Assembly: GCF_020731145.1 (NCBI RefSeq) | Contig: NZ_JAJFZN010000001.1 | Location: 186,001-250,000, forward strand | DNA: 64,000 nucleotides | Source of the DNA: Sneathiella sp. HT1-7 | GTDB lineage: Bacteria > Pseudomonadota > Alphaproteobacteria > Sneathiellales > Sneathiellaceae | Direction of reading: 5' to 3' | In this document: one piece after another, positions 1 to 64,000 of the stretch | How the letters are laid out: every line of letters starts with the position of its first letter | Position numbering within the stretch: the stretch's first letter is position 1 | The notes under the pieces: model-generated | Database searches by the model: none | What the model was told of the DNA's origin: nothing | Seen by the model: the letters and a program-made list of their open reading frames with translations, nothing else | Program-made: the position numbers and the translations under genes

Positions 1-1322
1 TTCGAATGATTGGCCAAGTAGCTGGCCTAGATCTTTTGAGCAACAGCAATGCCTCCAATGCCGGGGTTGTCTTTCTCAATCTCAAACCCTATTCAGAGCG
101 TAAATCACCGAATCTGAGCGCGACGGCCGTATTACAGCGCGCCTTGCCAAAGCTGGCCGGCATTGCTGAAGCCGCGTTTATCCCGCTTAATCCTCCCGCC
201 ATTGATGGCCTCGGAAATGCCGGTGGTTTTCAGTATATGCTCCAGGCTCTGCAAGGACAAAAGCCGTCTGAAATGGGTGCTGTCCTTCGCAATGTTTTGG
301 TTGAAGCCAATCAGGATTCCAATATCGCCAGCGCCTTTTCAACATTCGAGGCAAACACTCCGCAAGTCTCCCTTGATATTGATCGGGACAAAGCGAAAAC
401 GCTTGGGGTCGAAATTTCCGATGTATTCAACGCCTTGCAAAGCCAGCTAGGCGGATACTATGTCAACGATTTCAATCTGTTTGGCAGAACTTGGACAGTA
501 TATGTACAGGGCAGCGAAGAATTCCGCGCAAAGATTGAGGATATTTACGACATACAAGTTCGTAATTCGTCGGGAGAGATGGTGCCCATTTCCAGCTTCG
601 CAGAAGCAAGCCTCGATAGCGGTCCGCGCCAAATCACCCGGTATAATAATTATGAAACGGCTGCAGTATTCGGGAATCCGGCGCCCGGCGCAGGGATCGG
701 TGTCGCCATGGCGGATATGGATAAAATCTCGACAAATGAATTACCGAGCGGTTATGCCTATGAATGGACCGGCCTCGCCCTGCAGCAGGTGGAAGCCGCA
801 GGTAAAACTCCGCTCGTTATTGGTCTCGCCTTCGTTTTTGCCTATCTTTTTCTTGTCGCGCTGTACGAAAGCTGGAGTATTCCACTGGCCATTCTGTCTT
901 CCGTCGTCGTTGCCGTCTTTGGCGCGATTGCTGGCATTCGGATTGCAGGTCTCTCCTTCGACCTATATGCGCAAATCGGAATTGTTGTCTTAATCGCTCT
1001 GGCAGCAAAGAACGCCATTCTGATCAATACCTTTGCGCTCGAGCAACGAAATATTGGCAAGCCTCTCGCGGAGTCCGCAGCTGATGGCGCACGGTTGCGG
1101 TTCCGTCCGGTCATGATGACAAGCTTTGCCTTTATCATGGGGCTGGTGCCACTGGTCATTGCCTCCGGTGCCGGTGCCGGGGCGATGGTGGCACTTGGCG
1201 TTCCAGTATTTTCGGGAATGCTCGCCGCGGCGACACTTGGTATGTTACTAATCCCTATGCTATATGTCGCCTTCCAGTGGATGCGCGAGAAAGCAGGCTG
1301 GAGACCCGTCGTCGAAAGATAG
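1..1322 (+). CDS. RND (HAE1/AcrB-type) efflux transporter, C-terminal part
   Basis: This is the C-terminal 438 or so codons of an inner-membrane RND pump; the frame is open through the left edge, so the start lies outside the window. The first ~270 residues are periplasmic porter and docking domain sequence. They are followed by five hydrophobic segments (about residues 270-430), which match TM8-TM12 of the AcrB fold. The segment after 'SFDLYAQIGIVVLIALAAKN' has the A-K-N-A-I-L-I signature of TM10-TM11 typical of HAE1 pumps, rather than the CusA heavy-metal class. These pumps export drugs, solvents or other toxic compounds with a membrane-fusion protein and an outer-membrane channel. A P1B ATPase follows after only 9 bases, so the two are probably co-transcribed, but the substrate cannot be read from this fragment. 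Confidence 0.9.
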   Translation, partial: RMIGQVAGLDLLSNSNASNAGVVFLNLKPYSERKSPNLSATAVLQRALPKLAGIAEAAFIPLNPPAIDGLGNAGGFQYMLQALQGQKPSEMGAVLRNVLVEANQDSNIASAFSTFEANTPQVSLDIDRDKAKTLGVEISDVFNALQSQLGGYYVNDFNLFGRTWTVYVQGSEEFRAKIEDIYDIQVRNSSGEMVPISSFAEASLDSGPRQITRYNNYETAAVFGNPAPGAGIGVAMADMDKISTNELPSGYAYEWTGLALQQVEAAGKTPLVIGLAFVFAYLFLVALYESWSIPLAILSSVVVAVFGAIAGIRIAGLSFDLYAQIGIVVLIALAAKNAILINTFALEQRNIGKPLAESAADGARLRFRPVMMTSFAFIMGLVPLVIASGAGAGAMVALGVPVFSGMLAAATLGMLLIPMLYVAFQWMREKAGWRPVVER

Positions 1323-1331
1323 GAAAACCCA

Positions 1332-3650
1332 TTGACCGCCGAAAAATCCGACACAGCAACTGATCCTGTATGCGGTATGAAAGTCGCGCCCGGCACAGGC
1401 AAGCCGAGCCATCTCTACAATACCGAGATCTATCATTTCTGCTCGCAAAAATGCCACGATAAGTTCGTGGTAGATCCCTATTTCTATATAAACGGCAGTC
1501 ATAAGACGCAGCAGAAAGCAGCAACGAAAGCAACAGAATATACTTGCCCGATGCACCCGGAAATCATTCAGGACCACCCCGGAGACTGTCCGAAGTGCGG
1601 TATGGCGCTTGAACCTATGGGCGCCCCTAGCGCGGATGAAAGCCCGAACGAGGAATTGATTGATTTCACGCGTCGCTTCTGGGTAAGCGTAGCACTTGCC
1701 CTGCCACTTCTTGTCCTGACAATGGGAGAGATGGTCGGACTTCCCTTTGAAAGATGGATCGGGGCAAAACTCTCAACCTGGCTCCAACTGGCACTGGCAA
1801 CGCCCGTTGTCCTGTGGGCCGCGATCCCCTTCTTCAAGCGTGGATGGTCATCAATCGTCAATCGCAGCCCCAATATGTGGACACTGATTATGCTTGGCGT
1901 GACGGCCGCCTATGGCTTTAGCGTCATCGCAACATTGTTCCCCAGCAATTTCCCCCCCTCCTTTCAAACGGACGGTGGCGTTGTTCCGGTGTACTTTGAA
2001 GCGGCGGCGGTGATCATTGCCCTGATCTTCCTGGGTCAGGTGCTGGAGCTTCGCGCACGGGAGCAGACCGGCTCCGCGATCAAGGCGCTTCTCAATCTTG
2101 CCCCAAAGTCCGCTCGGCGGATCAATTCGGACGGGTCGGAATATGATGTTCCGCTCGAAAATATCCTTGAAGGGGACAAGCTGCGTGTGAGGCCGGGTGA
2201 TAGTATTCCTGTGGACGGCGTCGTGGTGGAAGGTCATTCCTCCGTTGATGAAAGCATGATCAGCGGGGAACCCGTAGCTATTGAGAAGAACGAAGGAGAC
2301 AACCTCACCGGCGGAACAATGAATGGCACCGGATCATTTGTTATGGAAGCCAAACTCGTTGGTGCGGATACCATGCTCTCGAAAATCGTCGAGATGGTTG
2401 CCTCCGCCCAGCGATCCCGTGCGCCCATTCAAGGAATGGCGGACAGGGTTGCGGCTTGGTTCGTGCCAAGCGTCGTCATCATCGCCGTTATCGCTTTTGT
2501 CATCTGGTCGGCATTCGGCCCCTCCCCTGCAATGATCCATGCGATTGTTGCCGCAGTCTCTGTGCTGATCATTGCTTGCCCCTGTGCGCTCGGTCTCGCG
2601 ACGCCTATGTCGATTATGACGGCAACAGGACGGGGTGCCGGTGCGGGTGTGCTCATCCGCGATGCAGAAGCGCTGGAACGGTTTGCCGGTGTTGAAATGC
2701 TTGTGGTCGATAAAACCGGCACCCTGACGGAGGGGCGCCCGAAAATTACCGATATCATTAGCGTTGAAGAGCAGGGAGAGGATACACTTCTTGCCATCGC
2801 TGCCGGACTAGAAAAAGGATCAGAGCATCCACTTGCAGAAGCAATCGTATCTGGCGCAGAGGAGCGCGGGCTCACCATCCCCATGGCCTCCGACTTTAAT
2901 GCCATTACCGGTAAAGGAGTTGAGGGACGTATAAACGGGCAAATCGTGACACTCGGAAATCGGGCCATGATAGATCAGCAAAAGCTCGATCTTTCTACGA
3001 TAGAGGCACATGCCGCAGAGCTTCAAAACGAAGGCAAGACAGTGATGTATGTTACCCGTGATGCCGCTCTTGTGGGAATTGTCGCTGTCGCCGACCCGAT
3101 CAAGGAAACAACGCAAGAAGCAATCGATGCCCTGCACAAACTCGGTATCAGGATCATCATGGCGACGGGCGATAATGAACGCACAGCAAAGGCCGTCGCC
3201 GCTCGTCTTGGGATTGATGAGATCCTCGCAGATGCACTGCCAGAAGATAAAAAGACTTTGATCGAAGATCTCCAAAGCAAAGGCCTTCATGTCGCCATGG
3301 CGGGAGATGGCGTTAATGATGCCCCTGCCCTGGCCACCGCTGATGTTGGCATCGCCATGGGCACTGGCGCAGATGTGGCGATGGAAAGTGCCGGTATTAC
3401 GCTAGTCAAGGGAGACCTCACTGGCATTGTCCGCGCGCGCAAACTGGCGGTAGGAACTCTCCGAAATATCAAACAAAACCTGTTTTTCGCGTTTGCCTAC
3501 AACGGATTGGGGATTCCGATTGCAGCAGGTATTCTCTACCCTTTCACTGGTACGCTGCTTTCCCCAATGATTGCCGCCGCCGCGATGAGCTTGTCCTCGG
3601 TTTCGGTAATCTCCAATGCGTTGCGCTTACGCGCGATTAAATTGAATTAG
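1332..3650 (+). CDS. Copper/silver-translocating P1B-type ATPase with YHS and heavy-metal-binding N-terminal domains
   Basis: ATP-driven exporter of monovalent metal (Cu+ or Ag+) across the inner membrane, 772 residues. The N-terminus has a YHS domain (about 11-55, with C14, C37 and C41) and then a C-P-M-H-P...C-P-K-C-G-M heavy-metal-binding domain (about 70-95). It lacks the usual CxxC HMA domain. Core motifs are all present: intramembrane C416-P-C418, the phosphorylated D460 in DKTGTLT, an HP motif (SEHPLAEAI) and GDGVNDAP near 658. Translation must begin at TTG 1332 or close by, because no ATG precedes the YHS domain. It lies 9 bases after the RND gene, which points to a metal/toxicant efflux operon. 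Metal specificity for copper over silver is inferred from the CPC class. Confidence 0.93.
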   Translation: MTAEKSDTATDPVCGMKVAPGTGKPSHLYNTEIYHFCSQKCHDKFVVDPYFYINGSHKTQQKAATKATEYTCPMHPEIIQDHPGDCPKCGMALEPMGAPSADESPNEELIDFTRRFWVSVALALPLLVLTMGEMVGLPFERWIGAKLSTWLQLALATPVVLWAAIPFFKRGWSSIVNRSPNMWTLIMLGVTAAYGFSVIATLFPSNFPPSFQTDGGVVPVYFEAAAVIIALIFLGQVLELRAREQTGSAIKALLNLAPKSARRINSDGSEYDVPLENILEGDKLRVRPGDSIPVDGVVVEGHSSVDESMISGEPVAIEKNEGDNLTGGTMNGTGSFVMEAKLVGADTMLSKIVEMVASAQRSRAPIQGMADRVAAWFVPSVVIIAVIAFVIWSAFGPSPAMIHAIVAAVSVLIIACPCALGLATPMSIMTATGRGAGAGVLIRDAEALERFAGVEMLVVDKTGTLTEGRPKITDIISVEEQGEDTLLAIAAGLEKGSEHPLAEAIVSGAEERGLTIPMASDFNAITGKGVEGRINGQIVTLGNRAMIDQQKLDLSTIEAHAAELQNEGKTVMYVTRDAALVGIVAVADPIKETTQEAIDALHKLGIRIIMATGDNERTAKAVAARLGIDEILADALPEDKKTLIEDLQSKGLHVAMAGDGVNDAPALATADVGIAMGTGADVAMESAGITLVKGDLTGIVRARKLAVGTLRNIKQNLFFAFAYNGLGIPIAAGILYPFTGTLLSPMIAAAAMSLSSVSVISNALRLRAIKLN

Positions 3651-3744
3651 CGCCAGGTATCGATCTCGCTTCCCTACTTGATTTGCTCATTGACGTCCCT
3701 ATAGTGCGAAAGAACATTGGTACAGGTAATTTTAGGAGCGCAAG

Positions 3745-4329
3745 ATGAGCGAGAATATGCCACCAAAGCTTGAGGAAATGAGGTCGCTTATAGCTGCTGA
3801 AATGGCAAAGCATTGGAAAACGTTTCTTTTTCAGGGACTCCTCATCAGCTTGCTCGGAGCTGTCGCCATCCTCGTACCGCAAGTAGCAACATTGGTCGTT
3901 GATCTGTTCATCGGTTGGATCCTAATTTTCGGCGGCGTCATCAGGGCCTTAACGCTGTTTCGATCACGCAGCCTTCCCGGGACGATCTGGTCCGTTCTCG
4001 CATCTGTGCTTGCTATTGTCCTTGGACTCCTGCTGGTTTTCAAACCGGCGGAGGGTGTCATGACCCTGACCATGGTGATGGTCGCATTCTTTATCATTCA
4101 GGGTGTTTTCTCTATCCTGCTGGCGTTTCAATTCCGGGCCCATATACGGAGTTGGGGCTGGACGCTGCTAAGCGGCGTTGTCGACCTCGTTCTAGCCTAT
4201 TTAATCTCACGCGGCTGGCCTGACACGGCAAGCTGGGCCATTGGGCTGCTGGTCGGCATCAATATGCTGTTCGCCGGGATGGCGCTTATCTTCACGGCTT
4301 TCGCTGCCCGTAACGGCGCACCGGATTAG
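3745..4329 (+). CDS. HdeD-like (DUF308) membrane protein
   Basis: 194-residue integral membrane protein. A short hydrophilic N-terminus (about 25 residues) is followed by six hydrophobic helices in three hairpin pairs, the layout of HdeD/DUF308 proteins. The segments around 'LFIGWILIFGGVIRAL' and 'LLVGINMLFAGMALIF' are internal repeats of the same motif, as usual in this family. HdeD is linked to acid resistance in Escherichia coli, but its biochemical role is unknown and transfer of that function here would be a guess. AGGAG-like sequence (TTTTAGGAGCGCAAG) precedes ATG 3745. It lies 94 bases after the P1B ATPase, on the same strand, and ends 10 bases before the converging HAD gene. Confidence 0.85.
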   Translation: MSENMPPKLEEMRSLIAAEMAKHWKTFLFQGLLISLLGAVAILVPQVATLVVDLFIGWILIFGGVIRALTLFRSRSLPGTIWSVLASVLAIVLGLLLVFKPAEGVMTLTMVMVAFFIIQGVFSILLAFQFRAHIRSWGWTLLSGVVDLVLAYLISRGWPDTASWAIGLLVGINMLFAGMALIFTAFAARNGAPD

Positions 4330-4339
4330 CGGACGCCTC

Positions 4340-5251
4340 TTAGGTTGTCGCCGCAATAAAGTCAGGGACAATTCCGGACTGTTTGATCAATTTCGGGATG
4401 TCCATACCCTTGTGAAGCCCATGTCCTGTGACCAGCACCGTGCGAACGCCGGCTGCCGCGCCACCGAGTATATCGGTATGCAGCGTATCGCCAACCATGG
4501 CGATACGCCCGCGATCGGTTCCTTTAAGTTCCGCCTCCAGCACTCGGTCAAATACGTTCAAAAAGGGTTTACCGTAAAATTGCGGGGCAATGCCTATTTG
4601 TTCGGCTATTTCATGGGTAAAAAATCCGGGCTCCAATGACAATCCCCCTTCTCGCGGGGCAACAAGGTCCGGATTACCAACAAGCAGCGGCCGTGGGTTT
4701 AATTGAAGAGAGTTTTGTAAAAGGCTTTGCTGCTTTGCTGTCCAATCCGCCGAACTCAGAAAAAGAAACGCATTCGCCTTCTCATAGTCAGATGGATCCT
4801 CACCGAGCAAATGAGTGATGCGAGGAAGCTCCGCCAGACCTGATTGAGCCGTTGCAGCGATGCCCCAGACATAGTCCTTCGGGTATAAATCAAGGGCGGT
4901 GATTGCCGCATCGCGGCTTGAAATGATCTGCTCCTTCTCCAGTGCGAAACCAAAACTCCGATATTTCTCAAGTGCCTTTGTCGCGTCATAGGTGGCGCTG
5001 TTGGTCAGCACGAAAACCTGTTTACCGAGACGTGCAAAAGCCTCAAGCCGTTCAGCCGCCCCCGGTATCGCACTTTCCCCAACATTCAACACCCCGAAAG
5101 CATCAAGCAGGAAAACATCAATTTCATCAACGAGCGCCTCTAGATTTTCGATCGCGGCACTCTCAGCCGGAAACTGCGCGGTCGGAAGGCGCGCCCGGAC
5201 AGCTTCATAGCGTTCAAATACTTCCGTTGCGGTGAGGGTTGGAAAGAGCAT
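4340..5251 (-). CDS. HAD superfamily class IIA hydrolase (NagD/TIGR01459-like)
   Basis: Predicted cytoplasmic phosphatase of the HAD class IIA group. Motif I is L-L-D-A-F-G-V-L (nucleophile Asp in 'DVFLLDAFGVL'), motif II is the 'FVLTNSA' strand and motif IV is G-D-T-L-H-T-D near the C-terminus. The second motif-I aspartate, the usual general acid, is replaced by Phe. In this subfamily that position is often aromatic (D-x-W/F-G), so it is probably a family trait, not damage. The substrate is unknown. ATG 5251 is preferred; a TTG at 5260 in the same frame is possible. The gene stands alone on the minus strand, head-to-head with the SDR gene at 5357. Confidence 0.82.
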   Translation of the reverse strand: MLFPTLTATEVFERYEAVRARLPTAQFPAESAAIENLEALVDEIDVFLLDAFGVLNVGESAIPGAAERLEAFARLGKQVFVLTNSATYDATKALEKYRSFGFALEKEQIISSRDAAITALDLYPKDYVWGIAATAQSGLAELPRITHLLGEDPSDYEKANAFLFLSSADWTAKQQSLLQNSLQLNPRPLLVGNPDLVAPREGGLSLEPGFFTHEIAEQIGIAPQFYGKPFLNVFDRVLEAELKGTDRGRIAMVGDTLHTDILGGAAAGVRTVLVTGHGLHKGMDIPKLIKQSGIVPDFIAATT

Positions 5252-5356
5252 TTTAGACAACGGCTTCCATTAGGGACAAATGATCAATAAGATATGCTTT
5301 ACTAACTCGCACAATAACCCGTAAAGTTTATAAAAATAAGAAAAAGGGAGATGCAT

Positions 5357-6091
5357 GTGAACGATCTTGATTTCACAGGAAAAACAGCACTCATCGTCGG
5401 CGGATCCAGCGGGATTGGCAATGGTATCGCCCATGCGTTAAAAGATCGCGGGGCGGACGTCTTTGTCTGGGGCACCCGGTCCAGCGCAACCGACTATGAC
5501 GGCGCGGAAGGGTCGGACCTTACTAGTCTGCACTATGAACAGATGGATGTCAGTGATTATAAGGCCATAGCTGACTACAAGCCGGCGTTTGAAAAACTCG
5601 ATATGCTGATCCTGTCGCAGGGCATTGTCGTCTATAACCGCGGCGAATTTGAAATGCCAGGTTGGTTGAAGGTAATCGATACAAATCTCAACAGCCTGAT
5701 GGCCTGTGCCTCAAAATTTCAGGGCATGCTGAAGGAAGCAAACGGCTCCCTGGTGATCATCAGTTCAACGGCCGGGTACCACGCAACAAAAGGAAATCCC
5801 GCCTATAACGCCTCCAAGACGGGTGCAATTGGATTAACTCGCACCTTAGGGCAGGCTTGGGCAGGTGACGGTATTCGCGTGAATGGAGTTGCCCCGGGGC
5901 TCGTGGATACCAAACTGACCAAGGTAACGACGGACAACCCGAAACGCCGTGATGCGGCAATCTCAACAATCCCGCAAGGGCGCCTCGGCACACCGGATGA
6001 CATCGCGGGCGCGGTACTCTATCTCGTGTCACCCCTAGCAAGCTATGTGGTTGGCCAAACGATCGTCGTCGATGGCGGACTTATTCTCTAA
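5357..6091 (+). CDS. Short-chain dehydrogenase/reductase (SDR)
   Basis: NAD(P)-dependent oxidoreductase, about 244 residues with a Rossmann fold. The cofactor loop reads G-G-S-S-G-I-G-N-G, the catalytic serine lies in 'VIISSTAGYH' and the catalytic pair is Y-N-A-S-K. The usual N-N-A-G strand-4 motif is replaced by L-S-Q-G. I place the start at GTG 5357, because AAGGGAG ends at 5350 and would sit directly against the ATG at 5351, whereas it is 6 bases from GTG. A second SDR gene follows after 33 bases, so the two likely form an operon. Their substrate is unknown, but they adjoin a fatty-acid-like catabolic operon and could oxidise a hydroxyacyl or alcohol intermediate. Confidence 0.9.
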   Translation: MNDLDFTGKTALIVGGSSGIGNGIAHALKDRGADVFVWGTRSSATDYDGAEGSDLTSLHYEQMDVSDYKAIADYKPAFEKLDMLILSQGIVVYNRGEFEMPGWLKVIDTNLNSLMACASKFQGMLKEANGSLVIISSTAGYHATKGNPAYNASKTGAIGLTRTLGQAWAGDGIRVNGVAPGLVDTKLTKVTTDNPKRRDAAISTIPQGRLGTPDDIAGAVLYLVSPLASYVVGQTIVVDGGLIL

Positions 6092-6124
6092 TTTCGACAA
6101 ACCAGCATAAAAAAGGAAAAACGG

Positions 6125-6904
6125 ATGGCGAGACTTTCAAAGCTCAGCCGGTCAATTGCCGGAAAGACCGCGCTGATAACGGGTGCAGCAAGCGGCATGG
6201 GCCGGGCGACAGCGCATCTCTTTGCCGATGAAGGCGCAAATGTTGCCGTTACCGACCTCACTGAAGAAGGTGTTCAGAAGGTTGTCGATGAAATTCGAGG
6301 CGCGGGCGGCTCTGCCGAAGGGTGGGTTCTAGACGTTGCCAACAAAGAACAAATTGGAACGGTTGTAAAGTCGGTTGCAGATCATTTCGGCGCACTTGAT
6401 ATTCTGATCAACAACGCCGGTTTTTCTCGCCACATGTCGGTTGAGGATGAAGGTTTCGACGAAAATTGGCAACGGCATATGGATGTCCTGCTAACGGCAC
6501 ATGTGCGTCTGGTTCGGGCAGCTCTGCCCTACCTTAAAGTCTCAGGCGAGGGCCGGATCGTTAATATCGCCTCAACCGAAGGTCTTGGCGCTACGCCCGA
6601 AATTGCACAATACACTTCCGCTAAACATGGGGTCATCGGGCTCACCCGATCCCTCGCAGTAGAGCTGCCGAAATATGGCATCACGGCCAATTGTATCTGT
6701 CCCGGTGCCATCCATACCGGCATCACCGCGCGCATTAAGGATGAACATAAGGAGATTTTCTCCCGGCGGCGCATCCCGCTGAAGCGGTACGGTGAGCCAG
6801 AGGAAGTTGCTCATGCGACCTTGAGTCTTGTTCTACCCGCATCTTCCTACATCAATGGGGTTGCATTGCCGGTGGATGCGGGCCTCACGATCAAAAATGC
6901 ATAG
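6125..6904 (+). CDS. Short-chain dehydrogenase/reductase (SDR)
   Basis: Second SDR of the pair, 259 residues. It shows the canonical motifs: T-G-A-A-S-G-M-G cofactor loop near 19, I-N-N-A-G near 97, catalytic Ser in 'IVNIASTEG' and Y-T-S-A-K. It is not a recent copy of the upstream SDR, as sequence outside the motifs differs throughout. AAAAGGAAAAACGG precedes ATG 6125 and gives a good ribosome site. The N-terminus has a ~13-residue basic extension before the Rossmann strand. The end converges with the MaoC-like gene. The likely reaction is NAD(P)-linked alcohol/ketone conversion; substrate unknown. Confidence 0.9.
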   Translation: MARLSKLSRSIAGKTALITGAASGMGRATAHLFADEGANVAVTDLTEEGVQKVVDEIRGAGGSAEGWVLDVANKEQIGTVVKSVADHFGALDILINNAGFSRHMSVEDEGFDENWQRHMDVLLTAHVRLVRAALPYLKVSGEGRIVNIASTEGLGATPEIAQYTSAKHGVIGLTRSLAVELPKYGITANCICPGAIHTGITARIKDEHKEIFSRRRIPLKRYGEPEEVAHATLSLVLPASSYINGVALPVDAGLTIKNA

Positions 6905-7056
6905 TAACAGATGAGAACTCCCTTAGATTTGTCAGTCTTCGGGCGCTTTCTCCTCTCGCTGTGGGAGCAGGTCTTCACGCGTTAATGGCCCAGCAACATA
7001 GAGCAGGATTACAGCAAGGGACGCCATTTACCACTTCACTATACGTTTTTTCGTAT

Positions 7057-7518
7057 CTAGTGCGCGTCCCTGCATTTAATCATACGAAGGGGTGTATATT
7101 CAATAACCACTTCACCATTTTGGTTTATTATATGGTTACGTGTCCGAACCAGCCCGCGCGTTCTCTTTGAAGTAAGCCGCGCTTCGATCACTTCACATTC
7201 CACATGAATTGTATCACCGGCAAAGACCGGCCCGCGTATATCAAGTTCCATATTCAAGAAGGCAAGCCCCGTATGTTGCATCGTTGACTGAACGAGCAGA
7301 CCTTCGGCAATTGTATAGGCGAGCGCCCCCGGCGCAACTCGGCCCTTTATGTCCGAATGCTCCTTCAGATACTCCGTATCTATGAACAGAACTTCCGTCA
7401 TGCCTGTGACATTGATGAAATTAACAATATCAACCTCTGTCACCGTTCGGCCAATTGTCTTAAACTGTCGGCCCAGCGGCAATTCCTCAAAATGCAGCCC
7501 TAGTCCAACGATTTCCAT
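7057..7518 (-). CDS. MaoC-like hot-dog fold dehydratase/hydratase
   Basis: 153-residue single hot-dog domain protein of the MaoC/R-hydratase type. Recognisable features are an N-terminal 'EELPLGRQFKTIGRTVTEVDIVNF' segment, in which 'T-V-T-E-x-D-I' is the usual family entry, and 'VFAGDTIHVECEV' in the C-terminal half. The catalytic D/H pair of classical hydratases is not clean: the sequence reads F-I-D-T-E-Y and 'KGRVAPGALAYTI', where family members usually have a His after the Asp. Such enzymes hydrate enoyl-CoAs or act as thioesterase-like CoA enzymes. It is the last gene of the minus-strand catabolic operon, and GGAG lies a few bases before ATG 7518. Confidence 0.85.
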   Translation of the reverse strand: MEIVGLGLHFEELPLGRQFKTIGRTVTEVDIVNFINVTGMTEVLFIDTEYLKEHSDIKGRVAPGALAYTIAEGLLVQSTMQHTGLAFLNMELDIRGPVFAGDTIHVECEVIEARLTSKRTRGLVRTRNHIINQNGEVVIEYTPLRMIKCRDAH

Positions 7519-7566
7519 TTTCTTCTCCTTTTTATTATTGGGATCATAATTTCAATTATGTGTCGT

Positions 7567-8799
7567 TCAATCCATTGACGGTTTCGCTACAACAAGCAGA
7601 ATGCCAGTTAAAAAAACAATTATTGCCATCAGACTATATGCTTGCCAATAATGCGCAACGTCGCCCACGATCAGGCCAAAAATCGTCGGTAGAATAAGCA
7701 CGCCGGCGAACATGGCGCTCGATCCCAAGGCGGTTGCCTCTGTCCGGTATTGTCCACCAAATGTTGCAAATGCCCCATAGGCTATACCGGTAAAACCACT
7801 GGCCGTCGCCCCCGCCGCAACCGCAACAAGAAGCACGGACCAGATCGACCAGTTTTCTGATATTTGCCCCGCCGCAATTGCAGTCACCCCCATGACAAGG
7901 CCCAGCAAACCAAGCAATCTGATGGAAGATATATAACGGTCTGCCAACCAACCCCAGACCGGGCGACTGGTGACACCAGCAATTTGATAAAGCGCCAGCA
8001 CTTGCCCGGCAGCGATCAAATCGAGATCCGTTCTGCTGGTAAGGTGCAGCGCCATGAAGCCGATAAAACAAAGCTGAACACCCGCATAGGAAAAGCTTGC
8101 GAGCGCGAGCAGACGCATCAGAGCACTATCGCGCAAGAGATAAAGCGGGCGCCAAAGTTCGCCCCGAAACAATCGATGCGACGTGTTTCTATTCTTGTCC
8201 CAGCTTTTGCGGTATAGCTGAAACATCAGGATGAGAAGGGCTGCCGGAAGAATCTGTGCCCAGAATGCTATTCGCCAGCCGAATTTAACCGCAAGTATCG
8301 GCAATAACAAAGCGCCGATGACGCCCCCCAAAGGCACGCCAATTTGCCGGATTGAAAAGACGAGATTTAGAACCTTTGGGTTCGTGCGCGGGATCAGAAG
8401 ATGTGTCGAGACTGGCGCCGTCGCCCCATATCCAATGCCAAGCACAACAGCACAGAGCGCCAACGCATTCATGCCGCCGGATCCTGCAATAGAAAGCATG
8501 GCAACAACCCCCAGCATCACAAACTGCGCGACACGTACCGCCCCGAATTTCTGGATAAAGTCCGGCGACAAAAGAGCTGAAAAAATGCCAATCCCATAAA
8601 CCGTAGAAACAAAAAAACCGATGAGATGCCCGTCAACGCCTAGGTCCTCAGCGATCTTCGGCGCGAGCGTGGGAGCCGAAAAAGCCGCCATCGTTGCAAG
8701 AGTCTGCATCGCGATTGTAAGAATTAAGGGTCCGTAAGGGATGCCTACGGCATGGCCCTCACTAACGGTTGGCGCGCCGTCGCGGTCGGACGACATCAT
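7567..8799 (-). CDS. MFS transporter
   Basis: 410-residue major facilitator with about twelve hydrophobic segments and a loop in the middle (about residues 195-215, 'YRKSWDKNRNTSHRLFRGE') separating two six-helix halves. Inner-membrane carrier, probably bringing the operon's organic-acid substrate into the cell or exporting a product; the sequence gives no substrate. It starts 3 bases after the stop of the upstream SnoaL-like gene, with a GGA-containing ribosome site overlapping that stop, so the two are translationally close. Two ATGs are adjacent at the start (8799 and 8796). Confidence 0.88.
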   Translation of the reverse strand: MMSSDRDGAPTVSEGHAVGIPYGPLILTIAMQTLATMAAFSAPTLAPKIAEDLGVDGHLIGFFVSTVYGIGIFSALLSPDFIQKFGAVRVAQFVMLGVVAMLSIAGSGGMNALALCAVVLGIGYGATAPVSTHLLIPRTNPKVLNLVFSIRQIGVPLGGVIGALLLPILAVKFGWRIAFWAQILPAALLILMFQLYRKSWDKNRNTSHRLFRGELWRPLYLLRDSALMRLLALASFSYAGVQLCFIGFMALHLTSRTDLDLIAAGQVLALYQIAGVTSRPVWGWLADRYISSIRLLGLLGLVMGVTAIAAGQISENWSIWSVLLVAVAAGATASGFTGIAYGAFATFGGQYRTEATALGSSAMFAGVLILPTIFGLIVGDVAHYWQAYSLMAIIVFLTGILLVVAKPSMD

Positions 8800-8802
8800 G
8801 TC

Positions 8803-9312
8803 CTAACTTCCGTCTTTCCACGATCCCTTCGAGCGGGCTAGATACTCCTGGGTCTCTGGCTGTTCAATCAACATCTTGCCCCATTTAGCACAGATTTTTG
8901 CAAGCCGTTCCGGCTGTACGCCAAGTTGCGCCATGGCTACCCCGCCGTTCACAGATTCACGATAGTCAGAAATAAGCCCGTCTTTTAGCTCAAAACGGCT
9001 CATGCCATCGATAACAACCTGTTTTCCCTCAAACTCCGGCACTGTCGAGGTGAAGCTGGAAAGTGACCAGGCATAGGCGAGATTGCCTTCGCACATGGGG
9101 TCGAACATTTCCCAGCGATAATCCTCTCCTGCATCGCGATGAAACTGATCTGACATCATGTGAGCAATTTCTGCGCGGCCCTGATGATCCCCGTAGATAT
9201 AGTCGTGATAGACACCATTTTCGGTGAAACAGGCTGCGAAGGCCTCTCCATCGCCAGCTTCTGCGGCGGCGGAGAAGCGTTTGAGCAATTCCTTGAATTT
9301 AGCGGTATTCAT
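8803..9312 (-). CDS. SnoaL/NTF2-like protein
   Basis: 169-residue cone-fold (SnoaL/NTF2-like) protein. The N-terminal helix 'FKELLKRFSAAAEAGDGEAFAACFTENGVYHDYIYGDHQGRAEI' has the family pattern: helix, D-x-x-x-F strand turn, then a G-x-x-x-I/L helix, and 'DGMSRFELKDGLISDYRESV' is the late strand pair. Members act as isomerases, cyclases or dehydratases on small lipophilic molecules, so it may handle an intermediate of the operon. GGAG is placed 7 bases ahead of ATG 9312. It lies between the nitronate-monooxygenase-like gene (30 bases upstream) and the MFS gene (3 bases downstream). Confidence 0.82.
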   Translation of the reverse strand: MNTAKFKELLKRFSAAAEAGDGEAFAACFTENGVYHDYIYGDHQGRAEIAHMMSDQFHRDAGEDYRWEMFDPMCEGNLAYAWSLSSFTSTVPEFEGKQVVIDGMSRFELKDGLISDYRESVNGGVAMAQLGVQPERLAKICAKWGKMLIEQPETQEYLARSKGSWKDGS

Positions 9313-9341
9313 TCATTGCTCCTTTTCAAACAGATTATCAA

Positions 9342-10322
9342 TCAGGCGGCGTTGACCAATTTTTCAAGGCGGCCTTTGATGATATCTTCCGCCTCACTCA
9401 TCATCCGGTCAATGAGCTCCTTGCAGGTCGGGTTATCGTGGATGAGACCGGCAACCATGCCACAGCTCCAAGCGCCGACACCGACGTCACCGTCTTGCAT
9501 GACTTTAGGATAAACACCACCGACAAGATCGACGATATCCTCGATCTTGGTGTTTGATCCCTTTTGCCGTTCTATTTCGAGAACTTTTTCCACGGCGTCG
9601 TTGTTTAGAACGCGCTCGGTATTTCGAAGCGGCCGCATGATAAGCTTTGTATCCAGTTCGCTCGCGGCGATGATAGCATCCTTCACATTCTGATGAATAG
9701 GCGCCTCTTTCGTCACCATGAATCGGGTGCCCATATTGATCCCGTCCGCACCCAACGCCAGTGCGGCGACAAGCTGCTGTGCATTGCCCATTCCGCCGGA
9801 CGCCACGAACGGAACTTCCAGCTCTTCTGCGGCGCGTGGCAGCAGGATCATGTTTGGGATATCGTCTTCGCCCGGATGTCCTCCGCATTCGAAACCGTCG
9901 ACGCTGACGGCGTCACAGCCAATCTTCTGTGCCTTCAAAGAGTGACGAACGGAAGTGCATTTATGAATAACTTTGATGCCAGCATCCTTCAAGGCGGGCA
10001 TATAGGCTTCCGGGCTGCGCCCTGCGGTTTCAACAATCTTCACACCGCCTTTGACGATAGCGTCGATATATTCGGGATACGGTGGCGCCGCGAAGGTCGG
10101 CAAAAATGTCAGGTTTACACCGAAAGGCTTGTCTGTCATATCCTTGCATCGCGCAATCTCATTCGCAAGGTCAGCTGGAGTTTTCTGGGTCAGACCCGTA
10201 ATAATACCAAGACCACCCGCGTTAGAAACGGCGGCAGCAAGTTCAGCGAGACCAACAAAATGCATTCCCCCCTGAATAATTGGATGCTCAATACCAAAGA
10301 GTTCGGTGATTCTAGTTTTCAT
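9342..10322 (-). CDS. Nitronate monooxygenase-like FMN flavoprotein
   Basis: 326-residue TIM-barrel flavoprotein of the nitronate monooxygenase (2-nitropropane dioxygenase) family. The N-terminus has 'IIQGGMHFVGLAELAAAVSNAGGLGIITG', the FMN-binding first strands. 'GCDAVSVDGFECGGHPGEDD' carries the catalytic-type His in G-G-H-P, and 'VASGGMGNAQQLVAALALGADGINMGTRF' is the phosphate-binding end of the barrel. Many family members are not true nitronate oxidases but enoyl reductase-like or unknown flavin enzymes, and this one sits in a CoA-dependent catabolic operon. The product could thus be an oxidase/reductase of a pathway intermediate. GGAGCC precedes ATG 10322. Confidence 0.88.
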   Translation of the reverse strand: MKTRITELFGIEHPIIQGGMHFVGLAELAAAVSNAGGLGIITGLTQKTPADLANEIARCKDMTDKPFGVNLTFLPTFAAPPYPEYIDAIVKGGVKIVETAGRSPEAYMPALKDAGIKVIHKCTSVRHSLKAQKIGCDAVSVDGFECGGHPGEDDIPNMILLPRAAEELEVPFVASGGMGNAQQLVAALALGADGINMGTRFMVTKEAPIHQNVKDAIIAASELDTKLIMRPLRNTERVLNNDAVEKVLEIERQKGSNTKIEDIVDLVGGVYPKVMQDGDVGVGAWSCGMVAGLIHDNPTCKELIDRMMSEAEDIIKGRLEKLVNAA

Positions 10323-10475
10323 GAATGGCTCCGGTTCATTGTTGTTTTTTATTCTTTATAGGAAGCGATGTCTCATTCTGCAACAGCGAGACGAAAAACG
10401 CTATCCTTATGGCTATCAATTTAACGGTCTATGCGCACAATTGGCAAACAACAAATGCCTTTTGATCATAAATCA

Positions 10476-12143
10476 TCAAGCTGCACCAGCTCGAACAAGA
10501 ATTGATTCAAAATCGATATCACCAGGTAAGGTACCATAGGCTCCGGACCAGTAGTCACCCAAACGCGACGCGCAGAACGCATCCGAAACCGCCGCAGGAG
10601 CGTGCTGAACAAGAAGCGCCCCTTGCCAGGCCACCGCCATCATCTCCGTGACCCGGCGGGCGCGGCTTTCAAGATTACTGGTATCCGAAACCTCTGCGTT
10701 CAGGCGAGCCATATAGCGATCAAGCAGATGATTGCCACCTCTGGCCAGCTCAATTTCCGCAAAAAACGCGGGTAGTGCGCTCGCATCCTTATAAAGGGCA
10801 CGCAGAACATCAAGGCAAATCACATTGCCCGATCCTTCCCAGATGCTGTTGACAGGTGCCTCCCGATAGAGCCGCGGCAGGATGCTTTCTTCAATATATC
10901 CAGGGCCACCATGACATTCCATCGCCTCATAGACATGCCCCGGCGTCCGCTTGCAAATCCAGTATTTTCCAATCGCCGTCCCGATACGCGCAAGGGCCGC
11001 CTCTACGGGATCCGTCTCCCCTGCCCCGATAGCGCGACCAAGGCGCAGGAAGAGCGTTGTCGCGGCCTCCGACTCCAGTGCGAGATCGGCTAGCACATTC
11101 TGCATCAAAGGCTGCTGGATCAATTTCTTCTGAAAGGCAGAGCGATAACTTGCATGGTGAATTGCTTGGGTCAGCGCCTGACGCATCAGGGCAGCCGAAC
11201 CAACGGCACAATAATAGCGGGTCCCCTGCACCATCTCGATGATAGTGCGAACACCGCGCCCCTCCTCACCCAACATCAGCCCCCAGGCATCGACGAATTC
11301 CATCTCGCTGGATGCGTTGGACTTATTTCCAAGCTTATCCTTCAACCGTTGGAGAAAAAGGCCATTGCGCGTGCCGTCTGGCCGCCATCGTGGGAGCAGA
11401 AAACAGCAGAGGCCGTTCTCCGTATAAGCGAGGGAAAGAAAAGCATCCGACATCGGGGCGGAGCAGAAAAATTTATGGCCTGTCAATATATAGGGCGCAC
11501 CGGGACCGGTGCGCTCACCCGCCGGACGCGCTTTCGTCGAATTTGCCCGCACATCGGAGCCGCCCTGCTTCTCCGTCATGAACATCCCCATAGTGATGCT
11601 TTTCTTCTCACTTGCCGGAATATCGCGCGGATCATACTCCTTCGCGAGCAGACGGGGTATCCACTCCTCCGCGATTTCCGGCGTGGCCCTTAGTGCAGGC
11701 ACGACAGCATAGCTCATCGCCATCGGGCATAGCGCCCCGCCCTCAATCTGATTGAGAAGGTAAGAAAGCGCGCCATGAGCCACATGATTGCCATCCCGAG
11801 GGTTATTCCAGGCGAAACTCGGTACGTCATGCGCAATCGCAAGATCCATCAGACTGTGGTAGGCGGGATGGAAAGTTACCTGATTGATCCGCATACCGTT
11901 GCGGTCGAAAGCCTTCATTTCAGGCGGATACCGGTTCGCCTGGTTAGCCCATTCAAGCGTCTCTTCCGATCCCGCCTTCATCGCGAAATCAATGACTGTC
12001 CGCTCAGCCCAACCACCCCCCTCTCGAAGTAACCCTTCCTGCAGGGGCAGGTCTTTTCCATAAAGATCCTGATCTCCCAGAATGGGCGGTACATTTGTTA
12101 CCTCATGAGTTGGCAGGTCGGAAATCGGACTGCGGACAGTCAT
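10476..12143 (-). CDS. aidB: AidB-type acyl-CoA dehydrogenase
   Basis: 555-residue FAD acyl-CoA dehydrogenase of the AidB branch. The branch markers are 'MFMTEKQGGSDVRANSTKA' in the middle domain and 'MECHGGPGYIEESILPRLYREAPV' with N-S-I-W-E-G-S-G-N towards the C-terminus. It is longer than ordinary ~380-residue dehydrogenases, as AidB proteins are. In E. coli AidB belongs to the alkylation response and binds DNA with its C-terminal domain. Here it is second in an operon with an acyl-CoA synthetase, so a catabolic acyl-CoA oxidation role is at least as likely. AAGGAG lies 8 bases before ATG 12143. Confidence 0.87.
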   Translation of the reverse strand: MTVRSPISDLPTHEVTNVPPILGDQDLYGKDLPLQEGLLREGGGWAERTVIDFAMKAGSEETLEWANQANRYPPEMKAFDRNGMRINQVTFHPAYHSLMDLAIAHDVPSFAWNNPRDGNHVAHGALSYLLNQIEGGALCPMAMSYAVVPALRATPEIAEEWIPRLLAKEYDPRDIPASEKKSITMGMFMTEKQGGSDVRANSTKARPAGERTGPGAPYILTGHKFFCSAPMSDAFLSLAYTENGLCCFLLPRWRPDGTRNGLFLQRLKDKLGNKSNASSEMEFVDAWGLMLGEEGRGVRTIIEMVQGTRYYCAVGSAALMRQALTQAIHHASYRSAFQKKLIQQPLMQNVLADLALESEAATTLFLRLGRAIGAGETDPVEAALARIGTAIGKYWICKRTPGHVYEAMECHGGPGYIEESILPRLYREAPVNSIWEGSGNVICLDVLRALYKDASALPAFFAEIELARGGNHLLDRYMARLNAEVSDTSNLESRARRVTEMMAVAWQGALLVQHAPAAVSDAFCASRLGDYWSGAYGTLPGDIDFESILVRAGAA

Positions 12144-12198
12144 AACGAAACTCCTTTCTTAGGAAAGCCAAATGCTCCTCATTATATGGCGCAAGATA

Positions 12199-14085
12199 TC
12201 ATTCCTGCCAAACCACTTCATGACGTAGCGTATAGGGTCCGAGTTTCTCCGCGATCTGGCCGCCAAGTGTTGCCTTGTCTCCTCCGGTGACTGTAATCGT
12301 CGCCACGCTACCATGCACAGGGTGATTATCGACATTGACCGCAATAGAGACACCATTGCCGTTGAGCGTTTCAAGCTCGGCTGTGAAAATCTTCACCGCT
12401 GCGTCATTGCGCAAGGTTGGCTTGAATATCTTTCCAACACCCGTAAGCGGCATTTCGTCAATTATTGTCAGATCCGCAGGATTGGCCGCACGCTCCGGGA
12501 TTCTTTCACGGGCAAAATCCTTAAGTTCATCCGGTGTTGCAGTCGCATCCGGCTTTAGTTGGACATAAGCCACTGGAATCTCGCCAGCATAGTTATCTGG
12601 TCGGCCAACCGCCGCCGCAAGTTCTACTGCCGGATGCTCATGCAGCGCCTCCTCTATGATGGAAGGATCAATATTATGTCCGCTCCGGATAATGATATCC
12701 TTTGCACGCCCGGTGAGCCAGATATAGCCTTCGGCGTCAATGCGCCCCAAATCACCGGAACGGAGCCAGCCATCCGCCGTAAAAGCAGTTGCGTTATAAT
12801 CAGACTGTACGTAGCCCGGCGTTACACAGACGCCCTTCATGATAATCTCACCGATTTCCTCCGGCTCCGCAAATCGGGTGATGTTCCCGCTTTCATCAAT
12901 ATGAGCAGCCTCAACCTCTACAAAGGGGAAACGAAGGCCCACAGAGCCAAAGCGCACTTCACCGTTTTGTGGCTGCATGGTGGTAAAGCAGGTCACTTCG
13001 GTCATGCCGTACCCTTCAAGCATTGGCACCCCGGAAAGATCACTGATCGCTTTCAAAACCTCGACAGGGGCAGCAGAACCGCCGGTCAGACCCGCACGGA
13101 GAGAACTGATATCAGCATCGCCAATCGGAACATTCAGAAGTGCGGACATCATCGTCGGCACACCGCCTAGAACTGTGACCCCGTATTTTTCGACAAGTCG
13201 CCAGTAGTTGCCAATGATTAGTGGATCACGAAATCCTTGTGGACTGCTAATCACTAAGGTTGCGCCATTTATCATGGGCACCAATCCAACGACTATTGAA
13301 CCACTGATATGAAACATCGGAAGTCCTGCCAGCAGGCAATCCGCCTCCGAATAACCAAGGCCAAATCCGCTCATCGCGATTTGGGAGAGCTGCATCCTGT
13401 TTGTATGCGGTGCGAGTTTTGGAACACCGGTCGTCCCGCCTGTATGATAATAGCCGATGACATCATCCAGCGCGTCATTGCGCGGGCCGTTTATGGCACT
13501 TGAGTCCTGCTTGGCGATCATCTCATCATACGGGAAGATTTTCTTCCCGTCGCATTCCGCACCGCCGCCAAGGACATAGACAGCCTTGAGATTTGGCATC
13601 CGCTCTATGACATAGGCGGCCTTCTCCCAGAGTTCCGGGCTTAATGCCTGTCCCGTTGCGATCAGGATTGTGGCGTTAGCCGCTTCTGCAATGCCAAGGA
13701 TATGCTCGGGCTCCAGCAGAGGATTAACAGCATTTACTGTGCCGACTGCTTCTGCGCCAAGCATCGTGAAATAGGCCTGTGGGCATAGCGGGATGAGGTA
13801 GGTTACAGTCTCTCCTTTTACGAGACCCGCAGAGAGGAAGAGATTGGCAGTTTGATTGACCTTAGCAAGCAAATCACGATAGGTGATTTCCCGGCCATCG
13901 CCCATCGGATCCCCGGGCGGCAATGTGATCAGAGCTGGCTTATCTCCATATTGCTCAACCGCCGCGCAAAATACGTCGTACACATTTTGGTGCGGAACCC
14001 ATTCTTCAATAGGCGTTTTCTCAAATTTTTCGACATCCGCAAGGCTGGCAAATGGCAAGTTGAACTTGCTGATGGTTTTCACCAT
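12199..14085 (-). CDS. Acyl-CoA synthetase (AMP-forming, ANL superfamily)
   Basis: 628-residue adenylate-forming enzyme that activates a carboxylic acid to its CoA thioester with ATP. The P-loop reads Y-H-T-G-G-T-T-G-V-P-K (about 212-222). 'EGYGMTEVT' is the A5 motif, 'SGDLGRIDAEGYIWLTGRAKDII' the A7/A8 hinge, and 'PLTGVGKIFKP' carries the C-terminal catalytic lysine. A ~70-residue tail after this motif is longer than in standard acetyl/medium-chain synthetases. First gene of the catabolic operon, with GGGAG 9 bases before ATG 14085. The promoter should lie in the 141-base gap to the divergent kinase gene. The acyl substrate cannot be read from sequence. Confidence 0.93.
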   Translation of the reverse strand: MVKTISKFNLPFASLADVEKFEKTPIEEWVPHQNVYDVFCAAVEQYGDKPALITLPPGDPMGDGREITYRDLLAKVNQTANLFLSAGLVKGETVTYLIPLCPQAYFTMLGAEAVGTVNAVNPLLEPEHILGIAEAANATILIATGQALSPELWEKAAYVIERMPNLKAVYVLGGGAECDGKKIFPYDEMIAKQDSSAINGPRNDALDDVIGYYHTGGTTGVPKLAPHTNRMQLSQIAMSGFGLGYSEADCLLAGLPMFHISGSIVVGLVPMINGATLVISSPQGFRDPLIIGNYWRLVEKYGVTVLGGVPTMMSALLNVPIGDADISSLRAGLTGGSAAPVEVLKAISDLSGVPMLEGYGMTEVTCFTTMQPQNGEVRFGSVGLRFPFVEVEAAHIDESGNITRFAEPEEIGEIIMKGVCVTPGYVQSDYNATAFTADGWLRSGDLGRIDAEGYIWLTGRAKDIIIRSGHNIDPSIIEEALHEHPAVELAAAVGRPDNYAGEIPVAYVQLKPDATATPDELKDFARERIPERAANPADLTIIDEMPLTGVGKIFKPTLRNDAAVKIFTAELETLNGNGVSIAVNVDNHPVHGSVATITVTGGDKATLGGQIAEKLGPYTLRHEVVWQE

Positions 14086-14226
14086 TCTTTTTCTCCCATA
14101 GTCATCTGTTAGTTTTATTATTATGAGGATGTTGTTTCATCCTTCTGTTGATAGTCATGATGCCATATACAAGGTAGGATACAATCAAAAATTGAAGCGA
14201 ATAAATGGCAAGGTTAAGATGTTAAT
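14086..14226. promoter_or_regulatory. Divergent promoter region between catabolic operon and PfkB kinase
   Basis: AT-rich 141-base gap between two start codons on opposite strands, so it must hold promoters for both units. I see no clear operator palindrome. No regulator gene is adjacent to the catabolic operon. Confidence 0.45.
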
Positions 14227-15285
14227 ATGAAAACATTTTCCCAGTTAAACGCATTGACGATCGGTTCTGCAACGATTGATGTCATCGCTTCGGTTGACGA
14301 TCAGGATATCGAACGGATGACAATGCATAACGCCACGTCGTCTTTTCTCCTGCTTGAGGAAGGGCGGAAGATAGATGTAAGTTCTATCAAGTCTTCGGTT
14401 GGCGGCGGCGGAACCAATTCAGCGGTCGCTCTCGCGCGGCTCGGCTATCAGACAACGGCTCTTGTGCGGGTTGGGAATGATCTCGAAGGCAAAAAAATTC
14501 AGGAAGTTCTATCCATGGAACAGATCAATACTGATCTGATGATCAAGGACAGCGCACTCCCTACAGGTCAAGCGATTATGGTCATGTCTCATGTCCGCAA
14601 TCCCACCATCTTTACGAACCGTGGCGCCAACATCGCCTTCTGCGAGGATGAGATTGATCCGGCGCTTTTTAAGGGCCAGAACCTTGTTTATATTGCCAGC
14701 CTGTCTGGCAACTCCGCCGCATGCCTGACAAAAATTGCTCGCCTTGCCAAGGAGGCGGGCGCCTTTGTCGCCACCAATCCCGGCATCCGCCAAATCACTT
14801 ACTGGTCCGGTGATATTGTTGAATCGCTTTCCCATATTGACCTGCTTTCTATCAATGCGGTGGAGGCGGAACAGCTCGCGCTCACCCTGTTGCCTAAGGG
14901 ACAGGCAATGGCTGACACTAAATCTTCTGGAGAGGGGCCTGTTTTGCTGGAAAAAGGCTTGGGTGGACGAACATTCGAGAGTTTTGTTCAGGAAGTGTGC
15001 AAGATCGGCCCCAAAATTGTCCTTGTTACCAATGGGGCGGAGGGTGCATATGTAGGAACGCCGGACGGCATTCGCTTTCATCCTGCGGGAAAATCCGAGG
15101 TCAGCAATACGGCAGGTGCCGGCGATGCATTTGCCACAACTTTCTCTGCCTATGCTGCGATTGGCGCAGATTTGGACATATGTCTCAAGGCCGCGACGGC
15201 AAATGCCCTCTCTGTTATCGCGGCACCCGATACGCAAAGTGGATTACTCATGAAAACCGAGATCAACAACGCCATGTGTGCCTGA
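14227..15285 (+). CDS. PfkB/ribokinase-family carbohydrate kinase
   Basis: 352-residue sugar or nucleoside kinase of the ribokinase fold. The first PfkB signature region is 'SSVGGGGTNSAVALARLGYQT', the second is 'SNTAGAGDAFATTFSAYAA', where the Asp of G-A-G-D is the catalytic base. 'NTAGAGD' is the anion hole. An insertion around residues 220-250 ('LLPKGQAMADTKSSGEGPV') is longer than in ribokinase. Substrate unknown: adenosine, ribose, fructose or similar would fit. ATG 14227 has no strong ribosome site, only TTAAG sequence. It is divergent from the acyl-CoA synthetase operon, and followed 81 bases later by the FecR genes, probably a separate unit. Confidence 0.88.
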   Translation: MKTFSQLNALTIGSATIDVIASVDDQDIERMTMHNATSSFLLLEEGRKIDVSSIKSSVGGGGTNSAVALARLGYQTTALVRVGNDLEGKKIQEVLSMEQINTDLMIKDSALPTGQAIMVMSHVRNPTIFTNRGANIAFCEDEIDPALFKGQNLVYIASLSGNSAACLTKIARLAKEAGAFVATNPGIRQITYWSGDIVESLSHIDLLSINAVEAEQLALTLLPKGQAMADTKSSGEGPVLLEKGLGGRTFESFVQEVCKIGPKIVLVTNGAEGAYVGTPDGIRFHPAGKSEVSNTAGAGDAFATTFSAYAAIGADLDICLKAATANALSVIAAPDTQSGLLMKTEINNAMCA

Positions 15286-15366
15286 TCTCACAAATGGCTG
15301 TGAATTGCTTAGTACCTTTTTAGTTCTTGTTTTACAAATTAGGCAGAACGTAGGGACGACAATCAC

Positions 15367-15999
15367 ATGCTCAAAAATCTTATAATAGCTATTGGAATTT
15401 TGGTTTTCTGTGCGGCTTACGTACCCCTCACTGCTTTGGCGGAGGATGAAGTCGTTGCGACAGTTACACGGCTTAGAAACACGGCTGTTGTCATTCGAAA
15501 GGGACAGCAATTAGATGTTCAGGCCGGCCATAAACTGCAAAAATTTGATGCCATAAAGTCGGGCAAAAATGCCCGGGTAGAAATTATTTTCAATGATGGT
15601 ACGAAGCTATATATCGGTGCAAATTGTCACATTGTTATCGACGAATTTCTGTTTGACCCTGATAAGAATATCGGCACAACAATCCTTCGCGCATTGCAAG
15701 GACCATTTCGCTTCATTACCGGCCGTATCGGAAAGGTTCAAAAGCCCCAGGTCGTCGTTCAAAGTCGCTTTGGCGTCGTTGGCGTGCGCGGCACAGATTT
15801 CTGGGCGGGTCCGTCACGTGGCGTTTATGGTGTCCTTCTGCTGGATGGGTCGATCTCAGTCACCAATCCGTTCGGCCAACGCATCCTCACAGAAGCAGGA
15901 ACCGGCGTCAACCTGACCAGCAATACCGCACCACCCGGCGAGGTAACGGTGTGGGGCACCCTCCGCGCACAAGAGGCTCTGGATGATGTCGCCTTTTAG
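15367..15999 (+). CDS. Exported FecR-domain protein, copy 1
   Basis: 210-residue protein with an N-terminal signal peptide (hydrophobic residues 4-22, cleavage likely after 'ALA' near 27) and one FecR-type domain. The middle holds the family's 'ARVEIIFNDGTKLYIGANCHIVIDEF' strand pair, followed by 'FRFITGRIG' and 'GVVGVRGTDFWAGPS'. In the classic FecR regulators this domain sits behind a membrane anchor and talks to a sigma factor; here there is only a signal peptide, so a periplasmic or surface-associated role is more likely. A homologue follows 170 bases downstream. No fecI or fecA gene is nearby. Confidence 0.88.
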   Translation: MLKNLIIAIGILVFCAAYVPLTALAEDEVVATVTRLRNTAVVIRKGQQLDVQAGHKLQKFDAIKSGKNARVEIIFNDGTKLYIGANCHIVIDEFLFDPDKNIGTTILRALQGPFRFITGRIGKVQKPQVVVQSRFGVVGVRGTDFWAGPSRGVYGVLLLDGSISVTNPFGQRILTEAGTGVNLTSNTAPPGEVTVWGTLRAQEALDDVAF

Positions 16000-16089
16000 T
16001 TAGCCGCTATCTACAGTTCCCTTATTTCCGTCGTCTCGCGACAAACTGCTGCTGTAAGTGATCTATTCACACGGTCGCGTCGTAAAAAT

Positions 16090-16130
16090 GTTAATCGGGT
16101 GCGATAACGCGCTAATAAAACGCGATTAAC
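16090..16130. repeat. 8-bp inverted repeat upstream of second FecR gene
   Basis: GTTAATCG (16090-16097) and CGATTAAC (16123-16130) form perfect inverted arms 25 bases apart, 40 bases before the second FecR gene. It could be an operator for a dimeric regulator or chance in an AT-rich gap. Confidence 0.35.
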
Positions 16131-16169
16131 AAAAACTTACGACCAATTTGGAAGACTTAGGAGAGTGGT

Positions 16170-16805
16170 ATGTTCAAGAAACTGGCTTTGGTATTGTCGC
16201 TAACAGCTGCGCTTGTATTTTCAGTCGCGGAGAACAGCATTGCCGCGAATACCGAAGTCGGCACAGTCACTCGCCTTCAAAGCGATGCAAAGATTGTCAG
16301 AGATGGCCTGGCAACTCCCATAGAAGTCGGGTCCGTGATACGGGAAAGCGATGTAATAAGTTCAGAAGACATGGCCCGTATTGAAATCACTTTCACGGAC
16401 GGGACAAAATTGCTTATCGGCGAGAATGCTCGCGTCGAAATCGATGAGTTTCTTTACGATCCTGACAACAATATCGGGACGGCAATTATCAGCGCCCTGC
16501 AAGGTCCTTTTCGGTTTATAACCGGAAAAATCGGCCAATTAAAAGAAAAACGCGTTGAGATAAAAAGCAGTGCCGGAACGATTGGCGTGCGCGGAACTGA
16601 TTTTTGGGGTGGACCGTCACAGGGAACTTATGGTGTATTCTTGTTTGAGGGGACAATTGTTATCTTCAACGCCGAAGGCGGGCGGATAGTAAGCACCCCC
16701 GGAACCGGTGTAGATATCGACGGTATCGATAAAGTACCGGGAGAAATCACCGTTTGGGACGCTTCGCGTGCCCAGGCTGCACTTGCGACTGTGACTTTTA
16801 GGTAG
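16170..16805 (+). CDS. Exported FecR-domain protein, copy 2
   Basis: 211-residue homologue of the preceding gene, same architecture: signal peptide (residues 1-26, ending 'AENSIAA'), then one FecR domain with 'ARIEITFTDGTKLLIGENARVEIDEF', 'FRFITGKIG' and 'GTIGVRGTDFWGGPS'. The two copies are roughly half identical by eye and align almost without gaps, including the C-terminal 'PGE(I/V)TVW' and 'RAQ(A/E)AL' stretches. They therefore derive from an old tandem duplication. AGGAGA lies 8 bases before ATG 16170. A PAS-domain gene follows 25 bases later and may be co-transcribed. Confidence 0.88.
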   Translation: MFKKLALVLSLTAALVFSVAENSIAANTEVGTVTRLQSDAKIVRDGLATPIEVGSVIRESDVISSEDMARIEITFTDGTKLLIGENARVEIDEFLYDPDNNIGTAIISALQGPFRFITGKIGQLKEKRVEIKSSAGTIGVRGTDFWGGPSQGTYGVFLFEGTIVIFNAEGGRIVSTPGTGVDIDGIDKVPGEITVWDASRAQAALATVTFR

Positions 16806-16830
16806 GGAATAAATCCCGCTTGGGAATTAG

Positions 16831-17382
16831 ATGGAGCGACTAAAGACAGATCTACCGATTTCGTCCGAAAGCCTTGTGGAAATACGGGATTACTGGATGG
16901 ATCTGAAGCAAAGCAGATTGATGCCAACAAAACAGCAATTCAATCCCGCGGCTATAGTGCGCCATCTTCCCCATGTCGTGCTCGTAGATGTTTTTCAGGA
17001 ACCGTTACGGTTTCGATATCGCCTCTTGGGAACCAAAATCACAGAACTGGCAGGGCGAAACTCAACCGGAAAATGGCTGGATGAGGATCTCTACGGCGAC
17101 AAAACCGATGATGTAGTGTGGATGTTTAGAAATTGCGCGTCATCCAAGCGACCTATTGCGGTCCGAGAGCAAATCCAGTTTGTTGATCGATCTTGGGTGA
17201 CTGTCGACGTGGCCGCTTTTCCGTTGGGGGACACAGAGGGAAATATAACGGTGATATTGAGTGTGGTCGATTTGACGCCTGTAGACGCAAAACTCCCCGC
17301 CCCCGGAACGACATTTATTCTCAACTGGCAGACAACCGAAGCGACGTCCCAATCTTCCTCGGACACTCAGACCGTATCATAA
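16831..17382 (+). CDS. PAS-domain protein (PAS_5-like)
   Basis: 183-residue soluble protein consisting of one PAS-like domain of the kind common as stand-alone proteins in Rhodospirillales and relatives. 'LVEIRDYWMDLKQSRLMPTK' is the lead helix with the invariant W and 'P-x-R/K' element, followed by 'HLPHVVLVDVFQEPLRFRYRLLGTKIT' and 'RSWVTVDVAAFPLGD'. No kinase, GGDEF or DNA-binding domain is attached, so it probably binds a ligand or partner. GGGAA precedes ATG 16831. The 3' end overlaps by 6 bases an oppositely oriented integrase remnant; the last ~15 residues (Ser/Thr-rich) may have been created by that old insertion. Confidence 0.82.
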   Translation: MERLKTDLPISSESLVEIRDYWMDLKQSRLMPTKQQFNPAAIVRHLPHVVLVDVFQEPLRFRYRLLGTKITELAGRNSTGKWLDEDLYGDKTDDVVWMFRNCASSKRPIAVREQIQFVDRSWVTVDVAAFPLGDTEGNITVILSVVDLTPVDAKLPAPGTTFILNWQTTEATSQSSSDTQTVS

Positions 17383-17580
17383 AGCTCCGCGAAGGGTTTG
17401 GCTGATTTCTGGATATATCCCCAGAGCCAGGAGCTTTTCCTTACCGACGAACTGGTATTTAAAACGCCAGTATTTGCTGCCATTGGGCTGGATCTCCAGA
17501 TACAGGCCTTTTCCATCGGACAGCTTATAAGCTTTTTCCTTCGCTCCTGCCCTCTTGATTTTGATATCGGTTAGCGGCAT
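17377..17580 (-). pseudogene. P4-type tyrosine integrase remnant (N-terminal arm-binding domain only)
   Basis: 67 codons that match the first part of P4/CP4-57-type integrases: 'MPLTDIKIKRA' start, 'KAYKLSDGKGLYLEIQPNGSKYWRFKY' (arm-binding DUF4102 domain) and 'KEKLLALGIYPEIS'. The reading then runs into an unrelated tail of about six residues and a stop, where a full integrase continues for ~330 residues with the catalytic R, H-x-x-R and Y. None of that is present, so it is dead. It lies ~170 bases beyond the left island end, in the same orientation as the tRNA-Gln would have before island insertion. That is the usual place of a P4 integrase next to its tRNA target. Confidence 0.85.
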
Positions 17581-17590
17581 TTTTGGGGGG

Positions 17591-17627
17591 GGGGGTACAT
17601 TATTTTTGGCATTTTCAATGTACCCCC
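17591..17627. repeat. 11-bp inverted repeat ahead of integrase remnant
   Basis: GGGGGTACATT and its exact complement AATGTACCCCC flank a 15-base AT-rich loop, directly 5' of the dead integrase. It may be a relic of the old element's arm sites or of integrase autoregulation. Confidence 0.5.
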
Positions 17628-17752
17628 AATCTTACCCCCAAATTTTTTGGATGCAAGAGGCTAATGTTGGACTACATAAGACGCGAAAACAATACAAAGT
17701 ATTGTTTTAGTTGATTATTTTTGATGGTATTGGATTGGGTGAAATGAGGTTC

Positions 17753-17769
17753 TGGCTGGGGTGGCAGGA
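17753..17769. repeat. Left attachment site (attL) of the island
   Basis: TGGCTGGGGTGGCAGGA, identical over 17 bases to the 3' end of the tRNA-Gln gene at 33004-33020. Sequence diverges immediately on both sides of the match. This is the displaced tRNA end expected from integrase-mediated insertion, and includes the encoded CCA. Confidence 0.88.
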
Positions 17770-18148
17770 AGCGCACCATGAAACCTATTTATCCAAATAA
17801 TTCAATAGTTTAAAAAATTACTGCGAACCCAAAAAAAATGATTTTGTACTAATAAAATGGACCACGTCAAGAAAATATATGTGCCGTAAAGACTGACCCG
17901 GAGCCATTTGTGTCCAAAAGCGTTTGATTGGTGAAACTTCGACTATACCTCAGAACATATGCGCTTGTTTGAATCCCGAAACATTGCTCAATGGTGGAAT
18001 TGATTGGTAGGTAATAGAGCACTGTTTTCCATGCGATTTCTTTATATCTGTTGGTTCATTGAATCGCAAAAACAGAGTAATCGGCAAATTCAATTTTCGG
18101 GAGAATACAATTTTTATTATGACTCTATGATGAATGCATCACACTGAA

Positions 18149-19132
18149 TTAGACATCGCTCGGAAAATCTACTCCAGGAACAAATAATTTAACATCATCG
18201 CCCTCAACCATAGTAATGTCTGCCTCGTTGCTGTAGGGCTCGTTAAATTGTCCCCGATGTCCTTTAAAACTCCCACATGCTGTATTAAAAGTTAAGCTTT
18301 CGCCAATCAAATAACAGTATCGCGCAAAACCTGCACCGTAGAGCCCGTCACTGCCTTTAGGATAATTTTTATATTTTTCAGAGTTATATTTTGGGTCAAG
18401 GAGGCTAACAAATGCTTTCTCAGCGTCGGCAGTCACACGCTTTTCGTCGATTTGAGGAAATATATCTTCGTCTTCAAAGATGTGCTCAGACTCGTAGGTG
18501 TTAACTTGCAATACATTTATATCAAACAAAAATATAAACGTTTCATCTGTTGGTCTTGCTCCTGGAAAGCGTTGCGGTTCATTTGCCAAAATATCCATAC
18601 GGTTTTTGTGCCCTCGCTTTAAAAGACGATCAAAACTATCTGTTTTCTTAGCAATCCCAACGTATAGAAGATCATAAGTCGCCAGTTCACGGTACTGATC
18701 CAACCCCTCAATACCTTTTCGACCATACGATTTATCCCAGAGAAGCTTCTCCGTACTGAACCATTCTAAAACATTAGAACCAGGTTGTTTAATAGGACCA
18801 TCCCATATTCGAATATACTTTTCGCCTATTTCTATTTCAATTTCCTCAGTATCGGCATTGATTACGTTGACCAAGTCGCCAACATTTACTGTGCAATTAT
18901 CTTCTATAGTATCGCCAATAGAAAACTTGAACGAGATAGCACCGTTATTCTCATTGATTTCGACGTCTATAAATTTCGCTTCGGCCCGACCACCAATCAT
19001 ATAAAAATCACTATTCCTGAATAGCTCTACGACTTCTGGATCGTTTTGCAACCAAACCGCCTCTTGGTTGCTAATCGGCGGATAAACCAACTCGAGTTTT
19101 GAAATTTTTGATTTAGTAAATGTTTCGTTCAT
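18149..19132 (-). CDS. Island protein with GIY-YIG-like domain
   Basis: 327 residues from ATG 19132, which has AAGGA 8 bases upstream (a GTG at 19138 is less likely). The C-terminal half resembles a GIY-YIG nuclease fold: 'YDLLYVGIA' near 155-163 stands for the Y-I-G strand, 'SFDRLLKRGHKNRMDIL' supplies a candidate catalytic Arg and a following His, and 'AEKAFVSLLDPKYN' (about 239-252) matches the metal-binding Glu helix with its P-x-Y-N end. The first GIY segment is not obvious. The N-terminal ~120 residues are acidic and unrecognised. It may be a nuclease for defence or element maintenance; this assignment is inference from motif spacing. It is the first island gene and stands alone. Confidence 0.55.
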   Translation of the reverse strand: MNETFTKSKISKLELVYPPISNQEAVWLQNDPEVVELFRNSDFYMIGGRAEAKFIDVEINENNGAISFKFSIGDTIEDNCTVNVGDLVNVINADTEEIEIEIGEKYIRIWDGPIKQPGSNVLEWFSTEKLLWDKSYGRKGIEGLDQYRELATYDLLYVGIAKKTDSFDRLLKRGHKNRMDILANEPQRFPGARPTDETFIFLFDINVLQVNTYESEHIFEDEDIFPQIDEKRVTADAEKAFVSLLDPKYNSEKYKNYPKGSDGLYGAGFARYCYLIGESLTFNTACGSFKGHRGQFNEPYSNEADITMVEGDDVKLFVPGVDFPSDV

Positions 19133-19592
19133 AAACACAGTCCTTACCGAGAAGATATTTGCCGAGCTTAGACTAGGATTTGGACTTATACCATCGCCTG
19201 ATTGTGAGACGGCACCATTGTGAGGGGTTTTGACAAAGCATTTAACGACGGGGGATCAACCCGCTAATGCTTCTCATAATGCGGATTAGGCGATTGAAGA
19301 TGTTGAGCGTAGCATTGATGACTTAGTCTTGCGACATGAGTTATTTATCGATTGAATTGTATGGTCTAGATACCGGTAAAAATGTATTTATTGGCATCAG
19401 AAGCCCGACATACGCTCTTGTCATATTCGGTAGGCCAGACCGAAAAATTCGGAAAATAAAATAATATATATAATAATAATAACAACTTAAATTATTATTC
19501 TTTCCCAACCGGAACGAAATTATCTAGCACAATTTATCTCTTTACAATTTATATTAGTTTTCTATTATTAATAGAATATAGAGGGTATTTAA
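19133..19592. other. Intergenic stretch with possible decayed ORF tail
   Basis: 460 bases between divergent genes. Most is AT-rich and uninformative, with a run of ATA/AAT repeats around 19455-19500. Positions 19290-19355 give 21 codons with protein-like composition (I-E-D-V-E-R-S-I-D-D-L) ending in TGA and preceded in frame by a TAG. This could be the end of a broken gene. I see no complete gene. Confidence 0.4.
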
Positions 19593-19973
19593 ATGAACAT
19601 AAAGCTTACAGGACTCACTTTGATGTGGTTCTCTGTTGTTTCATTTACTGCGATAGCAGAAGAACCACAAATCAAGATTGCCCAGCCCGGACAAAATATA
19701 ACAGTCTGGGACGGGTGGAATGTTAATGGGAAAATATATTTGAAATTGGATGGCGGCGATGGTTCCGACTGCGCCAAACTTTGGTGGATCACAATGGGCG
19801 TCAATTCAGATAGTTGGGAAGTATGTGATAGAGCGGAAGTGAATGTTGTTCTTCCACTGATATATGGCGAACTTAGGGCTGGCCATTTTACTAGGAAGAC
19901 GGCAATTGCTGTAAGTGATTCAGTTGTTGTTGCCTATTCTCAAGAGCTCTGCGGCAAGATTATCGAATGTTGA
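19593..19973 (+). CDS. Small exported protein of unknown function
   Basis: 126 residues with a signal peptide (hydrophobic 5-20, cleavage likely after 'AIA' at 22). The mature part has four cysteines (60, 78, 120, 126), enough for two disulphides, and is rich in Trp and Gly ('VWDGWNVNG', 'CAKLWWITMG'). I do not recognise a family. AGAGGG lies before ATG 19593. The lipoprotein gene 39 bases downstream is on the same strand, so the two are probably one operon and may work together in the envelope. Lower G+C than the flanking chromosome, as for the whole island. Confidence 0.72.
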   Translation: MNIKLTGLTLMWFSVVSFTAIAEEPQIKIAQPGQNITVWDGWNVNGKIYLKLDGGDGSDCAKLWWITMGVNSDSWEVCDRAEVNVVLPLIYGELRAGHFTRKTAIAVSDSVVVAYSQELCGKIIEC

Positions 19974-20012
19974 TATTCTCTCGACGGCCGAATTCAAAAT
20001 AAGGGAACTTCG

Positions 20013-21968
20013 ATGAAAATCAAACTTGCAATGCTCTTGTTAATTTCTCTGCTGGTTTCTGGCTGCGGGGATCCAATAAGTGACTATGTAAATAGTAATT
20101 TTCCTCCTGTTTCCATAGATGAGCAGCGCGAGAAAGCAGTAATTTCAGCAGTCACGGCAATTCAGAAACTCCAAGAACCTAATATTGCTCTTGGTCTTTC
20201 CCTATCTAAGGCCCGCGAAATTTTGCTTACTGATGAGATTAAATCGGATGGTGTAAAAGACCTTCGTCTCTCAAGTTCAAACCAACTAATGAAGTTAGAG
20301 GTGGATTTCGAGCACGTATTTACCGGAAAAGAGGGAAGCGCGGCCATTGGCGATAAATTGTTGACGCAATTTCACCCTATGGTTTCGGGAACTATGACAC
20401 TTTATGCAGGAATAACAAGTTCGACCCAAGATCAAAATGACAATACAACTTTCATAAACCTAAAAATCCTTCCGGCATTCGAAAGCTTAAAACTTTCGAA
20501 AGTTGTGGTTGCTGACGATTATGATGCCATACTTCTTGGCGACGCTATTATTAGTATTTTAAAAACATATGCCAATAATGTATCGGGAGAATTGTCCAAA
20601 CTCTCAATTATGGATTTAGAGGTGCCGTCTAGATTTACTGACACAGTTGACCCAAATCGGTTAATTCAGATAAAAAATACAGACGTCAGTGGCCAGGTTC
20701 AACTAACCGGAAATATCGTAACTGCGCCATTAAAATTACTCGGTATTGCGGCCCAGATGGACGGCAACCGCATTGTCGCACTTGGGCAATTTGCAAACGT
20801 TGATCAGCCTATACCTTCACCCCAAGAGGATGGCACAAAATCGAGCAAAGACGTAGAGGAATTGTTTTCGAACATTGTCAATAAAGTTTTTAAGGTAGAT
20901 ACTTATCCTAATGGTCTTTGGGTTGCGGTGCGCAAAGATCTAATCTCCTTTACCGCAAATGACGTTTTTAGGCAGGCATCAATATGCGCTTCTACGCAAG
21001 CTAACATTGCTGTTCAAAGGTTCGCGGAAACAATCTCTTTTCCTGACGAACATTCTGTCGATTGCACCCCTACAAGAGATTGCACTCCAACAAGACAGTG
21101 CGATTTTACTGAAAGCCACGACGATAGGGAATGTAGCTCATGTGCAGACGTACCATGTCCATCCTTTAGTGATCCTCTTAAGTTTTGTTCTAAATGTATC
21201 AATAATCCCGTTTGCGAGGCACAAAAGGCAGCTCAGAATGTAATATACCATGCCGACTATTTGGCTAAAATAGCTGATTGCGAACGTCTGAAAACTACGG
21301 AAAAAATTTCGTGTGAAGCGGAAAAATCGGGCGAAAAGGCTCTTTGTGAAACAGGAAAAGAGATTTTATTCAAACTAGCCAGAACTGGCAAATTTGCCAA
21401 CCTAGATGGGGCTTTTAGCGGCAAAGCAAATATTAACATGTGCATTCGCGACTTTGCATTTTCGCAAGACTTGAGCCAAATTCATGCGGCGTTGGGCGTC
21501 GAGGGATCAGCTGATCTTGATGTTTCTTTAAAATTCGTGCCGTTAGATATAGTCGGTCATCTGGCCTGCCAAGTTCCTTGGACAGAAGAGCAAAAGTTCA
21601 AAGCGACTGTACCTCCTCAGTTCCTAGTCATTGAGACTGCCATTAAGTTTAACAATGATAGAGACGAATTAAGCTACAATTTTAGCGTCGCGGAGAATGA
21701 ACTTGATTTTTCGATTTCTCCTGGACCCACTGAGTTTTTGCTAACAAGTGAAAACATGGCACTTGCATGTTCGGGTTTAAATCTCGCGAAACCTTTACTG
21801 ATACCGGCAACAGCTTTTATTCCTGAATTGAAAGGCAATTTTAAACACAAAATAGAAGCTATGTCAGTGACTACGAGCTTTAAGTTACCTTCAATTAAAA
21901 TCAACAATAAAACACTTACAGTTAACGTGTCTGAAACTGATAGGGCCATACTACTAAATGGAAAATGA
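20013..21968 (+). CDS. Large lipoprotein with cysteine-rich middle segment
   Basis: 651 residues. A lipoprotein signal is clear: hydrophobic 5-15 then V-S-G-C with lipidated C18. Residues 30-310 look like repeated beta-rich segments, and a second beta-rich stretch runs from 450 to the end. Between them lies a cysteine-rich segment, 12 Cys between 351 and 445. It begins with a near-duplicated D-C-T-P-T-R unit, then 'CSSC', 'CSKC', and is followed by three helices each with one Cys in a C-E-x-x-K/E setting. No known family is recognised. It is probably an outer-membrane-anchored protein whose Cys segment is disulphide-bonded. GGGAAC lies ahead of ATG 20013. Confidence 0.75.
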   Translation: MKIKLAMLLLISLLVSGCGDPISDYVNSNFPPVSIDEQREKAVISAVTAIQKLQEPNIALGLSLSKAREILLTDEIKSDGVKDLRLSSSNQLMKLEVDFEHVFTGKEGSAAIGDKLLTQFHPMVSGTMTLYAGITSSTQDQNDNTTFINLKILPAFESLKLSKVVVADDYDAILLGDAIISILKTYANNVSGELSKLSIMDLEVPSRFTDTVDPNRLIQIKNTDVSGQVQLTGNIVTAPLKLLGIAAQMDGNRIVALGQFANVDQPIPSPQEDGTKSSKDVEELFSNIVNKVFKVDTYPNGLWVAVRKDLISFTANDVFRQASICASTQANIAVQRFAETISFPDEHSVDCTPTRDCTPTRQCDFTESHDDRECSSCADVPCPSFSDPLKFCSKCINNPVCEAQKAAQNVIYHADYLAKIADCERLKTTEKISCEAEKSGEKALCETGKEILFKLARTGKFANLDGAFSGKANINMCIRDFAFSQDLSQIHAALGVEGSADLDVSLKFVPLDIVGHLACQVPWTEEQKFKATVPPQFLVIETAIKFNNDRDELSYNFSVAENELDFSISPGPTEFLLTSENMALACSGLNLAKPLLIPATAFIPELKGNFKHKIEAMSVTTSFKLPSIKINNKTLTVNVSETDRAILLNGK

Positions 21969-22175
21969 AAGGAATCTTGAATGACATTCAGATTCTTAAA
22001 TATTTTGCAAATTACAAATAAAGTCACAAATCTCACCGAGAAATTGGGTGATATTCACTTTCCCGACGGCAATATCCGAGACCCTTTAACCCACGCCGTA
22101 TATAAAAAACCTTGCAAAGTGAATACATCAGCCTTGTTCATCTTTGCTTGAGAATTAAATATTAGGTAACTGAAG

Positions 22176-22730
22176 TCAAAAAGATGAACTGCTTAGAATT
22201 CGGTAGACTGAAGCTCTGCCAATTCCGAGCTCTTTGGCAATATCAGATGGTCTAACGCCTTCCGAGAATAGTTTCCTAACGTCCATAGCTTTTGCTCTTG
22301 CCGTCGGTTTCCTCCCTTTATACTTCCCTTCGCTCTTAGCTTTGGCTATGCCCTCCCTCTGCCTCTCCAGCATGATTTGTCTCTCAAACTGACTAACAGC
22401 CCCCAGAAGATTCAGGACGAGCTCCCCAGTGGCATTGCTGGTGTCTATTCCAAGGTTAAGTATTTGAAGATGGGCGTCCTTACTCCGAACCGTTTCAACA
22501 ATTTCCCCAAGATGCCGCATGGATCTGGCTAGGCGATCAAGCTTGGAAACAACCAATGTATCTCCCTCACGCATATAGTCCAGCGCCAGAGCCAGTTGCT
22601 TCCTCTGGGCAACAGAAGAGACTTGTTCCTTGAATATCTTCTCGCAACCTTGTTTTTCCAGTTCTTCTATTTGAGATTCAAATCCTGCAACCTGTTCCAA
22701 TGTCGATGTACGCGCATAACCAATTTTCAT
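22176..22730 (-). CDS. Serine recombinase (resolvase/invertase family)
   Basis: 184 residues from ATG 22730, which gives the standard 'MKIGYARTST' start and has GGAA upstream; an ATG at 22745 lacks a ribosome site. The catalytic domain has the nucleophilic Ser in Y-A-R-T-S-T, then 'DTLVVSKLDRLARSMRHL' with the conserved R-L-x-R, and the long E helix 'LLGAVSQFERQIMLERQREGIAKAKSEGKYKG'. A short C-terminal helix-turn-helix ('RPSDIAKELGIGRASVYRIL') binds DNA. Small resolvases of this type resolve cointegrates, invert segments or stabilise replicons. Inverted repeats just upstream may be its own site. Confidence 0.93.
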   Translation of the reverse strand: MKIGYARTSTLEQVAGFESQIEELEKQGCEKIFKEQVSSVAQRKQLALALDYMREGDTLVVSKLDRLARSMRHLGEIVETVRSKDAHLQILNLGIDTSNATGELVLNLLGAVSQFERQIMLERQREGIAKAKSEGKYKGRKPTARAKAMDVRKLFSEGVRPSDIAKELGIGRASVYRILSSSSF

Positions 22731-23109
22731 AAGTTCAATTTCCATTATGTATCAATAGATACAAAACTATGTGGGAATTATGTCTCAAAATGCAATATTT
22801 ATTTATATGAGACGCAATTCAGCAACTGTGGAAGTGTCTCGTTTGGGCAAGGTCTAATGAGATAGACAGAGCTCAAGCTTTTTAAGTTACCAACGGGAAT
22901 AATTAGACTAAGCACTCTCAAGCCTCGGCATTTTTCATGATGTATTAAACCATTTAAATATCAATTAATTGATGTGCCAGAATACTAACTGAATATAATA
23001 CTCTGAGATCACAAATAATCTGGCAAACTAATATATGGAGAATTGGCGCATTGCTAATCTCGTTGTTTTGCGAAACACCGATTGAAAAGGGAGCATTAGA
23101 GGAAAATAT
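22731..23109. other. Gene-free stretch with inverted repeats, possible recombination site
   Basis: 379 bases between divergent genes. Close to the recombinase start there are two inverted repeats, TGTATC-AATA-GATACA (22748-22763) and GTCTCA...TGAGAC (22782-22813, 20-base spacer), which resemble resolvase subsites in size and spacing. The remainder is AT-rich with the promoter of the 611-codon gene. Site function is inference. Confidence 0.45.
22748..22813. repeat. Paired inverted repeats, candidate res site
   Basis: Two adjacent dyads: 6-bp arms around AATA (22748-22763), and 6-bp arms spaced by 20 bases (22782-22813). Both lie within 90 bases of the recombinase start codon, where small resolvases usually keep their res site and regulate themselves. 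Confidence 0.4.
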
Positions 23110-24945
23110 ATGATGCAACAATTACTGGAAAATTTCCGTAAATTTGTGCAATCAATTTTAATCCAATTTCGAAGGCTATTCATGAATCTTCAGACAACAA
23201 GCATTCTAATTCCCGAAAATATACAAACTGAAAAGTTGCGTAAATTATTGGCGTCTGGCAACACAAGCTCTGCTGCTGAGCAAATTCTAGTAAGTGAGCG
23301 TTATGAAAATGATCGATTTGGGCCAAACTATGAATATGCCCATATGCTCATGGCAGCCGTTCCAGAAGAATGTCTTGACGCCTTTGGTATTCCACGCGAG
23401 GCCGGTGAAGGCGTGGTTGCGCATTCGACGCCCTATGTAACGGAGAAAGGCGGTTGTCGTACCTATTCTCCCTCTGTGTCTGGTCACGACTATATTATCG
23501 CGTCTTGGGGAACAGGCTCATACTATGGTTTTAGCTTAGCCGACAAAGTATGGATGACGCTTGGTTTAACTCCGCGTTCTATAGGTGGAGATCACCAGAA
23601 ACTGATCTACGATGATTTGGAGAAGCCAATTTTTGCTGTAGCGCAAGGCGAAGTCTCAAACGAATATTATTGGATACAAAAACGAAACATTCGCTGGACG
23701 ATGCGTAATGACTATCTGCGAAAGTATCTCTGGATGCGCAATCTGATAGGCGTGAGAGTTTTTTACTACGAGACCAACCTTGATGACGTGCCTGATATAC
23801 GACAATTAATGAACGGGCAAACAGACATAACCGTCAAATCGGAATGCGGGAAACTTGAATATCGACTGATGGAATATATGGGTCGAATACGCTTGCAAGT
23901 GACGGCTGCAGTTCCATGCGTAGATACCGCGTTATGTAACGCCCCCAGTGCTGATGGATTATTGTGGCCCGGTCATAAATTTCCTATGACCCATGCTAAG
24001 GCTAACGCTCTTATTCTCGGAGAGCATATTTTTTTAAAAGACACCTTCCTTGAACGCTATGAACAAAATAGTATCTTTAATACTGTACCATTCAAGTATG
24101 GAGAAACTTGGTCCTGTTGTCCCTCTTATGGCGGCCAATGGGGCTTTACAGAATGCATTCGTGTCGGCCGCAATCTCATCAAAGTTCCCATTCGAGAGCT
24201 TTACATGCCAAAACCGGATGCTGAAATTTGTCATGCCCATTATCATTCGATTAGTGAACTTGAAGCAAAAAGCTTTGACTTAGATCAAGAACATATTGTT
24301 GAAAAAACAGATGCGTTTCTTGGTGAACTTCTGCGCCTTGCAGATAGTTTATTTGCTTTCGCAAGTGAGCTGGGAATCTCGACCTGCCCGGCGGTACTGT
24401 GCGGTTTCGATCGACATGAAATTAGTAAAAACGGATGGACAAATTATCCAAGATTATGCGAATTGGCGCAAGTCGCACCTTTAGAAATGACCGAAAAAAA
24501 GTTTTTATCCCGCTGTAAACTTTTGAATGAAACAATACAAAAAATTCCCAATGGTAAAATCCGGAAGATATTAATTGCTATGGGAGCAAATGCTTGTGAC
24601 ATTAAAAATCTACAGTCGCTTAAACTACTTCAAGGACTTTACACAGTTGTCGATAAATTGAATGAGAATGGCGAGAATTTACAAGCGTTAAGAGGCGGCG
24701 CAATTAATATTGACTTGTTAGGTTCTCAAAAAGCAATGGCTCCACTTTTCGTTAACAACGACCTTCGTAATGCTGATGCCCATGCAAATACTCAAACAGT
24801 ACAAACCTGTCTCACAAGTCTAGATTTTGATGTTGCTTTATTGAATGATGGATATGGGCTGGCGATGGATTTTATGTTTGATCAAGTTACAGAGACACTA
24901 AAAATTTTCGCCGACCAATGTGAACAAATCCTTCAAAGGGATTAA
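23110..24945 (+). CDS. Unknown 611-residue island protein with C-terminal HEPN-like motif
   Basis: No family recognised over residues 1-480. The N-terminal ~30 residues are amphipathic and basic; the middle is mixed alpha/beta with many aromatic and Cys residues ('WSCCPSYGGQWGF' about 334-346, 'EICHAHYH' about 372-379). The last ~130 residues are helical and contain L-R-N-A-D-A-H (R553, N554, H558), an exact R-N-x3-H match to the HEPN ribonuclease motif, followed by a long helix pair. HEPN domains are common effectors in defence systems. AGAGGA lies 7 bases before ATG 23110. It is 154 bases upstream of the nuclease-like gene at 25100 on the same strand, and the two are likely a functional pair. 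Function is inferred from the motif and context only. Confidence 0.7.
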   Translation: MMQQLLENFRKFVQSILIQFRRLFMNLQTTSILIPENIQTEKLRKLLASGNTSSAAEQILVSERYENDRFGPNYEYAHMLMAAVPEECLDAFGIPREAGEGVVAHSTPYVTEKGGCRTYSPSVSGHDYIIASWGTGSYYGFSLADKVWMTLGLTPRSIGGDHQKLIYDDLEKPIFAVAQGEVSNEYYWIQKRNIRWTMRNDYLRKYLWMRNLIGVRVFYYETNLDDVPDIRQLMNGQTDITVKSECGKLEYRLMEYMGRIRLQVTAAVPCVDTALCNAPSADGLLWPGHKFPMTHAKANALILGEHIFLKDTFLERYEQNSIFNTVPFKYGETWSCCPSYGGQWGFTECIRVGRNLIKVPIRELYMPKPDAEICHAHYHSISELEAKSFDLDQEHIVEKTDAFLGELLRLADSLFAFASELGISTCPAVLCGFDRHEISKNGWTNYPRLCELAQVAPLEMTEKKFLSRCKLLNETIQKIPNGKIRKILIAMGANACDIKNLQSLKLLQGLYTVVDKLNENGENLQALRGGAINIDLLGSQKAMAPLFVNNDLRNADAHANTQTVQTCLTSLDFDVALLNDGYGLAMDFMFDQVTETLKIFADQCEQILQRD

Positions 24946-25099
24946 AATCACAATCAGAGATCCAACATATTCCATCTGGTAAACGGCAACGCCATTGCTG
25001 TAAGCTTCTTCAACCTGCGCAAGCAAGAATGAATGTGTCCGACTACATCGAAAAGTTCTATAACTCGACATGAGTACAAGGGCGAGAAGGGGATTAGAG

Positions 25100-28000
25100 A
25101 TGGGGAAAGATGAAGCGGCAGAACCTAGAAAAACTGATCCTGCTTTAGCGAAGAAAATTTCGCCTTCTCAATTTATGAGGGAACTTCGCCCGGAGTATTA
25201 TTCCGACACTACGGATCGCGTAGCGTATGTACTAGAAGCCCCAACTCTAGAATATCATCTTGAGACGATTACTGAACGAAACCAGACGCAAGCTTTTGAA
25301 TTGTTTTGCCGCAAATTATGCGAGCGTACAATATGCCCTAATTTGCGTTCGCATACGGGGCCGGACGGCGGTGGTGATAGTAAAGTTGATACCGAAACTT
25401 ATCCCGTTTCTGAAGAAACGGGATCGCTATTTTATGTTGGCGAAGCCAACTCTGCCCATGAAAGATGGGCGTTTGCATTTAGTGCTAAGAAGACTTGGCC
25501 TGCTAAAGTTCGTGATGATGTAAAGGGTATTATTGAAACGGATAGAAATTATAAAAGAATAATTTTTGTCACCAGTAGATTTGCGAAAGATAAAAGCCGA
25601 GCAGGCGTTGAAGATGAACTTTCGAAACAGTATGGAATTCCTGTAACGATTCACGATAGATCATGGATCGTAAAAGAAATTATTGAGAACGACCGCAAAG
25701 ATATCGCATATAATTTTCTAGAAATCGGTGAGGTTAGAAATGCCCCACTCAGATTGGGACCAACAGATTACTCTCGGGCACAACAATTAGAAGATATAGA
25801 AAAGTCGATTGATGATCCCGACGCGTATCTTGGAATGGAACTCCAGAGAGTTACAGAGGCTCTCGTCGCCGCTAAGCTATCTAGAAATCTAGAACAATCG
25901 CGTTCGGACATCGACGGCCGTTTTCTTCGTGCAATTCGGTTGGCGAATAAGGATGGCTCGTTCAGACAACAATTGGAAGCTAAATATGAACATATATGGA
26001 CGGCATTTTGGTGGTTCGATGACTTTCAGTTTCTAAAGGATTCATACGAACCCTTTGAAAAAATTGCGCTTGAATCTAGTCGTGCAGTTAATTTGGAGTT
26101 TTTATGCAATTTATTACAACTCTTTATTAATTCAATTGTTCACGGGCATATGACGCGTGAAGAAAGCAAGCTAGACGAGCGGCTTGAAAAATTGAAACTA
26201 GCGTTAGAGTGTATAATCGAGAATAAAGATCAGCCGAACAATAGTTTAGAAGCGGAAGCCTCTTTACTAATCCTCCGAATGAATCAGATTTTTATTGATG
26301 GAAATCATGACAAATTGCCAGATGTTTGGAGAAATTTTGTAGAAACTTTGGAGAAGGCGAGCGGGCTCGGAGAATTCAAAGCTGATCGTTTTGTAGAAAT
26401 GATAGAAGTGGCAGGCGCAATTGCGGGGAATGACCCTGTCTATAACGATCTTGTAGACAAAGTGGCAAAATTTGTTTCAAACCGTAAAAGTGAAGCTGAA
26501 GGCGCAATAGTGCTCCTTAATCGCGCAAGGAAACTTGATTTCTCGGAACCATTGGAAATCATCCGTCTCTCGGGTAAGGCTGCAATTGGCCTCTCTAAAA
26601 AAGAGTATACTGATCAACTAATTGAAGCATTAGAACTTCTAACGCTTGCATATCGACGAGCAGGACTTTTGTGGGCTGCACGTGCAGGCTGTATTTCTCT
26701 TGCGACATCTCTTGTTGTCGAAAGCGAAGAGGATAGCATACTGCCTGCGAGCTTTGTCCCAACGATGAAGATTTTCGCTTGGATTGCATTGGAGCTTCAT
26801 CATTTACCAGATTTTCTTTTTGCAATTCAAATGTTGAATGGCGCACTAGCCTCACTTCCGTTGACAGAAGATTCCCTCGATAGAGCTAATGAGGACATTA
26901 AAGAGCTGGATCTAGCTTTAGGTAGCCAATTCCTGAATCTAAATGCGAAAGAACTTGAACGGCTGGAATGCTTGCCTGACGTACTAGAAGCGCTGGGATT
27001 GTTCATGGCACGCTCATCTCTTCTTTATATACTTGGTTATATGGATGCCCTGCGCACTGAGGGGTATGTGCCTAAAGAAGAGACGGATGAAGGGGCACAT
27101 CGAATTTTCTCAATGTTGGCTAGTCAACCAGTCGGTCAGAACCAACAAGGCTCCTTAATTTTGAATACAGAGGATATCCAAACTTTTAGGACGGCCATAA
27201 TCGGTATGAATGTCGAGATTAGTAGCAAAGGTAGTCTCCAAGCCATACTTGTAACCGAGGCCATTATGGGCTCTTTAGAAGCGTTTTTTGCGACAACGAT
27301 TGAACAGCGGATTTCTCCACACACTGAAAAGATAAGCATCAATTTAATTGTGAGCGACGAAGTATCAAAACCGTCACTTCAGTTGAAAGCGATGGATATG
27401 ACGGTCGAAATCAAGTGGCCTCGAGCACTGTCTCAAACAAATTTCAAGCAACAAAAAGAAGTGCTTAGTTTTTTGGCTGAGGTGTCAGGCACAGTTCTTG
27501 CTGCTACATGCTACGTGAAAGAAATAGATATGCTGTTAGACAAACTCTATGTCGACGAAGCCGTACAGCATAGGATGGCAATAGCCGCGTACGTTTCGAC
27601 CAGCTATAATAGGTTCGCTTCAAAAAATACATCGCGAATATCTGACTGGCAAGAGTTGGTAAAAAAAACCTACGAAATACGTGCCGAACGACCGACTCTT
27701 ACCACTATCGATCTGAATAAGTTAATTGATCCGGATTCGACCGAGAAAAAAGATGATAGAGGCATTTCTGATGAAATGAAGGACCATCGTACAGTTTCTG
27801 TGCGATCAGTTATCAATGTACCTGCATGGGATCAGGCGCGATGGAGGGGGACAGGTTTTTTACAGTCTGATCCAATTCAACCACCCCATTTTGCTTTTCT
27901 CTTTGAAGACAAAGCAGGTGCTGAAAAGATTTTTGAAGGTTGGCTAGCGCGATTTGGCAAACATGATGAAAATGACGAAATTTCCTTGTCCATAGTGCGT

Positions 28001-28324
28001 CATTTGCCCCTTCAGAATAAACACCATTACTATGTTTTTGTATCTTCCAAACTTTTGGATACAGACGACCCTGACATTGGGAAAAGAATTGCATTTTCTT
28101 CTCGGTATATGATGATGACCCCCGACAACGATATTAATTTGGAAAGATTTTTGGAATCTTTTCACCGAGTTGGAGCATTCTATTTATTGCCCGCCATAAT
28201 GAACAAAAATGGGCCACCAGAGTTTCTCGATGATTTAGCAATACTGAAACACGAGCTTTTTGTGAAATTGGCCAAGGATGTTAGAAAGAATGATGTCGAA
28301 ACGATTGTGTTGCGTGATACCTAG
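25100..28324 (+). CDS. Unknown ~1074-residue protein with N-terminal Mrr-like PD-(D/E)XK motif
   Basis: Start placed at ATG 25100, with AAGGGG 7 bases upstream; an ATG at 25070 has none. Residue numbers here count from 25070. The N-terminal ~200 residues look like a restriction-endonuclease-like domain: 'QAFELFCRKLCERTICPN' (lead helix), G-P-D-G-G-G-D at 97-103 (candidate metal Asp), E109, then the strand W-A-F-A-F-S-A-K-K at 133-141 with K140 in the position of Q/E-x-K, and 'RIIFVTSRFAKDKSRAGVEDEL' with 'VTIHDRSWIV' closing the fold. Residues ~220-900 are almost all helical, repeat-like, perhaps a sensor or scaffold. The ~150-residue C-terminus is mixed. A DNA-cleaving defence protein is the most economical reading, but this is inference. 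Confidence 0.68.
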   Translation: MGKDEAAEPRKTDPALAKKISPSQFMRELRPEYYSDTTDRVAYVLEAPTLEYHLETITERNQTQAFELFCRKLCERTICPNLRSHTGPDGGGDSKVDTETYPVSEETGSLFYVGEANSAHERWAFAFSAKKTWPAKVRDDVKGIIETDRNYKRIIFVTSRFAKDKSRAGVEDELSKQYGIPVTIHDRSWIVKEIIENDRKDIAYNFLEIGEVRNAPLRLGPTDYSRAQQLEDIEKSIDDPDAYLGMELQRVTEALVAAKLSRNLEQSRSDIDGRFLRAIRLANKDGSFRQQLEAKYEHIWTAFWWFDDFQFLKDSYEPFEKIALESSRAVNLEFLCNLLQLFINSIVHGHMTREESKLDERLEKLKLALECIIENKDQPNNSLEAEASLLILRMNQIFIDGNHDKLPDVWRNFVETLEKASGLGEFKADRFVEMIEVAGAIAGNDPVYNDLVDKVAKFVSNRKSEAEGAIVLLNRARKLDFSEPLEIIRLSGKAAIGLSKKEYTDQLIEALELLTLAYRRAGLLWAARAGCISLATSLVVESEEDSILPASFVPTMKIFAWIALELHHLPDFLFAIQMLNGALASLPLTEDSLDRANEDIKELDLALGSQFLNLNAKELERLECLPDVLEALGLFMARSSLLYILGYMDALRTEGYVPKEETDEGAHRIFSMLASQPVGQNQQGSLILNTEDIQTFRTAIIGMNVEISSKGSLQAILVTEAIMGSLEAFFATTIEQRISPHTEKISINLIVSDEVSKPSLQLKAMDMTVEIKWPRALSQTNFKQQKEVLSFLAEVSGTVLAATCYVKEIDMLLDKLYVDEAVQHRMAIAAYVSTSYNRFASKNTSRISDWQELVKKTYEIRAERPTLTTIDLNKLIDPDSTEKKDDRGISDEMKDHRTVSVRSVINVPAWDQARWRGTGFLQSDPIQPPHFAFLFEDKAGAEKIFEGWLARFGKHDENDEISLSIVRHLPLQNKHHYYVFVSSKLLDTDDPDIGKRIAFSSRYMMMTPDNDINLERFLESFHRVGAFYLLPAIMNKNGPPEFLDDLAILKHELFVKLAKDVRKNDVETIVLRDT

Positions 28325-28461
28325 CATTTCAATTTAATTTCGTTTTGGCATAGTTGGAAAACCCTTAGTTCCAGTCAGGTTGTGACATCTAGAAGTTACG
28401 AAAAGTAAATTGAATATATGTGCGTTATTCCTCTTGAGGCAGGCAAAGGTTGCCTGTTATC

Positions 28462-28489
28462 ACAAACCAACACGTCGGTGTTGGTTTGT
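28462..28489. repeat. Perfect 28-bp inverted repeat upstream of second serine recombinase
   Basis: ACAAACCAACAC, then GTCG, then GTGTTGGTTTGT: 12-bp perfect arms. It is 20 bases upstream of the recombinase start. A shorter dyad (AGGCAA-AGG-TTGCCT, 28441-28455) precedes it. The 28-bp length equals a typical resolvase crossover subsite. No T-run follows, so it is not an intrinsic terminator. Confidence 0.6.
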
Positions 28490-28508
28490 TAAATAGAGGA
28501 AAATGAGA

Positions 28509-29171
28509 ATGCAAAACGGATATGTGGGCTATTTCCGGGTTTCAACGGATCGGCAGGGAAAAAGCGGATTAGGATTAGAAGCCCAGCAACATTCTGTGGA
28601 AATGTTCCTCAACTCCGTCGGAGCAGAATTGACCTCTTCCTTTACTGAAATTGAAAGCGGAAAGATTGACCAGCGCCCTGAACTGGATAAAGCAATCAAA
28701 TATTGCCGTAAAACCAAGAGCACATTAATTGTCGCAAAACTGGACCGGTTAAGCAGGAATGCAACCTTTCTCCTGAAATTCGATGATATGGTCAAGAAAG
28801 CCAGCATTAATCTCCACGTCTGCGATCAACCCCATCTGGATCGCTTTACGCTGGGCATTCACGCCCTTGTAGCAGAACGAGAGAGGGAAATGATATCAGA
28901 GCGGACAAAAGCTGCCCTGCAGGCTGCTAAAGCCCGTGGCGTGATACTTGGAACAAGGAATGGGGCAAAGCTGAGTACCAAAGGTATTAAAGCAATCAGA
29001 CTGAAGGCCAATTCTCATGCGGAAAATATATCTGCGATCATTGAACAGATAAAAGCATCTGGTGCAGAGACATACCAGCAGATAGCAACTGCACTAAACG
29101 CAAGAGGAATTCCAACAGCACGAAACTCCGACTGGCATCCTGAAACTGTCCGTCGCATTCTCAATAGATAG
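28509..29171 (+). CDS. Serine recombinase (resolvase family), second copy
   Basis: About 220 residues. ATG 28509 is preferred: AGAGG lies 9 bases upstream, and only 3 bases from the in-frame ATG at 28503. The catalytic domain starts 'GYVGYFRVSTDRQGKSGLGLEAQQ' with Ser in R-V-S-T, includes 'TLIVAKLDRLSRNATFLL' with R-L-x-R, and 'LVAEREREMISERTKAALQAAKARG' as the E helix. The C-terminus has a recombinase-type 'ETYQQIATALNARGIPTARNSDWHPETVRRIL', so it is the longer Tn3-resolvase/recombinase form, not a copy of the one at 22176. It may act on the 28-bp inverted repeat immediately ahead. The two recombinases bracket the large-gene pair. Confidence 0.93.
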   Translation: MQNGYVGYFRVSTDRQGKSGLGLEAQQHSVEMFLNSVGAELTSSFTEIESGKIDQRPELDKAIKYCRKTKSTLIVAKLDRLSRNATFLLKFDDMVKKASINLHVCDQPHLDRFTLGIHALVAEREREMISERTKAALQAAKARGVILGTRNGAKLSTKGIKAIRLKANSHAENISAIIEQIKASGAETYQQIATALNARGIPTARNSDWHPETVRRILNR

Positions 29172-29882
29172 AACTTTATCCTTCGCTAGAAACATTCCAG
29201 CACCATCGAGTATTCATTAGACAAACAGTGATCCTTTCCAAGGACCTGACTTAATCTAGAAACTACGCAACAAATCTCAGGCCCTAACAAAAAAAACGGC
29301 CCCCCGCCCGTAATACAACCGTGGTCCCCCGAGAAAAATAGAAGAAGTTTTAGGGGGGCTAAAGGAGTCGGGATTTAATATATTTATATCAATCTCTATG
29401 TATCAAATTTATATAAATATATCGATTTTTATATATTTTGGGGCCACTGATATAAAAAACATACAAAAAAACAGCCTTTTTCAGCTAATTTCGCGACCCT
29501 GAGCACATATTTATGTGAAAATTATATAAAATTACGCTTTTATATTCAAATGCTTATCCAAAATTCTATATCAAATCGATATCAAAACCTCTTCATTATA
29601 CCCTCTTCTTTGTGTCAAATTTTTCTGCCCCCTTAAGGTTACGCTGATTTTTTCTCAATTCCTTTCGAAAAATTTGAGCTTATCCACATGGCTAACCGAA
29701 TAAATAGTAGCAACTTCACAGCGCAATTTTGCGACTGAAGAATGGACCGGTAATGAAGATAAGCTCATGTGAAAAACAATATCCAACCGAGTAGAGCATT
29801 TATTGGTTCTAGAGACTTATAAATTCATGCCAGTATAATCTCCAATACATCGTTATCTACAACAAAAGAAAACATAATTTTC
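29172..29882. other. AT-rich gene-free stretch, candidate replication origin
   Basis: 711 bases without a credible gene. A perfect DnaA box, TTATCCACA, is at 29680-29688, with one-mismatch copies at 29554-29562 (TTATCCAAA) and 29853-29861 (TTATCTACA). Positions ~29375-29460 and 29505-29580 are strongly A+T and contain the palindrome ATTTATATAAAT (29408-29419) and repeated TATCAAA units near 29401, 29569 and 29580, which could be iterons. The Rep-like gene begins directly after. These are the usual parts of an origin, but activity is inference. Confidence 0.5.
29680..29688 (+). promoter_or_regulatory. DnaA box
   Basis: TTATCCACA, an exact match to the DnaA consensus TTATNCACA, in the AT-rich region 195 bases before the Rep-like gene. 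One perfect 9-mer can occur by chance; two near-matches on the same strand nearby make it more credible. Confidence 0.5.
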
Positions 29883-30944
29883 ATGGCAAAAAGTTCAAAA
29901 ACCAGGCTTCCCATAGCGTATGCACGCCCGCAAAGCACTCGTCAACGGCGCAGTTTTCTCAAGTTTTTTGAATTAGCAATGACCGGAAACTATGATTTGG
30001 ACCGCATTTCCCGTATAGTAAGTAGCCTCTCATACCTCACAGGATATTCTCCACCTAGATGGACAGATTTAACCTCTAGTGAGAAATTTGTAATGGAACA
30101 AATAGTAGGTCATTTCTTTAAGATTAATTTTTCTATCACTTTCAATATTAGTGATGAACAACAACAAAATTGGATATCGAAACATAAAAACCTCACTATT
30201 GGATTCAAAAAGGAAATTCTTCACAAAGTCCGACACATATTAGGAAAGCACCCTACTTACTGGCTGGTAGTTGAGCCAAAGGTTTCTCGCGGAAAAAAAG
30301 CTAAGGAATATGTGGATAGGATAAACTCTCCTCGGAGATTTGATATTCATGCTGGGTTTTTAGTAGACAAGACTGATCTTGACCGATTTCAACAGGGATT
30401 GAGTAAAAGAGCAGCGGAGCTAAAGCTAAAAACTCCTAAACCATCCGGCGCGTTGCTCCCCAAAAAAAAGAAGCAGAAAATTCCATATCCCTTATTCCTC
30501 AAAGGGAAAATGGTTCAAGGCGCTTATATTGTAAATATTGGGTGGGCGACATACTCGTCCAAAGCTATTGCTCTGACTAAAAAAATGCACACGGATCTGA
30601 CTGGACCGACGCCTTTTGGAAAATCCAGAAATCTAACGCATGCGGCAAAAGCAGCATACGAACAAATTAGGATTGATGCTGCAATATACGAGATTCCTAA
30701 GCCGTTACTTGCCGACCTGGAGAAACTTTCGATATCGCCTACACGGAAGTTCAAACGCACCCACAAATCTCTATATGAGCCCTGCCAAAAACTACTGGAC
30801 AATACTATAGCGGGTTTAGATAAGTCATTATCACCAAACGATGATATTGAACAATTAGAAAAAATTTCCCATGCAGGAAAGGCCGCTGTAATTAACTGGG
30901 CCATAGATCAAGTTACTATTTTGGCACTTGGCAAAACAGATTGA
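29883..30944 (+). CDS. Island protein, possibly a divergent HUH-type replication initiator
   Basis: 353 basic residues. A hydrophobic strand 'YWLVVEP' (126-132) is followed by F-D-I-H-A-G-F-L-V (153-161), comparable to the HUH strand of rolling-circle initiators (H-x-H) but with Asp in place of the first His. Next comes 'DLDRFQQGLSKRAAELKLK' and, after a lysine-rich linker (190-205), 'YIVNIGWATYSSKAIA', in which Y224-x2-K227 fits the catalytic Y-x-x-K motif. The rest is helical. I do not recognise a close family, and the motif assignment is weak. Its place right behind an AT-rich, DnaA-box region supports a replication role. Ribosome site is poor (no clear GGAG before ATG 29883). The gene converges with the integrase. 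Confidence 0.55.
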   Translation: MAKSSKTRLPIAYARPQSTRQRRSFLKFFELAMTGNYDLDRISRIVSSLSYLTGYSPPRWTDLTSSEKFVMEQIVGHFFKINFSITFNISDEQQQNWISKHKNLTIGFKKEILHKVRHILGKHPTYWLVVEPKVSRGKKAKEYVDRINSPRRFDIHAGFLVDKTDLDRFQQGLSKRAAELKLKTPKPSGALLPKKKKQKIPYPLFLKGKMVQGAYIVNIGWATYSSKAIALTKKMHTDLTGPTPFGKSRNLTHAAKAAYEQIRIDAAIYEIPKPLLADLEKLSISPTRKFKRTHKSLYEPCQKLLDNTIAGLDKSLSPNDDIEQLEKISHAGKAAVINWAIDQVTILALGKTD

Positions 30945-31052
30945 CCTAATGCTAGGATCGCTCCTAATTACCGTCAGCAGTACCGATCACTCAGCAATTC
31001 GCCCTGCAGTCGCCAGCTACTATTGCCTCGTAAAATCAAAAAAACACTCCCA

Positions 31053-31069
31053 GGCACGCTTATCGTGCC
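31053..31069. terminator. Hairpin between Rep-like gene and integrase
   Basis: GGCACG-CTTAT-CGTGCC, 6-bp perfect stem in the gap between convergent genes. On the minus strand a T-run follows about 9 bases after the stem, so it is at best a weak terminator for the integrase. Confidence 0.35.
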
Positions 31070-31104
31070 ATTTAGAGCACGTTAAAAGTGACTTGTTCGT
31101 ACTC

Positions 31105-32898
31105 TCAGTTGTCAGCAGCTTTTTCAGCGAATAATTTCTCAACTTCTGGCCACTCTAACTTCGCTATCGCTTCCGCCAGATTTTCGAGACTGAACCCCTT
31201 ATGATAGACAGAGGTAGTCATGCTTTCACCGGAGTCATGCCCAACTAGAGCCTCGACTATTTCTTTGGATACGCCCTTATTGAGTAGCTGTGTAATGAAG
31301 CCGTGTCGAAAGGAGTGATAATCTACTCCTCTTTCAAAAACCCCTATTTCCTGTCGATATCGGGAAAACCATTTCGAGAATGCAAAGCCATATTTGGTGT
31401 CTGCACCTCCCGGTCTTAGTGCTGGAAAAATTGATCTTTCTGGTTCAGTCATAATACGATCTACGTAATCCAAAAAGCCAAGCTTCACTATAGTCGGATG
31501 CACTGGCACTCGACGCTCGGATTGTGCGTTCTTAATCTGCCTACCTCCAGCGCCGTGGATATGGAAAAAAGGTATATCCGCTTCCGACTGAATATCTGAT
31601 TTTCTTAATTGCGCAAATTCTTCAAGTCTATTGCCATGATACAGCGCTAACAACGGGAGCCAGTATTTTTCGTCTTTAGTAATGACACTTCCCGCATTAG
31701 AGCGATGCACCTTTGACTTGGAGCCTTGCCAATTCGGGGAAGCAAATAAAATCTCCAAATTTGCTACAGACCACTCCTGTCGCTTATTCCTCTTCGAGCT
31801 ATCCCTTTCAAATTTGTACCCAGAGGCCGGATTTCTGCCCTCATAAACGCCTTCATTCAGAAGATGCGAAAAAAACTTTGATAGGGCTCGATGATGTCGT
31901 TTCAAGGTATTAACCGCCAACGTTTCTTGAACTTTTCCCCCACCGTTTTTTATTATCTGTTGAAGTGATAAATCTCGACTTTTTATGGATCGTCCCCAGT
32001 CTCTTGGCAATTTTCTGATTAGAGAAATAAATCCGGCAATATCCGATTTTTGATATTCACTGACTGGCTTATCCCCGGCGACCTCAATGAACCTGACGAA
32101 AGTAGTCCTGTTTTGATTTACAGTTTGCCCTTTCCATTGGCCTGTTTGTATCATTTGAGCAATTACTGTTTCATAGATTTCTGAAAATTGAACGGGCCTT
32201 TTACTTCGAACCTGCTCGCTTCTCGGCTGTTCATTTGCCTCAGCTTTATTTCTCTCGGGGAAAAACTCCGCTTCTCCCCTATCCTTCATGTCCAGAACTG
32301 CTGAGAAAAGCGTATCGTTTGGTCGAAAGGAATAGTCGCCATCTAGACGTGCAAGCATAGTTTCATATGCTGCAATTTGCCCACGCTGGACAAGTCGGGC
32401 CAGTATTTGCTTAAGTGCCTGATTTTCGTTGTCGTCATCATGTAAGCTCTCAATGCCGACCGACGACAAGAAAGGCTCAATGTTTAGCGAACTGAGGGAA
32501 GTTTTATTGGCCTGCAGAGAAAATTTTTCCGCGTCTAACCTTGATTGCATCAATGCCCGCGTGAATGAGCGTGATGATTCAATTGTATTGGTTTCTTCGC
32601 AAAAAACATCCGCACTTTTCAATGAGAAATTTTCTTCCCATTTTTCTATTTCCCGTGAGAACATTTCCCTCGCAATGTTTTGGATATATTTGCTTGCTTG
32701 TCTGGGATTCATTTTTGCGTACTCGAAAAGCCGTTCACTTACCAAGTATAATTGTGCGGCGCGAATTTTAGCAAGCTTCCTGCTACCCGTTCCCAATGAG
32801 CGCTTAATTTCCGTAACGCCTATTCTTTCCTTGAATTCAGTAGGGACCTTCCTTCGAAAATAAAAGGTGCCACTTTGATTCTGGAGATAGCGTCCCAT
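31105..32898 (-). CDS. Tyrosine site-specific integrase of the island
   Basis: 597 residues from ATG 32898, where GAGGG lies 5 bases upstream (an ATG at 32931 in frame has no such site). Numbered from 32931, the catalytic set is complete: R435 in H-G-N-R, K467, H539-x2-R542 in 'YHSFRHGFI', H565 in G-H-D and nucleophile Y576 in 'SVYHKG'. The N-terminal ~50 residues ('YLQNQSGTFYFRRKVP') are the short beta-stranded arm domain seen in such long integrases; a ~200-residue helical region follows before the SAM-like core-binding domain (250-370). It lies 106 bases from the tRNA-Gln 3' end and reads away from it, so it is the enzyme for the 17-bp attachment pair. Confidence 0.95.
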   Translation of the reverse strand: MGRYLQNQSGTFYFRRKVPTEFKERIGVTEIKRSLGTGSRKLAKIRAAQLYLVSERLFEYAKMNPRQASKYIQNIAREMFSREIEKWEENFSLKSADVFCEETNTIESSRSFTRALMQSRLDAEKFSLQANKTSLSSLNIEPFLSSVGIESLHDDDNENQALKQILARLVQRGQIAAYETMLARLDGDYSFRPNDTLFSAVLDMKDRGEAEFFPERNKAEANEQPRSEQVRSKRPVQFSEIYETVIAQMIQTGQWKGQTVNQNRTTFVRFIEVAGDKPVSEYQKSDIAGFISLIRKLPRDWGRSIKSRDLSLQQIIKNGGGKVQETLAVNTLKRHHRALSKFFSHLLNEGVYEGRNPASGYKFERDSSKRNKRQEWSVANLEILFASPNWQGSKSKVHRSNAGSVITKDEKYWLPLLALYHGNRLEEFAQLRKSDIQSEADIPFFHIHGAGGRQIKNAQSERRVPVHPTIVKLGFLDYVDRIMTEPERSIFPALRPGGADTKYGFAFSKWFSRYRQEIGVFERGVDYHSFRHGFITQLLNKGVSKEIVEALVGHDSGESMTTSVYHKGFSLENLAEAIAKLEWPEVEKLFAEKAADN

Positions 32899-33003
32899 TG
32901 AGCCCTCTTGCGAACAAAAGTGTACTAGCAAAGTGTACTAACGCTAATGCACTTGGTGGGGACTCGCAAAAAGTCTAAGTATTTGAAATAGTTATATAAA
33001 AAA

Positions 33004-33020
33004 TGGCTGGGGTGGCAGGA
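33004..33020. repeat. Right attachment site (attR) within tRNA-Gln
   Basis: TGGCTGGGGTGGCAGGA, the 3' end of the tRNA on the minus strand, including the encoded CCA. Identical to the copy at 17753-17769. Confidence 0.88.
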
Positions 33021-33078
33021 TTCGAACCTGCGCGTGACGGGATCAAAACCCGCTGCCTTACCGCTTGGCTACACCCCA
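33004..33078 (-). tRNA. tRNA-Gln (anticodon TTG)
   Basis: 75 bases on the minus strand, folding as a cloverleaf: acceptor TGGGGTG with CACCCCA, D arm around GCCAAGCGGTAAGGC, anticodon loop TTTTGAT with anticodon TTG (reads CAA), T arm GGTTCGAATCC. The 3' CCA is encoded. It remains intact because the island's right end restored its 3' part. It is the integration target here. Confidence 0.96.
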
Positions 33079-33161
33079 ATAAGGAGCCTCTTTCTATCCA
33101 AAGGGCCGACTAACCTCAAGCCAAATTTTGAAAAAATCGGTAAAAGGCTAAATCTCCGGAA

Positions 33162-34016
33162 CTACGGGTCCACAGCCGCCGCCTGCACCCACCAGTCAGG
33201 ATGGCGCTCCAGTATGTCACGCGCAGCCATCTCAGCTGCCTCTTCTTCTTCGAATAATCCGAAACAGGTCGCCCCGCTGCCGCTCATTCGGGCAAGATGA
33301 CATCCCTTCTGCTCTTTGATCGACGAAAGAACAGCGTCAATTACAGGGGCAACTTCGAGCGCAGGAGCCTCCAGATCATTCCGCATGGCGGCAAGCCCGA
33401 TGAATAACTCCCGTGCTGTTCGTCCACTAAAGTCATCTGAAGAGGTTATTTTCTCCGAGATTGTCAGCTGACTGAATACATCCCCCGTAGAAGCCGAAAT
33501 ACCCGGATTAACTAGTAAAATATTAAATTTCGGAAATTCTCGTAGACCAGAAATCTGTTCCCCAATGCCTGACATCATCGCCGGTTTTCCATAAAGACAG
33601 ACGGGAACATCTGCACCGAGGGCTAGTCCGATTTGGCCAAGGCGATTATTAGAAAACCCTATATTCCACAATACATTAAGGGATTTTAAGACAGCCGCCG
33701 CATCAGCAGATCCGCCACCGATTCCGGCCGCAACCGGTAAGTTCTTCTCTAAAACTATGCGCGCGCCTTCATTCGATCCACCTTCACGCTTCAACAAATG
33801 CGCAGCTTTAAAGGCGAGATTTTCTTCGGTACTACCAATCAATTGAGAAAAGGGGCCTGTTACCTCAAGCGTGATACTCTTGCCCTTTTTAACGGTTATC
33901 CTGTCCCCCCACTCAGGGAAAACCACAAGACTTTCGAGCAGATGATACCCGTCATTCCGCTTACCTGTCACATGCAGGAAGAGATTGACTTTAGATCGGG
34001 CGAAGGCGGTAATCAC
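33162..34016 (-). CDS. ispE: 4-diphosphocytidyl-2-C-methyl-D-erythritol kinase
   Basis: GHMP kinase of the non-mevalonate (MEP) isoprenoid pathway; it phosphorylates CDP-methylerythritol at the 2-hydroxyl with ATP. 284 residues, the normal length. The first motif 'FARSKVNLFLHVTGKRNDGYHLLESLVVF' is diagnostic, the ATP loop is 'NLPVAAGIGGGSADAAAVL', and the C-terminal G-S-G-A-T-C-F-G-L motif near 260 completes the GHMP set. GTG start at 34016. It follows the TPR lipoprotein gene by 14 bases and is probably in its operon. ispH of the same pathway is in this window at 60003. Confidence 0.95.
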   Translation of the reverse strand: MITAFARSKVNLFLHVTGKRNDGYHLLESLVVFPEWGDRITVKKGKSITLEVTGPFSQLIGSTEENLAFKAAHLLKREGGSNEGARIVLEKNLPVAAGIGGGSADAAAVLKSLNVLWNIGFSNNRLGQIGLALGADVPVCLYGKPAMMSGIGEQISGLREFPKFNILLVNPGISASTGDVFSQLTISEKITSSDDFSGRTARELFIGLAAMRNDLEAPALEVAPVIDAVLSSIKEQKGCHLARMSGSGATCFGLFEEEEAAEMAARDILERHPDWWVQAAAVDP

Positions 34017-34030
34017 GATAGCTCGCCCGA

Positions 34031-35788
34031 TTATTTCTGGGCCTTGATATCATCCTTAAGACCGGATTTCAGCTTTCCCTTGATGATCGGAATCTGATCT
34101 TCTGCAGGGTCGAGCCAGAGCGCCCGCTGCCACTGATAGCGCGCTTCCTCCCGGCGGCCAACGCGCCAATAGGCATCGGCAAGATGATCCGTAATCGTCG
34201 GATCCGCGGCCTCCAAAGAGACGGCCTTTTCCAGTTGCACCACCGCATCATCAAATTCGCCAAGCCGATAATAAAGCCATCCCAAGCTGTCTATAATAAA
34301 GCCGTCACGGGGGCGCAGTGAGACTGCCTTAATCAACATATCCTTGGCCTGCTCCAGATTTTCATTTCTGTCCACCCAGGAATATGCCAGATAGTTGAGA
34401 ACTTGCGGATGATCAGGCCGAAGCTCAAGTGATTTCAAAAGATCGGCCTGTGCAAGCGCCCATTGCCCGGACTGTTCGTAAGCAATTCCCCGCGCATAGT
34501 AGAGCGACCAATGCCGCTCCTGAAGTTCTGGAAGCCGTTCAATCGCACGACCGTAGTTGCGCGCCGCCTCGTTCCAATCTTTCGAATCCCGGCTGACGTC
34601 CGCAAGAACGACCAGCGCCTCAATGTCTTCCGGATAGCCGGCGGCAACCGCCTCAAGCCGATCCTTCGCCTCGTCTGTACGGCCAAGACGATACGCGACC
34701 CAGCCGGTTCGAATCCGTGCATTCTTGCCATAGGCAGAATTGGGGTTAATCTCACTATAAAGATCAAACGCTTCCTGCCATTTATTCCTATCTTCCGCAG
34801 TTTCCGCTAGTAACATCCGCCCCATTGGAAAATCCGGTTTTAACTGAAGTGCGAAATAGATATAAGTCGCCGCGACACCGACAGCGCGTTCTTGCCCTAT
34901 AATTGAGGCGGCGCTGTAAAGAGCTTCCGCCGCGCCTTCAATCGGGTCTCTTGCAATCGGTGTGATAGGTCGCCCTGCCTCGAGTTCGGCGAGTTCAAGC
35001 TGGATTGTCGGGCTCAACGGATACTTTTCGAGATAGGCGTCAAAGAGTTTCTTGACTTCATCCCGCCGACCTGTGCGATCGAGATATGCCCCATAGGACT
35101 GCACCAAACGAACGGCCCGACCGGAAGGTCCGGTGAGCGCCGCCTCATAATTCACATCCGCCAAATTCTGGTCGCCAGACAAATCACTTAGCAATGCCGC
35201 CTGATACTGCTTGAGTGCTTCAAACCCATTATACTTATCGAGAGCATTGAGTTCAGCGAGCGCCCCGTCCGTATCCCCCTGCCCCAACTTTATCCAGGAC
35301 ATAAGCAATGGTTTTAACAGAACGTTGAAGCCATTCTCAGCCGTTTTTTCCAAATTGTCGCGAGCCTGGGCGTAGTTCTTCTGGCCGAGTGCGTTAATTG
35401 CCAAAACAAGATCGGCTGTTGAACTATCTTCATCCAGCTCGATTACCTTCGGTGCAAGTGCAATTGCCCGTTTTATATCTCCCTTGGAGAGTGCGGCCTG
35501 CAATGCAATATTCAAAAGAATTCCGTCATCGCCCCGCTCGCTCAACGCATCTTCGAAATATTCAAGGGCGACTGCAGAGTCTTGCTCACGAAGGGCTTCA
35601 CGGCCCGCCAGATATTCGCCAAAATATGACGAAGGGAACATCTCTGCCGTGCCGCCAGCGTCCTGAAAAGAATCTGGTAGAGATTGACGTTCGCTTGAGG
35701 CGCTGCTCGCGGCACAAGCCCCCAACGCCGCCGTCAGAATAAAACCGCCGATAACCAGTTTGAACTTGTTCACGCCCGCGCTCGCCAT
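34031..35788 (-). CDS. TPR-repeat lipoprotein
   Basis: 585 residues from ATG 35788; an upstream in-frame start at 35887 would put a non-signal sequence in front of a clear lipoprotein signal. From 35788 the N-terminus reads as a signal ('KFKLVIGGFILTAALGACAA') with lipobox L-G-A-C, so the protein should be lipid-anchored. The rest is a long array of TPR helices, clearest towards the C-terminus ('ALAQADLLKSLELRPDHPQVLNYLAYSWVDR', 'DSLGWLYYRLGEFDDAVVQLEKAVSLEAADP'). Such proteins scaffold envelope complexes in alphaproteobacteria. ispE follows after 14 bases. Confidence 0.85.
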   Translation of the reverse strand: MASAGVNKFKLVIGGFILTAALGACAASSASSERQSLPDSFQDAGGTAEMFPSSYFGEYLAGREALREQDSAVALEYFEDALSERGDDGILLNIALQAALSKGDIKRAIALAPKVIELDEDSSTADLVLAINALGQKNYAQARDNLEKTAENGFNVLLKPLLMSWIKLGQGDTDGALAELNALDKYNGFEALKQYQAALLSDLSGDQNLADVNYEAALTGPSGRAVRLVQSYGAYLDRTGRRDEVKKLFDAYLEKYPLSPTIQLELAELEAGRPITPIARDPIEGAAEALYSAASIIGQERAVGVAATYIYFALQLKPDFPMGRMLLAETAEDRNKWQEAFDLYSEINPNSAYGKNARIRTGWVAYRLGRTDEAKDRLEAVAAGYPEDIEALVVLADVSRDSKDWNEAARNYGRAIERLPELQERHWSLYYARGIAYEQSGQWALAQADLLKSLELRPDHPQVLNYLAYSWVDRNENLEQAKDMLIKAVSLRPRDGFIIDSLGWLYYRLGEFDDAVVQLEKAVSLEAADPTITDHLADAYWRVGRREEARYQWQRALWLDPAEDQIPIIKGKLKSGLKDDIKAQK

Positions 35789-35911
35789 TTCTGTTAATTT
35801 ACCTTTACGTTTTTGATCCGACGCATGGTTCGCCGGGAAAGCCACATTTCCATAGTATGTAGGGCGTTCCCAACTAGCATGAAACAAATTTCCAGAAATT
35901 CGGGCTAATTT

Positions 35912-37561
35912 TTACATATTCGGATAGTTTGGCCCGCCGCCGCCTTCTGGAACAACCCAGTTGATATTCTGCGTCGGGTCCTTGATATCACATGTTTTGC
36001 AATGAACGCAGTTCTGGGCGTTTATCTGCAGGCGCGGATTTGATCCGTCATCATCGGTCAAGAATTCATAAACGCCGGCAGGACAAAACCGCTGTTCCGG
36101 CCCGGCATACTCAACATAATTTATAGAAACCGGAACGCTGTCATCCTTCAATGTGAGATGGATCGGCTGATCTTCTTCATGATTGGTATTCGAGAGGAAT
36201 ACCGATGATGGTTTATCGAATGTGTATACACCGTCATATTTCGGATAGTCGATTTTTTTGCAATCCTTCGCCTTTTTCAGGGCCGAATGATCATCATGAT
36301 GCTTGAACGTCCAAGGCGTCCTACCCCCCAGAATTTTGAGATCCAGCCCTGTATAGAGAGTTCCGGCAAGCAACCCCCATTTAAAGGCCGGCCGGCTATT
36401 GCGAACACGATAAAGCTCGTCATAAACCCAAGATTTTTTATAAAGCGCTGGATATGTATCCAGTACTTTGGCCGGAGCCTCCGCATTCAGTTTCATTTCG
36501 GCGACAATGGCCTCCGCGGCCATCATCCCCGACTTCATCGCGGTATGAGATCCCTTGATCTTCGGCACATTCAGGAAACCGGCGGTGCAGCCAATCAAGG
36601 CGCCGCCTGGGAAAACAAGTTCCGGCACTGATTGAAAGCCACCTTCGTTAATTGCTCGCGCGCCGTAAGAAATACGTTTACCGCCCTTCAGCATTTCCTT
36701 CATCATCGGATGGGTCTTGAACTTCTGGAACTCATCGTAAGGTGACAAATATGGATTTTCATAATCAAGTGCGACGACATAGCCGACATAGGCCTGATTG
36801 TTTTCCAGATGATAGACAAAGGAACCGCCATATGTGTTACGGTCAAGCGGCCAACCGAAGCTGTGGAAAATCTGGCCTTCCTTATGCTGCTCAGGATCCA
36901 GCTCCCACAATTCCTTGATCCCAATACCGAAAGTCTGCGGGTCGCAGTTTTCACGAAGGTTGAATTTTTCAAACAGAGTTTTGGTCAGTGAACCGCGCAC
37001 GCCTTCCGCAAAGAGGGTGTATTTGGCGTGTAGTTCCATCCCCGGCTCATAGGAGCCCTTATGCTCACCGTCGCGACCAACGCCCATATCACCGGTGGCG
37101 ACGCCTTTAACACTGCCATCCTCGTGATAGAGAACCTCTGCGGCTGCAAATCCCGGATAAACCTCGACTTCCATCGCTTCAGCCTGTTCCGCAAGCCAAC
37201 GACAGAAATTGCCAAGGCTGATGATATAATTGCCATGATTATGTAGCTGTTTCGGTAGCAGGAAGTTCGGGAAGCGGAGTTCGCTCGATTCTGTCATGAA
37301 GAAGAATTTCTCTGACTTGACCGGCGTATTGAGCGGTGCGCCCTTTTCCTTCCAGTCCGGAATCAACTCATCCAATGCTCGGGTTTCAAACACATTACCC
37401 GAGAGTATATGAGCCCCAATCTCTGAGCCTTTCTCAAGAACGCATACCGAAATGTCAATGCCGGCCTCGGCACTGAGCTGGCGCAACTTTATTGCCGCAG
37501 ATAGCCCAGCCGGGCCACCGCCGACAATAACAACATCAAACTCCATAGATTCGCGTTCCAT
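35912..37561 (-). CDS. Electron transfer flavoprotein-ubiquinone oxidoreductase
   Basis: Passes electrons from ETF, reduced by acyl-CoA dehydrogenases, into the quinone pool; a membrane-associated FAD and 4Fe-4S enzyme. About 549 residues, normal for ETF-QO. The FAD loop is '[18 protein letters not shown]' at the N-terminus. The C-terminal cluster is 'FCPAGVYEF' followed by [11 protein letters not shown], and the end reads '[12 protein letters not shown]' as usual. ATG 37561 with AGAGGC upstream; TTG 37564 also possible. It would serve the acyl-CoA dehydrogenase of the catabolic operon. ETF subunits themselves are not in this window. Confidence 0.96.
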
Positions 37562-37564
37562 CAA

Positions 37565-37885
37565 AAGCCTCTTCTTGCCTTTCCGACTAATTATCAGCCG
37601 TTATTTATCATTGAACCGATGCCTTGCGCAAAGGGACCCCCTTTACCCAAATCCAGCAGATTTACTCCCGACACTATATTTTTTTTATTGCGCGTCAATC
37701 CCGATTGAGATGGATTACGGCGGTTTCCGGCCATTTAAAACGAAGCATTCAAGATAATACATCGCTAAACGCAGCGACGAACAGGAATACGGCGCACATG
37801 CGATCCAAAGGATATTTTCCTTTCACATCAAAAATCTTTCACCCGCCATCTTCTCGAAACGGAAAAAGGGCTGCTATGATATGGC
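37565..37885. promoter_or_regulatory. Divergent intergenic region etf-QO / UDG
   Basis: About 320 bases between two divergent starts. It must contain both promoters; I find no clear operator, RNA gene or ORF. Confidence 0.4.
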
Positions 37886-38686
37886 ATGCAATCTGAAATT
37901 GACATGGCGGCATTGCTCCGCTTCTATCTCGACGCGGGGGTAACGGAAACGATTGGCGAAGAGCCGGTTAATCGCTATCAATTAGCCGCGCAACAACCAT
38001 TATCCTCAGAATCACCCTCCGTCTGCCCGACGCCCACTGTCAAAACCAACCATCTGAAACCCGCCGCTCAAAACGCGCCGATCCCTACCCTCGCCGAAGG
38101 GGTTCGTGAGGCACAGGAACTAGCCCTCAATTGCGAGAACCTTGAGGCGCTTCGGCAAACAATTGAAAATTTTGAGCATTGTTCACTAAAAAAGCTGGCG
38201 AGCCATACCGTATTTGCCGAGGGCACCCCTGGCGCAAAGCTGATGATCATCGACCGGCAACCATCCAGTGATGAAGATCGGAGCGGGCTCCCGTTTTCCG
38301 GTTCCGCCGGACAACTACTCGATAAAATGCTGGCAGCTATCGGCCTTGAACGTGATGAAGTCTATCTTGCGAGTGCGATCCCCTGGCGACCACCGGGGGG
38401 ACGAACCCCGACGGATGAAGAACGCGCTCTTTGCCTGCCCTTCGCTCTCCGCCATATTGAGCTTGCCAAACCCACCTGTGTTCTGGCCTGCGGAGAAGCC
38501 GCCGGACACCTGCTGGACCGCAAAACAGGTATCAACAAACTCCGCGGCAAATGGAATGATTTGCAAATTGGGGAAGTTCGCGCAAAAATGCTGCCGACTT
38601 TTCATCCGGCCTTTTTAATTGACCAACCAGGTGCAAAAAAACTTGCCTGGGCGGACCTACTCAGTCTGAAGGCAGAAATGGAATAA
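37886..38686 (+). CDS. Family-4 type uracil-DNA glycosylase with altered motif A
   Basis: 266 residues of the 4Fe-4S uracil-DNA glycosylase family, which removes uracil from DNA. Matches: 'RSGLPFSGSAGQLLDKMLAAIGLERDEVYLASAIPWRPPGGRTPTDEE' (128-180), 'CLPFALRHIELAKP' and 'TFHPAFLIDQPGAKKLAWADLL' with H240. Motif A is unusual: normal members have G-E-A/G-P-G-x-x-E-D, here D123-R124-Q125-P126-S127-S-D-E-D, so the catalytic-site Glu becomes Arg. C99, C183 and C198 are candidate cluster ligands; a fourth is not obvious. The N-terminal ~90 residues are a low-complexity extension. Ribosome site is weak. Activity could be lost or redirected. Confidence 0.85.
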   Translation: MQSEIDMAALLRFYLDAGVTETIGEEPVNRYQLAAQQPLSSESPSVCPTPTVKTNHLKPAAQNAPIPTLAEGVREAQELALNCENLEALRQTIENFEHCSLKKLASHTVFAEGTPGAKLMIIDRQPSSDEDRSGLPFSGSAGQLLDKMLAAIGLERDEVYLASAIPWRPPGGRTPTDEERALCLPFALRHIELAKPTCVLACGEAAGHLLDRKTGINKLRGKWNDLQIGEVRAKMLPTFHPAFLIDQPGAKKLAWADLLSLKAEME

Positions 38687-38755
38687 AAACAATAACCTTT
38701 TCCTAACGGGTTGAACTTACCCTGTGGATCACACTTTATTTTTGTTGTCTGGCCT

Positions 38756-40531
38756 ATGAAGCATTTCCCCAGATTGATCGCCGCGATAGCATTTGTGATG
38801 TCCGCCCTAGTGATGACGGGGCCGATCGCCGTGGCAGGCACAGTGCCTTCCGTTCTATCGCCTACAGACATAGAAAGATATCAAGAGATATTTGTCTTGC
38901 AGGAACAGGGTAAATGGAAGAAGGCCGACGCGCTGATAAAATCACTTTCGAACAATATTCTTATTGGCCATGTCAGATTCCAGCGGTACATGCACCCAAC
39001 TAAGTACCGCGCAAACTATGAAGAACTTCACCTATGGATGAAGGCCTATTCTGACCATCCAGGAGCGTATCGCCTATATAAGCTCGCAAAGAGTCGCCGG
39101 CCTAAAGGGTGGAAACCTCTACCCGAGGCACTTCATGGCCGCTATCTCGGAGGAACTGGCCCAGGGCAGCCCGTTTTCCTCTCGCGCTCCTATAAAAGCA
39201 AACGCAAAAGATCGGCGCAAACGCGCAATGATGTCGCCCATGCCAAGCGTGCCGTAAAGCAATATCTCTATCGAGATCAGCCGACCAAAGCCGCGAAATT
39301 TCTTCGCCAGAAAAAGATCCGGAAGCTTCTTGATCAAGTAGAACTTGACCAACTTCGAGAAAGAATCTCGAAAAGCTATTTTTTATATGCGCGCGATGAA
39401 CAGGCGATTGAGTTCGCCGAAGCCGCTCTCAAAAACTCCCGCAAATATGTTCCTCTCGCGGATTGGACGGCCGGGCTCGCCGCATGGCGCCTAGGTCGAA
39501 TTGACAAAGCCGCCGAACATTTTGCCGCATTGGCAGAAGTCAGCCGGATTTCGGACTGGAATTACACTGCCGCCAACTGGTGGGCATCGCGCGCGTACCT
39601 GAAACTTGGGAGCCCGGAAAAAGCATATCTTTTCCTAGAACGGACGGCGAGCCAGCCGCGCACGTTTTATGGTTTGCTTGCGCTGCGTCAGCTTGGGATC
39701 GAAAAACCGTTCAGTTGGGATTTGCCAACGCTGACGTCAGAGCAAATTTCATGGTTGATGAAAATCCCATCCGCCAAACGCGCCGTTGCCTTAAGTGAGA
39801 TCGGGCAATATGATCTCGCAGCACAGGAGTTGAGGGCCGCTTTTCCGAGCGCAAATGACAAGCTAGCGCCTATGCTACTGGCACTTTCCGAGCAAATCGG
39901 TGCGCCCTCTGTTGCTATGCGCATTGGGCTCTTTCTTTGGGAAAATGAAGACAAGCCTTGGGACGCCGCGATTTACCCAATGCCGAAATGGTCGCCGAAG
40001 AATGGCTTCAAGGTGGACCGCGCCCTACTCTACGCCTTTATGCGTCAGGAATCCGGCTTTTACTCTCTGGCGCGAAGTGGAGCCGGGGCAAAGGGCCTTA
40101 TGCAGATCATGCCGTCGACGGCGAGCTATCTTTCCGGTGACCGATCGCTTCGTAACAAAAACAACAAGAAGCTATTTGACCCGGCCTTTAATCTGGAACT
40201 CGGTCAGAAATACCTGACCTATCTAATGAAATATAAAGATGTCGACACCAATCTCTTCAATCTTACTGCGGCCTATAACGGAGGCCCCGGAAATCTGAAG
40301 AAATGGAAGTCAGAAACCAAATATAATGATGATCCACTCTTTTTCATTGAAGCAATGCCAAGCAAGGAAACCCGGAATTTTATAAAAAGGGTTTTGACAA
40401 ATTTCTGGATATACCGTCATCGTATGGGACAGGATCTACCCGCGCTTGATCAGATTGCGCAGGGTGAATGGCCTGAATATCAACCCCTTGATCGCTGGGA
40501 AAACGAGGTCGCAGATAATGCCCGGAATTGA
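38756..40531 (+). CDS. Soluble lytic murein transglycosylase (Slt70-like)
   Basis: Periplasmic enzyme that cleaves peptidoglycan between MurNAc and GlcNAc to 1,6-anhydro products. 591 residues from ATG 38756, which gives a signal peptide ('LIAAIAFVMSALVMTGPIAVAG'); a TTG at 38711 would bury it. The first ~400 residues are helical superhelix ('NYTAANWWASRAYLKLGSPEKAYLFL' etc.), followed by the SLT domain with catalytic Glu in 'FMRQESGF', 'GLMQIMPSTASYL' and 'LTAAYNGGPGNL'. Its last 14 bases overlap the start of moaB. Typical architecture of Slt70. Confidence 0.93.
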   Translation: MKHFPRLIAAIAFVMSALVMTGPIAVAGTVPSVLSPTDIERYQEIFVLQEQGKWKKADALIKSLSNNILIGHVRFQRYMHPTKYRANYEELHLWMKAYSDHPGAYRLYKLAKSRRPKGWKPLPEALHGRYLGGTGPGQPVFLSRSYKSKRKRSAQTRNDVAHAKRAVKQYLYRDQPTKAAKFLRQKKIRKLLDQVELDQLRERISKSYFLYARDEQAIEFAEAALKNSRKYVPLADWTAGLAAWRLGRIDKAAEHFAALAEVSRISDWNYTAANWWASRAYLKLGSPEKAYLFLERTASQPRTFYGLLALRQLGIEKPFSWDLPTLTSEQISWLMKIPSAKRAVALSEIGQYDLAAQELRAAFPSANDKLAPMLLALSEQIGAPSVAMRIGLFLWENEDKPWDAAIYPMPKWSPKNGFKVDRALLYAFMRQESGFYSLARSGAGAKGLMQIMPSTASYLSGDRSLRNKNNKKLFDPAFNLELGQKYLTYLMKYKDVDTNLFNLTAAYNGGPGNLKKWKSETKYNDDPLFFIEAMPSKETRNFIKRVLTNFWIYRHRMGQDLPALDQIAQGEWPEYQPLDRWENEVADNARN

Positions 40532-41066
40532 CACATCCCGTCCCTTTATCAAAGTACGGATCGCTGTGCTGACCGTATCCGACAGTCGGGGTCTGGCAGA
40601 GGATAAGTCGGGCCAGACACTTGTAGACCGCCTGGAAGCGGCGGGGCATACGCTCGCCGACAGGCAGATTGTTCGCGACGAGATTGCCGATATCCAGAAT
40701 ATTGTTAATCAATGGCTTGTTGATGATAATGTCGATGTGGTGATCTCAACCGGCGGCACCGGCGTAACCGGGCGTGACATAACACCGGAGGCTTTCGGGG
40801 CACTCTATGAAAAAGAAATCCCGGGCTTTGGAGAACTCTTTCGCATGTTGAGCTATCAGAAAATCGGCACCTCAACAATTCAGTCCCGTGCAAGTGCTGG
40901 CGTCGCGCGCGGCACCTATCTATTTGCGCTTCCGGGTTCAACCGGGGCAGTGAAGGATGCGTGGGACGATATTCTTGTCCACCAACTTGATTACCGTTTC
41001 ATGCCCTGTAATTTTGTCGAACTGTTCGATCGTCTACAGGAACATGAAAAGCGATCGAAAAGCTGA
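40518..41066 (+). CDS. moaB: Molybdenum cofactor biosynthesis protein MoaB
   Basis: About 182 residues of the MoaB/MogA fold, which binds molybdopterin and takes part in its adenylylation or insertion of Mo. 'VLTVSDSRGLAEDKSGQTLVDRLEAAGH' and 'VDVVISTGGTGVTGRDITPEA' are the family signatures, with 'FALPGSTGAVKDAWDDILVHQLD' near the C-terminus. Start ATG 40518, inside the end of the slt gene, has GAGG 9 bases upstream. The N-terminus otherwise would run back through the transglycosylase, so overlapping translation is the natural reading. No other moa gene lies nearby. Confidence 0.94.
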   Translation: MPGIDTSRPFIKVRIAVLTVSDSRGLAEDKSGQTLVDRLEAAGHTLADRQIVRDEIADIQNIVNQWLVDDNVDVVISTGGTGVTGRDITPEAFGALYEKEIPGFGELFRMLSYQKIGTSTIQSRASAGVARGTYLFALPGSTGAVKDAWDDILVHQLDYRFMPCNFVELFDRLQEHEKRSKS

Positions 41067-41174
41067 ACTGATTGATCTGAAAATCGAATTTTCAACCAAA
41101 AGGAAACTCAATTTTAATTTTTCGTTTGCTAAAATGTTGCAGGATTTGCCCTCAAACAGAATCTAGAAATTAAA

Positions 41175-41534
41175 ATGAAACGAGTTTTTATAACTACAGG
41201 TTACCGTGGCCATAACCGCAAAGACCATCGCTTTGAGGTGCCGAAGCTTCATCTCACGTTAGGAACGCATGAGTTCGCTACTTATGACTGGAGCCTTGGC
41301 GGATTTCGCATAGATGATTTTGCGGGACGCCCGCCAGTCGGGGAGAAGGTGTTTGTCCGAAAGATTGCCTACGATACGGATAGAACCGCGCCAACCAATT
41401 CCGTTGCCGTCGTCACACGTGTTCTGCTCGGGAAGAATCAAGTTGCCTTCAGCTTTAACAAGCTGGATGAGGCGGCATATGATTTTCTGGAAAAAGCCAG
41501 TATGCACCGCCTAAGCCAGTTGGCAAAAGGGTAG
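41175..41534 (+). CDS. PilZ-domain protein
   Basis: 119 residues, essentially one PilZ domain. The c-di-GMP-binding signature is present: R-K-D-H-R near 15-19 and D-W-S-L-G-G near 40-45, the standard R-x3-R and D/N-x-S-x-x-G pair. It is thus probably a cytoplasmic c-di-GMP receptor acting on motility, exopolysaccharide or cell envelope. No enzyme domain is fused. It stands between moaB and a converging secreted-protein gene; no diguanylate cyclase is nearby. Confidence 0.85.
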   Translation: MKRVFITTGYRGHNRKDHRFEVPKLHLTLGTHEFATYDWSLGGFRIDDFAGRPPVGEKVFVRKIAYDTDRTAPTNSVAVVTRVLLGKNQVAFSFNKLDEAAYDFLEKASMHRLSQLAKG

Positions 41535-41605
41535 CCTGTATCAACGGAGCAGCGCGAAAATCTTCGGTAGAAATATTCGCACCGCCCTTGATGGACAGGC
41601 ATGCA

Positions 41606-42292
41606 TCAAACGGGTCTCCAGTAGCCACTTTGTGACAAGCAGGACTCTTCCACACTTGTTGTTGTCCGTCCGCGATAGGTGAGTGTTTGCCTGTATTGCT
41701 TGCAGAGATTGCCATAGGCGTCATACCCCTTTCGAAGGATGGCAATACTTCCGCTCCGCCCGCCGTCGCGCCATGACGTAATATGCCCGACTGGCCTATC
41801 CAATGCCGTGTATAAAGCCTGATGATGATGCTCAATCTGGCGCGCGGTCAGCTCGACCACAAAGCGCACATTTATAAATGGCCAATAGATTTCGCGGTAG
41901 GGGTGATGGCCGTAGTAACGCGGTGCGTATGCGGGTTTCACATAGACATATTTTGGCCGGTACGAATGATAGGAATGCTTCTTGGATTGAGACTGATATT
42001 TCGGTGAAACATAAATAACCCTTTTCGGCGATGCGTAGACTACCTTCGTCCCATGCCGCTTTGAAGACGCCGTCCTGTGAGCTTGTCTATTTTTGGAATG
42101 TTGAGGGCCATAGGTGATATTCTGCCCGACATTGGCCGAGCCTTTATTCCCTTTGCTGTAAACTAAAGTACTCTGCCCCTTTGATCCCTTGGAGGCGGAG
42201 CCATGCTTACCGCTCTGCCAGCTATCCGCTTGCGCGATGGAAACACCACCTATCATTATCGCTCCAAGCAGGAGAGTTCCGAATTTTTGCAT
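41606..42292 (-). CDS. Exported basic protein with C-terminal surface-antigen-like domain
   Basis: 228 residues with a signal peptide (residues 1-22, 'LLLGAIMIGGVSIAQA'). The mature N-terminal ~110 residues are low complexity, rich in Gly, Ser, Lys, His and Tyr. The C-terminal ~80 residues ('HQALYTALDRPVGHITSWRDGGRSGSIAILRKGYDAYGNLCKQYR') resemble the 17-kDa surface-antigen/RT0821 C-terminal domain with two Cys that could form a disulphide. It probably binds the envelope or peptidoglycan; function unknown. Head-to-head with the radical SAM gene. Confidence 0.7.
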   Translation of the reverse strand: MQKFGTLLLGAIMIGGVSIAQADSWQSGKHGSASKGSKGQSTLVYSKGNKGSANVGQNITYGPQHSKNRQAHRTASSKRHGTKVVYASPKRVIYVSPKYQSQSKKHSYHSYRPKYVYVKPAYAPRYYGHHPYREIYWPFINVRFVVELTARQIEHHHQALYTALDRPVGHITSWRDGGRSGSIAILRKGYDAYGNLCKQYRQTLTYRGRTTTSVEESCLSQSGYWRPV

Positions 42293-42412
42293 CTTCCTGT
42301 TCCTTCCTCGTTGCTGGTTTCTTATTTATACGTCCAGCATTTCAGATCCGGTCGCATCACTATTCATTATTATGTTCTTGTTTTGTTCTTTTTGGTTCGA
42401 TATATTGACCAT

Positions 42413-43507
42413 ATGCTAGACAATCAGATCATCCCATTTGATAAAAACAGACGGCATGGGCGCGGCGCAACTGCCAACCCAGACGGACGGTTTGAGATTG
42501 TCGAACGGGATTTCATTGATGATGGCTGGGCACCTGCTGAGCAGGACGATACAGACCGTTTGAAAACGACGGTTACGATTGAGCGGCCAAAATCCATTCT
42601 CAGCCGGAATATGTCACCGGACCTTCCTTTTGACCGATCTGTTAACGCCTATCGGGGTTGTGAGCATGGATGCATTTATTGTTATGCCCGACCAAGCCAT
42701 GGCTATATGAATCTCTCTGCCGGGCTCGATTTTGAAAGCAAGCTATTTGCAAAGCCGAACGCGGCGGAGTTGCTGGCCGCCGAGATATCCCGTCCCTCCT
42801 ATCAATGTAAACCCATCGCTCTCGGCACAAACACTGACCCTTATCAACCGATTGAGAGAAAGCTTAAAATCACACGGGAGATTATCCAACTGTTGGCCGA
42901 GACGAGGCATCCCTTCACGATCACAACAAAATCCGATCTTGTGTTGCGGGATCTTGATATTCTGGCTCCGTTGGCAAAGGACAACCTTGTTTCCGTTGGT
43001 ATATCGGTGACCACACTCGACAGAAACTTAGCCCGTGTTATGGAGCCAAGGGCAAGCGCCCCGCATAAACGTCTCGCCGCAATCGAGGCGTTAAGCAAGG
43101 CTGGAGTTAAGACTTTAGTTCAGGCCTCCCCCATTATTCCGGGCCTTAACGATCATGAACTAGAACGCATTTTGATGGAATGTAGAGACAAGGGTGCGGA
43201 AAGTGCAATTTATCTCCTTCTGCGGTTACCGATGGATGTTGCGGGTCTCTTTGAGAACTGGCTTTGGGAAAATTTTCCGGACAGAGCCGCACGGGTGATG
43301 AAGCTTGTCCGTTCTACCCGAGGCGGGAAGGATTATTATGCAGAATTCGGAAAACGGATGGTCGGAACCGGTCCCTATGCGGCACTTATCAACAAGAGAT
43401 TTCGTCTTGCCTGTCAGCAACTCGGGTTTGAGGGCAGTAAGTATAGCCTTGCAACCGACCTTTTCATGAAACCGGGCCGCGACAAGCGACAAATGAATTT
43501 ATTTTAG
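42413..43507 (+). CDS. PA0069-family radical SAM protein
   Basis: 364 residues from ATG 42413; the frame is open further up but the sequence there is not protein-like and overlaps the divergent gene's 5' region. Radical SAM cluster C83-x3-C87-x2-C90 (C-E-H-G-C-I-Y-C) is preceded by 'NAYRGC', and 'LGTNTDPYQPIERKLKITREIIQLL' and 'VSVGISVTTLDRNLARVMEPRASAPHKRL' are typical of the PA0069/SplB-related group. The reaction is not established for this family. N-terminal ~70 residues carry the usual 'GRGATANPDGRFE' lead. No ribosome site stands out. Confidence 0.9.
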   Translation: MLDNQIIPFDKNRRHGRGATANPDGRFEIVERDFIDDGWAPAEQDDTDRLKTTVTIERPKSILSRNMSPDLPFDRSVNAYRGCEHGCIYCYARPSHGYMNLSAGLDFESKLFAKPNAAELLAAEISRPSYQCKPIALGTNTDPYQPIERKLKITREIIQLLAETRHPFTITTKSDLVLRDLDILAPLAKDNLVSVGISVTTLDRNLARVMEPRASAPHKRLAAIEALSKAGVKTLVQASPIIPGLNDHELERILMECRDKGAESAIYLLLRLPMDVAGLFENWLWENFPDRAARVMKLVRSTRGGKDYYAEFGKRMVGTGPYAALINKRFRLACQQLGFEGSKYSLATDLFMKPGRDKRQMNLF

Positions 43508-43533
43508 GTCGAAGTGCATGTTATTGAAGGGAT

Positions 43534-44151
43534 ATGAACCGCCCTATCCCAACATACCCGGATTTATCGTTTGAATTGCTTGAAACAGGTCGGGTTGTCG
43601 GCATTGATGAAGTTGGTCGCGGCCCATTTGCTGGCCCGGTGGTTGCCGCTGCGGTCATTCTTGATCAAAACAACATCCCGGATGGTATGCAGGACAGCAA
43701 AAAACTCTCAAAAGCGAAGCGCGAAGAACTTTATGGCGCCATCTACGAATCCGCAGTTGTCGGCATCGGAGAAGCCAGCGTTCAGGAAATTGATACGCAT
43801 AATATTCTTGGAGCAAGTCTGATTGCCATGCGCCGCGCAATGGAGGCCCTTCCTTTCCGTCCCGATGTCGCTCTAGTCGATGGAAACAGGGACCCGAAAC
43901 TAGGCATTCCGACGCACCTAATTGTCAAAGGCGATGGCCGTTCTCTCTCCATTGCGGCTGCTTCGATAGTGGCAAAAGTAACACGAGACCGGAAAATGTG
44001 TACTCTTGCGGAGACGTATCCGCACTACGGATGGGAGAAAAATGCCGGATATGGCACGGCGGAGCACCGCAAGGGATTGCGTGATTTTGGCATCACACCA
44101 CAACATAGGCGAAGTTTTGCGCCTATCCGCGCGCTCATTAGTGATGATTAA
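43534..44151 (+). CDS. rnhB: Ribonuclease HII
   Basis: 205-residue endonuclease that cuts the RNA strand of RNA-DNA hybrids and single ribonucleotides in DNA. The active site is complete: 'GIDEVGRGPFAGPVVAAAV' supplies Asp and Glu, 'ALVDGN' gives the next Asp, and 'AAASIVAKVTRDR' with 'YPHYGWEKNAGYGTAEH' are the family C-terminal motifs. AAGGG precedes ATG 43534. ccrM follows after 107 bases; these two genes are neighbours in many alphaproteobacteria. A type I RNase H is also present in the window (62856). Confidence 0.97.
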   Translation: MNRPIPTYPDLSFELLETGRVVGIDEVGRGPFAGPVVAAAVILDQNNIPDGMQDSKKLSKAKREELYGAIYESAVVGIGEASVQEIDTHNILGASLIAMRRAMEALPFRPDVALVDGNRDPKLGIPTHLIVKGDGRSLSIAAASIVAKVTRDRKMCTLAETYPHYGWEKNAGYGTAEHRKGLRDFGITPQHRRSFAPIRALISDD

Positions 44152-44258
44152 GCGAAAGTTCAGAATTATTCTCTAACATACTGATTCAACAAAATATATT
44201 GACGTAGCGAATCGGCCGAATCAGTATATTCACATTGAATAATTACAGAATAATATGA
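44148..44258 (+). promoter_or_regulatory. ccrM promoter region with three GANTC sites and a CtrA-like box
   Basis: Three GANTC methylation sites lie within 40 bases: GATTC 44183-44187, GAATC 44209-44213, GAATC 44218-44222. TTAA-N7-TTCA at 44148-44162 is one base off the CtrA consensus TTAA-N7-TTAA. In Caulobacter the ccrM promoter is CtrA-activated and GANTC methylation-controlled, so this is probably the autoregulatory promoter. Confidence 0.6.
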
Positions 44259-45344
<1,086 letters not shown>

Positions 45345-45381
45345 GGGGTCCCCGCGCCCCTTCAAATTGGAAAGGGACGCA

Positions 45382-45798
45382 ATGAACAGACTTTCTTTAG
45401 CGATTATCTTGGGCGGCACTCTGACTATGGCAATCAGCCTCCCTGCATTATCCTATGAAGAATCCCGTTTTCTTGGCATGGATAGAGATGCGGATGGCGC
45501 CATCTCACAGGCCGAAACAGAAGCCTATCGCGAGCGCCTGTTCAAGGAATATGATCTTAATTCCGACGGTAAGGTCGAGTATGAGGAATATATTCAGGCA
45601 GAAAGCCTCCGCTCTGTTACCGCGCCGGCCCACTCCGAAGTTCCCGTTCCTGATGAATATAAAGAGATGGACACCAACGGGGACACAATTGTTACCTTGA
45701 AGGAGATCAAAGCCGCCGGTGTTGTGCGTTTTAATAAGCTCGACAAAAATGCCGACGGGAAGGTATCGAAAGACGAATTCGTCAGTCCCGGTCTTTAA
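45382..45798 (+). CDS. Exported EF-hand protein
   Basis: 138 residues from ATG 45382, which has GGAAAGGG 7 bases upstream; TTG 45367 is an unlikely alternative. A signal peptide (about 1-24, 'AIILGGTLTMAISLPALS') is followed by EF-hand loops: D-R-D-A-D-G-A-I-S near 33, D-L-N-S-D-G-K-V-E near 57, D-T-N-G-D-T-I-V-T and D-K-N-A-D-G-K-V-S towards the end. It is a periplasmic calcium-binding protein of unknown purpose. The last 17 bases overlap the end of mutY on the opposite strand. Confidence 0.9.
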   Translation: MNRLSLAIILGGTLTMAISLPALSYEESRFLGMDRDADGAISQAETEAYRERLFKEYDLNSDGKVEYEEYIQAESLRSVTAPAHSEVPVPDEYKEMDTNGDTIVTLKEIKAAGVVRFNKLDKNADGKVSKDEFVSPGL

Positions 45799-46873
45799 TC
45801 ACGATCCGCGCAACCTTGGTCATCAGGGTTGGTAGGGCGTAGCGGCCAAACTCTCTCGGCTCAGCCCATTGACCGTGCGGCAAAACAAACTTGTCCATTT
45901 CCTTGATTGAAATAACAACGGGCTGCAGTTCTAAATGGAAATGCGTGAAAGTATGACGAACCATAGCTTTCTCTGTGATTCGGTTCTCCCGCTTCTGAAA
46001 GTCGTTTGAGAAAAAGTTTTTGATAGCCGTCTCTACGGGAATTGTTTCCTCCTGCCACTCAGTTGAGGGGAACTCCATCATGCCTCCAAGCAGTCCCTTC
46101 TCCTCCCGTCGGCGGAGAAAAACAAAACCATCCTCCCGCTCCAGCCAGAAAATCACAGCACGCCGCGTTGGCTTTACTTTCTTTGGTGCTTTGACTGGAT
46201 ACCGCTCCATATCTTCTGCCGTTCGCGCATTACAAAAATCAGCCACAGGACATATCACACAAGTCGGGGCACGCGGGGAGCAGATCGTCGCACCTATATC
46301 CATGAGGGCTTGCGCATAGTCTCCAGCACGCTGCAAGGGAGTAAGTTCCGCCGCACGTACCGTTATTTTCTTTTTTGCCGCTGGAAGTGGCATGTCGATG
46401 CGGTACAGGCGGCTGACTATCCGCTCAATATTCCCATCGACAACAACTTCAGACTTATCAAAGGCAATCGCCGCGATCGCCGCCGCTGTATAGGGGCCGA
46501 TGCCCGGAAGTGAAAGAAGCTGGTCCCTATCCTTCGGAAAATGCCCGTTAAATTCTTCGGATATGGCGATTGCACATTTATGAAGATTGCGCGCACGCGC
46601 ATAATAACCAAGACCGGCCCAAGCCGTGAGGATATCATCCAGCGGTGCGGCGGCCATGTCATGGACAGTTGGCCAAAGCGTTAGGAATTTATCAAAGTAA
46701 GGACCAACGGTTACCACAGTCGTCTGCTGTAGCATGATCTCGCTCAACCAGACATGATACGGGTCCGGGCGCTCTCCGGGCGGGCTTCTCCAGGGCAACC
46801 GGCGGGCGTGTTTATCATACCAATTGAGGATGGCAGTAGAAAAAGACTTTTGTGACAGCTTTTGTTCGATCAT
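45782..46873 (-). CDS. mutY: A/G-specific adenine glycosylase
   Basis: Excises adenine mispaired with 8-oxoguanine. 363 residues from ATG 46873; an in-frame ATG at 46942 adds 23 residues with no family match. Catalytic parts are present: 'SEIMLQQTTVVTVGPYF' (Glu), helix-hairpin-helix 'LLSLPGIGPYTAAAIAAIAF', 'VDGNIERIVSRLYRI' (Asp) and the 4Fe-4S loop 'CSPRAPTCVICPVADFC' with C-x6-C-x2-C-x5-C. The C-terminal NUDIX-like domain that reads 8-oxoG is also there ('FVFLRRREEKGLLGGMMEFP'). Divergent from the DUF721 gene. Confidence 0.97.
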   Translation of the reverse strand: MIEQKLSQKSFSTAILNWYDKHARRLPWRSPPGERPDPYHVWLSEIMLQQTTVVTVGPYFDKFLTLWPTVHDMAAAPLDDILTAWAGLGYYARARNLHKCAIAISEEFNGHFPKDRDQLLSLPGIGPYTAAAIAAIAFDKSEVVVDGNIERIVSRLYRIDMPLPAAKKKITVRAAELTPLQRAGDYAQALMDIGATICSPRAPTCVICPVADFCNARTAEDMERYPVKAPKKVKPTRRAVIFWLEREDGFVFLRRREEKGLLGGMMEFPSTEWQEETIPVETAIKNFFSNDFQKRENRITEKAMVRHTFTHFHLELQPVVISIKEMDKFVLPHGQWAEPREFGRYALPTLMTKVARIVIKDRD

Positions 46874-46943
46874 ATTGCTACTCGTTATGGCGAAGTTTAT
46901 ATCCTGAGGCAATGCGAAGTTTCCAGGATGGATAAGGGGCAAG

Positions 46944-47462
46944 GTGAGACAAGCAAAGGGAAGGGCCGGACCACGCGCGATCGCTAGCCTTGTTGGGAAA
47001 TCCTCAAAAGCAGCGCTGGTTAAGCGCGGCTTCGCTCAGGCCGATATCTTGACCCACTGGCCCGCCATTGTTGGCCCGAATCTCGCGAATTTTTCAAGCC
47101 CAGAGAAACTCACCTATTCGCGGCAAGGCAACAAGGATGCGACGCTTCGCATCCGCGTCGCGCCAGGTTGGGCACCGGAGTTTCAACATTTTGAACCTCT
47201 GGTAATAGAGCGAATCAATAGCTTCTTCGGATACAGGGCTATCTCTCGGCTACAATTGATTCAGGCCCCCGTAAAAAAGCCTGAAGTTAGAAAATCAGCC
47301 CCGCCCCTCCCCCTTACGGACTCCCAGAAAATCTGGATTGAGACAATACTTACCGATATTACCGAGCCAGATCTTAGAAAGCGGTTAGAAAGCGTGGCCA
47401 CATCAATGTTGAGCGCGCGAAATAAGACACAAAGCGGTGATGATCCCGATACGGCCAGTTAA
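46944..47462 (+). CDS. DUF721 (DciA-like) protein
   Basis: 172 residues from GTG 46944, with AAGGGG 5-10 bases upstream. The conserved DUF721 fold is visible: 'GFAQADILTHWPAIVGPNLANFSSPEKLTYSRQ', then 'DATLRIRVAPGWAPEFQHFEPLVIERINSFFGYRAISRLQLIQ'. Some members (DciA) load the replicative helicase in bacteria that lack DnaC, and alphaproteobacteria usually depend on them; that function is likely but inferred. Gene order mutY / DUF721 / dsbA / smc is a known alphaproteobacterial arrangement. Confidence 0.86.
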   Translation: MRQAKGRAGPRAIASLVGKSSKAALVKRGFAQADILTHWPAIVGPNLANFSSPEKLTYSRQGNKDATLRIRVAPGWAPEFQHFEPLVIERINSFFGYRAISRLQLIQAPVKKPEVRKSAPPLPLTDSQKIWIETILTDITEPDLRKRLESVATSMLSARNKTQSGDDPDTAS

Positions 47463-47529
47463 CCCCTATAAAATATCTATTTTCCTATTATGTTGCGATA
47501 AATCGCAGGAATCGATTGAGGATTAAAGA

Positions 47530-48204
47530 ATGAAAAGTTATACTAACACCACATATAGTAGGAAAGACGGTAAATTGGCTATTTCTCGGCGACATTTTGT
47601 AGCAGCAGGCAGTGCCCTGCCCTTTGCGGCCACAGTCGCAGCAGGGATTTTAGCGCCGCGTGAAGCGCAGGCCGCAAAACCGCAGATTCTGGAAAGCGAC
47701 CATGTTCTCGGATTTCCGACAGCTCCCGTGACAATTATTGAATATGCTTCGCTAACTTGTGGCCATTGCGGCAATTTCCACAAACACACATTTGGTGATC
47801 TCAAGAAAGATTATATCGATACGGGTAAAGTGAAATTTGTGTATCGTCATTTTCCGCTTGACCGTTTTGCCTTCATAGCGGCGATCCTCTCAGAATGTAC
47901 CGAGGATGACAGTAAATTCTTCGCTATGATCGACGTGCTTTTTGAACAGCAAGACAATTGGACACGGCAGGAAGATCCTGCGCTCGCCCTCATCGAACTT
48001 GGTTCAAAAAATGGAGTCGCCCTAGAAGAATTTGTGACTTGCCTGACTAATCAAGAATTGATTGATGCGATAGCGTCCGAGAGTCTGATCGGATCCTCCC
48101 AATTCGGGGTCTCATCAACGCCGACACTCTTTATTCAAGGCGAGAAATATGAGCAAAACAGAAGCTTTGAAGCTCTGGACAACTATCTGAAGACATTAAC
48201 GTAG
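47530..48204 (+). CDS. Tat-exported DsbA-family thiol oxidoreductase
   Basis: 224-residue periplasmic thioredoxin-fold protein. The signal has a twin-arginine pattern (S-R-R-H-F-V near 19-24, then hydrophobic 'AAGSALPFAATVAAGIL' and cleavage after 'AQA'). The active site is C-G-H-C, in 'ASLTCGHCGNFH', with cis-Pro at 'VSSTPTLFIQG'. It belongs to the DsbA/BdbD-like branch that oxidises or isomerises disulphides in exported proteins. GAGG lies 8 bases before ATG 47530. smc begins 23 bases downstream, and the two are probably co-transcribed. Confidence 0.93.
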   Translation: MKSYTNTTYSRKDGKLAISRRHFVAAGSALPFAATVAAGILAPREAQAAKPQILESDHVLGFPTAPVTIIEYASLTCGHCGNFHKHTFGDLKKDYIDTGKVKFVYRHFPLDRFAFIAAILSECTEDDSKFFAMIDVLFEQQDNWTRQEDPALALIELGSKNGVALEEFVTCLTNQELIDAIASESLIGSSQFGVSSTPTLFIQGEKYEQNRSFEALDNYLKTLT

Positions 48205-48226
48205 ATTACCAGGTGATGGAGAGGCT

Positions 48227-51200
48227 GTGAAGTTTTCGCACTTACGACTGTCAGGGTTTAAATCCTTTGTAGAACCGACGGAACTTCTGATCAAAGACGG
48301 CCTCACCGGCATTGTCGGCCCGAACGGCTGTGGCAAATCGAATCTTGTCGAAGCCTTGACATGGGTTATGGGCGAAACATCCGCGCGCAATTTGCGCGGC
48401 GGTGCCATGGACGACGTAATTTTTGCCGGCACAACCTCACGCCCCCCGCGCAATGCGGCAGAAGTCACCCTTGGACTTGATAATCGAGAGCGAACGGCCC
48501 CCGCCTCTTATAACGATTCGTCGGAGCTTGATGTCTCACGCCGTATTAGACGCGAAACAGGATCGGATTATCGAATCAACGGGAAAGTCGCCCGCGCTCG
48601 CGATGTACAGCTTCTCTTTGCGGATCTTGCGACTGGCGCTCATTCTACAGCAATCGTCAGTCAAGGACGCGTTGGCGCGCTCATTAACGCCAAACCGAAA
48701 GAACGTCGTCACTTGCTTGAAGAAGCCGCCGGAATTTCGGGGTTGCATTCCCGCCGACATGAGGCCGAGCTTCGCCTGAATTCAGCGGAGACCAATCTTG
48801 AGCGCGTTGACGATGTGATCGAACAGCTTGAAGTGCAGCTCGGCAATCTGAAACGCCAAGCACGGCAGGCAAACCGCTATCGTAATATTTCGGGCCATAT
48901 TCGCAAGACAGAAGCATTACTCCTCTTTCGCAAACATCAGCAAGCACAGGCGAAAGCGGCCGAAGCCCGTGAAAAATATGAGCAGGCTGTCATGGCTGTT
49001 AATGAACTGACCCGTCAGGCGGCCACCGCAGAATCGGCAACATTGCGCGCAAATGAGGCCTTAAAGCCTCTCCGCGATGCTGAAGCCGCCGCAGCCTCAG
49101 CAGTTCATCGGCTAACCGTTGCCCGTGAAAGTCTGGACGCGGAAGAAGAGCGAGCCAAACGGACAAAGCAACAGCTTGAAGACCGTAAAAGCCAGATATC
49201 GCATGATATGGTCCGGGAGAAGGATCTCGAGAAAGATTCGGCGGAGGCAATTGCCCGTCTCGAAGAAGAAAAGTCAGTATTAAAAAGAGAGACGGAAACT
49301 GCGGGGCCGCGCGCAGAAGCCTTGCTTGCCAAGGTGAACGAAAAGGCTACCTCACTTCAGGAGCTGCAATCCGCGTTTGATACAAAAACAGAAACTGTCG
49401 CAGCCCAACTTGCGGAACGCAACAGCCTTATTCAGCAGATTGAGACTGCAACAGCACAACTTGGAAAGATAAAGGCGCGGCTCGAAGATCTGGATCGGGA
49501 AAAAGCGACGCTGCAGGAAAAAATAGAGGCGGATGGTGGTGCCACCTCATCCGCATCATTGCAGGAAAACATCATATCATTAAACGATCTTAATACGGCG
49601 TGTGATGAGGCAGAAATACTCCGTCAGGCCGCAGATGGCGCTGAGCGGGAGGCCAGAGAGAAAGTCAAACTCGCCGAACGCGACGTCACCACGCTGGAGA
49701 CGGAAGAGCGCACCCTCTCCCGCCTGCTGGAAAGTTCTAGTGATGGTGAATGGCCCGGTATTATCGAGGAATTGACGGTTTCCAAGGGCTATGAAATGGC
49801 GCTTGGTGCTGCGCTCGGTGACGAATTGGAAGCACCCGCAGATGATGCCGCCTCCGCATACTGGCAAACGCTGGAAGGCTCGGCAAATTCCCAGAATTTC
49901 AAGGGCGGCGCTGAGACGCTTGATCAATTTGTAAAAGGGCACCCGGCGCTCAAAGCCCGTCTCTCGCAGATTGCCGTGATTGACGCCAAAGACGGCCCGG
50001 CAATGCAAAGCGATCTGAAGCCAGGCCAGCGTCTTGTCACCCGTAATGGAGACCTCTGGCGCTGGGATGGCTTTACGCGCAAGGCCGGCGCAAAGACCGC
50101 TGCTGCGGCCCGGCTTGAACAACGGAACCGCCTGGAGGAGATTGCAAAAGATCTTGCGAAAAAGCGCGATACCCTCGCCAACGTCACGAACGATCTGAAA
50201 GGCTGCTCAGATTTGCTTGGTAATGCGACCGAAAAGGTGAAAAATCTCCGGCGGCAGCTGCGGGAGCAGGAGCAGGAACTTTCCAAGCTACGGGCTGCGA
50301 ACGCAGAAGAAATAAGGCAAAACGCCGCGCGGCAGTCTCGACTCACCTCTTTGCAGGAAAATATTTTCGAACTCTCATCAGAGCAAGAAGCACTTGTGGA
50401 AAGTCTTGCAGCCAAGCAGCAACTTCTTGATCGTCTTCCGGATATGGAAGGCAGCCGTGCCGAGATCGAAACGGTGCGGGCAAGCCTTCATGAAAAACGG
50501 GACGAACTTGCCGTGATGCGGAGCGAATCGGATCGCGTGGAGAGAGAAGCCGCAACCCGCCGTGACCGTCTTGCTGCGATCGATAGGGAGGTCATAGGCT
50601 GGATTGAACGCAACAAAAACATGGCCGCTCATTTTGTGCAACTTGAAATGCGCTTCAAGGACACATCAGAAGAACTCGCAGAGATCGAGAGCAAGCCCGA
50701 AGAGATTGCGACCAAGCGCAACAACCTGATGGATGAGGTTGCACGGGCTGAAGGACAACGCAATGGCGCACGCGATAAGCTGGCAGAGGCCGAATCGATC
50801 CTTTCAGAATGTGATGCCGCCCTTAAAAAATGTCAGGATGCACTGGCAACTTGCCGTGAGGAACGGGTACGCCATCAGTCTGATGTGGAGCATATGACGG
50901 AAGTCTTGAAAGGGCTAGCCGAACAAGTCCGAGAGAAATTGGAATGTTCACCGGACCAGATCAAAGCTGCAGGTGGCATCGAAGAAAACGAGGAAATTCC
51001 GCCCGTTGACGATAGCGAGCGCAAGCTGGACCGGTTGAAGCGGGAGCGAGATAATATGGGCCCTGTCAATCTCCGGGCCGAAATTGAGGCCGCAGAAGTA
51101 GAGGAGCAACTCACCACCTTGACGAATGAGCGTGAAGATTTGCTCGCGGCTATCGCCCGGCTTCGACAAGGAATATCAGGCCTCAACCGCGAAGGCCGGG

Positions 51201-51685
51201 AACGCCTGCTTGCAGCCTTCACCAAAGTTGATGAACATTTCCAGCATCTCTTCAAGCAAGTGTTTGGCGGTGGTCAGGCTCACCTGACCCTGACGGAATC
51301 AGACGATCCGCTTGCCGCAGGTCTTGAGATTATGGCGAGCCCCCCCGGCAAGAAGCTTCAGCTCATGTCACTTCTATCCGGTGGGGAGCAAGCACTAACG
51401 GCGGTTGCCCTTCTTTTCGCGGTGTTCCTGACCAACCCCGCGCCGATTTGTGTCCTCGACGAAGTGGATGCACCGCTTGATGACGTCAATGTGGAGCGCC
51501 TTTGTCATCTTCTGGACAGCATCGCCCAAAACTCCGAGACACGGTTTTTGGTGGTTACCCATCACCCGATCACAATGGCGCGCATGGATCGCCTGTTTGG
51601 CGTAACCATGGCAGAGCGCGGAATTTCGCAACTTGTTTCGGTCGATCTTGAGCAGGCCAAGGAGATTACCGAAAACGCAGCCTAG
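48227..51685 (+). CDS. smc: Chromosome segregation protein SMC
   Basis: 1152-residue ATPase that organises and segregates the chromosome. The N-terminal Walker A loop is G-P-N-G-C-G-K-S-N (31-39). Two long coiled coils (about 165-500 and 650-1000) flank a hinge region near 515-620 ('GYEMALGAALGDELEAP', 'RLVTRNGDLWRWDGF'). The C-terminal head has 'LLSGGEQALTAVALLFAVFLTNPAPICVLDEVDAPLDD', i.e. signature and Walker B, and the D-loop. GTG start at 48227 with GGAGAGG just upstream. The gene order places it after DsbA and before atpI. ScpA/ScpB are not in this window. Confidence 0.97.
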   Translation: MKFSHLRLSGFKSFVEPTELLIKDGLTGIVGPNGCGKSNLVEALTWVMGETSARNLRGGAMDDVIFAGTTSRPPRNAAEVTLGLDNRERTAPASYNDSSELDVSRRIRRETGSDYRINGKVARARDVQLLFADLATGAHSTAIVSQGRVGALINAKPKERRHLLEEAAGISGLHSRRHEAELRLNSAETNLERVDDVIEQLEVQLGNLKRQARQANRYRNISGHIRKTEALLLFRKHQQAQAKAAEAREKYEQAVMAVNELTRQAATAESATLRANEALKPLRDAEAAAASAVHRLTVARESLDAEEERAKRTKQQLEDRKSQISHDMVREKDLEKDSAEAIARLEEEKSVLKRETETAGPRAEALLAKVNEKATSLQELQSAFDTKTETVAAQLAERNSLIQQIETATAQLGKIKARLEDLDREKATLQEKIEADGGATSSASLQENIISLNDLNTACDEAEILRQAADGAEREAREKVKLAERDVTTLETEERTLSRLLESSSDGEWPGIIEELTVSKGYEMALGAALGDELEAPADDAASAYWQTLEGSANSQNFKGGAETLDQFVKGHPALKARLSQIAVIDAKDGPAMQSDLKPGQRLVTRNGDLWRWDGFTRKAGAKTAAAARLEQRNRLEEIAKDLAKKRDTLANVTNDLKGCSDLLGNATEKVKNLRRQLREQEQELSKLRAANAEEIRQNAARQSRLTSLQENIFELSSEQEALVESLAAKQQLLDRLPDMEGSRAEIETVRASLHEKRDELAVMRSESDRVEREAATRRDRLAAIDREVIGWIERNKNMAAHFVQLEMRFKDTSEELAEIESKPEEIATKRNNLMDEVARAEGQRNGARDKLAEAESILSECDAALKKCQDALATCREERVRHQSDVEHMTEVLKGLAEQVREKLECSPDQIKAAGGIEENEEIPPVDDSERKLDRLKRERDNMGPVNLRAEIEAAEVEEQLTTLTNEREDLLAAIARLRQGISGLNREGRERLLAAFTKVDEHFQHLFKQVFGGGQAHLTLTESDDPLAAGLEIMASPPGKKLQLMSLLSGGEQALTAVALLFAVFLTNPAPICVLDEVDAPLDDVNVERLCHLLDSIAQNSETRFLVVTHHPITMARMDRLFGVTMAERGISQLVSVDLEQAKEITENAA

Positions 51686-51846
51686 TGGCACTTCTCCTAC
51701 TCTTTTGGTCGATGGCAATAAACAATCATGAATGTGGCGAAAAAGCCGTGTGTAAGGTCTTGACACTCCGGGGGGCAGACCGTATGTTTCCCGCGCTTTC
51801 TGTGGGGGTTGATGGGCAGCATAGTGCATTCCATCGGGAGACGCGA

Positions 51847-52164
51847 ATGAGTAAACCTGAACCTCCCTCGAAAGAAGAATTTAGAGCTCGGCTTAAAAAG
51901 GCGCAGCAACAACAGGAACAGGCTTCCTGGAACCGCAGCGACTTGAAGGTAGAGCGAAACAGCTCAGCCGGCAGGGCATGGCGACTATCCGTTGAGATGG
52001 TTGCTGCGTTGCTGGTTTGCGGCTGGATTGGTTGGTTGCTCGACAAGTGGTTGGACACGAAGCCTTGGTTAATGCTGGTATTTTTGATTGTCGGTGCCGT
52101 TGTTGGTCTATACAACGTTATTAAAGTCGGCAAGCGCATGAATGACAGCGCGAATGAGGAATAG
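51847..52164 (+). CDS. atpI: ATP synthase assembly protein AtpI
   Basis: 105 residues from ATG 51847, with GGGAG upstream; the frame is open back to smc but without protein-like sequence. A charged N-terminus with a helix ('RARLKKAQQQQEQASWNRSDL') precedes two membrane helices ('VEMVAALLVCGWIGWLLD' and 'LMLVFLIVGAVVGLYNVI'). AtpI helps to assemble the c-ring and is always located at the head of the F0 operon in alphaproteobacteria. It is 62 bases from atpB. Confidence 0.93.
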   Translation: MSKPEPPSKEEFRARLKKAQQQQEQASWNRSDLKVERNSSAGRAWRLSVEMVAALLVCGWIGWLLDKWLDTKPWLMLVFLIVGAVVGLYNVIKVGKRMNDSANEE

Positions 52165-52226
52165 ATATCCGGTAAGTGGCTGGATATTCTGGAACAAGTT
52201 GAAACAGTTAAGACGGGAACAGCATC

Positions 52227-52964
52227 GTGGCGTCAGAACATAGCCCTCTTGCACAATTTGAAATCAAGCGCCTGGTTGAATGGAACGTAGGTGGCCTTGA
52301 CGTCTCTTTTACGAATGCTTCGCTGTTCATGGTTATCGCAATCGCAGCAATCACACTTTTTCTGACATGGAGTATGCGCGGGCGGGCCATGGTGCCGGGC
52401 CGCATGCAGTCTATGGCGGAAATCAGCTATGAATTCATCGCCAATATGATCAAGGACAATGTGGGGTCGGACGGACGCAAGTATTTCCCGTTCATCTTCA
52501 CCCTGTTCATGTTTGTGCTGTTCTGTAACCTGCTCGGGATGATCCCTTACACATTTACGGTTACCAGCCAGATCATTGTTACCTTTGCATTGGCCGCGCT
52601 TGTATTTGTTGGTGTGACGGTTATCGGGATTGTCCGTCATGGCTTCAAGTTCCTGACGTTCTTCGTCCCCAGCGGCGTACCGGTTGTCTTGCTGGTCATT
52701 CTGGTGCCGATTGAGGTCATCTCCTATTTCGTTCGCCCCATCAGCCTCTCTGTTCGTTTGTTCGCTAATATGCTGGCCGGACATACGCTGCTGAAAGTGT
52801 TTGGCGGATTTGTTGTCAGCCTCGGGATTTATCTCGGATGGCTTCCCCTCGGGTTTATCGTTGTTCTGACAGGCTTGGAATTCCTAGTCGCATTTTTGCA
52901 GGCCTATGTGTTTGCCATTCTGTCATGCCTCTATCTTAACGATGCGCTTCACCTGCATCATTGA
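52227..52964 (+). CDS. atpB: ATP synthase F0 subunit a
   Basis: 245 residues from GTG 52227, five to six membrane helices. The proton-path arginine is in 'ISLSVRLFANMLAGH', and 'YFVRPISLS' is typical. The C-terminal 'LVAFLQAYVFAILSCLYLNDALHLHH' is the alphaproteobacterial end. Subunit a provides the two half-channels for protons at the c-ring. Followed 52 bases later by atpE. Confidence 0.97.
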   Translation: MASEHSPLAQFEIKRLVEWNVGGLDVSFTNASLFMVIAIAAITLFLTWSMRGRAMVPGRMQSMAEISYEFIANMIKDNVGSDGRKYFPFIFTLFMFVLFCNLLGMIPYTFTVTSQIIVTFALAALVFVGVTVIGIVRHGFKFLTFFVPSGVPVVLLVILVPIEVISYFVRPISLSVRLFANMLAGHTLLKVFGGFVVSLGIYLGWLPLGFIVVLTGLEFLVAFLQAYVFAILSCLYLNDALHLHH

Positions 52965-53016
52965 GTATTAGTTAATCTTCAACATTGGTTGTTCTTGATT
53001 TAGAAGGAAGAATATT

Positions 53017-53241
53017 ATGGAATTAGAAGCCGCAAAGATGATCGGTGCCGGCCTTGCGACTATCGCACTTGCAGGTGTGGGTGTGGGTATCGGAAATATC
53101 TTCGGATCTTACGTTTCTGGCTCTCTACGCAATCCGGCTGCTGCTCCGAAAGTTTTCGGTAACGTGCTGCTCGGCTTTGCCCTGACAGAAGCTGTTGCGC
53201 TGTTCGCGCTGGTTATCGCATTCCTGATCCTGTTCGGTTAA
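53017..53241 (+). CDS. atpE: ATP synthase F0 subunit c
   Basis: 74-residue helical hairpin that builds the proton-driven rotor. Helix 1 is glycine-rich ('[20 protein letters not shown]'), the polar loop is R-N-P ('[11 protein letters not shown]') and the proton-binding Glu is in '[17 protein letters not shown]' of helix 2. The pattern has the alphaproteobacterial short form. GGAAG stands 5-10 bases upstream of ATG 53017. Confidence 0.97.
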
Positions 53242-53297
53242 TCAACCTTTCTCATATTTGAGAAATTGGGTCGATAGGATTGGATTAAGGAACCGGT

Positions 53298-53789
53298 ATG
53301 CCGCAACTTAATATTGCAGACTTCCCACCGCAGCTTGTATGGCTCGCGATTTCATTCGTCATTCTCTATATTTTGATGGCGAAGCTCGCGATTCCAGGCA
53401 TTTCAGAAGTACTGGAAAGTCGCCAGAACCGCATTTCTTCGGATCTGGAAGAAGCAAAGCGGCTTAGTGAAGACGCAGATAAGGCGAAAGCCGATTATGA
53501 AGAGGCTCTTGCCGAAGCCCGTGCCAAAGCTCACGGCATTGTTTCTGAACTGAAGGCCTCTATGGCCAAGGAGCAGGACGCGAGCAAGGCTGAGTTGGAT
53601 GCGAAGCTGGCGAAAAAGGCTCAGGCCGCAGAAGCCAGCATTCTTAAGGCTAAGGAATCCGCGCTCAGCCATGTGCGCGAAATTGCGGCCGATACTGCGA
53701 AATCTGCAGTAGGCAAGCTCGTTGCCTTCGACGTTTCCGACAAGGATGTGGAGGCCGCGGTCGCCTCCAGTATGAAGGGAGACGCCTGA
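53298..53789 (+). CDS. atpF': ATP synthase F0 subunit b'
   Basis: 163 residues: one membrane helix near the N-terminus ('LVWLAISFVILYILMAKLAI') and then a long charged helix that forms the stator stalk. In alphaproteobacteria the b subunit is duplicated; this first copy is the b' type. It ends in TGATG, sharing one base with the start of the second copy, so the two are translationally coupled. AAGGAACC precedes ATG 53298. Confidence 0.95.
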   Translation: MPQLNIADFPPQLVWLAISFVILYILMAKLAIPGISEVLESRQNRISSDLEEAKRLSEDADKAKADYEEALAEARAKAHGIVSELKASMAKEQDASKAELDAKLAKKAQAAEASILKAKESALSHVREIAADTAKSAVGKLVAFDVSDKDVEAAVASSMKGDA

Positions 53790-54274
53790 TGCTACATGAT
53801 CCCGCCTTTTGGGTCGCAGTCGCTTTTGTTGGCTTTCTTGCTGTTCTTGTTTACTTCAAGGTGCCGCCGCTGATTGCCAAGCAGCTTGACGCCCGCGCCG
53901 ACAAGATTCGTGAAGAGTTGGAAGAAGCCAAGAAACTCCGTGAAGATGCACAGTCGCTCTTTGCGGATTATCAGCGGCGACAGCACGATGCACTGCAGAC
54001 TGCGGAAGAAATCGTTGCAAGAGCCAAGGAAGATGCGGAAATCCTGCGTAAAGAGAGCGTTCAGGAACTTGAAGCGACCTTGGCACGACGCCAAGAACTT
54101 GCAGAAACCAAGATCCGCCAGGCCGAGGAAAAAGCCGTCGCTGAAGTGCAAGGCATCGCTGTTGATGTGGCAATTGCCGCCGCGAGCAAGCTGATGCAGG
54201 ACGGATTGAAAGGCGATAAGGCCGACGCCTTGATCGACCAATCTATTCAAGGTTTGGAAAAACAGCTCAACTAG
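53789..54274 (+). CDS. atpF: ATP synthase F0 subunit b
   Basis: 161 residues; N-terminal membrane helix ('FWVAVAFVGFLAVLVYFKVPP') with the 'L-D-A-R-A-D-K-I-R-E-E-L-E-E-A' stator-stalk helix to the end. It dimerises with b' in the peripheral stalk. The start overlaps the stop of atpF' (one base). It is the last gene before a strong intrinsic terminator, so the operon is atpI-atpB-atpE-atpF'-atpF; the F1 genes are elsewhere, which is normal in alphaproteobacteria. Confidence 0.95.
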   Translation: MLHDPAFWVAVAFVGFLAVLVYFKVPPLIAKQLDARADKIREELEEAKKLREDAQSLFADYQRRQHDALQTAEEIVARAKEDAEILRKESVQELEATLARRQELAETKIRQAEEKAVAEVQGIAVDVAIAAASKLMQDGLKGDKADALIDQSIQGLEKQLN

Positions 54275-54296
54275 AGCCTAATCCGGTTATTTTAGA

Positions 54297-54326
54297 AAAG
54301 CCCCGATATTTCGGGGCTTTTTTTTA
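54297..54326 (+). terminator. Intrinsic terminator of the atp operon
   Basis: AAAGCCCCGA, loop TATT, TCGGGGCTTT with a run of ten T. Perfect 10-bp stem, 22 bases after the atpF stop. Confidence 0.93.
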
Positions 54327-54359
54327 TTGCTCAAAGTAATCTCCCTCATAGAAGAGACG

Positions 54360-54388
54360 AAAAAGGCCTCGCCATGAATGACGAGGCC
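54360..54388 (-). terminator. Intrinsic terminator of the gcv operon
   Basis: On the minus strand GGCCTCG...CGAGGCC (10-base loop that can pair further) followed by TTTTT. It lies 26 bases after the gcvPB stop and faces the atp terminator. Confidence 0.88.
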
Positions 54389-54413
54389 GAGGTATGCAGC
54401 AATCTCAGGGAGG

Positions 54414-55997
54414 CTACGATGCTGCAGATAGAGGCGTTTCTTCCGTTTCCACTGGTGCTGATGGCAGCCATCTCAATACCGGATTACGCGCTGCGCCAGT
54501 TTCATCCAGCCGCCGCCGAGGTGCGAAATGCGGCGCACTGAGGAAATAGTCACTCTCTCCCGTCGTTGCCTTATCCAGCAGATGCCGCATGGCCCCGATA
54601 AACTGATCCAGAGTTTGTCGTGATTCGCTTTCTGTCGGCTCAATCAGCATGGCTCCGTGAACCACAAGCGGGAAATACATGGTCATCGGGTGATATCCTT
54701 CATCGATCATCGCCTTTGCAAGATCAAGTGTCGTCACCCCTGTGCCTTTTAACGTGCTATCGTCAAACAGGGCCTCATGCATACATATGCCTTCAAACGG
54801 CGAATGGAGCTTGTCATCTAAGCCTACCCGAATGTAGTTAGCATTAAGGACCGCATCTTCCGCAATCTGACGAAGTCCATCTGCGCCATGGCTCTGCATA
54901 TAAGCCAGTGCACGGATAAACATGCCCATCTGCCCATGATACCCCTTCATCCGGCCAAAACTTTGAACGGCGGCACCGCTCTTCTGCTCAACAAGATCAA
55001 AGCCATTTTCACCATGAGTTACGAAAGGGATCGGCGCGAAAGGTGCTAGGGCTTCAGAGAGAACAACGGGTCCCGAGCCAGGTCCACCGCCGCCATGCGG
55101 CGTGGAAAAGGTCTTATGCAGATTAATATGCATCGCATCAACACCAAGGTCGCCCGGACGAACCCGACCAAGAATGGCGTTGAGGTTGGCGCCGTCACAA
55201 TAGAAGTAGCCACCGACTTCATGCACCATATCGGCAATTTTCTTCACGTCTGTTTCGAACAGGCCGCAGGTATTCGGGTTCGTCAGCATGACTCCGGCGA
55301 CATCAGGACCAAGCTTGTCGGCGAAGGCGTCAAGATCCATCCGCCCGTCCTTTCGGGCCGGAACCGCATCCACCTTATAGCCGCAAAGCGCCGCCGTTGC
55401 CGGATTTGTACCATGAGCCGATTCCGGCACCAAAATGCGTGCCCGGCTCTCTCCGTTCGCTTCATGGGCCGCACGGATGGCCATTACACCACAAAGCTCT
55501 CCATGCGCACCAGCGGCTGGGGACATCGCAACCGCTGGCATACCGGTAATTGTCTTAAGCCAATGGGCCAGACTATCAACCAACTCCAAAGCTCCTTGAA
55601 CGGTGCTTGTCGGCTGCATGGGGTGCAGGTCGCCGAGTCCGGCAAGCCGGGCAACTTTTTCATTGATTCGCGGATTATGCTTCATAGTGCAGGACCCCAA
55701 AGGATAAAATCCTGCGTCGATCGCATAGTTTTGTCGGCTAAGCCTGACAAAATGCCGGAGGACCTGTGGTTCCGACAAATCGGGCAGTCCAATGGATCCT
55801 TTCCGCTCAATCCCGCCAAGGCGGCTCTTCACGGGCTGTGGGTCGGCCATATCGACACCAATTCTACCCGGAACGCCTTGTTCAAATATCAGAGGTGATT
55901 CAAGGTCGAGACCTTTATTTCCAGTATAAGTTTTAAGCGATGTCTCGCCTTCGGAAACTGCCGTCGGTTGCGTCGGGCGTCCTTTATTATTCAGCAT
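54414..55997 (-). CDS. gcvPB: Glycine dehydrogenase (decarboxylating) subunit 2
   Basis: 527-residue C-terminal half of the split P-protein, which decarboxylates glycine with PLP and loads the aminomethyl group on GcvH. The PLP lysine is in 'HINLHKTFSTPHGGGGPGSGP'; 'TNPNTCGLFE' and 'GANLNAILG' are family motifs. Its ATG shares one base with the gcvPA stop (TAATG). The last gene of the gcvT-gcvH-gcvPA-gcvPB operon. The two-subunit form is typical of Gram-positives and some alphaproteobacteria; E. coli has a single chain. Confidence 0.95.
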   Translation of the reverse strand: MLNNKGRPTQPTAVSEGETSLKTYTGNKGLDLESPLIFEQGVPGRIGVDMADPQPVKSRLGGIERKGSIGLPDLSEPQVLRHFVRLSRQNYAIDAGFYPLGSCTMKHNPRINEKVARLAGLGDLHPMQPTSTVQGALELVDSLAHWLKTITGMPAVAMSPAAGAHGELCGVMAIRAAHEANGESRARILVPESAHGTNPATAALCGYKVDAVPARKDGRMDLDAFADKLGPDVAGVMLTNPNTCGLFETDVKKIADMVHEVGGYFYCDGANLNAILGRVRPGDLGVDAMHINLHKTFSTPHGGGGPGSGPVVLSEALAPFAPIPFVTHGENGFDLVEQKSGAAVQSFGRMKGYHGQMGMFIRALAYMQSHGADGLRQIAEDAVLNANYIRVGLDDKLHSPFEGICMHEALFDDSTLKGTGVTTLDLAKAMIDEGYHPMTMYFPLVVHGAMLIEPTESESRQTLDQFIGAMRHLLDKATTGESDYFLSAPHFAPRRRLDETGAARNPVLRWLPSAPVETEETPLSAAS

Positions 55998-57340
55998 TAG
56001 AGCACCTCCTTCAACGCAACGACAAATTCATCCATATCCGAAGCCGAGCAAGTTTCAGTCGCCGCGACAAGAAGTAGATTCGTCATCTCCGGGTCATCCG
56101 GGATGAGGCGGGACACCGGTACGCCCCCAAGTATGCCCTTCTCACCAAGCTTTTCGACTGCGCTTGCTGCATTCATCGGCAGGCGAAGTGTAAATTCGTT
56201 GAAAAAGCTGTCGTTGAGAATCTCCACACCATCGATCACCTCGAGCTTTTCTGCAAGCGTGACGGCCTGTGAATGATTGAGTGAGGCCAGCTTCGTCAAG
56301 CCGTTCTCACCTAGAAGGCTCATATGAATCGTAAAGGCAAGGGAGCAGAGGCCGGCATTCGTACAAATATTACTTGTCGCCTTTTCACGGCGGATATGCT
56401 GCTCCCGCGTGGAGAGGGTCAGAACGAACCCACGCTTGCCATCCTGATCCACAGTCTGACCGCAAAGCCGACCTGGCATCTGCCGAACAAATTTCTGCCG
56501 CGTCGCAAGAAGACCTACATATGGTCCACCGTATGAAAGCGGCACGCCGATTGACTGCCCCTCCCCTGCGACAATATCCGCGCCCATTTCTCCGGGAGAT
56601 GTGATTGCGCCCAGCGACACCACTTCGTTCACCGCAACAACAAGGAGAGCACCCGAGGCGTGACATTTTTCCGCAAGCACGCTCAAGTCATGAAGTCGAC
56701 CGAAAAAATCCGGATTCTGTACAACTACACAGGCTATATCCGATCCAATGTGATCGTCGAAACTCTCCTCGCCCGAAACAGCGGATGGTAGATCGATTGT
56801 CTCAAACTCGGTAAATTGCAGCGTTGTATGGGTAACATCGCGGTAATGAGGATGCAGATTGCCGGAGATCACCGCCTTTTTTCGCCGTGTCACCCTGCAG
56901 GCCATCAAAACAGCCTCCGCACAGGATGTCGCGCCGTCATACATAGACGCGTTCGCGACTTCCATCCCCGTGATCAATGCCACTTGAGTCTGAAATTCGA
57001 ACAAGGCCTGAAGAGTACCCTGACTGATTTCCGGCTGATATGGCGTATAAGCCGTCAAAAATTCGGAGCGCTGGATAATATGGTCCGCAACAGAGGGAAC
57101 GTGATGCTGATAAGCGCCTGCTCCCAAAAAACAGGGGACCGAATAGGGCGAGAGATTCTTTGCCGCCAGTTTCCGGAAATTCTTCTCAACCACCATTTCA
57201 CTTTCATGAAGCGGCAAATCAAGCAAGCCCTCAAGACGGGCTTCTTCCGGGATATCGGTAAAGAGATCGTCAATCGATCCAACACCGATTTTCGTCAGCA
57301 TTTCATTCCGTTCCCGGTCGGTATGCGGCATATACCTCAT
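55997..57340 (-). CDS. gcvPA: Glycine dehydrogenase (decarboxylating) subunit 1
   Basis: 447-residue N-terminal half of the split P-protein. 'CFLGAGAYQHHVPSVADHIIQRSEFLTAYTPYQPEISQGTLQALFEFQT' and 'ATSNICTNAGLCSL' are diagnostic; 'MYDGATSCAEAVLMA' is the PLP-site region. It pairs with gcvPB to form the active enzyme. The start overlaps the gcvH stop by 4 bases (ATGA), which gives coupled translation. Confidence 0.95.
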   Translation of the reverse strand: MRYMPHTDRERNEMLTKIGVGSIDDLFTDIPEEARLEGLLDLPLHESEMVVEKNFRKLAAKNLSPYSVPCFLGAGAYQHHVPSVADHIIQRSEFLTAYTPYQPEISQGTLQALFEFQTQVALITGMEVANASMYDGATSCAEAVLMACRVTRRKKAVISGNLHPHYRDVTHTTLQFTEFETIDLPSAVSGEESFDDHIGSDIACVVVQNPDFFGRLHDLSVLAEKCHASGALLVVAVNEVVSLGAITSPGEMGADIVAGEGQSIGVPLSYGGPYVGLLATRQKFVRQMPGRLCGQTVDQDGKRGFVLTLSTREQHIRREKATSNICTNAGLCSLAFTIHMSLLGENGLTKLASLNHSQAVTLAEKLEVIDGVEILNDSFFNEFTLRLPMNAASAVEKLGEKGILGGVPVSRLIPDDPEMTNLLLVAATETCSASDMDEFVVALKEVL

Positions 57341-57714
57341 TCGTCGAGACCTTCGATAAATGTTTTATAGGCGGCTTCATCCATCAGGTCGTTCAATTCC
57401 GCACTATTCGTTACGCGGACTTTAGCAAACCATCCGCCTTTCATAGCATCCTCGTTGACCACGGTTGGCGCGCCTTCCAACTCAGCGTTGACATCAACGA
57501 TTTCACCGCTCACCGGGGAATAAACTTCTGATGCTGCTTTCACGCTTTCGACTACTGCGAGTTCATCTCCCTTGGTAATTTCATCGCCTACCGTCGGGAC
57601 TTCGACATAGACCACGTCGCCCAGCTGCCCCTGAGCATAATCGCTGATGCCGATCGTCGCCACGTCGCCTTCGAGCAGCACCCATTCATGATCTTCTGTA
57701 AATTTGTAAGACAT
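57337..57714 (-). CDS. gcvH: Glycine cleavage system H protein
   Basis: 125 residues; the lipoyl carrier that shuttles the aminomethyl group between P, T and L proteins. Lipoyl lysine K59 lies in 'VVESVKAASEVYSP', followed by 'VSGEIVDVNAELEGAPTVVN' and the conserved G-G-W-F C-terminal end. It lies between gcvT and gcvPA, 4-base overlap with the latter. Confidence 0.97.
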   Translation of the reverse strand: MSYKFTEDHEWVLLEGDVATIGISDYAQGQLGDVVYVEVPTVGDEITKGDELAVVESVKAASEVYSPVSGEIVDVNAELEGAPTVVNEDAMKGGWFAKVRVTNSAELNDLMDEAAYKTFIEGLDE

Positions 57715-57735
57715 TCATTACTCTCCAGTGAAAAA

Positions 57736-58845
57736 TTATCCTCGATAATAGCGCTGCTCGACGAACGGCATTTTCGCAACCACGGCGGGGCGAGACTTAC
57801 CTCTGACAAGCAAATTTATTTTCGTTCCAACGGCTGAAAAATCAAGTGGGACATAGCCCATCGCGATGGGAATTCCAAGGCTGGGAGAAAACCCACCAGA
57901 CGTAATTTCACCGATGGTCTCTCCCGCTTCATTTGTAATTACCGTATGTTCGCGTGCAGGCGCACGACCTTCAGGTAAAATACCCACGCGTTTCATCGCC
58001 GGGTTATTCGCGATGTCGGCCTGAATAATATCCGCACCGGGAAATCCGCCCTCAATGCGGCGGCGCTTGCTGATCGCCCAGATCAAACCGGCCGAGATCG
58101 GCGTTGTCACTTCGTTAAGGTCGTGGCCATAAAGGCACAGCCCCGCCTCCAGACGGAGCGAATCACGTGCGCCAAGGCCAATTGGCATTACTTCGGTTTC
58201 GTCCAACAGCTTCCGACATATCTCCTCTGCCTGATCATTCGGGATGGAAATCTCGAATCCGTCTTCGCCCGTGTATCCAGAACGGGTCACGAAACAGGGA
58301 ACACCATCTATTTCAACTTCGCGATAGTTCATAAAAGACATAGCGACGACTTCCGGTGCATACCGCGCGAGGACGTCGACTGCTTTTGGACCTTGCAGAG
58401 CGACAAGAGCTCTATCAGTCAGCTCTGTGACCTCAGCCTTACCTGCAAGCCCGCCTGTCAGCAGCGCGATGTCCTGTTCCTTACAGGCGGCGTTCACAAC
58501 AACGAAGAGATCATTCTCTCGCCGGGTGACGATAAGATCATCCAGAATGCCGCCCTGATCATTTGTGAGAAAGCTATAGCGCATCTCGCCCGCCGAAAGC
58601 GCCTGAATATCCCCAGGAATAAGTGCCTCGATAGCTCTCGCAGGATTTTCGCCCGAAATAACCACCTGCCCCATATGGGAAACATCGAAAAGCCCGGCCG
58701 CCTCCCGGGTATGCAAATGCTCATTCAGAATACCGGCAGGATATTGCACAGGCATGTCGTAGCCCGCAAACGGCACCATCTTGGCGCCGAGTTCGACATG
58801 CAAATTGTAAAGGACGGTTTTTTTCGTCGACGAAGTTTCACTCAT
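57736..58845 (-). CDS. gcvT: Glycine cleavage system T protein (aminomethyltransferase)
   Basis: 369 residues from ATG 58845, with AGGG 7 bases upstream; an in-frame start at 58887 falls in the riboswitch expression platform and is unlikely. It transfers the methylene group from GcvH to tetrahydrofolate and frees ammonia. 'VPFAGYDMPVQYPAGILNEHLHTREAAGLFDVSHMGQ' is the folate-site lead, 'SGYTGEDGFEI' and 'GLGARDSLRLEAGLCLYGHDL' the core. First gene of the operon and directly controlled by the glycine riboswitch upstream. Confidence 0.96.
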   Translation of the reverse strand: MSETSSTKKTVLYNLHVELGAKMVPFAGYDMPVQYPAGILNEHLHTREAAGLFDVSHMGQVVISGENPARAIEALIPGDIQALSAGEMRYSFLTNDQGGILDDLIVTRRENDLFVVVNAACKEQDIALLTGGLAGKAEVTELTDRALVALQGPKAVDVLARYAPEVVAMSFMNYREVEIDGVPCFVTRSGYTGEDGFEISIPNDQAEEICRKLLDETEVMPIGLGARDSLRLEAGLCLYGHDLNEVTTPISAGLIWAISKRRRIEGGFPGADIIQADIANNPAMKRVGILPEGRAPAREHTVITNEAGETIGEITSGGFSPSLGIPIAMGYVPLDFSAVGTKINLLVRGKSRPAVVAKMPFVEQRYYRG

Positions 58846-58902
58846 AGGACAACCCTGGTTGCGGACAAAAGCCAAATTCTCCAGCAAAAACCCGCTGGAT
58901 TG

Positions 58903-59092
58903 ACCCCCTCTGTCCTATAACCTGAGAGAATTGACGATGTTGGCAACTGCCATATCGCTTACCCCTTCGGTGAAATTACATACGTAATTTGCTTTCCAGA
59001 GTTTCATCCCCCTGCGGTCCGGTTGCCTGAGAGTTTCCGGGGTGGTTGCTCCTTCGGCGATGGCTCATAACGACCATCTCTCCCGCGGGGAT
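58903..59092 (-). ncRNA. Tandem glycine riboswitch
   Basis: On the minus strand two aptamers are seen in series. The first has GGGAGAGA (59090-59076), GCCGAAGGAGCAA (near 59060-59048) and CTCTCAGGC (near 59037-59029). The second has ATGAAACTCTGGAAAG, ACCGAAGGGGTAAG and TCTCTCAGG, ending in GGACAGAGG about 60 bases before gcvT. Both halves match the gcvT RNA element consensus, so glycine should switch on gcvT-gcvH-gcvPA-gcvPB. Confidence 0.95.
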
Positions 59093-59163
59093 CGACTGAA
59101 TATCCGCGCGATAATAATGTCGATTTAAGAATAGTCAAACAACTATTGGCCTCACGCCCGTAA

Positions 59164-59730
59164 TTAGCTCTGCAATTCCAACTGCTCACGTGTGAGCTGA
59201 AATCCGATGATAATTACATAATCCCCCCCGGTCTTAAGGCCGGTCAAGGGGATGCGTTGTTCCAGTTCTTCCTGAACAGTGGCACGACGACGACCTTCCT
59301 CAACCTCGACCGGGCTATAGAAAATTTTCTTGGCGATAATCTCGCCCGTTCTTTCCGCTATAGCGACAAAAAAAGGAAATTCCTCTGTCTGGCTGGTCGC
59401 AGCCGGTCCCTTGGTCGCCCCTATGCGCAGGATGAGCTCAACAACAACGGCTGTGTCATCGTCCACATACTGGCATTGGCCACTAAATGGGACGATGATG
59501 CCTTCAAATTGAACGTCAACAAGGTCGCGCCCCTCCCCTTCACGAAAGATAGTGATGGTCTCTGCACCGGGTAGCACTTCCACCCGTGGGCAGGGAAGTG
59601 GTGGTTTAGAGCTGCCGAAAATGCTGAATATATCTGTATCGACACTACCGCTGCAAGCTGATGTAATTAGCAGTGGAACAGTCAGAAAACATGCGCGTAA
59701 AGATGTATTTATGAATTTGAGACTAGGCAT
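59164..59730 (-). CDS. Predicted lipoprotein of unknown function
   Basis: 188 residues with a lipoprotein signal ('FLTVPLLITSAC', lipobox I-T-S-A-C near 26). The mature part is acidic and beta-rich: 'CPRVEVLPGAETITIFREGEGRDLVDVQFEGIIVPFSGQCQYVDDDTAVVVELILRIGATKGPA', then 'FPFFVAIAERTGEIIAKKIFYSPVEV', and a final 'YVIIIGFQLTREQL'. Two further Cys (about 47 and 86) could pair. I know similar alphaproteobacterial hypotheticals with this layout but no function. It is upstream of, and on the same strand as, the riboswitch and gcv operon. Confidence 0.75.
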   Translation of the reverse strand: MPSLKFINTSLRACFLTVPLLITSACSGSVDTDIFSIFGSSKPPLPCPRVEVLPGAETITIFREGEGRDLVDVQFEGIIVPFSGQCQYVDDDTAVVVELILRIGATKGPAATSQTEEFPFFVAIAERTGEIIAKKIFYSPVEVEEGRRRATVQEELEQRIPLTGLKTGGDYVIIIGFQLTREQLELQS

Positions 59731-60002
59731 AATGTTAATGTACCGGCGTATAAGGAACTAAAGAGTATTTTGGACGCTATCGCAAACGGCAAGACACCAG
59801 CCTGCATATGTCCAAAGAAATACAGATTTTCGGACGACGGCGCAATTGTTGCCATCATCATTTGAATTTACCTCGCCTAGATATGGCATTACCCTTGAAA
59901 CTGTTGTATGAGTTCGGCAAATCTAGGATGGTCCAGCGGAATTAGCAAGTTTTCACGGTCCGCAGGAATATTCTATGAACCAATTCAGGCTTGGAAGCAA
60001 TT

Positions 60003-60962
60003 ATGGATAGATCAGAACGGACATTGCTATTGGCGGCGCCGCGCGGTTTTTGCGCTGGCGTGGACCGTGCGATCCAAATTGTTGAAAGAGCCCTCGAAAA
60101 ATATGGCGCGCCGGTCTATGTCCGCCATGAAATTGTGCATAATCGTTTCGTTGTCGAAAACCTCGAAAAGAAGGGGGCAGTCTTCGTTGACGAACTGGCG
60201 GATATACCAAAAGACGTTCCTGTGATTTTTTCAGCCCACGGTGTCGCAAAATCAGTACCGGCCGAGGCGGAGAACCGCAAAATGTTCTATATCGACGCTA
60301 CCTGCCCGCTTGTCAGCAAAGTGCATCGGGAAGCGGAACGCCACGAACGGGACAATCATGAGATTATCCTGATTGGTCATCGCGGTCATCCTGAAGTAAT
60401 CGGAACGATGGGACAACTTGCCGAGGGTCAGATCAGCCTCATTGAAACGGCGGAAGAGGCAAGATCCTTTACCCAAAAGCAGGTTGGGAAAAGCTTGGCT
60501 TATCTCACTCAAACAACACTTTCCGTTGATGAAACAGCAGAAATTGTTGGCATTCTTAAGAAGCGCTTTCCGTCGATTGAGAGCCCCAGAAAAGAAGATA
60601 TTTGCTACGCAACAACCAATCGTCAGGCAGCCGTGAAAATTCTTGCTGAGCGCTGTGACGGGATGCTGGTTATCGGCGCGCCAAATTCCTCCAATTCGAT
60701 GCGTCTGGTTGAGGTGGCGGAAAAGTCCGGCTGTCGTCAAGTAGCCCTTGTTCAACGGGCCTCGGATATTCCTTGGGACAGTCTTCAGAACGCATTCACA
60801 ATTGGTATCACAGCCGGAGCATCCGCCCCGGAAACACTTGTCGAAGAGGTGGTCGAGGCCTTCTCACAACGATTCAGCATTACGGTGGAGGAAATAGTCA
60901 CCAATCAGGAACAGGTGGTTTTCAAGATGCCCAAAATTCTGGAACCAGAGGCCATGAAGTAG
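60003..60962 (+). CDS. ispH: 4-hydroxy-3-methylbut-2-enyl diphosphate reductase
   Basis: Last step of the MEP isoprenoid pathway: a 4Fe-4S enzyme making IPP and DMAPP from HMBPP. 319 residues from ATG 60003, with GGAAG 6 bases upstream. Three cluster Cys lie in '[19 protein letters not shown]', '[15 protein letters not shown]' and '[10 protein letters not shown]'; '[17 protein letters not shown]' and '[16 protein letters not shown]' complete the substrate site. thrB starts 3 bases after its stop, so the two are one transcript. Confidence 0.97.
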
Positions 60963-60965
60963 TTT

Positions 60966-61931
60966 ATGGCAGTATATACTGACATTTCCGACGATGAGCT
61001 GGATGACATGCTGGATCAATATGATCTGGGTCAGGCGCTGTCGTGCAAAGGCATCGCAGAGGGCGTAGAAAATTCCAACTATTTGCTCCATACAGAAGCT
61101 GGCTATTACATCCTTACACTTTATGAAAAGCGGGTAAATGCTGAAGATCTGCCGTTTTTCTTAGGACTGATGGAGCATTTGGCCGCTGGCGGTTTTATGT
61201 CGCCCCGGCCCATTGCTGCGAAAGACGGCAGCAGCCTAAAACAGGTTGCCGGGCGTCCTGCTGCAATTATCGAATTTCTTGATGGTCGCTCAGTCAAACG
61301 GGTAACGCCACAGCACTGCAATCTTCTGGGACAAGCATTGGCGCAGCTTCATACGATCGGCAGTGATTTCAAGATGACGCGTGTTAATACACTCTCCCTG
61401 TCGAGCTGGCGGCCTTTGTATGAAGCCTGCATGAAAAGCGGCATGGGCCAATCGGATGCGCGGATTTTTCCTGAAATTGAGGTGGAAATCACATTCCTCG
61501 AAAATCACTGGCCAACCGATCTGCCAAGTGGCGTAATCCACGCGGATTTATTCCCGGATAATATCTTTTTTCTACAAGACAAAGTGAGCGGAGTTATCGA
61601 CTACTATTTCGCCTGTAGCGATTTCTTTGCCTATGATCTTGCCATCTGTGTGAACGCCTGGTGCTTTGAAAATGACGGCAGTTTCAACATCACAAAGGCG
61701 CGAAAACTGTTGAATGGCTATCGGGAAGTTCGGGACTTCTCACAGCAGGAGCTCGAATTTTTGCCTCTACTTTGTCGTGGCGCAGCGATCAGGTTTCTCC
61801 TGACCCGCCATTACGACTGGATCAACCAGATTGAAGGGGCGCTGGTTAAACCCAAGGACCCTATGGAATATCTCAAAAAACTACAATTTCACCAAGCGGT
61901 TAAAAATGTCGCCGCATACGGCCTCGACTAA
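60966..61931 (+). CDS. thrB: Homoserine kinase, APH-fold type
   Basis: 321 residues; phosphorylates L-homoserine in threonine synthesis. This is the aminoglycoside-phosphotransferase-fold form (ThrB2) common in alphaproteobacteria, not the GHMP type. The 'GIAEGVENSNYLLHTEAGYYILTLYEKRV' glycine-loop and Lys region, the catalytic 'GVIHADLFPDNIFF' (H-x-D-x4-N) and 'GVIDYYFACSDFFAYDLAICVNAW' (metal Asp) are complete. It follows ispH by 3 bases. Its end is 15 bases from the converging cheZ gene. Confidence 0.95.
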   Translation: MAVYTDISDDELDDMLDQYDLGQALSCKGIAEGVENSNYLLHTEAGYYILTLYEKRVNAEDLPFFLGLMEHLAAGGFMSPRPIAAKDGSSLKQVAGRPAAIIEFLDGRSVKRVTPQHCNLLGQALAQLHTIGSDFKMTRVNTLSLSSWRPLYEACMKSGMGQSDARIFPEIEVEITFLENHWPTDLPSGVIHADLFPDNIFFLQDKVSGVIDYYFACSDFFAYDLAICVNAWCFENDGSFNITKARKLLNGYREVRDFSQQELEFLPLLCRGAAIRFLLTRHYDWINQIEGALVKPKDPMEYLKKLQFHQAVKNVAAYGLD

Positions 61932-61946
61932 AAACTCTCGCGGAAA

Positions 61947-62666
61947 TCAATCGAACAGGGAATCAATTTCGTCCTGTGAAATTTCGTGACCTTCTGGCCG
62001 TGGGCCACTTAATTCAACATCCTCATCGAATTGCGGTTCTAGCTCAGCAACCTCAAGTTCCTCAAGTTCATCCTCACCGCCGAGAATATCGATCATCTTG
62101 CTGATCCTCTCGTCGACAAAGCTCAAGGTAGTCACAACCTTGGAAATCCGCTGACCAGTAACATCCTGAAAGTTACAGGCTTCGTAAATCTTCATTACCG
62201 CAGCACTGATTGCCTCTATGCTCTCAACCTCCTCCGGGGAGCTTGTATGCAGTTGGAGGCTCTCGTTCTTGTCTTCTATCGTTTCAACAGCTTCAAGAAT
62301 GGCATTGGTTGCATTCTCCGTATCACCGACAACCGCATCAAGCTGGTCGGTAACTGAATTAATTTTCTGCCCCTTCTTTGAAGAACTGAGTGAGGCAATT
62401 TCACGGCGAGTTTCGAGGATAACATCAGAAAGTTCCTGCAATTCCTGGCGTAATATTCCCAGCTCTTCTGTCGCTTTCACTTCTTCAGAATCGCTCTCCG
62501 GTACGACAATCTTTTCATCTTGGCCAAGTTGAACCTTGATGTCGTTAAGAGCATCAATGATCTCATGATATTGGTTGTCCGTTATTCCCTCATTCGTAAA
62601 AGCAGGATCTATTGAAACGCCCGAGCCAAATTGTTTAATTTCTGCGGAGAATAGTTTTTTCTGCAT
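61947..62666 (-). CDS. cheZ: CheZ-like CheY-P phosphatase
   Basis: 239 residues, mostly long helices as in CheZ. The active-site motif is N-F-Q-D-V-T-G-Q-R (165-173): D168 and Q172 correspond to D143 and Q147 of the E. coli enzyme. The C-terminal 'SQDEIDSLFD' is the helix that CheZ uses to bind CheY, separated by an acidic linker (195-225). It dephosphorylates CheY-P to end chemotactic signalling. No other che gene is near. CheZ is not the usual signal-termination route in alphaproteobacteria, so this is a modest taxonomic marker. Confidence 0.88.
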   Translation of the reverse strand: MQKKLFSAEIKQFGSGVSIDPAFTNEGITDNQYHEIIDALNDIKVQLGQDEKIVVPESDSEEVKATEELGILRQELQELSDVILETRREIASLSSSKKGQKINSVTDQLDAVVGDTENATNAILEAVETIEDKNESLQLHTSSPEEVESIEAISAAVMKIYEACNFQDVTGQRISKVVTTLSFVDERISKMIDILGGEDELEELEVAELEPQFDEDVELSGPRPEGHEISQDEIDSLFD

Positions 62667-62855
62667 CTTGCCAACTCGAATCTATTAATTTTAGTTTTCT
62701 GCAAGGGTAACGGCCTCGCTTTCAATATAATTGCCAGAAATGCGCTAACATTAGGTTAAAATTACATTTTCTCGAAGTTTGCCGACTCAGGGCATACATG
62801 CTAAAGCCGGGCAGTTGAGATTAGTCGCGTATCGCCACGGTTCAGGAGCTTGTTT

Positions 62856-63299
62856 ATGTCAGAAAATATTGTTGTAATTTACACGGACGGCGCCTGTTCC
62901 GGTAATCCGGGTCCCGGGGGATGGGGTGCCCTTTTAAAGTATCAAGGCAAAACAAAAGAACTATGCGGGGGAGAAGCGGAAACAACGAACAACCGTATGG
63001 AACTGACCGCCGCTATTATGGCGATTAATTCACTAAAGCGCCGTTCTACAGTCGAGCTACATACCGACAGCACTTATGTGAAAGACGGTATTACCAAATG
63101 GATGATTGGGTGGAAAAAGAACGGCTGGAAAACGGCCGCCAGAAAACCAGTAAAAAACAAGGACCTCTGGCTCGCGTTGGATGAGGCCATATCAAATCAT
63201 CAAATCAGTTGGAAATGGGTCAAAGGCCACGCAGGTGATCCCGGCAATGAAAAAGCCGATCAGCTCGCCAATGAAGGTATGAAAAAATTTAAGCGCTAA
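62856..63299 (+). CDS. rnhA: Ribonuclease HI
   Basis: 147 residues from ATG 62856, with AGGAG 7 bases upstream; TTG 62850 is a less likely start. It degrades RNA in RNA-DNA hybrids. The active site is complete: '[17 protein letters not shown]' (D11), 'NNRMELTAA' (Glu), '[12 protein letters not shown]' (Asp) and '[10 protein letters not shown]' (last Asp), with '[13 protein letters not shown]' as the His loop. The usual position near ispH-thrB in alphaproteobacteria. Confidence 0.97.
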
Positions 63300-63329
63300 C
63301 GGGCGCAACCATCACAGACAAGTCACAAT

Positions 63330-63351
63330 GGGGAAGGCAACCGCCCTCCCC
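63330..63351. terminator. Hairpin between convergent rnhA and peroxiredoxin genes
   Basis: GGGGAAGGC-AACC-GCCCTCCCC, one mismatch in a 9-bp stem. No T-run follows on either side, so it may be a rho-linked or bidirectional stop. Confidence 0.4.
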
Positions 63352-63365
63352 GATGAGAAAAACAA

Positions 63366-63845
63366 TCAGAGCTGACCCAGCAAGGTTTCAGCGTCGGATA
63401 CCTCGAAACCACCGGTTTCTTCAAGGTTAAGCTGTGTTACAACGCCATCGTCAACAACCATGGAATAACGACGGGAGCGAACACCAAGCCCGGCACCGGA
63501 GGCATCGAATTCAGCCCCGATAGCCTTGGTAAAGGCCGCATCCGGGTCTGCAACCATTTTAATGCTGCCCGCGTTGTGATCCTTACCCCAAGAGGCCATC
63601 ACAAAAGGGTCATTCACGGAAAGACAGACGATATCGCTCACGCCTTTTGACGTTAAATTCGCCGTATTATCTACAAAACCAGGCAGGTGCTTTGCCGAAC
63701 AAGTGGGCGTATAGGCACCGGGCACTGCGAACAAAGCAACTTTCTTGCCGCCAAAGAGATCCGCTGTCGATACTTTCGTCGGTCCTTTTTCGGTCATCAT
63801 CATTAATTCGGCATTTGGAAGTTTGTCACCAACTGATATCGTCAT
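63366..63845 (-). CDS. Peroxiredoxin (Prx5 type)
   Basis: 159 residues; reduces hydrogen or organic peroxides. The peroxidatic Cys is C49 in 'VPGAYTPTCSAKHLPGFVDN' with T46 two residues before it, the Prx5/AhpE-like P-x3-T-x2-C pattern. 'GVSDIVCLSVNDPFVMASWGKDH' and 'RSRRYSMVVDDGVVTQLNLEE' are typical of the Prx5 group. No glutaredoxin domain is fused. GGGAAC precedes ATG 63845. Commonly the neighbour of rnhA in this lineage. Confidence 0.95.
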   Translation of the reverse strand: MTISVGDKLPNAELMMMTEKGPTKVSTADLFGGKKVALFAVPGAYTPTCSAKHLPGFVDNTANLTSKGVSDIVCLSVNDPFVMASWGKDHNAGSIKMVADPDAAFTKAIGAEFDASGAGLGVRSRRYSMVVDDGVVTQLNLEETGGFEVSDAETLLGQL

Positions 63846-63946
63846 TTCTGTTCCCTATTCTTAAATAATCGCATAATTCAGCCCCGCCACTTTAACATAA
63901 TGATGTAGGCGAAAATAAAAAGTTTCAATTACAGCTATTCTGAATT

Positions 63947-64000
63947 TTATTCGATGCGGAGATCCGCTTCACCTGCCACTGAGCCATCAAAAATTGTGAC
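63947..64000 (-). CDS. Possible C-terminal end of a gene continuing past the window
   Basis: 17 codons and a TAA read on the minus strand from the window edge, with protein-like composition (V-T-I-F-D-G-S-V-A-G-E-A-D-L-R-I-E). Too short to identify; it could also be chance. Confidence 0.35.
   Translation of the reverse strand, partial: VTIFDGSVAGEADLRIE

Follow-up and report, generated by a model that had tools for sequence, protein, structure and literature searches.

A candidate replication-or-nicking module, with a possible HUH-like initiator, in a tRNA-Gln island of Sneathiella

We analyzed a window of 64,000 nucleotides – the whole stretch of DNA from Sneathiella sp. HT1-7 considered here – that contains a 15.2-kb integrative element. 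Positions 29172-30944 may constitute a replication-or-nicking module of this element, in which ORF353 would serve as a divergent HUH-like initiator – a tentative reading to which we assign a probability of roughly 0.38. In our best reading of the element as a whole, it would carry a module of integrase, initiator/nickase, and recombinase, and would be a variation on the SGI1/IME kind. The preliminary description of this DNA had proposed a replication origin inside the element. An origin or nick site within 29172-29882 is plausible, given DnaA boxes, AT-richness, a plasmid-type recombinase, an HUH-like motif order in ORF353, and ORF387, a homologue of ORF353 at another locus, whereas neither a known Rep family nor clear iterons were found.

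The island and its target site

The features that define the island and the candidate module are as follows.

17770-33003: integrated island, 15,234 bp, 41% GC (41.3%)
17753-17769: attL core, a 17-bp copy of the tRNA-Gln 3' end; plus strand TGGCTGGGGTGGCAGGA
33004-33020: attR core, the final 17 bases of the tRNA-Gln gene
33004-33078: tRNA-Gln gene, the target of the island
31105-32931, minus strand: tyrosine integrase, 608 aa, with DUF6538 and Phage_integrase domains
28503-29171, plus strand: res222, a small serine recombinase with Resolvase and Recombinase domains
29172-29882: candidate origin or nick region, the 711-bp gap between res222 and ORF353, 34.7% GC
29883-30944, plus strand: ORF353, member of an undescribed family and candidate initiator or nickase, with homologue ORF387 in locus L094

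The claim that this DNA lies in an integrated island was confirmed: positions 17770-33003 are an island integrated at tRNA-Gln. A tyrosine integrase stands beside the tRNA gene, the 17-bp attachment sequence is repeated directly at the two ends, and a relative (G019) retains an insert-free site. In G019 a PAS gene comes within ~70 bp after the tRNA gene, the one found to the left of the island in the window. The DNA flanking the island is mostly 47-55% GC in 2-kb windows. An ispE match was present in 22 other Sneathiella genomes, and for comparison within the genus we fetched loci from 16 of them. On the minus strand, the DNA past the attL core is GAACCTCA; six of the 16 loci (G007, G021, G017, G001, G013, and G015) have the same sequence directly 3' of their tRNA gene. 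Because the sequence past attL is the one that follows the tRNA gene in six relatives, the island was inserted between the tRNA gene and pre-existing DNA.

Related integrases occupy the same tRNA gene elsewhere in the genus. The most similar one found, in G002, is 74% identical to that of the window, and others are present in G008 and in G018, where the integrase lies in two frames. The 1.45 kb between the far side of the G002 integrase and the contig end contains no ORF353-like gene. Two related integrases are split over two and four frames (L064 1910-3668, plus strand, and L081 15372-17111, minus strand, respectively) and are decayed copies in the genus. To the left of the island, 17377-17580 (minus strand) holds the remnant of an integrase N-terminus, 90% identical over 60 residues to the 409-aa integrase that G007 carries at this tRNA-Gln (L059 17225-18454, minus strand), which we take to be P4-type. 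The remnant implies that this tRNA-Gln site is a hot spot that has received successive islands.

We scanned ten ORFs, among them the nine main ORFs of the island, against family libraries. Among these nine, convincing matches came from only three genes, namely the integrase and a pair of serine recombinases. None of the ten ORFs matched a relaxase, type IV secretion, coupling, or other mobilisation family; in PHROGs, matches to families with a known function came only from the same three genes; and no capsid, terminase, or excisionase gene was recognized among the scanned island ORFs. The preliminary description had likened the element to ICEs and satellites. Neither likeness is supported: these ten ORFs matched no relaxase or type IV secretion family, and the PHROG result included no phage packaging, capsid, or primase genes.

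The AT-rich region ahead of ORF353

Within and around the 711-bp gap we identified the following features.

29378-29422: AT-only inverted repeat, arms 29378-29393 and 29407-29422, with a 12-bp perfect core
29554-29562, plus strand: DnaA-box-like TTATCCAAA, one mismatch
29675-29767: second inverted repeat, arms 29675-29689 and 29753-29767, the first of which contains the perfect DnaA box
29680-29688, plus strand: perfect DnaA box TTATCCACA
29810-29839, plus strand: sigma-70-like promoter match ahead of ORF353 (TAGAGA, 18 nt, TATAAT)
29853-29861, plus strand: DnaA-box-like TTATCTACA, one mismatch, 21 bases before the ORF353 start codon

This AT-rich, DnaA-box layout ahead of ORF353 is a real, non-random sequence feature, and its components agree with those first described. 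Positions 29281-29882 (602 bp) have 33.9% GC, versus 41.3% for the island, and when the 64 kb were scanned in steps of 10, both the lowest-GC 600-bp window (starting at 29311 and running 28 bases into ORF353) and the lowest-GC 200-bp window (starting at 29371) began here. The one perfect and two near DnaA boxes that had been reported were recovered, all three on the plus strand. Local dinucleotide shuffles of the 602 bp held a mean of 0.19 boxes, with 0 of 2000 reaching three; for the 711-bp gap, 1 of 2000 did so. The other very AT-rich gap of the island (200-bp windows at ~19441, 24.5% GC) holds no DnaA box with 0-1 mismatch.

We compared this cluster with the distribution of boxes at larger scales. 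DnaA boxes are mildly in excess over the whole window (18 versus 11.8 expected, with as many in 5 of 100 shuffles), and the genome contains 34 perfect boxes in 3.83 Mb, versus 15 for a backward control. In a set of 1.78 Mb, comprising the window and 102 loci, we counted 287 boxes with at most one mismatch; in three independent places, three boxes clustered within 350 bp (L074, L084, and L088 were excluded as duplicates; L083, the window's own sequence, gave no separate cluster). Only the cluster at 29554-29861 combines a perfect box with placement on a single strand, and the other two clusters imply ~0.07 chance clusters per 64 kb.

These counts bear on a more ordinary explanation, in which ORF353 is an accessory gene with some other role and is controlled from 29172-29882, an AT-rich promoter region whose boxes are there by chance or for DnaA-dependent transcription. 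We consider this nearly as likely as the preferred reading. The mildness of the window-wide excess and the two other three-box clusters in 1.78 Mb fit it, as do the position of the box at 29853 between the -10-like TATAAT and the start codon, the lack of Rep homology in ORF353, and the failure to find the DnaA-box region at the Azospirillum locus described below. Set against these points are the coincidence of the three boxes with the lowest GC of the window, the HUH-like motif order of ORF353, and the fact that its homologue occupies the equivalent position next to a related integrase in another bacterial order – a position that suits a mobility gene better than cargo. Sigma-70-like matches as such are about as frequent in 28400-31120 (7) as in shuffles (mean 6.0).

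Repeats were also present in the region. The palindrome noted in the preliminary description corresponds to the AT-only inverted repeat at 29378-29422; 1.8% of 500 shuffles contained one as long, and its folding is ordinary (14 of 200 shuffles as good). The stretch around the second inverted repeat (29660-29790) folds with a z of -2.56, and 2 of 200 shuffles were as stable. The TATCAAA units that had been noticed number three on the plus strand (29401, 29569, and 29580), a count seen in 0.05% of 2000 shuffles. An iteron search, proposed in the preliminary description as a check, took the form of a de novo repeat test with 14 overlapping settings and 60 shuffles. The result was reached by no shuffle in 4 of the 14 settings, by 3-4 shuffles in 3, and by 6 or more in 7. 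Among these, a 20-bp unit in four degenerate copies, allowing up to 5 mismatches, was matched by 0 of 60 shuffles; each copy differs from the reference at 5 positions. Because the settings gave mixed outcomes, iterons in 29172-29882 are possible but not established: the degenerate copies are suggestive, and clear iterons did not emerge.

We also considered GC skew as evidence for an origin and rejected it. The skew flips from plus to minus near 28-29 kb, partly tracking gene strand, and the sense of this change is wrong for an origin.

ORF353 and its homologue beside a related integrase

ORF353 is coding by a simple codon score (0.097 in frame versus at most 0.035 in the five other frames; other island genes score 0.129-0.183). 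The AT-rich region had been described as lying directly ahead of a possible Rep gene; its position is as described, whereas homology of ORF353 to a known Rep family was not found. No family was matched in Pfam at E ≤ 10 or in NCBIfam or PADLOC to E 0.1, and the sole PHROGs match to E 10 was phrog_1824 (E 0.012), a family without known function, so that none of the four libraries assigned ORF353 to a known Rep or relaxase family. Searched over 96 class genomes, phrog_1824 found only ORF353; over 398 phylum genomes, it found ORF353 and one weak match. ORF353 also had no match in the PDB.

Direct searches for relatives of ORF353 gave a similar picture. No homologue at E ≤ 0.001 was present in the other 141 of 142 genomes, and none that was convincing appeared in 385 class genomes to E 1 or in peptide-seeded scans of genome and viral collections. 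Weak matches appeared in 24 other class genomes (E 0.016-0.79); those whose loci were extracted were judged to be chance once aligned. A tblastn search of plasmids gave none at E 0.01; extended to E 10, it returned two records, the best (E 0.008) over a methyltransferase-like frame of Rhizobium tropici, which we took as chance. Phages gave no match to ORF353 at E 0.01, nor to a 56-residue piece of it to E 10.

A homologue was identified among genes that neighbor related integrases. We covered 75 of 80 related-integrase loci (omitting L097, L100, L133, L134, and L142) and from the interior side of each collected no more than two ORFs, with a minimum length of 150 aa, for a total of 135 ORFs from 72 loci; L084, L150, and L159 yielded no ORF, and nine loci yielded one. 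Among these 135, ORF387 from an Azospirillum metagenome bin (L094, JAIXTS010000388.1) matched ORF353 with a phmmer E of 0.0025 and 28% identity over 147 residues. The Smith-Waterman score of the pair was 91, versus 60 or less in 2000 shuffles of ORF353 and 48 for the next best of the other 134 ORFs. In the reverse search, with ORF387 as query against 9265 open frames, ORF353 ranked first after ORF387 itself, though with an E of 0.072.

The ORF387 locus resembles that of ORF353. It consists of a tRNA-Gln, a related integrase, and ORF387 convergent with the integrase, as for ORF353, with gaps between the convergent gene and the integrase of 160 bp (ORF353) and 113 bp (ORF387). L094 also encodes a recombinase that is 46% identical to res222 over 222 residues. 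No DnaA box with 0-1 mismatch was found near ORF387, which is preceded by only ~0.2 kb. An integrase, an ORF353-type gene, and a res222-type recombinase therefore occur together in two orders, the Sneathiellales and the Rhodospirillales. This association speaks for a probable mobility role of the ORF353-type gene rather than one as cargo, as judged from one homologue. A type I restriction system is also encoded at L094.

Searches for further members were made with ORF387 and with the pair. ORF387 had no plasmid or phage match, and the pair recovered no convincing third member. An alignment of ORF353 and ORF387 matched seven other genomes among 385 class genomes at E ≤ 0.05 (best E 1.3e-6). These matches were rejected: six of the seven fell at alignment columns 53-140, which are largely ORF387-only columns, and five of the seven contained stop codons. 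A core alignment of the pair, run over 191 relatives, gave one other match, which had five stops and was likewise rejected.

The leading, tentative reading of ORF353 is that it is HUH-like. In the extracts of PMC5714925 used here, HUH proteins are defined by motifs I, II, and III, with motif II comprising two histidines and the tyrosine motif always lying in an alpha-helix. ORF353 and ORF387 share the blocks FSITFNI/MTFSINL, (V/I)EP, RRFxIH(A/G), and GWxxYSxKAxxLT, whose order is that of HUH motifs I-II-III. The ORF353 residues kept in ORF387 include E131-P132, R151-R152-F153-x-I155-H156, and G220-W221-x-x-Y224-S225-x-K227-A228. The (V/I)EP, xIH, and YSxK blocks had been flagged as HUH-like in ORF353 before the homologue was known, and all three are kept in ORF387. 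Motif I was at first placed at the EP block; the later profile alignment places it at FSITFNI. At motif II, both proteins lack the first histidine (D154-I155-H156 in ORF353, G-I-H in ORF387). The YxxK of motif III is present by sequence in both (Y224-S-S-K227 in ORF353, YSLK in ORF387).

Profile and structural comparisons with HUH proteins gave mixed results. Our reference set of nine HUH proteins comprised seven of nine PF23343 matches (L183 was dropped and L184 not taken) together with L147 and L105. Against the untrimmed set, the single ORF353 sequence did no better than chance (87 of 200 shuffles as good); against the trimmed set, the two-sequence core aligned in register with an hhalign score of 16.6, which 2 of 100 column shuffles reached. 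PF23343 had no match in G000 at E 0.001. A low-confidence structure model (pLDDT 41.5) has three strands separated by helices, plus a further helix following the last strand; it places Tyr224 just before a helix rather than in one. The best Foldseek match of this model had an E of 0.027, with Z of at most 5.3, and most matches were to alpha/beta proteins of a ferredoxin-like type, with the AAV Rep origin-binding domain among the weak rows (Z 4.4). Against viral models nothing was found at E ≤ 0.001, with HUH-type Reps among the weak rows. A structure predicted from the single sequence (pLDDT 34.5) was not used.

Possible mode of action and related systems

Under our preferred reading, the DUF6538-type tyrosine integrase would insert the element into tRNA-Gln and probably also excise it. 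ORF353, as a putative divergent HUH-like initiator, would nick the AT-rich region upstream of its own gene through Tyr224, with one of the inverted repeats (29378-29422 or 29675-29767) as the candidate nick site, and DnaA would be recruited to the three boxes. Nicking could then lead to copying of the excised circle or to a helper-driven start of transfer, and res222 would resolve multimers.

Like HUH/rolling-circle Reps, ORF353 has the motif order I-II-III, a conserved YxxK, and a non-coding region beside its gene, as these are described in the same extracts (PMC5714925). It differs from them in having one of the two defining histidines (D-I-H, or G-I-H in ORF387) and in matching no family significantly. 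Theta origins are the more usual setting for DnaA boxes. A more specific proposal is that a still unnamed family of single-histidine HUH-like initiators serves alphaproteobacterial tRNA-Gln elements, with ORF353 and ORF387 as its first two members, and that the Sneathiella element combines a nickase with a DnaA-box origin in a mixed rolling-circle/theta mode; we regard this version as rather doubtful.

The region just downstream of res222 invites comparison with plasmids, on which this kind of recombinase is common: res222 has relatives on at least 5000 plasmid records, with less than 60% identity among the matches listed. From 12 listed plasmids that encode a res222 relative we opened 7, of which 6 are annotated, and found a Rep gene adjoining the recombinase in one, pMaD11 of Marinovum algicola (CP010866). 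There, a res222-related serine recombinase, direct repeats, and an initiator gene lie on one strand. The differences are that pMaD11 is a free 5.8-kb plasmid and that its RepA belongs to the RPA family (PF10134), unlike ORF353; RepA was considered as a relative of ORF353 and rejected for lack of similarity.

We evaluated SGI1 as a second point of comparison. According to the portions of the published accounts available to us, SGI1 replicates after excision from an oriV that adjoins its RepA_C gene and combines AT-rich DNA with a putative DnaA box and four 17-bp iterons (PMC7433901, PMC7826253), and it has a resolvase gene (PMC12217951). The Sneathiella element shares with it, as described in those portions, an integrated state, a (here putative) initiator gene adjoined by AT-rich DNA with a DnaA box, and a resolvase gene; replication after excision would be a further likeness. 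As far as the same accounts go, it differs in that ORF353 is neither RepA_C nor the alternative replicase (replicase-PriCT) and has no Pfam match, that clear 17-bp iterons were not found, that the candidate region lies upstream of ORF353 whereas the SGI1 oriV lies downstream of its gene, and that the target is tRNA-Gln rather than trmE. No xis, mobilisation, or transfer genes were recognized here.

Both comparisons bear on the possibility that the region is a captured theta-type plasmid replicon resembling SGI1 or IncN-like replicons, with iterons, DnaA boxes, and a Rep of an unrecognized DNA-binding family. The boxes, the AT-richness, the four imperfect copies of the 20-bp unit (matched by 0 of 60 shuffles), the recombinase-repeats-Rep layout of pMaD11, and the parallels with the SGI1 oriV as extracted from PMC7433901 (iterons, putative DnaA box, AT-rich DNA) would all accord with such a replicon. 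We nevertheless think it unlikely: of the three hallmarks of an iteron replicon, DnaA boxes in AT-rich DNA were found, iterons of ~17-22 bp were suggested by the degenerate repeats, and a Rep of a known initiator family was not found, ORF353 matching no Rep family in Pfam or NCBIfam and showing no similarity to the pMaD11 RepA; the 20-bp copies have 5 differences each, and 7 of 14 repeat settings are ordinary; and the conserved YSxK and xIH blocks suit a nickase better.

A nickase could also act in transfer. In the excerpted accounts, replication of R391 depends on its own relaxase and oriT (PMC4489591), and Streptococcus has IMEs whose putative relaxases are of the RCR type (PMC5704250). The element resembles those IMEs, as characterized in the excerpt (PMC5704250), in its small size, its integrated state, its nickase-like gene, and the lack of recognized secretion genes, and differs in that no coupling protein was recognized and ORF353 matches none of their families in Pfam. 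If 29172-29882 were an oriT at which ORF353 acted as a relaxase-like nickase, with a conjugative element as helper, the HUH-like motif order would be accounted for, and the RCR-initiator-like putative relaxases of the Streptococcus IMEs would provide a precedent, as far as that excerpt describes them (PMC5704250). This mobilisation module is nonetheless distinctly improbable, with no coupling or mobilisation family among the ten scanned ORFs, no relaxase family for ORF353, and a region that contains DnaA boxes. To our knowledge, such boxes are not expected of an oriT. The element may work like the SGI1, R391, and IME systems; by the tests above it is a member of none of the SGI1, ICE, or satellite groups.

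The source extracts consulted name a few groups of integrated elements that replicate after excision – SGI1, SXT/R391, and actinomycete elements – and searches of the available literature on DUF6538, Sneathiella genomic islands, and alphaproteobacterial island initiators gave no description of this element. If the preferred reading is correct, the occurrence in alphaproteobacteria of an unrelated initiator family together with a recombinase and a tRNA-Gln integrase would suggest that such modules have been missed, their initiators being too divergent for family libraries, and the element would offer a small, testable replicon for this class.

Several further observations concern other genes of the window and of loci with related integrases. 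Adjacent large genes at 23110-28324 encode proteins of 611 and 1084 aa with relatives on 8 and 14 plasmid records, respectively, mostly annotated as 'hypothetical protein'. Neither protein matched Pfam, PHROG, NCBIfam, or PADLOC at E 0.1, and by inference only we consider the two genes candidate defence cargo.

Two kinds of protein recur near related integrases.

L065 7863-9143 (plus strand), L077 13134-14576 (minus strand), L078 7642-9153 (minus strand): phrog_4756 family members
L147 12204-12692 (plus strand), L105 10696-11235 (minus strand): small proteins with an HUH motif, matching PF23343 below its cut-off (E 0.0019 and 0.0045, respectively)

The first is a family of 426-503 aa, found in three related-integrase loci, that matches phrog_4756 (function unknown in PHROG) with E values down to 1.7e-49. 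Searches of Pfam with two members, NCBIfam with three, and the PDB with one gave no support for a polymerase; by eye, the family resembles the palm of a family-A polymerase (VELDYSG, LPVHDSF). The second comes from Parvibaculum and another alphaproteobacterium. Lastly, a tandem pair of paralogous genes at 15367-16805 of the window is also paired in four other Sneathiella loci (L059, L060, L063, and L072).
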